Origin: a virus
DNA: 25,668 nt
IMG/VR virus record: IMGVR_UViG_3300035183_001472
Coordinates: 1-25,668 of that record
Direction: 5' to 3' (one strand)
Under the pieces are notes generated by a model that saw nothing but the letters and a program-made list of their open reading frames with translations, ran no database searches and was not told the origin of the DNA. Shown one piece after another: positions 1-25,668 of the stretch; position 1 is the stretch's first letter; each line of letters opens with the position of its first letter. A program made the translations under genes and the position numbers.

Positions 1-513
1 ATGAAGATTGTCTTTGTCAATCGGTATTTTCACCCCGACCATTCGGCTACAAGCCAGTTGTTAAGTGATCTGGCCTTTCATCTCGCCAAAGCCCAATCGG
101 AAATTTACGTCGTGACAAGCCGACAGGTGTACGATGACCCAGCTTCCCTGCTCCCCAAACGTGATTCAATTCAAGGGGTTGTTGTGATTCGTGTGTGGAC
201 GACTCGGTACGGCGTTTCCCAGCTCCGGCCGCGTGTGGTGTTCGTCGGCATCCGCAAAGACTTGGCCTCGGGGTTCTCATGGCCGGAACCGCTCAAAACT
301 GAGCCGCCGACCGTTGGCGAGCTGCTGCATGATCTGATGAAGGCAAACGGCTGGCGCGGCGCTGACCGCTGGCGCGAACAGGCCAACACCATCGCCCCGA
401 CACTGGGTGGCGTGATGGCGACGGTAGAGAACTGCTCACGAAAATATGGACAACGGTGGACAAATTGGTTATCGAGCATGAACGTTAGGCGTGCATACCG
501 GGCACGGACTTGA
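1..513 (+). pseudogene. Chimeric remnant: glycosyltransferase N-terminus joined to a C5-cytosine methyltransferase fragment
   Basis: The frame encodes 170 residues from unrelated families. Residues 1-69 (opening MKIVFVNRYF, then HSATSQLLSDLAFHLA, VVTSRQ, YDDP and RVWTTRYG) look like the N-terminal Rossmann half of a family 4 glycosyltransferase, of a kind found in bacterial polysaccharide clusters. From about residue 70 the protein switches to YGVSQLRPRVVFVGIRKDL. That is motif VIII (QxRxR) of a Dcm-type cytosine methyltransferase, followed by WPEP, PTVGELLHDLM and ANTIAPTLGG, which are usual for that family. After about residue 137 neither family is recognisable. Methyltransferase motifs I-VI, IX and X and the whole glycosyltransferase C-terminal half are missing, so neither activity is expected. 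The switch lies near bases 200-216. It could be a phage-host junction, an old deletion scar or an assembly join. The frame starts on base 1, so upstream context is unknown. Confidence 0.7.
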
Positions 514-535
514 AAGAAAGGAGGGGAGATGATCG

Positions 536-835
536 ATGATCACGGTTGACATCCAAGATGATGGCGGACAGGTGCTCATCACGCTGACAGAGAGTGAGCG
601 TGACCGGCTCAATGTCCGCATGCAGCAGGTAGGCCGCGAGCGGATTGTGGCCTATATTACCAGAGAGGCGGAGCGGATGATATCGGAGGCGCTGATGCAA
701 GCCATCGAGCGCGACGGGCGGCTGGCGAAGCAAGAGTTGGAGCAGTTACTCCAGCAGCTTGATCCCGTCAAGTCGTGGAAAGCCTATATTGCCATTCGTT
801 CTCTGGTCGACGAGGAGAAGAAAGGACGGACATGA
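536..835 (+). CDS. Hypothetical phage early protein, 99 aa
   Basis: I do not recognise this protein. It is charged and probably mostly helical after a short beta-like start (MITVDIQDDGGQVLITL). Residues 40-85 are rich in Glu, Gln, Arg and Leu (AERMISEALMQAIERDGR, KQELEQLLQQL), suggesting an amphipathic or coiled-coil helix. The start at 536 is preferred because a strong ribosome binding site (AAAGGAGGGG, around 517-526) lies 9 bases upstream. A nearer ATG at 529 gives only six codons. The stop overlaps the next start by 4 bases (ATGA), so it belongs to the early operon with the single-strand binding and recombination genes. This is the first intact gene after the broken frame at the left edge. 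Confidence 0.75.
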   Translation: MITVDIQDDGGQVLITLTESERDRLNVRMQQVGRERIVAYITREAERMISEALMQAIERDGRLAKQELEQLLQQLDPVKSWKAYIAIRSLVDEEKKGRT

Positions 836-1131
836 ACATACTGCATGAGCGTGAAAAAAGTCATGGGTCATGGAAGGCGGTGTCGAGCTTGGCTGCGGAG
901 TGGAAGGCGCGCTGGCGGAACGAGCGTACCTTGCCGCCGGCGCAAGCAGAGGCGCTCGATATGATCATCACGAAGATGGCGCGGATTATTTGCGGCGATG
1001 CCAGCCACAAAGATCATTGGGTGGATATTGCGGGTTACGCCCTACTGGGAGCGGGGCAACTGCCGGAACCACAAGGGGGGATACATGAGAGGCATGACGT
1101 CATGCGTAGTCGTCGGGCGGGTCGTCGATGA
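832..1131 (+). CDS. DUF6378-like phage protein
   Basis: This 99-residue protein carries a pattern I associate with the DUF6378 family of small phage proteins: HGSW near the N-terminus, then QAEALDMIITKMARIICGD, then KDHWVDIAGYALLGA. The family is common in phage early regions, and I know of no firmly assigned activity. ATG 832 is chosen because AAAGGA lies just upstream and it overlaps the previous stop. An in-frame ATG at 775 would run far into the previous gene. The last 15 or so codons overlap the start of ssb by 47 bases. They read HERHDVMRSRRAGRR and look unconstrained, so the selected part probably ends near residue 83. It is translated with the replication genes. Confidence 0.7.
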   Translation: MNILHEREKSHGSWKAVSSLAAEWKARWRNERTLPPAQAEALDMIITKMARIICGDASHKDHWVDIAGYALLGAGQLPEPQGGIHERHDVMRSRRAGRR

Positions 1132-1420
1132 CCCACAGGCATCATATTTGCCGAGCGGAACGGTCGTGGCTAACTGGTCAGTGGCCGTCAATACCGGAAA
1201 AGAGGAGAAAGATGTAGGATTTTTTGGTTGTCGAGCCTATGGCAAGACAGCCGAGCTGGTAGCCAGCTTCGTTCGGAAGGGCTCCCCTTTGGTCATCCAG
1301 GGGAGCTTGCAACAAGATCGATGGAAAAAAGATGGGCAACGGAGAGAGAAGGTCACCATTCTTGTGGAACATGTCGTGTTTCTGGACAAGAAGCGTGATG
1401 CTGGACAGGAGGAATCATGA
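1085..1420 (+). CDS. ssb: Single-stranded DNA-binding protein
   Basis: The 111-residue product has the OB-fold signature of bacterial SSB: VVVGRVVDDPQ, PSGTVVANWSVAVN, then FFGCRAYGKTAELVASFVRKG, then QGSLQQDRWKKDGQRREK and VVFLDKK. It should coat single-stranded phage DNA in replication and recombination, working with the ERF annealase and exonuclease encoded just downstream. It is shorter than typical cellular SSB (around 170 residues). It ends DAGQEES and lacks both the flexible linker and the acidic DDDIPF-type tip that recruits partner proteins. Start 1085 is preceded by a GGGGGG run; the frame could extend upstream to 998, but that lies inside the preceding gene. The stop overlaps the next start (ATGA at 1417-1420). 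Confidence 0.92.
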   Translation: MRGMTSCVVVGRVVDDPQASYLPSGTVVANWSVAVNTGKEEKDVGFFGCRAYGKTAELVASFVRKGSPLVIQGSLQQDRWKKDGQRREKVTILVEHVVFLDKKRDAGQEES

Positions 1421-2145
1421 AGCAGATTGCGAAGAAATTAATCGCGGCGTGGAGCCTCATGGAACCGATGCCGCGCTTAGGGACCAATGAGCGGTATGGG
1501 TACTCCTATGTACGGGAACAAGATGCAGCGGATGTCGTCCGAAAAGCCTTCGTAAAAGTGGGGCTGTGCTGCATCCCATCGGTTGAGTCCATTGAGAGAC
1601 ATATGGAAAGCGGGAAGGCCGTCCACACCATTGCGACCGTCAAGTTCACGCTGGTCGATCCGGAGTCTGGTGAGATCTGTGAACTGAAGATGGTGGGGGA
1701 AGGGGCGGATCAATACGACAAGTCCCTGTACAAGGCCATCACTGGGGCGACAAAGTACGCCTACCTCAAGTTGGCCATGGCAGGAAGCGACGATGATGCG
1801 GAAGCGGATCTCTCAGCATCTGTTCCCAAGCCGGAAAAGGCTCCGGCTGCTCCCAAGCCGGAAAAGGCTCCGGCTGCTCCCAAGCCGGAAAAACAGTATG
1901 TGACGGGGACCATTGTGCGCGTCGCCCCGGCGATCGGTGACCGAATGGCAACGCTCGCAATACGAGATCGCATGAATGGGAATGGCGTGACGGTCTATTT
2001 TATGCAAAAGGAGCTCTTGTCTGATGCCATGCGGTATATGCGGGACAAGCATGTGGTCGAGGTCACGTTAGATTGTACATGCACCCCAGTGGTGGCGACG
2101 GCGTTAACGCCGATCCGCAGCACGGACATTGGGGAGGGAGGTTGA
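1417..2145 (+). CDS. erf: ERF-family single-strand annealing protein
   Basis: The 242-residue product matches the ERF recombinase family, the annealing proteins typified by P22 Erf. The family hallmark is clear at residues 94-121: GEGADQYDKSLYKAITGATK, followed by YAYLKLAMAG and an acidic stretch DDDAEAD. ERF proteins anneal complementary single strands and support phage recombination and circularisation. Residues 137-159 are a Pro/Lys/Ala/Glu linker made of a repeated PKPEKAPAA unit, encoded by tandem 27-base DNA repeats. It separates the ERF domain from a C-terminal domain of about 80 residues, beta-rich by appearance (TGTIVRVAP, VTVYFMQK, VVEVTLDC), that I do not recognise. AGGAGG sits 4 bases before the ATG. 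The exonuclease starts 1 base after the stop, so the pair is co-translated. Confidence 0.85.
   Translation: MKQIAKKLIAAWSLMEPMPRLGTNERYGYSYVREQDAADVVRKAFVKVGLCCIPSVESIERHMESGKAVHTIATVKFTLVDPESGEICELKMVGEGADQYDKSLYKAITGATKYAYLKLAMAGSDDDAEADLSASVPKPEKAPAAPKPEKAPAAPKPEKQYVTGTIVRVAPAIGDRMATLAIRDRMNGNGVTVYFMQKELLSDAMRYMRDKHVVEVTLDCTCTPVVATALTPIRSTDIGEGG
1825..1892 (+). repeat. Tandem 27-bp repeat inside erf
   Basis: Two exact 27-base copies (1825-1851 and 1852-1878) are followed by the first 14 bases of a third (1879-1892). The repeat is in frame and encodes PKPEKAPAA, giving a flexible, positively charged and proline-rich linker between the ERF domain and the C-terminal domain. Exact identity at DNA level points to recent duplication by slippage. 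Whole-unit changes would alter linker length without breaking the frame. Confidence 0.95.
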
Positions 2146-2146
2146 T

Positions 2147-3094
2147 ATGATTACAGAAGAACAGAAACGGCGACGACAGCAGTTTTTGGGTGGGAGTGAT
2201 GCGCCGGTCGTCATGGGCATCAGCCCCTATAAAACTCGGCGCGAGTTGTACCACGAAAAACGCGGCGAGTTGACGATATCGCCTGATGTGACGGAGGCGA
2301 TGGAGATCGGCGCGATCATCGAGTCAGCGATTGCCGAACTGTATACCTACCGGACCGGGAGAGCCCTTCGGCAGCACGACACCTTGATCCATCCGCAGTA
2401 TGCATGGATGGGAGTGAACGTGGATCGACTGATCGATGACCCCCGCAAGGGGGTCGGGGTGCTGGAGATCAAGAACTACAGCACGCCACATGGCGCGCAG
2501 ATTTACTCCCTCGCGGACGTCCCTGACGAGGTGTATGTCCAGTTGCAGCATGGCATCGCGGTGGCCATGTCGACCGTTGGCGCGACGTGGGGGGCTGTGG
2601 CCATTCTGATCGGTGGCACGCGGCTGTTTTGCTCAGATATCGAGCGGGATGATGAGCTGATTCGAGGACTGATCGAATTGGAAGCTTCGTTTTGGGAGTG
2701 TGTGCAGTCCGGACACCCTCCGGATGACAATGTGAGTACTGACGTGTTGGCTCGGCTGTACCCGAAAGACTCCGGGCGGACTGTTGTACTGGATACGCCG
2801 GAAGCCCTGCGCATTGCGCAGGAATTGGAGGAGTGGAAAGCTGCAGCGAAGCAGGCGGAGGAGGAAATTGAGAAACGAAAGGCCTGGTTTCAACTGGCCA
2901 TGCAGGATGCCAGTGTGGCGACGATCCCGGGATGGGGGAGCGTCACCTGGAAGCATGGGAGATCCACGACCAAGACCATTGTGGATGAGGAACGACTCCA
3001 GCAGTATCCGGAAGCCTATGCCGCGTGCTGTCGGGTTGTGCAGACGACGGGGGCGCGCGTCTTTCGGATGCGGCCAGGGAAGGAGGCATCGTGA
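2147..3094 (+). CDS. YqaJ-type viral recombinase / 5'-3' exonuclease
   Basis: The 315-residue product fits the YqaJ/lambda-exonuclease group of PDDEXK nucleases. Visible elements are RRQQFLGGSDAPVVMGISPY at the N-terminus (residues 9-28), KRGEL, EIGAIIESAIAELY (53-66), NVDRLID with the metal-binding Asp near 93, LEIKN (106-110) with the Glu-x-Lys catalytic pair, and YVQLQHGIA (130-138). Such enzymes resect double-stranded ends to make the single strands that ERF-type annealases pair, and the two genes are adjacent here. Start 2147 follows a GGGGAGGGAGG ribosome site; a TTG at 2129 in frame is less likely. Residues 220-255 form a charged helical segment (EELEEWKAAAKQAEEEIEKR), probably coiled. 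The stop overlaps the next start (GTGA). Confidence 0.88.
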   Translation: MITEEQKRRRQQFLGGSDAPVVMGISPYKTRRELYHEKRGELTISPDVTEAMEIGAIIESAIAELYTYRTGRALRQHDTLIHPQYAWMGVNVDRLIDDPRKGVGVLEIKNYSTPHGAQIYSLADVPDEVYVQLQHGIAVAMSTVGATWGAVAILIGGTRLFCSDIERDDELIRGLIELEASFWECVQSGHPPDDNVSTDVLARLYPKDSGRTVVLDTPEALRIAQELEEWKAAAKQAEEEIEKRKAWFQLAMQDASVATIPGWGSVTWKHGRSTTKTIVDEERLQQYPEAYAACCRVVQTTGARVFRMRPGKEAS

Positions 3095-3495
3095 GCGCGC
3101 GCGCGCAGCGGAGGGGGAAGGCCTTTGAACGCTTAGTGGCTAAGCAGGTCGGTGGTCGGCGCTATTGGGCGAATAGCGGCGGTTTTGTGGACGTGGAAAC
3201 GCCGACGTGGGTCATCCAGACGAAGCGAGTGCAGGCCTGCTCCTTAGCGCAGTTGGTTCAGTTGGCCGTCCGCATCGAGCAGGAAGGCCGACGAGTCGGG
3301 AAGGACGGATGCGTGATGATCGCCTTACCTCGGTCACGGACCATTGTGGTGGCAATGACGTATCGCACCTGGTGTCGGCGAATGAATGGAGGGGAACATG
3401 GACAAATTAATCGGACAGGATATCATTTTGGCCATGCAGGCCCGTCGGAGGTGGGTGAAGCAACTCCAGCATCGTCGCCGGTGGATGGTCATTGA
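3091..3495 (+). CDS. PDDEXK-fold resolvase-like protein (Hjc/VRR-like)
   Basis: The 134-residue product resembles small archaeal-type or phage Holliday-junction resolvases. It shows RRGKAFERLVAKQVGGRRYW (residues 7-26), FVDVETPTWVIQTKRVQ (32-48) and SLAQLVQLAV. Candidate catalytic residues are Glu13, Asp34, Glu36 and the Gln-Thr-Lys at 43-45, where most relatives carry Glu-x-Lys. Its likely job is to cut branched recombination or replication intermediates, in keeping with the annealase and exonuclease upstream. The start is GTG at 3091, overlapping the exonuclease stop, and is followed at once by an alternating GC run (3095-3106). The last 33 residues overlap the next gene by 98 bases and look unconserved. 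A simple DNA-binding or restriction-like nuclease role cannot be excluded. Confidence 0.68.
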   Translation: MSARAQRRGKAFERLVAKQVGGRRYWANSGGFVDVETPTWVIQTKRVQACSLAQLVQLAVRIEQEGRRVGKDGCVMIALPRSRTIVVAMTYRTWCRRMNGGEHGQINRTGYHFGHAGPSEVGEATPASSPVDGH

Positions 3496-3601
3496 TCATC
3501 CGCTGTTTTGGGTGGGGGTGGCATGCGGGAGCCTGATCATGATGGTCTTGATTGGCATAATGGGCATAATGGGAGGGATTCATGAATGCACAACTCGCTG
3601 A
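3398..3601 (+). CDS. Small single-pass membrane protein
   Basis: The 67-residue product has a basic N-terminal half (RRRW, HRRRW) and one clear membrane segment, FWVGVACGSLIMMVLIGIM, at about residues 37-58. The positive-inside rule places the N-terminus in the cytoplasm. I do not recognise a family. ATG 3398 is preferred over ATG 3386 because GGAGGGG lies just before it. The gene overlaps the resolvase-like gene by 98 bases and the next small gene by 20 bases. Near its end is a tandem 9-base repeat (GCATAATGG, about 3558-3575) within the membrane segment. A membrane protein in an early operon could act on the host envelope or in superinfection exclusion, but nothing in the sequence settles this. 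Confidence 0.6.
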   Translation: MDKLIGQDIILAMQARRRWVKQLQHRRRWMVIDHPLFWVGVACGSLIMMVLIGIMGIMGGIHECTTR

Positions 3602-3773
3602 ACACATGCGCACACTGATCGCTCGAGTCCGGCACCTGGAGTCGCTGCTCGTGATGGCCAACGCGCATCTTGAGCGTGTGGCTGATGTGCTGACCGCAGA
3701 GACCAATGATCTCGAAGGGAAGCTCTCGCGGCTCAGACAGGAACTCGAGGCGGATCGGGGACATGAGTGCTGA
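3582..3773 (+). CDS. Small coiled-coil protein, unknown function
   Basis: The 63-residue product is predicted to be almost entirely alpha-helical, with heptad-like spacing of Leu, Val and Ala (TLIARVRHLESLLVMANAHL, then LEGKLSRLRQELEADR). This suggests a short dimeric coiled coil. No family was recognised. GGGAGG sits 5 bases before the ATG, which supports expression. The gene overlaps its upstream neighbour by 20 bases and the primase-helicase gene by 11 bases, so it is translated as part of the early operon. It might be an adaptor or small regulator of the primase-helicase that follows, but that rests only on position. Confidence 0.65.
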   Translation: MNAQLAEHMRTLIARVRHLESLLVMANAHLERVADVLTAETNDLEGKLSRLRQELEADRGHEC

Positions 3774-5862
3774 TTTCGAGCGAGTCCGGCGCGAGAGTGT
3801 GCCCTTACTGCCGTCCATCTTGCCGCGGCTGTTCCCGCGTGGACGGGTCATCGGACGCGAGTTTCGTGTCGGCAATCTGGCTGGGGAGCCTGGCCAATCA
3901 TTGGCGATCAATCTGGAGACCGGTGTCTGGTCGGATTTCGCAACTGGGCAGAAAGGGCCGGATCTGACCAGCCTATTGGCGGCCATGCTGGACGTGTCGC
4001 AAGTCGACGCATGTTTGCTGGCCCAGACGATCATGGACGACCCCTCCTTTGCCGAGACGGTGTGCGCACAGCCGGTGACGGCGCCCTCAAAGCCGATAGA
4101 CGTTCCCATTTATACGCCGGAGACCTTTGCACTCCCTGAATGGGGCAGCCCATTCCTGCTGCATGAGTACCGATGGGGAGATGGATCCCTGGCGTTTGTT
4201 GTGGCGCGTTATGGGAATTCGCGAGCGTCCAAGACCTATCGCCCTTGGGTCTGGGACGGATATGCCTGGAGCAAAACCGGACTGCCCGAACGACGGCCGC
4301 TCTATCGCTTACCACAGTTGCTTGCCGCTCCGCAGACGAGGCCTGTGCTGGTGGTCGAGGGTGAGAAATGCGCCGATCTGGCGGCTGACGTGCTCGGCGA
4401 TCGTCTGGCCGTCGTGACCTGGTCGGGTGGAGCCAGCGCGACAGGGAAGACGGATTGGCAACCATTGGCCGGTCGTTCTGTCATCATCTGGCCGGATGCT
4501 GATGCCCCCGGGCGTCGAGCAGGCTCGGATATTGCCGAGCGGATCCAGGGGATTGTGGCCGACCTGTCGATCATTGAAACCGGGGAACTGCCCCCGAGAG
4601 CTGATATCGTTGATATCTGGAACGATCTTGCCGGCCGTCACGGTACGGCAGAGACCTTGATGTCCTGGATTGAGTCGCATCGACGGGTGGTGCCCACCGT
4701 TCCGATTCCCTCTCGGCCTGCACAGGACTGGACACAGGAGCTGCGCGTCACGCCGTCCGGGAGTCCGAAGCGGATCGTCTACAATGTCGACCTGATCGTG
4801 CAGCATGACGACTATTTCAAGGATTGGTGGATCGAGGCGTGGGATGATCATATCTGGATTGGCAGTCGGCAGGCGACCGATGCTGATCTCTATGCCGCCC
4901 GGGCGTATCTCTCGCAGCGTTGGCACATCGAAGTGCCCGAAGAGTTGATCAGGAGTGCGATTCTCTCACGACGCCCCCATCGGAATACCATTGTGGAGTG
5001 GCTTCGCTCGCTGAAGTGGGATGGGCGATCCCGATGGCTCGATCTGGCCGCACAGGTGTTTCGGGATCCCTCCGATTATCTGGTCTCCGTCCTTCGCATG
5101 TTGTTCTGCGGTCTTGCGGCGCGCGCCCTGACCCCTGGGGTCAAGTTCGACCACTGCATCATTATTCGCGGGCCACAGGGGATTGGGAAAACCCGGTTTT
5201 TTGAGCTCTTAGGTGGTGATCGTTACGTAGCGATCTATGCGTCCATGATGACGGATGCGAAGGACGTCTTGAGCGCCATGTCCTCCGGCTGGGTCGTCAA
5301 CATCGAAGAGCTCTTTGATTCACGGCGGAACATTCGTGAGATTAAGTCGATCATCACATCCACGACGGACACCTGGCGACGACCGTACGATCGGATTGCC
5401 CAGGTTCACCCGAAGCGATGCGTGTTGGTCGGCACGACAGATGCCGAGCTGGGATTCCTTGACGATCCGGCCGGCTATCGGCGATTCTTAATTATCAATT
5501 GCCACTGTCGCCTGCAGTTGGATTGGTTTTGTGCCGCCCGAGAGGCCTTGTTTGCGGAAGCCGTGCAGTGCGTCACGACTGATCCGAACTGGTGGCAACT
5601 GGATTCAGCATCACGACAGCTTGCCGAGCAAATCGCCTCCGATCTGGAACTTGAGGATCCCTGGATGCACACGTTTCGGGAGGCCTTAGTGCCTGGCGTG
5701 GCGTATTCCATGGATCAACTCTGTGCCATGCTCTCGATTGCTGTCTCTCAACAGCATTCCGGAGTGACACGCCGAGTGGCGCGCATTGTGCGCCATCTTG
5801 GCTGGATCAAACGTCGCGGGAAAGATGGCCGGTACTGGTATGAATACTGTGCAGATGGTTAG
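3763..5862 (+). CDS. Primase-helicase: Toprim domain plus VapE/VirE-type ATPase
   Basis: The 699-residue product combines two replication activities. The N-terminal 120 residues (for example TGVWSDFATGQKGPDLTSLL) resemble the region before Toprim in phage and plasmid primases. A Toprim domain follows, with VLVVEGEKCAD at 195-205 (catalytic Glu199) and WPDADAPGR at 243-251 (the DxD metal site, Asp245 and Asp247). The C-terminal half matches the virulence-associated E (VapE) superfamily: KWDGRSRW, Walker A GPQGIGKT at 470-477, Walker B WVVNIEEL at 510-517, then KSIITSTTDTWRRPY and GTTDAELGFLDDPAGYRRFL. Such proteins prime and unwind DNA at phage or island origins. ATG 3763 lies inside the end of the previous gene; an in-frame ATG at 3706 would overlap it much further. 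It is the last gene of the early operon, and its stop interlocks with that of the converging tail-fibre gene. Confidence 0.88.
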   Translation: MSADFERVRRESVPLLPSILPRLFPRGRVIGREFRVGNLAGEPGQSLAINLETGVWSDFATGQKGPDLTSLLAAMLDVSQVDACLLAQTIMDDPSFAETVCAQPVTAPSKPIDVPIYTPETFALPEWGSPFLLHEYRWGDGSLAFVVARYGNSRASKTYRPWVWDGYAWSKTGLPERRPLYRLPQLLAAPQTRPVLVVEGEKCADLAADVLGDRLAVVTWSGGASATGKTDWQPLAGRSVIIWPDADAPGRRAGSDIAERIQGIVADLSIIETGELPPRADIVDIWNDLAGRHGTAETLMSWIESHRRVVPTVPIPSRPAQDWTQELRVTPSGSPKRIVYNVDLIVQHDDYFKDWWIEAWDDHIWIGSRQATDADLYAARAYLSQRWHIEVPEELIRSAILSRRPHRNTIVEWLRSLKWDGRSRWLDLAAQVFRDPSDYLVSVLRMLFCGLAARALTPGVKFDHCIIIRGPQGIGKTRFFELLGGDRYVAIYASMMTDAKDVLSAMSSGWVVNIEELFDSRRNIREIKSIITSTTDTWRRPYDRIAQVHPKRCVLVGTTDAELGFLDDPAGYRRFLIINCHCRLQLDWFCAAREALFAEAVQCVTTDPNWWQLDSASRQLAEQIASDLELEDPWMHTFREALVPGVAYSMDQLCAMLSIAVSQQHSGVTRRVARIVRHLGWIKRRGKDGRYWYEYCADG

Positions 5863-7127
5863 GTCTTGATGATGTATTGCACGACTTGCCATGGTGGCAT
5901 CGTGTTATGCGCCAATCCACCACCTGTCGCTTCCATGCCGATCGTGTAATATTGCGCCCCATCTCCGCTGACCGCGCCTGTCCCTATGTCGTGGGATTTG
6001 ACCGTAAACGTCGTGACCGGCGTTCCGTTACGCAGAAAGCGATGCGTATGGGACGGCATCTCACTGACTTGGAGGAGATGCACCTCAGCCCCGCCCGTTC
6101 CCCCCATCGTGTCGGCATTGCTGCCCCCCACGGATGCGGAGGTCACACGATTGGCGGTGCCGTCAATCCCTAACGGGAATCGCCCTCGCAAGTCCGGCAC
6201 ATTGAACGTACTGGATCCGTCTCCGGGGCCATAGGCGACGCCAATGACGGCAAAGAGTCTGGCGTAGGTGACGCGAGAGACCTCTTGCCCGTCGCAGAGC
6301 AACCATCCAGCCGGCACAGTGTTGTGATGTCCGTACGGGAGGATGCTTCCTGTGGGCACAAAGACTTGCTCCTGGGTCCAGACGGGGGACGCCTCATTGC
6401 CGGTGTTGCGGTATCCGATGGGGTACCCATTCTCGATGCCTAACTTCCAGTCTCCGCTCGTATGGATCATGCGGTAACCTGGTGCGGCTGACTTGACGGT
6501 TGGGAGCCCGATCATGACCGGATGCACTCCGTCACTATATCCCCCAGGCCAGCTCGACCCCGATGCAGAGAGCAATGCGGGCGCGATCATCGAGACCGTG
6601 GTCGGTACCACGCCATCGGCGTCGACCGAGAGCGTGAGCACCGTGTTGATTGCATTGTAGGTGCTGTTGATGATGGTGGCATACACCGACGTGGTGAGTG
6701 CTGTTAATTTGACTCGCCGTCCGACATGGTAGAGTTCGCGAACGTCGCCGGCGATGGCTACTGTCGTGGCATTGACATAAGACACCGTGTGTGGCGTGAG
6801 CCATTCCTGTGTCAGCGTTGACGACACATCCTCCAGTAAAATCTCGTCGATGGTATAGATCGGTGATGTGGGGGGATCTGTATCGTGTGGCGGCGCATAG
6901 ACAAACTTATAGGCTCTGGTCGCGTCAATGTAAATCGGCGTCGGAGGCATCCCGATCGCATTCAGGATGATCGGGTTCGTGTGGAAGGCCGTTCCGTTCG
7001 CCGACGTTGCGACGGAGACTTTGGTTGACGTGCCGGCCTGGTACGTAAAGAGTTTGGCTCCTACATAGGGTTGCCCATTAGGCGTTAACCACTGCGTATT
7101 GCCAACTGGTGATAATCGCCATCCCAT
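5859..7127 (-). CDS. Tail fibre with podovirus-type N-terminus and phage tail collar domain
   Basis: The 422-residue product begins with a pattern common to head-binding N-termini of short-tailed phage fibres: NTQWLTPNGQPYVGAKLFTY, AGTSTKVSVATSANG, NPIILNAIGMP and YKFVYAPP. The C-terminal third is a phage tail collar domain (Pfam PF07484 type): GSILPYGHHNTVPAGWLLCD, FAVIGVAYGPGDGSSTFNVP, DLRGRFPLGID, EMPSHTHRF, ending MPPWQVVQYIIKT. It should attach to the tail machine and contact the host surface. The start at 7127 is chosen because GGAG lies 8 bases upstream and the preceding gene ends at 7129. The frame runs open to 7181 without an obvious ribosome site. It is the last gene of the late operon and overlaps the stop of the converging primase-helicase gene. 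Confidence 0.87.
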   Translation of the reverse strand: MGWRLSPVGNTQWLTPNGQPYVGAKLFTYQAGTSTKVSVATSANGTAFHTNPIILNAIGMPPTPIYIDATRAYKFVYAPPHDTDPPTSPIYTIDEILLEDVSSTLTQEWLTPHTVSYVNATTVAIAGDVRELYHVGRRVKLTALTTSVYATIINSTYNAINTVLTLSVDADGVVPTTVSMIAPALLSASGSSWPGGYSDGVHPVMIGLPTVKSAAPGYRMIHTSGDWKLGIENGYPIGYRNTGNEASPVWTQEQVFVPTGSILPYGHHNTVPAGWLLCDGQEVSRVTYARLFAVIGVAYGPGDGSSTFNVPDLRGRFPLGIDGTANRVTSASVGGSNADTMGGTGGAEVHLLQVSEMPSHTHRFLRNGTPVTTFTVKSHDIGTGAVSGDGAQYYTIGMEATGGGLAHNTMPPWQVVQYIIKT

Positions 7128-7128
7128 G

Positions 7129-8706
7129 CTATGGATTCTCCGTTCCGGCAATGACCGCCGCAGGAATGAGGCGACGGACATACATGTTTTGCGACGGCGT
7201 CAGCCGGGCGGCCAGCATGCCAGGTTCTGCCATTGCGCGCAGATAATACTGTGCCGCCAATGCGTTCTTGATGACAGGAATAGCCGTGCGAATCGCTGCA
7301 AAGGGACCGCCCATCCCCTCCACAATCTGTTGCCCCGCAATACGTTCTGCCGTGCCCGACGAACCGATATAGGGCACCGTCTGTCGGATCACTTGCGCGG
7401 CGGCCATCATATCGGCCCATGAAGGGTCAGAAATCGCTCTTCCCGTATGCGGTTTGCGAATCCGCGCTTCTTGCGATAAGAGGCGAGCCGCACTCACCCG
7501 ACCGGTGAGCGGGTCGGTGACCGCCTCCAGCTCGTGAATGCGCGCATACAACTGTCGAGCTTCAGCGAGCTTGTCCATCGCTTCTTTCGGGACATGCCGG
7601 GCAATCCAGTCCTCCATGATGCCGGAGAGCTCTGTGAGCTGTTGAGCCGTCGCGACGTCCCCGCGTCGTCGAGCCGCGGTGGCCAAATCACGAATGCCTT
7701 GCCAATCCTGTAAGGCCATGTCTCCGGTGTAGGTGGGCAACGCTTCTTGCACGCGCTTAGCGACCGCCGCCGCATCGGGCGATCCGATAGCGCGCTTCCC
7801 CTGCGCTGCAATGAACGTGTCGAGTGCGCGCGAGATGGTCTTATCCGGCTTCATCATCGGTATCTGCGCAATCACCTGATAAGCCTCGCGTGCTTTTGCG
7901 GCCCGCTCCGCGAGCACATTCTCAGTCGGCGCGGGTGCCGATGATCCGATCGCTTCTGCCGCCTTGCGGTCCAGCACTCGCTTTTGCTGTTCGCGCAAAT
8001 CCCAGATGGCCTTGGCGCTGCCCGGGCGCGCAGCGAGCCCTTCCTCGATTTGCTGTAAGGTGACATCGCCCGTGCGTTGCGCGGGCGTCAGGGGAATTCC
8101 CAACCGCTCGGCATTCGCCACGAGCTTGCGTCGCTCCGGAGGGATCGGGACTCCGACACGGGTTAGGTAATTCGCCGCTGCGCCGGATAGCCCACCGACA
8201 GCTGCGCCGCCCAATATCTGGAGCAGCTTGTTGGTGGTATAGGAATCCGTTGACAGATCCGGCAGGTCGCGAATCGGCTGAGTGCCTTCGTACGTCGCGC
8301 CGATTGCTGCCCCACGCCGAATCGATCCCGGTTGCCCGACGATGGCGCGCACGATCGGATGAAGGGCCATCCGTGGCGCCGCGAGTTGCGGGACGACGAA
8401 TTGCGCAGCGGTGCCGACGACGGAACCTAGTTGCTCGGCTGCCGTGCGTGGCGATTCGATCTCCGCCAACCTGCGCTGCACGTCGGCTCGCCACGTGTCA
8501 CGTCCACTGAGATAAGCCGCGCCCTGCTCGAGACCGAGGGCCGTTCGTGCCAGCGACGACAATGCCCCGCGACTAAAGTCACCGAGTAACGAATCAGCCA
8601 CGACGGCTTCTTCGGCAGCAGCTTGCGCGGCCTCCGGCGCCATCCCTTGCCGAATGGCTTCCTGCTCCATCCGAGCGACTTCTTCGTCGGTGTATCGCCT
8701 ACCCAT
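7129..8706 (-). CDS. Large internal virion protein, probable gp16-like ejection protein
   Basis: The 525-residue product starts MGRRYTDEEVARMEQEAIRQ. It contains Ala/Gly-rich stretches (SVVGTAAQFVVP, AAIGATYEGTQPIRDL, LLQILGGAAVGGLSGAAANY) that could be membrane-active. It then has ERLGIPLTPAQRTGD and QQIEEGLAARPGSAKAIWDL, a pattern I associate with large internal structural proteins of phages. The C-terminal half is helical and charged. In P22 the gene after gp7 and gp20 is gp16, a protein ejected with the DNA that helps it cross the cytoplasmic membrane, and this gene sits in that slot. Assignment rests on position and composition more than on residue-level similarity. It overlaps the upstream gene by 8 bases and ends 1 base before the tail-fibre start. 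Confidence 0.6.
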   Translation of the reverse strand: MGRRYTDEEVARMEQEAIRQGMAPEAAQAAAEEAVVADSLLGDFSRGALSSLARTALGLEQGAAYLSGRDTWRADVQRRLAEIESPRTAAEQLGSVVGTAAQFVVPQLAAPRMALHPIVRAIVGQPGSIRRGAAIGATYEGTQPIRDLPDLSTDSYTTNKLLQILGGAAVGGLSGAAANYLTRVGVPIPPERRKLVANAERLGIPLTPAQRTGDVTLQQIEEGLAARPGSAKAIWDLREQQKRVLDRKAAEAIGSSAPAPTENVLAERAAKAREAYQVIAQIPMMKPDKTISRALDTFIAAQGKRAIGSPDAAAVAKRVQEALPTYTGDMALQDWQGIRDLATAARRRGDVATAQQLTELSGIMEDWIARHVPKEAMDKLAEARQLYARIHELEAVTDPLTGRVSAARLLSQEARIRKPHTGRAISDPSWADMMAAAQVIRQTVPYIGSSGTAERIAGQQIVEGMGGPFAAIRTAIPVIKNALAAQYYLRAMAEPGMLAARLTPSQNMYVRRLIPAAVIAGTENP

Positions 8707-10174
8707 GCTCCTCCCATTCGTTCGGCTTCACGCGGATAAGGACTTTGCCGTTAATAACCTTCAAGTCGCCCTTCTCTTTCAAGAACAACCATCGATCGAT
8801 GGGGATCACCTTGGGGTTCGGCGAGACTTTGACTTCGCCACGCGGGGAGGTATCCCATCGGTACAATCGATTATGTTCCGTGTATTCGATCCAAGCGTCC
8901 GTTGCTCCGTCAAGCGATTTGTAGCGCTTCATCCATTTCTCGAGGAATCCCGGAAAACGCTCGAGGTGCTCCATGTTCGAACGCAGGATCGCCGCATTGA
9001 TCCGATTTTGATTGGGATCGCCAAAGATGTGCGGCACCTGGGCCGCCTGCATCTGGCGTTCGACAATGGTATTCATCAACTGAGATTGCCCCGGCGCAGA
9101 GAACATATTCGTGAGAATCTCATTCAGGTTCTTAAGCTTGGCGTAATCCGAGTCGATTGCCGTAAGCGTATATTCCCCTAATGGCAATGCCGCTCTGGCC
9201 GGATTGCCCAGTGCGCGCTTATTGACGAGCTCGAACAGTTGCGCCAGAGGTTGGCGGAATTGGTTGATCTTCCTCGCGGCTTCTCGCGCCTGCTGGATGT
9301 CCTTGAGGTCCAGCTCTTGTTTTTGTTTGCGCATTGCCGATTCCAGCTCAGCCTGCTCTTTTTCGTTCAAGCCGAGATCCGCCCGGCGGGGATGCCCCGC
9401 CGCTCCATGAAGGTTCTGCGGTAGGATCGGATTGGCTTGAGGGACGACCGTTGTTTGCTTGCCTGTCAGGAGATCATAGGCCTGTTTGGCTTGCTGAGCC
9501 TGCTCCTGTAGGCTAGCCAACTGGCTTTGTGCGTCCTGCTCGCTCATCAGCCGCTCGGTGCGCATTCGCTGAACATTCACGATGGCTTCCTGGAGTGCTC
9601 GCCACCGATCGAATGCGTCCCGTTGCTCTTGCTGCAACTTCTGCTCCTTCTGGAGGTCGAACTTACCTTGATCGATCTCCATCTGCTTCTTCTGGAGGTC
9701 GAACTTACCTTGATCGATCTCCATCTGCTTCCGCAGGTGTTCCGCGGCTAAGTTCGACATCTGTTCTCGCTTGATCTGGACACCGCCCGGACCGAATGCA
9801 AGTGAAGTTGCTGTGGTCGGATCGGCCTCCCCCGCGCCGCTCAGTTGTGCGAGTAACGCATTGGCGACTTCCAGGTCCGCCATGCGCTTCGCGCGCTCTT
9901 TTTCGCCTTCGAACCGCACGTTTCGTTCGGCGATCAGCGGAGCCATTAATCGATCTTCCAATTGTATGGCCGCGACTGGATTCTGTCGAAAGAGCTCGCG
10001 GAGGTAATTCGGTCGCTCGACGCCGGGAAATCCAGGATAATAGGGTTCATCAGCCATGAGAGCCGCAGCACGACGAAACGCCTCATCGTCCGCTCGCTCT
10101 CGTCCTCTCGCCCAGGCTCGCGCGAGCTCATTGTGTGCGAGTTGACCGAACTGGACGGCTTCCCACGGATTCAT
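8699..10174 (-). CDS. Coiled-coil internal virion protein, probable gp20-like ejection protein
   Basis: The 491-residue product is dominated by long charged helices. The central part (about 140-330) is very rich in Gln, Lys, Glu and Leu, with a 14-residue unit, MEIDQGKFDLQKKQ, occurring twice in direct succession. The next helices read RTERLMSEQDAQSQLASLQE and EKEQAELESAMRKQKQELDL. It lies between a gp7-like and a gp16-like gene, the position of P22 gp20, which is ejected with the genome. Low hydrophobicity and coiled-coil content fit a soluble injected or trans-envelope channel component. The start overlaps the gp7-like stop by 4 bases and the stop overlaps the next start by 8. The family was not recognised beyond this context. 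Confidence 0.58.
   Translation of the reverse strand: MNPWEAVQFGQLAHNELARAWARGRERADDEAFRRAAALMADEPYYPGFPGVERPNYLRELFRQNPVAAIQLEDRLMAPLIAERNVRFEGEKERAKRMADLEVANALLAQLSGAGEADPTTATSLAFGPGGVQIKREQMSNLAAEHLRKQMEIDQGKFDLQKKQMEIDQGKFDLQKEQKLQQEQRDAFDRWRALQEAIVNVQRMRTERLMSEQDAQSQLASLQEQAQQAKQAYDLLTGKQTTVVPQANPILPQNLHGAAGHPRRADLGLNEKEQAELESAMRKQKQELDLKDIQQAREAARKINQFRQPLAQLFELVNKRALGNPARAALPLGEYTLTAIDSDYAKLKNLNEILTNMFSAPGQSQLMNTIVERQMQAAQVPHIFGDPNQNRINAAILRSNMEHLERFPGFLEKWMKRYKSLDGATDAWIEYTEHNRLYRWDTSPRGEVKVSPNPKVIPIDRWLFLKEKGDLKVINGKVLIRVKPNEWEEHG
9648..9731 (-). repeat. Exact tandem duplication of 42 bp in the coiled-coil virion gene
   Basis: Bases 9648-9689 and 9690-9731 are identical. The unit is in frame and encodes a 14-residue helical segment (MEIDQGKFDLQKKQ in rotated form), which is exactly two heptads. 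The duplication therefore lengthens a coiled coil without changing its register. Perfect DNA identity indicates a recent event or gene conversion. Confidence 0.95.
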
Positions 10175-10827
10175 GATCGTTTTGCTCCACCGAATCGCTC
10201 AGCAATCATGTTTCCAATCATGCCGCCAATGCCGGCAATCGTATTCCCCCACACTCGATCCGACGTCCCAGGCGCGGCACGATAGAGCTGTAGCCCAATG
10301 TTTTCTGCAGATTGCTGGCCGGTCGCATTGAGATTGGCTTGCGCTCCAGACAAGATACTCAACGCTTGCGGCCCAAGTTGGGCGGCTGACCGTAACTGAT
10401 CAAGTCGCAAGAGATACCGATTGAATGCGTTGCCGTATTCCGTTGCCCCCATCTCTTGCCCGTAACGCGTCAACGCGCGCAAGGTGTCTCCACTCTTCAG
10501 CACCCCACTGGATGCGGCGGCACCTTCCAGACCTCGCAATCCTTCTCGAAAACGAAAGTCGTAGCCTGGGTCGCGATACACTAATGGATCTTGCGTAAGG
10601 ATTGCGCCGAAATCCGTCAGGCGGTCGCGTCCAAACTGTTGATAGGGTTGTAATTCCGCCGCCAATGCGTTGTAGCGCTTGACGGCCTCTTGAAACCGTG
10701 CGCGATCGAGCGCGACCGCCTCAAGCATGGCGGCCGTGTCACGCTTCGCCCCCTTGGATCCAAACATCCCCCCGAGTACCGATCCAGCAATAGAGCCAAT
10801 GCCGGCCAGCGCCATTCCAATCGGCAT
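10171..10827 (-). CDS. P22 gp7-like DNA ejection protein
   Basis: The 218-residue product starts with a Gly/Ala-rich, membrane-like N-terminus (MALAGIGSIAGSVLGGMFGS). It then shows the core that marks P22 gp7-type DNA transfer proteins: LQPYQQFGRDRLTDFGAIL, RDPGYDFRFREGLRGLEGAA, SSGVLKSGDTLRALTRYGQE, TEYGNAFNRYLLRLDQLRSA and QLGPQALSI. The C-terminus is again Gly/Ile-rich (GNTIAGIGGMIGNMIAERFG). Members are packaged in the virion and released with the genome at infection. GGGGGAGG lies 8 bases before the ATG. The gene starts 2 bases after the cupin gene and overlaps the next gene by 4 bases. The match is strong enough for the name without a database search, although no symbol is used outside P22. 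Confidence 0.85.
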   Translation of the reverse strand: MPIGMALAGIGSIAGSVLGGMFGSKGAKRDTAAMLEAVALDRARFQEAVKRYNALAAELQPYQQFGRDRLTDFGAILTQDPLVYRDPGYDFRFREGLRGLEGAAASSGVLKSGDTLRALTRYGQEMGATEYGNAFNRYLLRLDQLRSAAQLGPQALSILSGAQANLNATGQQSAENIGLQLYRAAPGTSDRVWGNTIAGIGGMIGNMIAERFGGAKRS

Positions 10828-10829
10828 CG

Positions 10830-11174
10830 TTATGACCTCCCCCAGGTGCGTAACGCCAGGTCGACCTGATGAATGCAGAAGAGCCGAGTGTGTGGCTCAA
10901 GAGTTAAAAATTTGTGCTCGACGCCTTTCGGAATATCAATGACCGACCCGGCTTGAAAGACGCCCTGATCATGTCCGTCTCGCCAGAGACGGACAGTCCC
11001 CGATCCGACAACGGTCACATGAGCATAGGGATGCACATGTTGCGGAATCAATGAATACATTGCCGGACAATAGATCTCGCGCACATAAATCCCCGCATTG
11101 TCCACAATGGTGATGCGCTCGACCGGACGTTCTTCGGGGGTAAATGGACGTTCAACCGTCGGTTCAGGTATCAT
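10830..11174 (-). CDS. Single-domain cupin protein in the virion gene cluster
   Basis: The 114-residue product is a compact cupin beta-barrel. Cupin motif 1 reads LIPQHVHPYAHVTVVGSGTV, with the His-x-His pair and a third His. Motif 2 reads AGSVIDIPKGVEHKF, with PxG and the metal-binding His. A metal site is therefore plausible, but whether it is enzymatic, sugar-binding or structural is not visible. The start at 11174 is chosen because AAGGAGG lies 5 bases before it; an ATG at 11177 is only 2 bases from that site, and frames up to 11264 overlap the previous gene. It sits between the gp10-like and gp7-like genes, where P22 has gp26 and gp14, so a role in virion assembly or host-surface contact is possible. 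Confidence 0.8.
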   Translation of the reverse strand: MIPEPTVERPFTPEERPVERITIVDNAGIYVREIYCPAMYSLIPQHVHPYAHVTVVGSGTVRLWRDGHDQGVFQAGSVIDIPKGVEHKFLTLEPHTRLFCIHQVDLALRTWGRS

Positions 11175-11184
11175 CATCCCCTCC

Positions 11185-11436
11185 TTATGGGACAGGCGCC
11201 CCTGTGGCATCAACCCACTGCGACGCGGTTTTCGCCCAAATCGGTTTCCCCAAGGTGGTATCAAAATACTGATACCCGATAAACGGCGGAGGAGCCGGAC
11301 GCTGTGACGACGGTCCTGATCCGGACATCACCGACACCAGGTGCGATAAGTCAGCAAACCATTGGAGCCAAGCTGCCGGATATCCCTGCTCAGCCTGCAG
11401 TGACTGTCGCAATGGTGGAGGGGCTAATACTCGCAT
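11185..11436 (-). CDS. Small virion-associated protein, 83 aa
   Basis: The 83-residue product ends with FIGYQYFDTTLGKPIWAKT, then SQWVDATGAPVP. This FDTTLGKPIW...WVDATG pattern recurs at the ends of many short phage tail or fibre-associated proteins. The N-terminal half (residues 9-50) looks helical, with QAEQGYPAAWLQWFADLSHL. The start at 11436 shares one base with the gp10-like stop (TAATG), indicating translational coupling, so a longer frame up to 11535 is not needed. It occupies the position of P22 gp26, the tail needle, but is far shorter and lacks a long coiled coil, so I do not call it a needle. Confidence 0.65.
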   Translation of the reverse strand: MRVLAPPPLRQSLQAEQGYPAAWLQWFADLSHLVSVMSGSGPSSQRPAPPPFIGYQYFDTTLGKPIWAKTASQWVDATGAPVP

Positions 11437-12845
11437 TAGTACTGCACCATCACATAGGCCCCACAGACCCTGCGTGGGACCGGATCCGTAATCCTGAGCC
11501 GAACGGCAAGATCTCGTGCACTCCCACAACGCCATCGGGTCGCCCGACGCCGATATTGTCCAATCTGACCGAGTGGAACGAAGGCTTCATGCCCCCATGT
11601 GCGCCCGCCGTCTTTCGATAACTGAATCATTGCCACCGGATCCCCGGTTTCGCCTATGCCAGTCTCGACATCAACCTGAACGGACGATAAGGTGACCATC
11701 TTGCCGCCGGATAAGAGGTGATGACTCGTCACCTCGAAGATTAATGGATCGTCCCCCTCATGCTGCCGTGTCCCATCGACTTCCCAGATTATCCCGTCAA
11801 ATGCATCACAGAACAAGAGCCGCCCCTGCGATGCCAATGCCAACCATCCGCGAAAGAATGGACGACGGTCGCTGATCCGCCGCGACCACAGCATCATGCT
11901 GACATCTAACACCCACGTCCCACCATGAGGAAATGTCACCTGCCAGAACGGATGGCCGTTGATTGTATAACTGGTTGCCACCGCGTCATGATGGATTGAT
12001 GTTTGTGCCAACCATGTCTCGATTTGCGGTGCACGCACTAACTCGACTCGATAGGGGACGACTTCGGCAATCATGTCGCTTCCGACCGAACGCGCCAAGA
12101 ACAAGAGCCGTCCGTTCACGATGGCCCACCCACGCTCGGCCGCTAAGCCGATATCGACGACCGCACTCGTCACCGGACGATATCCTAACGCGCCCGGAAG
12201 ATCTGAGGCCGAGGTTGGCCCCCACCATTCGACCGATCGTTGCCCAAACACCACCAATTGGTTACCAATGGACGCCACCGACATGACACCATCGTGCGCG
12301 GCCTCGGCTGTGAAAAAATCCAGCGCATTCCAGGTCAGCCCGTTATAGACATTGCTGGCATAGACCCGATCGTCGCGGTAGACCCAGAACCGCCCCATCG
12401 CGAACAGGCCGCCACGAGCCCTTATCGGATAATTCGGATCAGTTACTGGCGCGATCGTCTGCGTGCTGCGCGTATAGACGTAGGCTTTGATGCCGTCATT
12501 GACAAAGAGCTGGTCGCCCCCATCAGCAATCCATGCCGCCCCTGACGAGGTTGGGAATGCCCCTAAGGTAATGATCGACAGGCTCGGATTCAATCGAAAC
12601 AGGGAATCCCCTGCGATCAGATACACGTCCAACTCTCCCTCTCGCACTAACGCCGCACGTGCCGGCTGCGCCCCGTATGCTGCAAACACTTTCATGCCCG
12701 GCATACCGATCAGCGCAAAACTTTGCCGCCCCGTCGCTAACGGCTCAACGTAGGCATTGACCCGGTCCACTGTGCTTAAAAACGGCACAGCAGCTTGTTC
12801 CCCAACGCCAAACAGAGGGATCGCTAGACGTTCGATGGCCGCCAC
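11436..12845 (-). CDS. P22 gp10-like packaged-DNA stabilisation / tail hub protein
   Basis: The 469-residue product resembles the P22 gp10 family, which plugs the portal after packaging and forms the tail hub; P22 gp10 is about the same length. Visible features are IPLFGVGE and VNAYVEPLATGR at the N-terminus, GMPGMKVFAAYG, then beta-rich repeats with VYLIAGDSLFRL, AWIADGGDQLFVNDGIKAYV, VGSDMIAEVVPYRVE and QLSKDGGRTWGHEAF. Neighbours agree: a gp4-like gene upstream and gp7-like ejection genes downstream. The only conventional start is GTG at 12845, but the AAGGAG ribosome site touches that codon. An ATC codon three codons later (12836) has an 8-base spacing, so the true start is uncertain. The gene overlaps the gp4-like gene by 22 bases. 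Confidence 0.82.
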   Translation of the reverse strand: MAAIERLAIPLFGVGEQAAVPFLSTVDRVNAYVEPLATGRQSFALIGMPGMKVFAAYGAQPARAALVREGELDVYLIAGDSLFRLNPSLSIITLGAFPTSSGAAWIADGGDQLFVNDGIKAYVYTRSTQTIAPVTDPNYPIRARGGLFAMGRFWVYRDDRVYASNVYNGLTWNALDFFTAEAAHDGVMSVASIGNQLVVFGQRSVEWWGPTSASDLPGALGYRPVTSAVVDIGLAAERGWAIVNGRLLFLARSVGSDMIAEVVPYRVELVRAPQIETWLAQTSIHHDAVATSYTINGHPFWQVTFPHGGTWVLDVSMMLWSRRISDRRPFFRGWLALASQGRLLFCDAFDGIIWEVDGTRQHEGDDPLIFEVTSHHLLSGGKMVTLSSVQVDVETGIGETGDPVAMIQLSKDGGRTWGHEAFVPLGQIGQYRRRATRWRCGSARDLAVRLRITDPVPRRVCGAYVMVQY

Positions 12846-13519
12846 TCCTTGATCAGTAAGGCCTGGTCAAATTGTGCAATCGGCATGGGAACGATTTGCC
12901 GACTTTTGATGGCCGCTTCGGTCTCAGTCAGTAACATCTGCAATTCCGCCGTCCACGGGACACCATACTCCGGCGCTAACCGCTGTGCGACTCGATATTG
13001 CAACCATGCTTGGTACCCTGGCGGAAGATCAACGAGATCATCCAGTGTGGTATAAGGAGACAATGGCCGCAAGACCGTCAAGACCAGCGTCTGATCCTGG
13101 CTGGTCGCAGGAGGAACCAGCGTGACGGTTCCGTTTGGATATGTCGGCTCATAGTACAGCCGCGTCATGGTTCCGCCAAGGGTTTTGTGCGAAATCCGAT
13201 CATAGTCAATCCGCTCAATGAGTTGGAACACACGATCTGTTCCGTCCGTCTGACGGACATATCCGCTCACAATCGAGACCGGACGAGTTGTGACAATCAT
13301 TCCCGTTGGCCCGACAGTCCAACTCGATTGACCGGGAACCAGTGGGATCGTCACACTTCCGTGAGCCGGCGGTATGAGCGGATCAAGATTGGCAAGTTCA
13401 ATGAAGGCATTGAGTGCAAAGAGCGCATCTGACGCGTCATCCGCCGACATGGCTTCCCCTGTGCCCAAGACTTGGATCGTCTTCAGGCTTCGTGTCAGCA
13501 AGTCGCGAACCGTCGTCAT
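12824..13519 (-). CDS. P22 gp4-like head-to-tail connector protein
   Basis: The 231-residue product matches the P22 gp4-type tail accessory factor that binds the portal and extends it toward gp10. Signals are an N-terminal helix pair (VRDLLTRSLKTIQVLGTGEA, DDASDALFALNAFIE), then VTIPLVPGQSSWTVGP, RLYYEPTYPNGTVTLVPPAT, LVLTVLRPLSPYTTLDDLVD, LPPGYQAWLQYRVAQRLAPE and a C-terminal helix (LLTETEAAIKSRQ). P22 gp4 is shorter (about 166 residues) but many relatives are near 230. GGAG lies 6 bases upstream of the ATG. The start overlaps the 64-aa gene by 4 bases and the end overlaps the gp10-like gene by 22 bases, fitting the conserved 5-4-10 order. Confidence 0.82.
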   Translation of the reverse strand: MTTVRDLLTRSLKTIQVLGTGEAMSADDASDALFALNAFIELANLDPLIPPAHGSVTIPLVPGQSSWTVGPTGMIVTTRPVSIVSGYVRQTDGTDRVFQLIERIDYDRISHKTLGGTMTRLYYEPTYPNGTVTLVPPATSQDQTLVLTVLRPLSPYTTLDDLVDLPPGYQAWLQYRVAQRLAPEYGVPWTAELQMLLTETEAAIKSRQIVPMPIAQFDQALLIKEWRPSNV

Positions 13520-13710
13520 TCATCACTCCAGGATGAGGCGCGAGCGACCCGGCGCATGAATTCTTTTGCCGGGATCCACCCGCGCTCTCGATAGCGATGC
13601 TCTTCCTCGGCGGAATACACGGCAATCGCTTGCCACGACTCTGGCTCATCAGGGCGACCGCGCATGAGTTCCGCACGAGGACGAGCAGAGTTGTACTGAT
13701 GCTTTATCAT
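13516..13710 (-). CDS. Hypothetical 64-aa protein between coat and connector genes
   Basis: This short basic protein contains AELMRGRPDEPESWQAIAVY and RERGWIPAKEFMRRVARASS. I do not recognise it. Support comes from tight packing: its start overlaps the coat stop by 4 bases (ATGA) and its stop overlaps the gp4-like start by 4 bases, with no gap for an alternative gene. The ribosome site is weak, so translation probably depends on re-initiation after the coat gene. The AEEEHRYRERGW stretch suggests a helical, possibly nucleic-acid- or partner-binding protein, but no function is claimed. Confidence 0.65.
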   Translation of the reverse strand: MIKHQYNSARPRAELMRGRPDEPESWQAIAVYSAEEEHRYRERGWIPAKEFMRRVARASSWSDE

Positions 13711-14897
13711 CCAGCAATTCGAACAGCTAACTGAGGCCGAATGGCTTTCATTCCGTAAAAGACGTCTACCCTCGTCGGGATGGTGTCATCCATGACGGAA
13801 TAATCGCGGATGATCCGCATCGAGATGCCATCCATGACTTCGCGCGCCCCCCAGTCAATGCCTTTCGGCATATAGAGGTCAGCAAAGGCAATGGCAAATG
13901 CATCCCGATGGTACGCCACTCCCACCTCATAGCTCGCGTTCGCCGCACCAACGAATGTCAGCGCCGCCGCGGCCGCAGGGCTCCCCGTCACGTTTTTCTG
14001 CGGACCGGTCGTCACAATCGCCGGCGCAATCGGCAATGTAACCGACGTCCCCGTCGCTGTGACATCCTGCGTAATCACGAATTGCTGGAGGATCCCCGTG
14101 TCTACCTTTGTTTCCGGATGCACACGATTGACCCCTGCGCAGGTAAACACCTGCCCCTTTATAAAGGTGCTTCCATTGACAGTTCCATTAATAGTCAACG
14201 TCGCACCAGTTTGACCGGCCGTGCTGACCGTCAATCCGGCCACAGTGTTTCCGTTGCGGATTCGTGGAACCATGGTGTTCTGGTACCAATCGAATCCGGC
14301 TGATCGTCCAATCAGCCCTTCCCGGTACTGTTTGCTGATTTCTTGGCTGTCCTGGAAGAGCCCTTTGAGGGCGTCAACCATGACGGCCATTGTCATCGGA
14401 GACACTTGTACACAACGAGGTGCTTGTGGAGCCAGCGCATTAGCCAGAATGGCCCCAGCGTCCGTAAACGTGAGCAACGTATTCGGGCGCGTCCCTGGCG
14501 TCCCGTTCTGCTGAAACACCTCCGTCACGAGTTGAAAGACCTCCGACTCGATGTTGGCCGCCAGAACCGACATGGCGGGTTCGATCACCCGCTCCGAAAA
14601 ATCATCGAGCTTCAACGTCAACTCTGCCGTGTTGAGCGACATCGCGACGTGTTTCTGTGTGCCGACCACCAGGTCGACCGATTGCTCGATGGTGTCTTGC
14701 ACGGTAATCGTCTGCCCCGTGCCAACTGTATATTGGTTCGGCAAGCGCAGTTTTACCGTGTCGCCAATTTTGGCCCCAGTTTTTCCAAATTGGTCGTCGT
14801 ATTGGCGATTAATGGTACCAGTAAAGGTCAGTTTCTGATGCAGGATCATCAACGCCTTCCGCGTGACCTGCACCGGAGTTAACAACGTATTTGCCAT
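13707..14897 (-). CDS. Major capsid protein, P22 coat (gp5) family
   Basis: The 396-residue product shows the P22-type coat protein layout: MANTLLTPVQVTRKALMILH at the N-terminus, TGTINRQYDDQFGKTGAKIG, DTVKLRLPNQYTVGTGQTI, QKHVAMSLNTAELTLKLDDF, RVIEPAMSVLAANIESEVFQ, RCVQVSPMTMAVMVDALKGL and RSAGFDWYQNTMVPRIRNG. The C-terminal part (YEVGVAYHRDAFAIAFADLY, GISMRIIRDYSVMDDTIPTR) also agrees. It is close in length to P22 gp5 (430). It should form the icosahedral shell with scaffold help. GAGGAAGG lies 4 bases before the ATG. It is the one late gene preceded by a real gap (98 bases), which carries a hairpin and may give it separate control of mRNA level. Confidence 0.92.
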   Translation of the reverse strand: MANTLLTPVQVTRKALMILHQKLTFTGTINRQYDDQFGKTGAKIGDTVKLRLPNQYTVGTGQTITVQDTIEQSVDLVVGTQKHVAMSLNTAELTLKLDDFSERVIEPAMSVLAANIESEVFQLVTEVFQQNGTPGTRPNTLLTFTDAGAILANALAPQAPRCVQVSPMTMAVMVDALKGLFQDSQEISKQYREGLIGRSAGFDWYQNTMVPRIRNGNTVAGLTVSTAGQTGATLTINGTVNGSTFIKGQVFTCAGVNRVHPETKVDTGILQQFVITQDVTATGTSVTLPIAPAIVTTGPQKNVTGSPAAAAALTFVGAANASYEVGVAYHRDAFAIAFADLYMPKGIDWGAREVMDGISMRIIRDYSVMDDTIPTRVDVFYGMKAIRPQLAVRIAG

Positions 14898-14967
14898 GAG
14901 ACCTTCCTCGCTCCAGCATGATTCCGTTCCTCATCCGTCTCATGTCGGAGGACGGGCTCTCCGCACT

Positions 14968-14989
14968 GCGACAGATTGCGCGCTGTCGC
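14968..14989 (-). promoter_or_regulatory. Hairpin in the coat-gene leader
   Basis: A perfect 7-base inverted repeat (GCGACAG and CTGTCGC) surrounds an 8-base loop, between the scaffold stop and the coat start, in the only intergenic gap of more than about 20 bases in the late operon. The late transcript would carry the stem about 70 bases before the coat ATG. No U-tract follows, so it does not look like an intrinsic terminator. An mRNA-stabilising or processing element is the better reading. I saw no clear -35/-10 promoter in the gap. Confidence 0.5.
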
Positions 14990-14995
14990 CCCGCG

Positions 14996-15790
14996 CTAAC
15001 GTCCATAAAATCGCGCATTCGGATACATGCTCCGAATACGCGCCGATTCTTTCCGCAACCAGGTCTCGACATCATCCTCGTCGGACGGTTGCGAATCCCT
15101 ACTAACGCCACCACGAGGAATCTGTACCTGTAGATTCTTCGTGGGCGACGACTTTTCAAGTTCTAACTTTGACGCCAGCTTGCCGATCTCGACCGACGCC
15201 CGCGCCGGCGGAAGCGCGCTGATCCGCGCCGCTTCGTCGCGATGCGTTGACAGATAGAGCATCACCAGGGGACCGTTGGCGTCCAGTTCAAATACTGCGT
15301 CCGCCACGGACTCCGAAATCGGCAACGTGGGATCAGTGATCATGTCCCAGAATCCCGCTCCATGCGCCTGCGCCACTTTTTCAGCCTCCTGTTGAAAGCG
15401 CGTCAGGCGTTCCTGGCGATACGCCGCACGTTGCTGTTGCAGCGCGGTGGCCGTTCGTTCCTCAATGGCCTTGGCCACCTGTTGATCGACCAGAGACTTA
15501 ATGTACTCGTCGTAAGAGTTCGCTTCTGTCGGCGACTTTGACGGGGTCGACAATTCCGCCAACTTGGCGCGCAGAATGGCATTTTCCTTTTCGATGGCGT
15601 TTCGCTGCGCGACCAGTTCGGAAATGCGTTCCTGAAATCGCCCTTTTGGCTGTTTCAGGTCCTTCTTTGCTGCCTGCAATGATGGCGGCAGGTCGTCCGA
15701 TTCCTTCTCGGCCTGCTGATCGACCGATGCGTCCTTGCGCACCTCATCTGTCTGCGACTCGATCGGTACATCATGATTCTGGTCGCCCAT
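14996..15790 (-). CDS. Scaffold protein, P22 gp8-like role
   Basis: The 264-residue product is acidic at its N-terminus (VPIESQTDEVRKDA, QQAEKESDDLPP). It then has a long coiled coil (GRFQERISELVAQRNAIEKE, NAILRAKLAEL), a second helical stretch with VDQQVAKAIEERTATALQQQ, and a basic C-terminus (RKESARIRSMYPNARFYGR). A charged helical protein directly upstream of the coat gene is the expected profile and position of a scaffolding protein, which in P22 is about 300 residues and binds coat through a basic C-terminal helix-loop-helix. AAAGGGGGAGGG precedes the ATG. It overlaps the lipoprotein gene by 20 bases. It is separated from the portal gene by about 6 kb, unlike in P22. Confidence 0.8.
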   Translation of the reverse strand: MGDQNHDVPIESQTDEVRKDASVDQQAEKESDDLPPSLQAAKKDLKQPKGRFQERISELVAQRNAIEKENAILRAKLAELSTPSKSPTEANSYDEYIKSLVDQQVAKAIEERTATALQQQRAAYRQERLTRFQQEAEKVAQAHGAGFWDMITDPTLPISESVADAVFELDANGPLVMLYLSTHRDEAARISALPPARASVEIGKLASKLELEKSSPTKNLQVQIPRGGVSRDSQPSDEDDVETWLRKESARIRSMYPNARFYGR

Positions 15791-16052
15791 GCCCTCCCCC
15801 TTTCTTTACCTGCCCTTCTAACGACCGTCCTAATAGACATAAATTCTCAGCCGTCATGCCAGACAGCTCCAATGCCATTTGCGCGCTGGCTTTTTCCTTC
15901 GACTCCGGCATGATGGCAATGATATTGGCAACCCGTTGCCGCGCCGAGATGTCGTCGGCCCACCAACAGACCGTACCATCCAGCATGGTGCCACGAAATA
16001 ACGGTCCACATCCGGATAGCAGCAACAAGAGCGGAATCAATAGTGCCATCAT
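15771..16052 (-). CDS. Small lipoprotein in the lysis region
   Basis: The 93-residue product has a textbook type II signal: MMALLIPLLLLLSGCGPLFR, with lipobox LSGC and the lipidated Cys at 15. Gly follows at position +2, so outer-membrane sorting is expected. The mature part is about 78 residues, helical in its centre (RQRVANIIAIMPESKEKASA, QMALELSGMTAENLCLLGRS) and basic at the end. It sits with holin-like, nuclease and peptidase genes, so an outer-membrane lysis role is possible. It is not proline-rich and is not nested in an Rz-like gene, so it is not a standard Rz1. Superinfection exclusion is an alternative. AAGGAGG precedes the start; ATGA overlap with the nuclease gene. Confidence 0.75.
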   Translation of the reverse strand: MMALLIPLLLLLSGCGPLFRGTMLDGTVCWWADDISARQRVANIIAIMPESKEKASAQMALELSGMTAENLCLLGRSLEGQVKKGGGHGRPES

Positions 16053-16396
16053 TTGGCATGTCCTCCTTTGCGCAGAACGTCTGCAAGCTTGACGCCGTCG
16101 CGCTCAATAACCCCTACATAACGACCGTATTTGTCACGCCGGCAGAGCGTCATGGTCATCGGCCCTTCAGCAACCCAGGCTTCAGTAGCCGCCCTGGCTT
16201 CTGCCCATCCCGGCTGTCGGCGCTCCGGCGTGTCGACATCAAGAACTCGCACATACTCCAGGCCGCCCACGCCAACATGATACAGCGCCAAAGTGTCTCC
16301 GTCGATCACACGCGCCACCTGTCCAGGAGGAACGGTCAACATGAGACACAGAACGACACGCCTGCCTACACCTGTCGATTTGTGAAGTAGGCCCAT
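16049..16396 (-). CDS. SNase-family (thermonuclease-like) nuclease, probably exported
   Basis: The product, 115 residues from this start, keeps the staphylococcal-nuclease active site: VIDGDTLAL at 30-38, YVRVLDVDTPERR at 48-60 and RRDKYGRYVGV at 86-96. By alignment by eye, Asp34, Arg50, Asp55, Thr56, Glu58 and Arg92 match the metal-binding and catalytic residues of the family, so it should be active and calcium-dependent. The N-terminus (KSTGVGRRVVLCLMLTVPPG) resembles a weak signal peptide. The start is uncertain: ATG 16396 is chosen for a GGTGG upstream; 16411 and 16342 are alternatives. It lies between the holin candidates and the lipoprotein and overlaps both. Export would place it in the periplasm or the lysate. 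Confidence 0.82.
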   Translation of the reverse strand: MGLLHKSTGVGRRVVLCLMLTVPPGQVARVIDGDTLALYHVGVGGLEYVRVLDVDTPERRQPGWAEARAATEAWVAEGPMTMTLCRRDKYGRYVGVIERDGVKLADVLRKGGHAK

Positions 16397-16533
16397 CCAA
16401 CCACCGCGCATGCCGCAACAACATGAATCAGGTTTTCAACTGATGGCGATGACAGAAACTGCGTGATTGCACTCTGCAACTGATCCAGTCCGTAGAGCCC
16501 GCCTAAGATGGTTGTCAGCTTGTCTGGATTCAT
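16366..16533 (-). CDS. Small membrane protein, holin candidate
   Basis: The 55-residue product has one membrane segment near its C-terminus (NLIHVVAACAVVGWAYFTNR, about 34-53) after a short amphipathic start (NPDKLTTILGGLYGLDQLQS). Size, topology and position beside an M15 endolysin and a second membrane protein make it a holin or antiholin candidate. ATG 16533 overlaps the upstream stop by 4 bases and lies just after an 8-base G run that may serve as a ribosome site. Because the upstream gene is in the +1 frame relative to this one, a -1 slip on the G run would fuse the two products. No family was recognised with certainty. Confidence 0.62.
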   Translation of the reverse strand: MNPDKLTTILGGLYGLDQLQSAITQFLSSPSVENLIHVVAACAVVGWAYFTNRQV

Positions 16534-16754
16534 GGTCCCCCCCCAGTATACAGCCAAATCAGTAAGGTTGTCATCCACCCACCGCCCAATAACCAGCGCA
16601 TCAGCCGCAGTTGCGCCTGTAGCCCGTCTACGATGCGCCAGTATTCTCGATTTCGTTCGTCTTGCACGCGGAGTTCCTCTATCAGCAAATTGAATTTGTA
16701 GTTGAGGTCATCAAGGCGATCGCGAATCAGGTCAAGGGTGTCTCGTGGCATCAT
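16530..16754 (-). CDS. XhlA-like membrane protein of the lysis cassette
   Basis: The 74-residue product has an N-terminal charged helix with heptad character (RDTLDLIRDRLDDLNYKFNL, LIEELRVQDERNREYW) followed by a single C-terminal membrane segment (LLGGGWMTTLLIWLYTGG). This is the layout of XhlA-type haemolysin/holin-associated proteins and of some small spanins. It begins directly after the upstream stop (TAA then ATG ATG) and overlaps the holin candidate by 4 bases. Its last codons are GGG GGG GGA CCA then the stop, so its end carries a possible slippery site. Function as holin partner, antiholin or spanin cannot be separated from sequence alone. Confidence 0.62.
   Translation of the reverse strand: MMPRDTLDLIRDRLDDLNYKFNLLIEELRVQDERNREYWRIVDGLQAQLRLMRWLLGGGWMTTLLIWLYTGGGP
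16537..16544 (-). promoter_or_regulatory. G8 tract with a possible -1 slippery heptamer
   Basis: On the coding strand, the end of the XhlA-like gene reads ACT GGG GGG GGA CCA TGA. It contains G GGG GGA, which fits the X XXY YYZ form of -1 frameshift sites. A -1 slip here would bypass the stop and continue into the holin-candidate frame, giving a fusion of about 129 residues. The same tract is prone to indels in replication. No strong downstream pseudoknot or upstream Shine-Dalgarno stimulator was identified, so the functional claim is open. Confidence 0.35.
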
Positions 16755-17822
16755 TTACCGTACCGCTCCCGTGATGGTTGCTCCGCGCACAGCTCCACGC
16801 GTATTCGGCTCAATCGGGATCGGCGGATTTAGATCCTGCTCCTCTGTGGCAAAAATCACGTCGTCCAAGTAAAACGTGGCTTCATATTCCGGGACGCGAA
16901 CTGCCATAATATCAAGAAAACACGGATCAGTATGGTTTGGACACTCCGGCGTGGTCCACTGAGAAAAATTCGGCGTGTTGAACGTTGTGAAGACTTTCAG
17001 CGTTCGCAAACCGCTGCGCGAGGCTTCGGGGACTTGCCAGCTCAGACCCGGCGTCCGTGCCCCCTGCCAATCCGACACCTTCGTCCACGGGTTGGCCGAT
17101 GATGTCCGCATCCACTGCTCGTACCGTCCGATCGGGCCGTCCATATCAAAATGGATACGAACTTGCATCCATGCACCTGGCGTGACAGGCATATCGACAA
17201 GGTTTTCGTATAACACCGTTGCGCCAATGCGATTGGCATCAATAGCCTGTTCGACATTCGATGCCCGAAAGTAAAACGCTCCATCGGTGGGAGCCGGTAT
17301 CCCGTTGCGATCGGAACTAATCCCTACCAGCCACACGGTGAGCGGCGGATCGTCGCCGCTGTATACAGCGCGACATGGGTACACGTTCGTTCGACACGGG
17401 TAAACAAATTTGCTTGTATGCACTTTCTTTCCTGGCAAAATCTTGATCCAAAATTGTATCCAGACTTCGCCAGGAATGAGGATGTTCGGCGTGGCGTCTA
17501 TTGCGAGCCAGGTATCCGTCTGACACCATCCGATACTGACACAACTGGTTGGATAAGTAGGCTGATCACGAAACGCCACCTCGAATACTAAGACTTTCGA
17601 GCCTCGCTCCATATCGTCAACTGTATAGAGGTACCCCGCCCCGCTTACAAAGTCCGAGTTCAATGATTTGATATCCGTCCATCCGGCACCTCTAAAAACG
17701 GATGTCACATTGCTGTTCCGATTCGCCACGTACTCGAATGAATCGCTGAACAACACGACAGCTTCACTTGGCAAAACGCTCATGAGCCAGCTTAGACCGA
17801 TGATGATTCCGTATCGGAGCAT
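16755..17822 (-). CDS. Exported protein, possible carbohydrate-binding or lyase-like beta-sandwich
   Basis: The 355-residue product starts with a clear signal peptide (MLRYGIIIGLSWLMSVLPSE, likely cut after SEA at 21). The mature part begins VVLFSDSFEY, and has WIQFWIKILPGKKVH, AFYFRASNVEQ, TPGAWMQVRIHFDMDGPIGR, YEQWMRT and EATFYLDDVIFATEEQDL. This series resembles concanavalin-like jelly-roll proteins, including heparin-lyase-like and LamG-like families, in which a partner sugar is bound on the beta-sheet. No catalytic set was confirmed. There are eight or more Cys, several closely spaced (CRTNVYPCR, CPNHTDPC), fitting disulfides after export. Start 17822 follows GGGAGG by 4 bases. It overlaps the peptidase gene by 31 bases. 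Likely roles are host-surface glycan binding or degradation. Confidence 0.65.
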   Translation of the reverse strand: MLRYGIIIGLSWLMSVLPSEAVVLFSDSFEYVANRNSNVTSVFRGAGWTDIKSLNSDFVSGAGYLYTVDDMERGSKVLVFEVAFRDQPTYPTSCVSIGWCQTDTWLAIDATPNILIPGEVWIQFWIKILPGKKVHTSKFVYPCRTNVYPCRAVYSGDDPPLTVWLVGISSDRNGIPAPTDGAFYFRASNVEQAIDANRIGATVLYENLVDMPVTPGAWMQVRIHFDMDGPIGRYEQWMRTSSANPWTKVSDWQGARTPGLSWQVPEASRSGLRTLKVFTTFNTPNFSQWTTPECPNHTDPCFLDIMAVRVPEYEATFYLDDVIFATEEQDLNPPIPIEPNTRGAVRGATITGAVR

Positions 17823-18265
17823 GATTCCTCCCGACATTGGATGTGGAGTATCCGTAATCCGCCTTCGCGCGTGATAACCTTCTCAACACATGGATGCTCT
17901 CTGATCGCTATCGCAATAGCCTCTCCCTCTTCTCCCGGCCAGGCACAATCAAACGCATGTCCCGTTAAGTGTCGCGAGAGGCTATACTGCTCGGATTCGT
18001 CAGCCGTCCGAATGACAGTCTCAATTGCCGCATCGAGGCCGTCATCTGTCGCGCCGGCCACAGCATCGACAATGCGCCGCACGAGCGGTGTCGCGCGATA
18101 GGTCTGTTGAATCCAGTCTCGACCATACCGGCGCGTATTCCGTGTCATCACCCGGATCTGCTCATCAAGTGAACGCCTGCCCGACGTGATCCGCAACTGC
18201 GGCCAGCGCGCTAACACCCATTCAGCCACCCGCTGCGTTGTCGGCGTTAATCCCCAGGTTACCAT
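17792..18265 (-). CDS. M15-family (VanY-like) peptidase, endolysin
   Basis: The 157-residue product has the metal-binding set of M15 LD- or DD-peptidases: SGRRSLDEQIRVMTRN near residues 28-43, SRHLTGHAFDCAWP with His99 and Asp106 (the SxHxxGxAxD motif), and RILHIQC with His141. Such enzymes cut peptidoglycan peptides and are frequent single-domain endolysins in phages of Gram-negative bacteria. There is no signal peptide, so it needs the neighbouring holin candidates to cross the membrane, which are three to four genes downstream. The start overlaps the upstream stop by 7 bases with a poor ribosome site, so translation is probably coupled. The C-terminal tail (REESCSDTESSSV) overlaps the next gene and is probably dispensable. 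Confidence 0.85.
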   Translation of the reverse strand: MVTWGLTPTTQRVAEWVLARWPQLRITSGRRSLDEQIRVMTRNTRRYGRDWIQQTYRATPLVRRIVDAVAGATDDGLDAAIETVIRTADESEQYSLSRHLTGHAFDCAWPGEEGEAIAIAIREHPCVEKVITREGGLRILHIQCREESCSDTESSSV

Positions 18266-19005
18266 CGTCGTCGTAAGCCTGCCCCCATGCTGCCCCCGCC
18301 ACCCCCACCGCTACAAGATACTCCGCCGTTAGCCAGCACCAACACCATGGCATGCTTCTCAGGCGTACTCACGTTAAGAGTGGCGTCAAATGGTCCAGCC
18401 GAACCGTTTAACGACAGACACGTCCGCGCAAAATAACCGTGCCTCCGACTATTGGTATACCCCTCGAAATCTTCCACCCAATCCGTCGGCGGGGTAATGG
18501 CATTGTTGTTTGACCCGGCAATGACGGTACTTCCCACAAATAACAGCCATCGATCTCCGGTTCCGGTAATGCTCCCACCGCGGATAATCTGATCGTTTGT
18601 GCCGTACGGGATGTTGGCGTACGATTCGATCGGTGTGCCAACAATCCCTCCGTAGTAGGCCGCCATCGAGCACGCGCTGCGGTTGTTTGCGACGGGCCAA
18701 GTCCACGTTGCCGCCGATTCGTTTTCGACTGCCATTTTCCAGTAGAGGAATACGCCGCGATCATTCGCGGCTCCGAATGCCCTGGATGCTATCAGGGTCC
18801 ATCCGGGTGGAGGTGTGACGGCTGTGGTGTTGTGCGTATGCACTGCGGCGATTAAGAGGTCTCCCGCGGTCGTACCTGTCGGCGGAGTGACAGTACAAAA
18901 TGCATCTGTCCCCGGAACGTCGAGATGAACGGCCCCGCGGAAGCTCGTAGCATACGCAGGGCTAGCCAGACAGACACAGACTATAATGGCACAGAGAATG
19001 CGCAT
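18259..19005 (-). CDS. Exported beta-rich protein with polyglycine C-terminus
   Basis: The 248-residue product starts with an excellent signal peptide (MRILCAIIVCVCLASPAYA, cut before TSFRG). The mature part is beta-rich (FRGAVHLDVPG, TTAGDLLIAAVHTHNTTAVT, PPPGWTLIASRAFG, VFLYWKMAVENESAATWTWP). This pattern, including DLLIAAV and PPGWTLI, is one I have seen in large phage and secreted adhesion-like proteins, but I cannot name a family. It ends VSCSGGGGGGSMGAGLRRRW: a Cys, six Gly and an Arg cluster, reminiscent of C-terminal sorting tails but without the membrane helix. The start at 19005 is set by GGAGG five bases upstream and by a TAATG overlap with the tailspike-like gene. A longer frame to 19275 runs inside that gene and is rejected. 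Confidence 0.7.
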   Translation of the reverse strand: MRILCAIIVCVCLASPAYATSFRGAVHLDVPGTDAFCTVTPPTGTTAGDLLIAAVHTHNTTAVTPPPGWTLIASRAFGAANDRGVFLYWKMAVENESAATWTWPVANNRSACSMAAYYGGIVGTPIESYANIPYGTNDQIIRGGSITGTGDRWLLFVGSTVIAGSNNNAITPPTDWVEDFEGYTNSRRHGYFARTCLSLNGSAGPFDATLNVSTPEKHAMVLVLANGGVSCSGGGGGGSMGAGLRRRW

Positions 19006-21725
19006 TATAGCCTCCGCGTGACAACAACCGTCATGCCAATCAACTGCGCCGTCCCGGTCGCAGTGTCCGACGCATCCGTGCCATGTCGCCCGATCTGTCC
19101 GTATACAACGCGCCCTTCTGCGCATGCGGTACAGGTCGGTTGCGATAACATGACCTCTACCTCTCGATTCGCGGTATTGTAAACCGGACCGGTAATACAA
19201 TTGCTCGTCCCGCGGGCCGGTAACGCCGGATCGCTGGCCTCCCCGTACCCTACGCTGGCCAGTTGCGCACACCATCGCACGAATGTCGTATCGTCGCTCG
19301 ATGTGATACGATACCGAAAGATCAACGTCAAGCCTGTATAGCCTGACGGCAACCGATACCGCCAGTTAAAGACTTGGTCGCTATCCGGATCGAAATTGAG
19401 ATGGCCGCGTCCGCCGGAAAGATTGCACGCAACCGTCGGCGCATTCGCGGTCGGCAGGTCAACAATGGCTTGCGCGACGTTGTTTTGGCAAGCCGCCACC
19501 TCTAGCCATTGTTCGAACGGCAGGTCCGTGGCGTTACTGTGATACCTGACGATCGACCCGCCTTGTTCATGACTTTTGAGCGCAGAATCGGCCTGGTCGA
19601 AATACAGTCGATGTTGCCCCGCGCCCGCCGGCGGACCAGGAGCTGCCCCTTCGCGCAACGTCACTATCCCGATGCCGGTATCGCCGGAGACAAATCCATC
19701 AGGACAATTCATCTGCCCGGTCGTCGAGACGGTACAGAGCGACCCCTGAATCGTCGACCCGCCGGTTCCGTTCGCCAGAATGACCGCGCGATCCGTCGAG
19801 CCGGTCGAGCCTCCAATGCCACCCCCACCGCCGCCCCCCACACGTGATCGCGTCACCTCACGCCAGACGGTTCCGTCAAGCGTGAGCACCAAAATATCAT
19901 TGGCCTGCGCAGTATAGCTGGCCGCACCAGCTAGCTGAATGGTCGATCCGTGCTGGATCGTTGTGTTGGCATCGTCGAACAGCAGGTACAGAAACTGCCC
20001 CGGGCGTCCGTTTGTCAAGGCAGTAATCGTGCGCGGCAAGGCACTGGAAACGCGCCATTGCGTGCCATATCGTACTGAGGGGGTCGCCGTTCCGTCCGCC
20101 AACACAGCAACGCCGGTATACCCCACGTTCTGGGCAGTGGTGAACCGATTCGTGAAGGGATCGACATAAATGCGTGCAGTGGCCGTATCTAGTGTCGCGT
20201 GCAGTCGGATGTCGAACCCAGTAGACGATGTGATCGTATTCCCGGCGATCATCACGTCGGTAATCGTTTCCGATGCGCCGGCATCGCCGGTGATTTGAAT
20301 TCCGTGCCCGAAGCTAGTATTCCATGTGTTATGGATATTATTGTCCAGGATCTGCACATTGCGCACCGTGCCTGTTGGTCCTGAAGCCACTTCGATGCCC
20401 ATATACTGGGCATGCGTAATCGAATTCCCCTGAATGACAATTCGCTCGCACGTAACAGCGTCACTAGGTATGATGCGGATGCCATACCGAAACGTACTGT
20501 TGACGTCAGGCGCCTGTCCCGCGAGCACATTGTGTGCCAGTACGAGATCGCTTGATGAGCCTAACACGAAAATGCCGGCATCTGACGATGTGTTCGCCAC
20601 GTCTGCAATAACATTGCCAGTCACAGTCGCATGCGTTGTGTTAAGTAGGTAAATTCCCGCTCCATTCGCTTGGCGAATGATGTTGTTGGCAATCGTCAAT
20701 CGCTGATTACGGCCGTTATTGGTGAGGCTCGATGCATACAGTTGAATACCATGGTATGCCGCACTCAGAACGGTATTCCCCACAATCTTGAGTTCTTGGT
20801 TATGGACCTGCTCTGTCCCGACATAGCTGGCGATCGAGAATCCTGATCCGTTCCCCACGGTCTCCACGATATTCCCCTCCAACAACCCGCCCGTGCCGTT
20901 GTAGGTGATCGCGGATGCTCGACAGCCGGTCACAATGTTGTCGCGAACGATGTCATCTTGCTCGATGCGCGCAACCGCCACATTGTCCCCCAGCCACAGA
21001 CACCGCGCGTTGTCGCCGGTACCGGTATTTGAGTCCCGAAACCGATTCTGCTGCACGATGTTGCGGATGCCGCCCCTCAGCACTATTTGTGCGCTGACAT
21101 TACCAGCATTCCCGGAACCGCCTCCTATCAACATGTTGCGCTCGATCACACACTCTGTGCATTGTGCGAACAGGAAGCCTGCTTGCACCGGTGTTGCCGC
21201 ATCCTGGAACCGTAATGCCCGCACCGTAATCCGTACACCTGCGTCAATGACCCACAAATATCTGGTCGGAGCAAGGCTGTGCGTTTGTCCTCCAGTCTCA
21301 AGGGAGGCCATCGCCACAAATCCGCCGCCGTTGCGCCCCTCCACAGTCACATCGGTTTTGCCGGTCAATCGAATACCCGGCGCCCCGATCGCACACAATC
21401 CGTTAGCACCGTCCACAACGACCGTCCCGCCGTTCGAGACCGCCGTTAATGCCGCCTGGATAGACGCGGCGTCATTTGTGACCCCGTCACAGACAGCGCC
21501 GAAATCGCGAACATCAAGATAGTAGGCCGGAGAAGCCGTTACGACTCCGGATGAATTGGTAATCCGAATGTCCCGCCCGGTCGAGAAATTCGGGTTCGCC
21601 TCCGGCACACCGTTGATGCTGACGTTAGCACCACCACCTCCTCCTCCTCCGCCGCTTATGCGAGCCGCATATACAGGGTGGACGAGTAGGAATAAGACTA
21701 AGCAGTACACACTAAGATGTATCAT
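19005..21725 (-). CDS. Pectate-lyase-fold (beta-helix) tailspike-like protein with signal peptide
   Basis: The 906-residue product begins with a type I signal peptide (MIHLSVYCLVLFLLVHPVYA, cut before ARISG) and then eight consecutive Gly. Residues 70-94 (LDVRDFGAVCDGVTNDAASI) are the entry motif of the Pectate_lyase_3 superfamily typical of tailspikes. A long right-handed beta-helix follows, to about residue 560, with many Asn-rich turns (IVGNTVLSAAYHGIQLY, IANNIIRQANGAGIYL, VTGNVIADVANTSSDAGIFV). A second polyglycine stretch (about 630) leads to a Cys-containing C-terminal domain of about 250 residues (CQNNVAQAIVDLPTANAPTV, CNLSGGRGHLNFDPDSDQVF). Such proteins bind and cut host polysaccharide. 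A Sec signal on one is unusual because tailspikes assemble in the cytoplasm. GGAGG precedes the ATG; ATGA overlap with the 106-aa gene. Confidence 0.8.
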   Translation of the reverse strand: MIHLSVYCLVLFLLVHPVYAARISGGGGGGGGANVSINGVPEANPNFSTGRDIRITNSSGVVTASPAYYLDVRDFGAVCDGVTNDAASIQAALTAVSNGGTVVVDGANGLCAIGAPGIRLTGKTDVTVEGRNGGGFVAMASLETGGQTHSLAPTRYLWVIDAGVRITVRALRFQDAATPVQAGFLFAQCTECVIERNMLIGGGSGNAGNVSAQIVLRGGIRNIVQQNRFRDSNTGTGDNARCLWLGDNVAVARIEQDDIVRDNIVTGCRASAITYNGTGGLLEGNIVETVGNGSGFSIASYVGTEQVHNQELKIVGNTVLSAAYHGIQLYASSLTNNGRNQRLTIANNIIRQANGAGIYLLNTTHATVTGNVIADVANTSSDAGIFVLGSSSDLVLAHNVLAGQAPDVNSTFRYGIRIIPSDAVTCERIVIQGNSITHAQYMGIEVASGPTGTVRNVQILDNNIHNTWNTSFGHGIQITGDAGASETITDVMIAGNTITSSTGFDIRLHATLDTATARIYVDPFTNRFTTAQNVGYTGVAVLADGTATPSVRYGTQWRVSSALPRTITALTNGRPGQFLYLLFDDANTTIQHGSTIQLAGAASYTAQANDILVLTLDGTVWREVTRSRVGGGGGGGIGGSTGSTDRAVILANGTGGSTIQGSLCTVSTTGQMNCPDGFVSGDTGIGIVTLREGAAPGPPAGAGQHRLYFDQADSALKSHEQGGSIVRYHSNATDLPFEQWLEVAACQNNVAQAIVDLPTANAPTVACNLSGGRGHLNFDPDSDQVFNWRYRLPSGYTGLTLIFRYRITSSDDTTFVRWCAQLASVGYGEASDPALPARGTSNCITGPVYNTANREVEVMLSQPTCTACAEGRVVYGQIGRHGTDASDTATGTAQLIGMTVVVTRRL

Positions 21726-22042
21726 CGTAACTCCTCCGTGCAGGAGACTGTGGCCGTCGTCGATGTCGCTACCATATACACAGGTCCACGTGACAGGATT
21801 TCAATGGCGCTGTTCACCTGAATTAACTGTCCAGACGAAGAGTCTGTTAACAGTCGATCATTCCCCCATCGGACAGACCCCCCCGTGACAGTACAAGACA
21901 ATGCGTACCGTGCGTCATTCGCCGGCGCCACCAACGTTGGCGTCGTGGTAACATTCACCGCCGCCAGGGGTACTGCAACGGTTTGCGCCAGTACAGATAT
22001 TGCCAACAAACTCCACATTGCGACCCCGAAGTATATCTTCAT
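21722..22042 (-). CDS. Small exported protein, 106 aa
   Basis: The product has a signal peptide (MKIYFGVAMWSLLAISVLAQ, cut after VLA at 19). Its mature part of about 87 residues is beta-rich: TTTPTLVAPANDARYALSC, TVTGGSVRWGNDRLLT, QLIQVNSAIEILSRGPVYMV, ATSTTATVSCTEE. It contains two Cys that could form one disulfide. The layout resembles small beta-sandwich proteins encoded near phage structural genes that are often decoration or fibre-associated, but those usually lack signals. It lies directly after the portal gene (ATGA overlap at 22039-22042) and before the tailspike-like gene (ATGA at 21722-21725), so it is the first member of the exported block. Function is unknown. Confidence 0.68.
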   Translation of the reverse strand: MKIYFGVAMWSLLAISVLAQTVAVPLAAVNVTTTPTLVAPANDARYALSCTVTGGSVRWGNDRLLTDSSSGQLIQVNSAIEILSRGPVYMVATSTTATVSCTEELR

Positions 22043-23973
22043 ACTCCCCCCTGTTTGATAGCCGCCACCGCCAGTTTGGTTGCGGCTTGTTGCTCACTTT
22101 TTTCCTGCTCCATTTGCACCTTCAGAACAGCCAGCCGCATCTCATGTTCGTGCTGCACAGCTTGCTCGGCCAAGCGACGCTCCGTTTCGATCCGCTGCTT
22201 GGCAAGCTCTTGCTCCGCCTTTAGCTGCACTTCGATCAGACGCGCCTGCGCCTTTTCGCGCTCCGCCAACAACAATTTTTGTAGATTGTCCCGCTCCACT
22301 GTCAGTTGCGCCAACTGATCGTTGAGTTCTTGAATGCCTGATCCGTCCTCAAGGCCTTTCGGCAACATGGCGCGCAACCGCTTGGCCAGTACGTCGGCTC
22401 CCGGTACGTCCATTGTGCCAACCACCAAATCCCCCGCGATCTTCATAATGTCCGGATAGGCATTGACGATCGTCTGCATGGCACGATTGGCCTCCTGCCG
22501 CTTTGTCACCGATGTTGGCCCCGTGCTCATCATCACGTCATACCGCCCAATCGCCGGATTGTACGCCGGCATCAAGACGCGCCGATAGGCGTCAACACGC
22601 TCTGCCACCGCCTGCGCCGCCGTCGGATCAATCCACACCATGCGCCCAATCCCATCATCCCCAACAATGCGTATGACTTGCGGTGTCGTATAGACATGCG
22701 GAATCATGGACAAAATCGCCCGCCCGGTCTGCTCAATCGCCTGAAACCAGTGCTCGATGTAATGATAGGTGTTTACCGCCCCAGGCTCTTGCTGCGCGAC
22801 AATCCCCGCCCCTGATTGCACCGGCGCCCCGCCAGTCCCTAAGACGGATGGCTGTGCCAACCCCATAATCATTTGCGTGTCGGCAATTAAATTCTGCATC
22901 ACTGCCTGCCAGCCTTCGGGAATCCCCGGCAACGGCGCTCGTTGCGGAGGCGGCACTTGCTGCCCGCTGATCGTTTTCGGCGTATACCGCAACACGGCAC
23001 GCGGCACACGATGCGCATCGGCCCACTCGCGTAAGTACGACTCGACCTGCCCCTCCGCTGCCACAAATGGCGCTAACGGCGCAAGAGCCACAGCCTCAAT
23101 AAACGCCGACGCCGCATAATTATAGGCCCGCTGCGCATCCATGGCTGACGTGCTGATCATCCCGCGATACCGAATCTGCCCCCGCTCTTCGTACTCCTCC
23201 CCGACAACACGGATAATCGGCATCACCTCGCCGATCTGGCGCCCCGACTGAATGACGGTGTCCCCCGTGCAAATCGCCCAGCGGACAGTGCCGTCCTCCG
23301 TCCGCCAGTAATACTCCGCGACAGACATGCTGTCCTGATAGACAGGATGCTCCCATGGCGTCACGCTCTCCACGTTCGGATACTGTTCGCGAAACGCCGC
23401 CCGAGACATCTGTGTCACCACAAACATGTATGCCGCGTCACGCCCATCCGGATACTCTGCATTGGGATCCATCACGACCATGCGCGGATCTCGAATCCGC
23501 CGCACCGCACACTCCCATAACCCCGTCGTCCTAATCGGTTGTACGACGACCCGCCAATACCCGCACCCCAACTGACAGGCATGCCGCAACCCTGTCTCGT
23601 ACGCCACCCTCGCGCTCGAGGTTTGCCCGATCTGCCGAATCAACCCGGCCACCACATCCGCCACAACCTCATCCGCCTCTCCATCCATCGCCAAGACCCG
23701 AATGTCCCGCATGTGCAGCAAGCCACTGTTGACGACATGCCGCACATACTGATTCAAATGGTCCAAGACCAATGCCGGACGGTCCCCACGCTCGCGCACG
23801 ACCGCTTCAGGCCATTGCCGCCCAGCTAAAAACTCCTGCACCCGCGTCCACTCCTCCCAGTCACGCCGGTGTCCCTCCACCGCCTCCCGATATCGGGCAC
23901 GTGCCGTCTCGATTATTTCATCCACCCGTAGAGCGTCGCCTTTTTCGGGCGGTCCAAACAAATCGCGTCCCAT
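22039..23973 (-). CDS. Portal protein, P22 gp1 family
   Basis: The 644-residue product matches P22-type portals: DWEEWTRVQEFLAGRQWPEA at the N-terminus, RGDRPALVLDHLNQYVRHVV, LRHACQLGCGYWRVVVQP, RIRDPRMVVMDPNAEYPDGR, YRGMISTSAMDAQRAYNYAA, DTQMIMGLAQPSVLGTGG and VNTYHYIEHWFQAIEQTGRA. The last 110 residues are a long charged helix (ELNDQLAQLTVERDNLQKLL, EQELAKQRIETERRLAEQAV) that matches the helical barrel of P22 portals. P22 gp1 is 725 residues. The dodecameric ring at one capsid vertex takes the packaging motor and later the gp4/gp10 tail. Start 23973 is chosen for GGGAGGGG directly before it; the terminase gene overlaps by 61 bases, and the open frame to 24075 is not needed. Confidence 0.9.
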   Translation of the reverse strand: MGRDLFGPPEKGDALRVDEIIETARARYREAVEGHRRDWEEWTRVQEFLAGRQWPEAVVRERGDRPALVLDHLNQYVRHVVNSGLLHMRDIRVLAMDGEADEVVADVVAGLIRQIGQTSSARVAYETGLRHACQLGCGYWRVVVQPIRTTGLWECAVRRIRDPRMVVMDPNAEYPDGRDAAYMFVVTQMSRAAFREQYPNVESVTPWEHPVYQDSMSVAEYYWRTEDGTVRWAICTGDTVIQSGRQIGEVMPIIRVVGEEYEERGQIRYRGMISTSAMDAQRAYNYAASAFIEAVALAPLAPFVAAEGQVESYLREWADAHRVPRAVLRYTPKTISGQQVPPPQRAPLPGIPEGWQAVMQNLIADTQMIMGLAQPSVLGTGGAPVQSGAGIVAQQEPGAVNTYHYIEHWFQAIEQTGRAILSMIPHVYTTPQVIRIVGDDGIGRMVWIDPTAAQAVAERVDAYRRVLMPAYNPAIGRYDVMMSTGPTSVTKRQEANRAMQTIVNAYPDIMKIAGDLVVGTMDVPGADVLAKRLRAMLPKGLEDGSGIQELNDQLAQLTVERDNLQKLLLAEREKAQARLIEVQLKAEQELAKQRIETERRLAEQAVQHEHEMRLAVLKVQMEQEKSEQQAATKLAVAAIKQGGV

Positions 23974-25325
23974 GCCCCTCCCTCTACGATCGTACGCTGC
24001 CGACTTTTCGCCGGCGTTAAGGCCGGCGCAAAAAACGCCAGCACCGCAAATGCCTTTGCCGCATGACTGCTCCAATCATGCACCGCCTTAACCGACCACA
24101 CGTCATGCGTCTCTCGATATGATGCATGATAAGCTTTCAGACACGTCAAGCCACGCTCGCACGCGTCCGCCGCAAACCGACACCGTGGCAACATCTGCCG
24201 CACACTCGCAACCTGAATGTGCTCCTCCGTTGGTCGACGCTGTGTGTAGCAAGTAAACCCATGGCGCGTTAACATCGACTCCACTGTCTCGCCAGACGTC
24301 AGTTCATGCTGCACGGCATCATGTGGCAATAACACTCCTCCATAATTCCAGGGATGCGCCCGCATCGCCCGCACAATCGACGGCACATCCATTTTCCGAA
24401 ATTCATCGTAGGCAATTAACCGGATATTCTCTTCCCCGATCTGGGCATACCAGATTGCTGTTGCATCGGAGTATCCTAAGTCGCATGCCGCATAGACCGG
24501 CTCTTCCGGCCATGCTTCGACTTCGCCCACTCTCCCCTTCTTCTCCAACTCCTGGAGCAAATCTCCATAAAAACTCCCCGGTGTGACATCTTCAAAGCTA
24601 CAGAGATACTCCTGTCGATACAGCGCCGCGCCCACTTCCGCCCCATAGAGGTCAATGTATTCCTGCTGCACTGTCCGTAGCTGCTCGGGGGTGAAGACGC
24701 TCGTCTCTTCTGCCGTGGCATAGTGCACCGCCCATCCCGGCTTTCCCCGCTGCGCCTCCATCTGCCGATAGACATGATTGTGCCGCCCCCTCGGCGTCGT
24801 GAAAAACCGAAAGAATCCCCCATTTTCCTCCACGATCGGCCGCAACATCGCGACAGCCTGCGGATCAGCCAATGCCCACTCCGAAAAATACACTCCGCGC
24901 GGAGAGCCGCCGACAATGGCATCGTAATTGTCAGACCCTAAAAACTGTACACGCGACCTCTTCCCGCCCATCGCATGTACTTCAATCGCCATTTCCTGCT
25001 CTTTGAATGTCCCAATCCGAAATCCTTCCGGGAAATGCTCGTCTATTCGACGACGACCAGTCCTGGGATTGATCGACGACCAAATCGCCCGCCGCGCATG
25101 CTCCTGCTCAGGCAGGCAATAGTAGTAATTGCCCGGCACCTGCGCCGCCCGAACCGCACAATCCGCTAACCCGACCTCATCTTTCCCCCATCGCCGATGC
25201 GCCACTAGCAGCACATTCGGCACCTCCCGCTCAAGATCCCTCCATACCGCCAGTTGGTGCGGGGAGGGCTTCCACCCCCCCGCTGGAAGGACAATCCGTC
25301 GTGCCCGTGCTTTTGTTGATGACAA
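23913..25325 (-). CDS. terL: Terminase large subunit
   Basis: The 470-residue product carries both motor and nuclease domains. The ATPase has NVLLVAHRRWGKDEVG (Walker A at about 43-49, in the RRWGKD variant), VYFSEWALAD (Walker B at 145-150, catalytic Glu149) and FFRFFTTPRGRHNHVY (coupling motif at 171-186). The RNase H-like nuclease has ACDLGYSDATAIW (Asp282), VLLPHDA (Asp336) and HDWSSHAAKAFAVLAFF (Asp417). It should drive genome packaging through the adjacent portal and cut the concatemer. The likely start is TTG at 25325: GGAGGGGG lies about 7 bases upstream, and no ATG or GTG is seen in frame over the next 30 or so codons. The first 95 bases lie inside the small-subunit gene. Confidence 0.92.
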   Translation of the reverse strand: MSSTKARARRIVLPAGGWKPSPHQLAVWRDLEREVPNVLLVAHRRWGKDEVGLADCAVRAAQVPGNYYYCLPEQEHARRAIWSSINPRTGRRRIDEHFPEGFRIGTFKEQEMAIEVHAMGGKRSRVQFLGSDNYDAIVGGSPRGVYFSEWALADPQAVAMLRPIVEENGGFFRFFTTPRGRHNHVYRQMEAQRGKPGWAVHYATAEETSVFTPEQLRTVQQEYIDLYGAEVGAALYRQEYLCSFEDVTPGSFYGDLLQELEKKGRVGEVEAWPEEPVYAACDLGYSDATAIWYAQIGEENIRLIAYDEFRKMDVPSIVRAMRAHPWNYGGVLLPHDAVQHELTSGETVESMLTRHGFTCYTQRRPTEEHIQVASVRQMLPRCRFAADACERGLTCLKAYHASYRETHDVWSVKAVHDWSSHAAKAFAVLAFFAPALTPAKSRQRTIVEGGAWDAICLDRPKKATLYGWMK

Positions 25326-25668
25326 TGGTCACCCCCTCCATTCCGCCAACCTGCCCGCGAGTGCCGGCCCATCGCAACCGCAACTCCACCAACCGCACCA
25401 CGCGATCAAACTTCGCGTATTCCCCTTGCTCAACTTCGCGGAGCGCAGGCTCCCACAAGGCACGAATCAGAACGTCCAGGCGATGCAGGTCTAAGGCCTG
25501 TACCTGCTCCGCCGTCTCGCGCAAAATCAACCGAAGCGCCCGCAGTACCCATCGCTGTGCCTGCCGCTCCGTTATCCGCAATTCTGTTGCAATGTCTTGG
25601 TAACTATACCCGGCGCGCCGCAAAGATAATGCCTGCGCCAAGCGTCCTTCTTTCGTCATGATCTGCAT
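25231..25668 (-). CDS. Terminase small subunit candidate, HTH protein
   Basis: The 145-residue product has an N-terminal helix-turn-helix: AQALSLRRAGYSYQDIATEL, then RITERQAQRWVLRALRLIL. The centre is helical (EQVQALDLHRLDVLIRALWE, FDRVVRLVELRLRWAG). The last 45 residues (MEGVTIVINKSTGTTDCPSS, GGVEALPAPTGG) are flexible. A DNA-binding protein directly upstream of terL is the expected small subunit, which recognises the packaging site and loads the large subunit. The gene begins at the window edge, so its ribosome site and any longer N-terminus are out of view; an in-frame ATG at 25659 is an alternative start. It overlaps terL by 95 bases. Confidence 0.77.
   Translation of the reverse strand: MQIMTKEGRLAQALSLRRAGYSYQDIATELRITERQAQRWVLRALRLILRETAEQVQALDLHRLDVLIRALWEPALREVEQGEYAKFDRVVRLVELRLRWAGTRGQVGGMEGVTIVINKSTGTTDCPSSGGVEALPAPTGGMEGS

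Follow-up and report, generated by a model that had tools for sequence, protein, structure and literature searches.

The window (the whole stretch of DNA analysed here, a virus record of 25,668 bases) opens with ORF 1-513, which appears, with a probability of roughly 0.7, to be a chimeric pseudogene, produced by illegitimate joining within a zone of gene debris next to a phage, rather than a functional fusion. It is a single open frame on the plus strand, from the ATG at base 1 to the stop at base 513, and encodes 170 amino acids. By sequence similarity, it is comprised of the truncated 5′ end of a family-4 glycosyltransferase (GT) gene (bases 1-207, codons 1-69), an internal fragment of an NgoMIV-type cytosine-5 methyltransferase (MTase) gene (bases 208-411), and a remainder that shares bases 425-535 with the leader of the next gene. 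The change from GT to MTase (junction 1) lies at about bases 203-211, and the change from MTase to bases resembling the start of a restriction (R) gene (junction 2) lies at 405-424. The original prediction that one frame switches from a GT to an MTase, with both halves broken, was borne out, as the ORF keeps only 69 residues of a GT of about 400, and about 66-71 of an MTase of 318. Because the record starts at the ATG of this ORF and its other end coincides with the start codon of an ORF on the minus strand, it was probably trimmed at gene boundaries from a longer contig.

Sources of the two gene fragments

Residues 1-69 align with GT4 enzymes, with 52% identity to a 419-residue GT of Shinella and a best identity of 66% in Nitrospiraceae genomes; among 175 genomes assigned to the Nitrospiraceae-like family (a family name taken from the record titles of the loci), 35 had a match, as did 12 plasmid records. 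In total, 92 matching genome loci from many phyla were found, of which 80 were kept, and phage records gave no match at E values up to 1. No Pfam family was matched by residues 1-72 alone, and the putative GT identity is based on pairwise similarity. A full-length GT4 enzyme has about 400 residues, and open frames of at least 350 residues were present in 80 of the 86 readable homologues, or 77 of the 83 distinct ones (the set without double-fetched or near-duplicate loci). The motif xFGR was present in all 12 homologues displayed, at the position where the window turns to RYGVS; at the join, a Nitrospiraceae GT (L209) reads ...ACTCGGTTTGGACG versus ...ACTCGGTACGGCG in the window. The MTase piece was absent from all 92 GT loci (90 distinct), and no fused homologue, which the original prediction had named as evidence against itself, was found among them.

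With regard to the second fragment, residues 69-163 match the Pfam family DNA_methylase (PF00145) at 3.6e-8, with 33.7 bits against a curated cut-off of 22, and the match spans only positions 146-248 of the 324-position profile. Residues 147-217 of a 318-residue relative align with the piece, which lacks everything before about residue 147 as well as the C-terminal third; the MTase gene is also cut at its 3′ side, i.e., it is broken on both sides. The catalytic PC motif presumably falls in the missing part before about residue 147, and the N-terminal motifs for AdoMet binding and catalysis that mark a functional cytosine-5 MTase would likewise be absent. The retained YGVSQLRPRV would correspond to motif VIII (QxRxR).

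The closest DNA was found on plasmids. Bases 203-412 are 86% identical to the M gene of an Azonexus plasmid (L014, 1494-1705), the identity is 82% for bases 199-412 with Acidovorax (L015) and 76% for bases 211-410 with a contig of the viral collection (G002); an NgoMIV-type R gene follows the M gene in all three, according to annotation in the first two and Pfam in the third. At the protein level, 22 plasmid records matched the piece, eight of them at 80-94% identity, versus four phage records with a best identity of 63%. The homology ends at ORF residue 137 or before in all four phage records and in the 20 plasmid records listed of the 22. In addition, neither the MTase nor the GT had a match at 1e-5 in 79 partial loci of relatives bearing the window's large terminase (TerL), a set that excludes the near-identical contig G001. 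The MTase piece is therefore best read as debris of a plasmid-type restriction-modification (RM) system, and the claim that this part is phage DNA runs against both the plasmid records and the 79 loci. A conserved phage MTase gene was also considered as a candidate and was not supported by the 79 loci.

Some information on the age of the truncation could be obtained from the codons. Over 66 codons, the piece differs from L014 at 25 bases, with 19 synonymous and three nonsynonymous changed codons, while a neutral expectation gave a mean of 17.1 nonsynonymous changes and a minimum of 10 in 2000 simulations of uniform random changes, which ignore mutation bias; some of the divergence belongs to the Azonexus branch. 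Since the nonsynonymous changes are far below the neutral simulations, the MTase gene is suggested to have stayed whole while most of the divergence accumulated and to have been cut short recently. The same codon conservation, together with the frame that stays open across the join, could be taken as a sign of a functional fusion protein of the phage or its host. Such a protein is hardly credible here: most of the GT is missing, the MTase is without its residues before about 147 (presumably including the PC motif) and its C-terminal third, none of the GT loci contains a fused form, and the conservation is explained by the history of the parent gene. The open frame, which the original prediction called notable, is unremarkable, as a join falls in frame in about one in three cases by chance.

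The two junctions

At junction 1, relatives of both parents have only about 5 bp in common (CTCGG), and these are 2 nt out of register. The junction is known from one record only. The 22-bp join sequence was contained in none of the viral contigs, a peptide scan including VWTTRYGV did not reveal the fusion elsewhere, and a DNA search of the 175 genomes matched eight of them, in the GT part only. The near-identical contig G001 reaches just window base 8603, and no second contig found covers the left 8.6 kb.

These observations, like the absence of the fusion from the GT loci, would be expected if unrelated molecules had been joined in vitro or in silico, as an assembly or library chimera that does not exist in nature. 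It also fits such a chimera that the early gene module of the window is inverted relative to two relatives, L129 (Erf and primase) and L165 (primase), in which early genes and TerL lie on one strand. A graph assembler needs k-mers of about 21 or more in common to connect two sequences, and with only about 5 bases common to the relatives of the two parents around the join, a repeat-driven mis-join is unlikely. Moreover, a chimeric molecule in the library would seldom be covered deeply enough to be assembled, and there are two breaks close together, the second of which may stay inside one RM operon. An artefact is thus considered rather unlikely, and it is kept in mind for two reasons, the lack of confirmation for the left 8.6 kb and the inversion of the early module versus both relatives.

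At junction 2, the MTase homology ends, whatever the nature of that break. Window bases 406-424 agree at 18 of 19 positions with the region where the R gene begins in Azonexus (L014, 2001-2019), and the MTase homology stops at position 1705 of the same locus. This 19-bp match scored E values of 0.002 and 0.004, and an unrelated 17/18 match in the same search scored 0.008; in Acidovorax, the corresponding similarity is an exact run of 12 only. Loss of about 296 bp between two short sequences that resemble each other would account for junction 2, although the match could also be due to chance. Another frame at this junction reads WRDGDGRELLTKIWTTVDKLVIEHER and then stops, and it matched no family. 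Of the readings originally offered, a deletion scar was supported.

The phage proper would begin somewhere between about base 425 and base 536. For bases 425-535, nothing convincing was detected in plasmids (E about 0.5), in phages by peptide, in PHROGs, or in the fetched loci, and an exact 30-mer from this part was absent from the viral contigs. No sigma-70-like promoter was found in bases 1-900, the minus strand of which carries two terminator-like sites versus 0.7 expected.

The phage, its relatives, and its far flank

The early module of the phage (536-5862, plus strand) encodes a protein of unknown family, a DUF6378 protein, SSB, an Erf-like annealase, a YqaJ/RecE-like exonuclease, a product with a weak RusA-like match, and a VapE-type primase/helicase. 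It converges, with a 4-bp overlap at 5859-5862, on the late module (5859-25668, minus strand), which carries a putative small terminase and then TerL, portal, capsid, connector, and tail genes. The small terminase, which falls in a PHROG named RNase E, was assigned from its position and a helix-turn-helix match. A short tandem repeat, PKPEKAPAA, was observed in the linker of the Erf-like protein (window about 1820-1895). The 906-residue protein encoded at 19005-21725 matches a right-handed beta-helix and a phage depolymerase C-terminal domain and is a likely tail spike.

Megablast of window bases 1-25000 against phage records gave no match, and single-protein scans, one with the primase and one with the protein encoded at 536-832, found no relative among viral contigs. 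Such scans detect close relatives only, because a TerL profile scan later brought primase relatives at 45%. TerL matches of any kind were present in four of the 175 Nitrospiraceae-like genomes. One prophage-like contig of Nitrospiraceae (G028:C60) has a TerL, portal, and capsid with 53%, 50%, and 55% identity to those of the window and the same late gene order; it differs in carrying a tyrosine integrase and in having no match to the GT/MTase ORF at 1e-4. The host is probably a member of Nitrospiraceae, as judged from the similarity of the GT and of proC (see below) and from this one related contig. A study of soil-nitrifier viruses serves as background (PMC11849493).

G001 (IMGVR_UViG_3300036768_001470) is 99.98% identical to the window over 8603-25668 and extends 1,765 bases past its right end (locus L009); it is a different contig, whose sample may or may not be that of the window, and the left flank may not be common to both. 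Some part of L009 780-1765 was matched in 137 of the 175 genomes, mostly proC among the matches listed, while flank bases 1-900 had no match in these genomes in a search run without a positive control. A fragment of proC occupies L009 914-1598; it aligns collinearly with Nitrospiraceae-like genomes (best 82%, G109) and lacks its start and the neighbours that are present in L118. It is followed at 1595-1661 by a scrap of about 65 bp from a TnpB zinc finger, 78-90% identical to nine plasmid records. Both proC Pfam domains were matched in the intact relative (L118, G109), and the proC and TnpB fragments themselves fell below the Pfam cut-offs. A right flank of many tiny patches, with TnpB replacing the proC N-terminus, was also considered and rejected, as the alignment shows one collinear proC piece with two substituted stretches, and then TnpB.

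Several features of this flank were observed in their own right. In the proC fragment, two stretches (L009 about 1018-1060 and 1130-1195) are replaced by DNA of similar length, and the reading frames change across them. The substituted stretches contain three copies of GGTCGTCGAAGGCCCGGG (at 1038, 1148, and 1175), a unit seen in no other contig among the loci compared. L009 1-260, beside the phage, is AT-richer, contains a direct repeat of CTCCGCGATTTATCGAGG at 9 and 83, and had no match in the 175 genomes. Folding of L009 1650-1766 was no better than that of shuffled sequences (z 0.18). Rfam had no match in the window or L009.

The original prediction had offered an attachment-type junction, in which site-specific integration into the GT gene would leave an attL-type border and the MTase would be a phage gene near attP. 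The position of the join at the end of a phage-like record and the tyrosine integrase of G028 speak for it. On the other side, integrase and serine-recombinase domains (PF00589, PF07508) had no match in the window record or G001, either of which may be incomplete, and no tRNA was found. No core repeat at 203-211 was shared between the left 560 bases of the window and the right 1790 bases of G001. The best repeat between them (21 bp at 90%) pairs bases 328-347 with the small-terminase start, several others are of 9-10 bp, and the one 10-mer that coincides with the proC/TnpB join falls within the MTase piece (303-312). As for the reciprocal junction proposed as a check, the GT, MTase, and R proteins were compared with the 1.8 kb of the right flank of G001, and none of their missing parts was matched there. 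With the MTase broken on both sides and unmatched in the loci of relatives, integration at this point is highly improbable, and the attachment site was discarded as a candidate for want of an integrase match, a tRNA, a core repeat, and a gene remainder on the far side.

Proposed origin and comparison with known systems

Illegitimate joining fits best because unrelated genes are truncated, shared sequence is nearly absent, and an internal deletion is probable. Briefly, a chromosomal-type GT gene, probably of Nitrospiraceae, would have been fused near its codon 69, with little or no homology, to DNA from within an NgoMIV-type RM system. Either earlier or later than the GT join, the 3′ third of the M gene would also have disappeared, probably through loss of the DNA lying between two short stretches of similar sequence. 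The phage would sit in, or have its ends joined to, a debris zone, since the far flank of the near-identical phage likewise consists of truncated genes. Host end joining or the Erf/exonuclease pair of the phage may have had a role in these events, whose order, like the host, we infer. Phage annealase systems are reported to recombine diverged DNA (PMC2327257).

The fragments might instead belong to the phage genome itself, if the region between the early and late modules collects host and plasmid scraps (GT, MTase/R, TnpB, and proC) captured by its own Erf and exonuclease. Scraps do occur on both outer sides of the phage when the window and G001 are combined, and the phage encodes the Erf-like annealase and RecE-like exonuclease required. 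However, the two flanks come from different records, L129 and L165 have no match in a search that covered the GT and MTase, and trimming at a gene start suggests that the flank continues beyond base 1, which makes a phage-borne origin improbable. If true, the patchwork would illustrate the way in which phages acquire short pieces of cellular genes, and the inter-module region would be a natural record of illegitimate joins rather than a host flank.

With chimeric debris beside the phage as the preferred reading, the first gene should not be annotated as a phage methyltransferase, and ORF 1-513 is not usable to infer either phage anti-restriction or a host attachment site. The scar looks ordinary in kind, an illegitimate joining of broken DNA rather than a phage insertion site.

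Three known systems can be compared with the ORF. The GT4 enzymes of Nitrospiraceae and Shinella resemble it in the first 69 residues, at up to 66% identity and with the same start-codon place, whereas the copy in the window ends at codon 69 of about 400. The NgoMIV-type RM systems of the Azonexus hydrophilus plasmid (MTase WP_059318885, R WP_191604241) and of Acidovorax pAOVO02 include the closest DNA (86% in Azonexus); M precedes R in Azonexus, and window bases 406-424 weakly resemble the start of that R gene. The window differs in that it keeps about 66-71 of 318 MTase residues, has no R gene match, and is not functional. Finally, truncated-gene debris and illegitimate-recombination scars occur at prophage edges. 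Although the left junction of the window is known from a single metagenomic record, it resembles such scars in that unrelated truncated genes are joined with little or no homology.

Follow-up and report, generated by a model that had tools for sequence, protein, structure and literature searches.

A beta-helix tailspike-like protein with a predicted Sec signal peptide encoded in the virion operon of a phage whose portal is P22-like

The window analysed here (the whole stretch of DNA, 25,668 bases) is an IMG/VR virus record from a phage with a P22-like portal. It contains the 906-aa open reading frame that the original prediction had placed at 19005-21725 without naming the strand; the gene lies on the minus strand and is read from 21725 to 19005. 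Several neighbouring genes encode proteins with predicted signal peptides (SPs) and, because the P22-like portal gene adjoins, this cluster was placed in the virion operon. The features used below are:

22039-24075, minus strand: P22-like portal (PF16510, E 3.8e-105)
21722-22042, minus strand: 106-aa protein with an SP by score (MKIYFGVAMWSLLAISVLAQ); an ATGA overlap couples its translation to that of the spike
19005-21725, minus strand: SP-bearing beta-helix tailspike-like protein, 906 aa (Pfam and PHROG matches)
21666-21725, minus strand: predicted Sec SP of the spike, MIHLSVYCLVLFLLVHPVYA, score 7.1, predicted cleavage before ARISG
21630-21653, minus strand: polyglycine linker of the spike (residues 25-32), where homology with a second phage (contig L003, complete as L008) begins
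18259-19005, minus strand: 248-aa protein with an SP by score (MRILCAIIVCVCLASPAYA), its start overlapping the spike stop (TAATG)
17792-18265, minus strand: 157-aa endolysin-like protein of the same cluster, no SP (weak PHROG endolysin match, E 0.007)
16755-17822, minus strand: 355-aa protein with a predicted SP (MLRYGIIIGLSWLMSVLPSEA) and six cysteines
13707-14897, minus strand: putative major capsid protein (position, N-terminal resemblance to P22-like coat proteins, gene order relative to DSL-LC05)
5859-7127, minus strand: collar fibre, a conventional virion adhesin without SP (Pfam Collar, E 9.7e-23; SP score 2.05)

The N-terminus of the spike reads MIHLSVYCLVLFLLVHPVYA followed by ARISGGGGGGGGANVSINGVPEANPNF, and the polyglycine stretch expected after the cleavage site is present, as is the predicted beta-helix entry motif LDVRDFGAVCDGVTND. 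Matches to a right-handed beta-helix domain (Pfam Beta_helix PF13229, E 2.7e-13, above cut-off), to NosD (Pfam, E 3.3e-9, passing its cut-off) and to Phage_depo_C at residues 555-622 (PF25692, E 1.5e-6, likewise passing) are joined by matches to PHROG tail-spike families (phrog_2234, E 2.3e-14). A second polyglycine near residue 630 precedes a fibre-like C-terminal part. An N-terminal head-binding domain of the P22 type gave no Pfam match, the N-terminus consisting of SP, polyglycine and an NPNF-type segment, and the spike showed no recognisable virion-attachment domain of a known kind. Cysteines had been predicted for the C-terminal domain; eight do lie in residues 664-868, but they are not confined to this part, as another seven fall in residues 79-426, and the mature chain holds 15 in all. 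Broader searches with the spike returned one weak match in the PDB (mannuronan C5 epimerase), a single weak match among named phages (in a Klebsiella phage) and no relative, hence no host pointer, in a GTDB scan. An AlphaFold2 monomer model of the mature chain made with no alignment was uninformative (pLDDT 38).

The start codon of the spike gene lies in the ATGA overlap with the upstream 106-aa gene, is preceded by the Shine-Dalgarno sequence GGAGGAG, and has no alternative ATG, GTG or TTG between the leader and the beta-helix. Therefore, we consider it secure: a start downstream of the signal segment, which by the original prediction would refute it, has no candidate codon ahead of the beta-helix.

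SPs were called with a home-made score built on h-region hydrophobicity, the residues at -3/-1 and n-region charge, for which six E. coli secreted proteins gave 7.5-9.1 and P22 gp9, T7 gp17 and LacZ gave values below 0; the threshold of 6.7 was our own choice. Across the whole window (both strands), five of 371 ATG-opened 45-codon frames score at least 6.7, and these are the starts of only four genes, encoding the 106-aa protein, the spike, the 248-aa protein and the 355-aa protein, all within the portal-to-capsid part of the late operon. At a control rate of 1.5%, at least four matches in 15 late genes has P = 6e-5. In six relatives picked by portal similarity, about 115 late-region genes yielded four flagged ones, with no tailspike among them (Fisher p = 0.006 against 4 of 15 in the window). 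The spike had been predicted to carry a well-formed signal peptide with a VYA cleavage site. The SP is indeed there, with a hydrophobic core free of charged residues and V-Y-A at the cleavage site (small residues at -3 and -1), but its n-region, MIHLS, has no Lys or Arg and a net charge of 0, which makes it somewhat atypical; the allele in L008 has MRHR. A positively charged n-region is typical of Sec signal-peptidase I substrates, although not obligatory. Because 143 of 5000 shuffles of the same 34 residues score equally high, composition alone explains part of the signal. A second contig, L002, has a leader identical to that of the window spike.

Among the SP-bearing neighbours, the 355-aa protein matched no family, and the mature 106-aa protein gave a low-confidence beta-rich model (AlphaFold2 without alignment, pLDDT 48). 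The 248-aa gene accompanies the spike in both L008 and L004; its product ends in GGGGGGSMGAGLRRRW (18259-18309, minus strand), a glycine run followed by arginines. Elsewhere in the window, a protein of the SNase/phage endonuclease family (16049-16411, minus strand; phrog_452, E 1.9e-15) has a hydrophobic N-terminal stretch with a borderline SP score of 5.3 and is possibly one more exported protein. A 93-aa protein (15771-16052, minus strand) with the lipobox-like leader MMALLIPLLLLLSGC is a candidate lipoprotein, for example an outer spanin. A cupin-like protein (10830-11264, minus strand) lies among the ejection-protein genes, and, by eye, DSL-LC05 and P26218 have similar small genes in the corresponding position. 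The open reading frame at 1-513 (plus strand) looks chimeric by eye, passing from a glycosyltransferase-like N-terminus to a C5 DNA-methyltransferase-like C-terminus at RYGVSQLRPRVVFVG, and could be an assembly chimera or a genuine fusion.

Comparison with the second phage bears on whether the leader of the spike matters. The IMG/VR contig L003/L008 shares 3.55 kb with the window at 98.8% DNA identity (window 18107-21656; L008 1-3655), a module comprising the spike from the polyglycine onward and the 248-aa gene. Upstream of the polyglycine there is no homology between the two, just matches of 11-14 bases, and L008 is a different podovirus whose backbone is unrelated to that of the window phage and which also has fibres without SP. 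Its spike begins with MRHRTIGIGIGLLVLACWQGSAHA followed by QFFGGGSGG, joined at the polyglycine, and this unrelated leader scores 9.1. The near-identical module is read as a recent transfer between podoviruses with its breakpoint in the polyglycine codons, and recombination at these glycine codons is what swapped one predicted SP for an unrelated one; either allele may be the older. An SP on both alleles is unexpected if the segment is neutral, and its retention through the exchange suggests that it matters. All 15 mature cysteines are conserved between the two spikes. Among the 20 amino-acid differences, 16 fall in the beta-helix (p = 0.04), as expected of a glycan-recognition surface. The codon differences (20 nonsynonymous, 4 synonymous; dN/dS about 1.8; p = 0.36 against neutrality) lend no support to purifying selection on the mature chain in this two-allele comparison.

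SPs recur on fibres of other environmental viruses, where gene calls were made mechanically. A scan for polyglycine followed by [IV]NGxxxxNPNF found them on fibre-like proteins in three further unrelated virus groups and on none in two others. A second scan, independent and without selection for SPs, used the fibre motif NAxxRFDGTxGK and returned 68 complete environmental fibre-like N-termini. Five of them (7%) have an SP, and the scores of the set are bimodal (at least 6.2 or at most 4.5). The cysteine content of SP fibres is 1.30%, against 0.26% in fibres without SP (Mann-Whitney p = 3.5e-7; p = 8e-4 within the unselected set alone). Since cysteines of the mature chain lie outside the SP score, this enrichment is independent support for an oxidising destination. 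Several of the fibres of L028, L047, L032 and L009 share a short two-cysteine segment (like PASCQTNGNNIFFRTDTGQLKVCTAANTW) after the SP, which could be a common attachment domain. The Rhodoferax phage P26218 encodes a 169-aa protein with a strong SP (score 9.9) two genes past its fibre (L146 20318-20827, plus strand), and a GTDB pattern scan found two Bacteroidetes MAG contigs (L019, L020) encoding SP proteins of more than 2000 aa with the same Gly-NPNF motif.

A link to virions comes from Tunturi_1 and Tunturi_2, cultured and purified podoviruses of Tunturiibacter psychrotolerans X5P2, an acidobacterium (phylum Acidobacteriota; PMC11924767). Their tail-adhesin module contains five SP proteins: gp12, gp13 (tail fibre), gp14 (tail spike/pectin lyase), gp16 and gp17 (virion structural). 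The large SP proteins have 1.5-2.8% cysteine, and for gp14 and gp17 the matches to beta-helix families are weak and fall short of the curated cut-offs. These are all the recognisable adhesins by annotation, which leaves gp32 (1307 aa) uncharacterised. In Tunturi_2 no SP was found on the portal, the capsid, gp9-11, gp31, gp32 or gp37, and two further flagged genes resemble lipoproteins. Within the Tunturi set, the host does not account for the SPs: the podovirus Tunturi_3 grows on the same strain, and all its fibres lack one. In the siphovirus Tunturi_4, gp113 and gp114 bear SPs and the fibre gp111 does not. The source paper makes no mention of signal peptides (PMC11924767), and no published description of SPs on tail fibres was found in the open-access literature searched.

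Two environmental viruses extend the pattern. In G006, a 37-kb podovirus, the putative capsid gene is followed after 12 bp by the gene for a 165-aa protein with an SP score of 10.2, which narrowly passes the Pfam cut-off for Phage_cement_2 (24.3 against 24.0 bits); a fibre and a LamG protein of the same operon likewise bear SPs. Next to the SP fibre in this virion operon, an O-antigen-ligase/polymerase-like membrane protein was noted by eye (L153 4701-6101, minus strand), which may point to surface modification. In the 52-kb virus G004, six consecutive SP genes follow the tail-tip genes, four or five called by score and the rest by alternative starts.

What the sequences show is a signal peptide with a fixed start, a position in the virion operon, a predicted beta-helix, cysteine enrichment and the exchange of one SP for another. 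Our reading, to which we give a probability of about 0.5, is that Sec exports the spike, that its disulfides form in the periplasm and that it is added to tail-less particles when the cell lyses. It would be made as a Sec preprotein whose unfolded chain SecYEG passes through the inner membrane, and signal peptidase I would cleave it after VYA. It would then trimerise and form disulfides in the periplasm, alongside the 106-, 248- and 355-aa SP products of the same late operon, while heads filled with DNA and fitted with portal, adaptor, nozzle and ejection proteins would be assembled in the cytoplasm as usual. Once lysis opens the inner membrane, spikes would encounter these heads and complete assembly by docking to them. 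Such late docking would need no new machinery, because P22-like tailspikes are a peripheral part of the tail that is added last and P22 tailspikes can join heads in vitro. Export of the spike itself is very probable, given the SP-for-SP swap, the cysteine enrichment and the cluster of SP neighbours; whether it joins the virion is about an even bet. The uncharged n-region, the failure to recognise a virion-attachment domain and the presence of a collar fibre without SP count against this reading. The collar fibre, confirmed where it had been predicted, had been offered as already filling the adhesion role, but this is a weak argument against a virion spike, because phages often carry more than one adhesin.

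Three outcomes had been proposed for the protein: a secreted depolymerase, an enzyme that blocks superinfection by modifying the receptor, or a spike that virions acquire outside the cytoplasm. Export, common to all, is well supported, but sequence alone does not separate them. That the spike never enters the virion and acts as a secreted depolymerase or receptor-modifying enzyme is a less likely reading, though a serious one. Such an enzyme would strip or alter surface glycans, and so block superinfection, keep progeny from sticking to debris or clear matrix, with adsorption left to the collar fibre alone. It fits the export evidence and the lack of a recognised attachment domain, and it has a bacterial parallel in WceF, a glycosidase resembling tailspikes that carries a Tat signal for export (PMC7949094). 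Because the window phage, like L008, also has a fibre without SP, it explains the window spike equally well. However, it leaves unexplained the SPs on a capsid-cement protein, on non-enzymatic fibres and on every recognisable fibre or spike of Tunturi_1 and Tunturi_2, and the spike gene sits in the virion operon, in the slot that holds an SP-free spike in DSL-LC05. As a general mechanism, we favour addition to virions outside the cytoplasm, because the recognisable fibres and spikes of the cultured phages all bear SPs, as does a capsid-cement protein.

Two further explanations are improbable. The hydrophobic segment could be an uncleaved anchor that tethers the spike to the inner membrane, for assembly there or release on depolarisation, as secreted and SAR endolysins provide phage precedent (PMC6116005) and the n-region is weak; however, the examples seen have canonical small residues at -3/-1 (VYA, AYA, SHA, AFA) and short h-regions, and the leader is exchangeable between the window and L008. 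Equally, the SP could be incidental, either because annotation or assembly created it or because the segment fails to engage Sec, with the spike folding and assembling in the cytoplasm as in P22. Hydrophobic N-termini do give false positives (at least one ejection-type gene among the relatives scores above 6), and the shuffles point the same way. Against this, the leader recurs unchanged in L002, another phage kept an SP of its own, four SP genes share one operon, cysteine content correlates with SPs, and SPs recur in the finished genomes of the Tunturi isolates. Export with late docking offers one joint explanation for the SP, the cysteines and the SP gene cluster as well as for the cement protein and the adhesin modules of the Tunturi phages.

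More broadly, it is possible, if still tentative, that a class of tailed phages with members among both podoviruses and siphoviruses uses host Sec to export several proteins of the virion exterior (spikes, fibres, even capsid cement). Their particles would then be finished outside the cytoplasm at lysis, and disulfides would stabilise the adhesins. Textbook assembly of tailed phages is cytoplasmic. If the adhesins of some phages go through Sec, assembly gains an extracytoplasmic step. Adhesins can then have disulfides, which would lend them stability in soil and water. The signal peptidase and Dsb enzymes of the host would count among phage host factors, and spikes not bound to particles could already work on the surface ahead of lysis. 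The idea is directly testable on one host strain, whose cultured phages have (Tunturi_1 and Tunturi_2) or lack (Tunturi_3) SP fibres.

The close catalogued relative by portal, DSL-LC05, has the order portal, small genes, tailspike, scaffold, capsid. Its tailspike (WJZ48166.1) thus occupies the same slot as the window spike, and the beta-helix entries of the two align (32% over 134 aa, E 1e-4), but it has no SP and starts with MSLTKVSYSMIDGATINVRDFGAVGDG, 16 residues before the beta-helix entry. P22-like tailspikes (P22 gp9, Sf6, HK620) are likewise beta-helix depolymerase-type adhesins of phages with a P22-like portal; unlike them, the window spike has 15 cysteines and a cleavable-type Sec leader plus polyglycine in place of the N-terminal head-binding domain. 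WceF of Pantoea stewartii is an exported, glycan-active beta-helix trimer with a tailspike fold (PMC7949094), as the window spike may be, but it is a bacterial gene product with a Tat signal, a retained P22-like head domain and no virion role. Secreted and SAR endolysins (fOg44 Lys44 and others) are phage proteins that use host Sec (PMC6116005); they are lysis enzymes, however, and not adhesins. The SP proteins gp12, gp13, gp14, gp16 and gp17 of Tunturi_1 and Tunturi_2 have a cultured Acidobacteriota host and no detected sequence homology to the window spike, but like it they are cysteine-rich, SP-bearing tail fibre or spike proteins of podoviruses.
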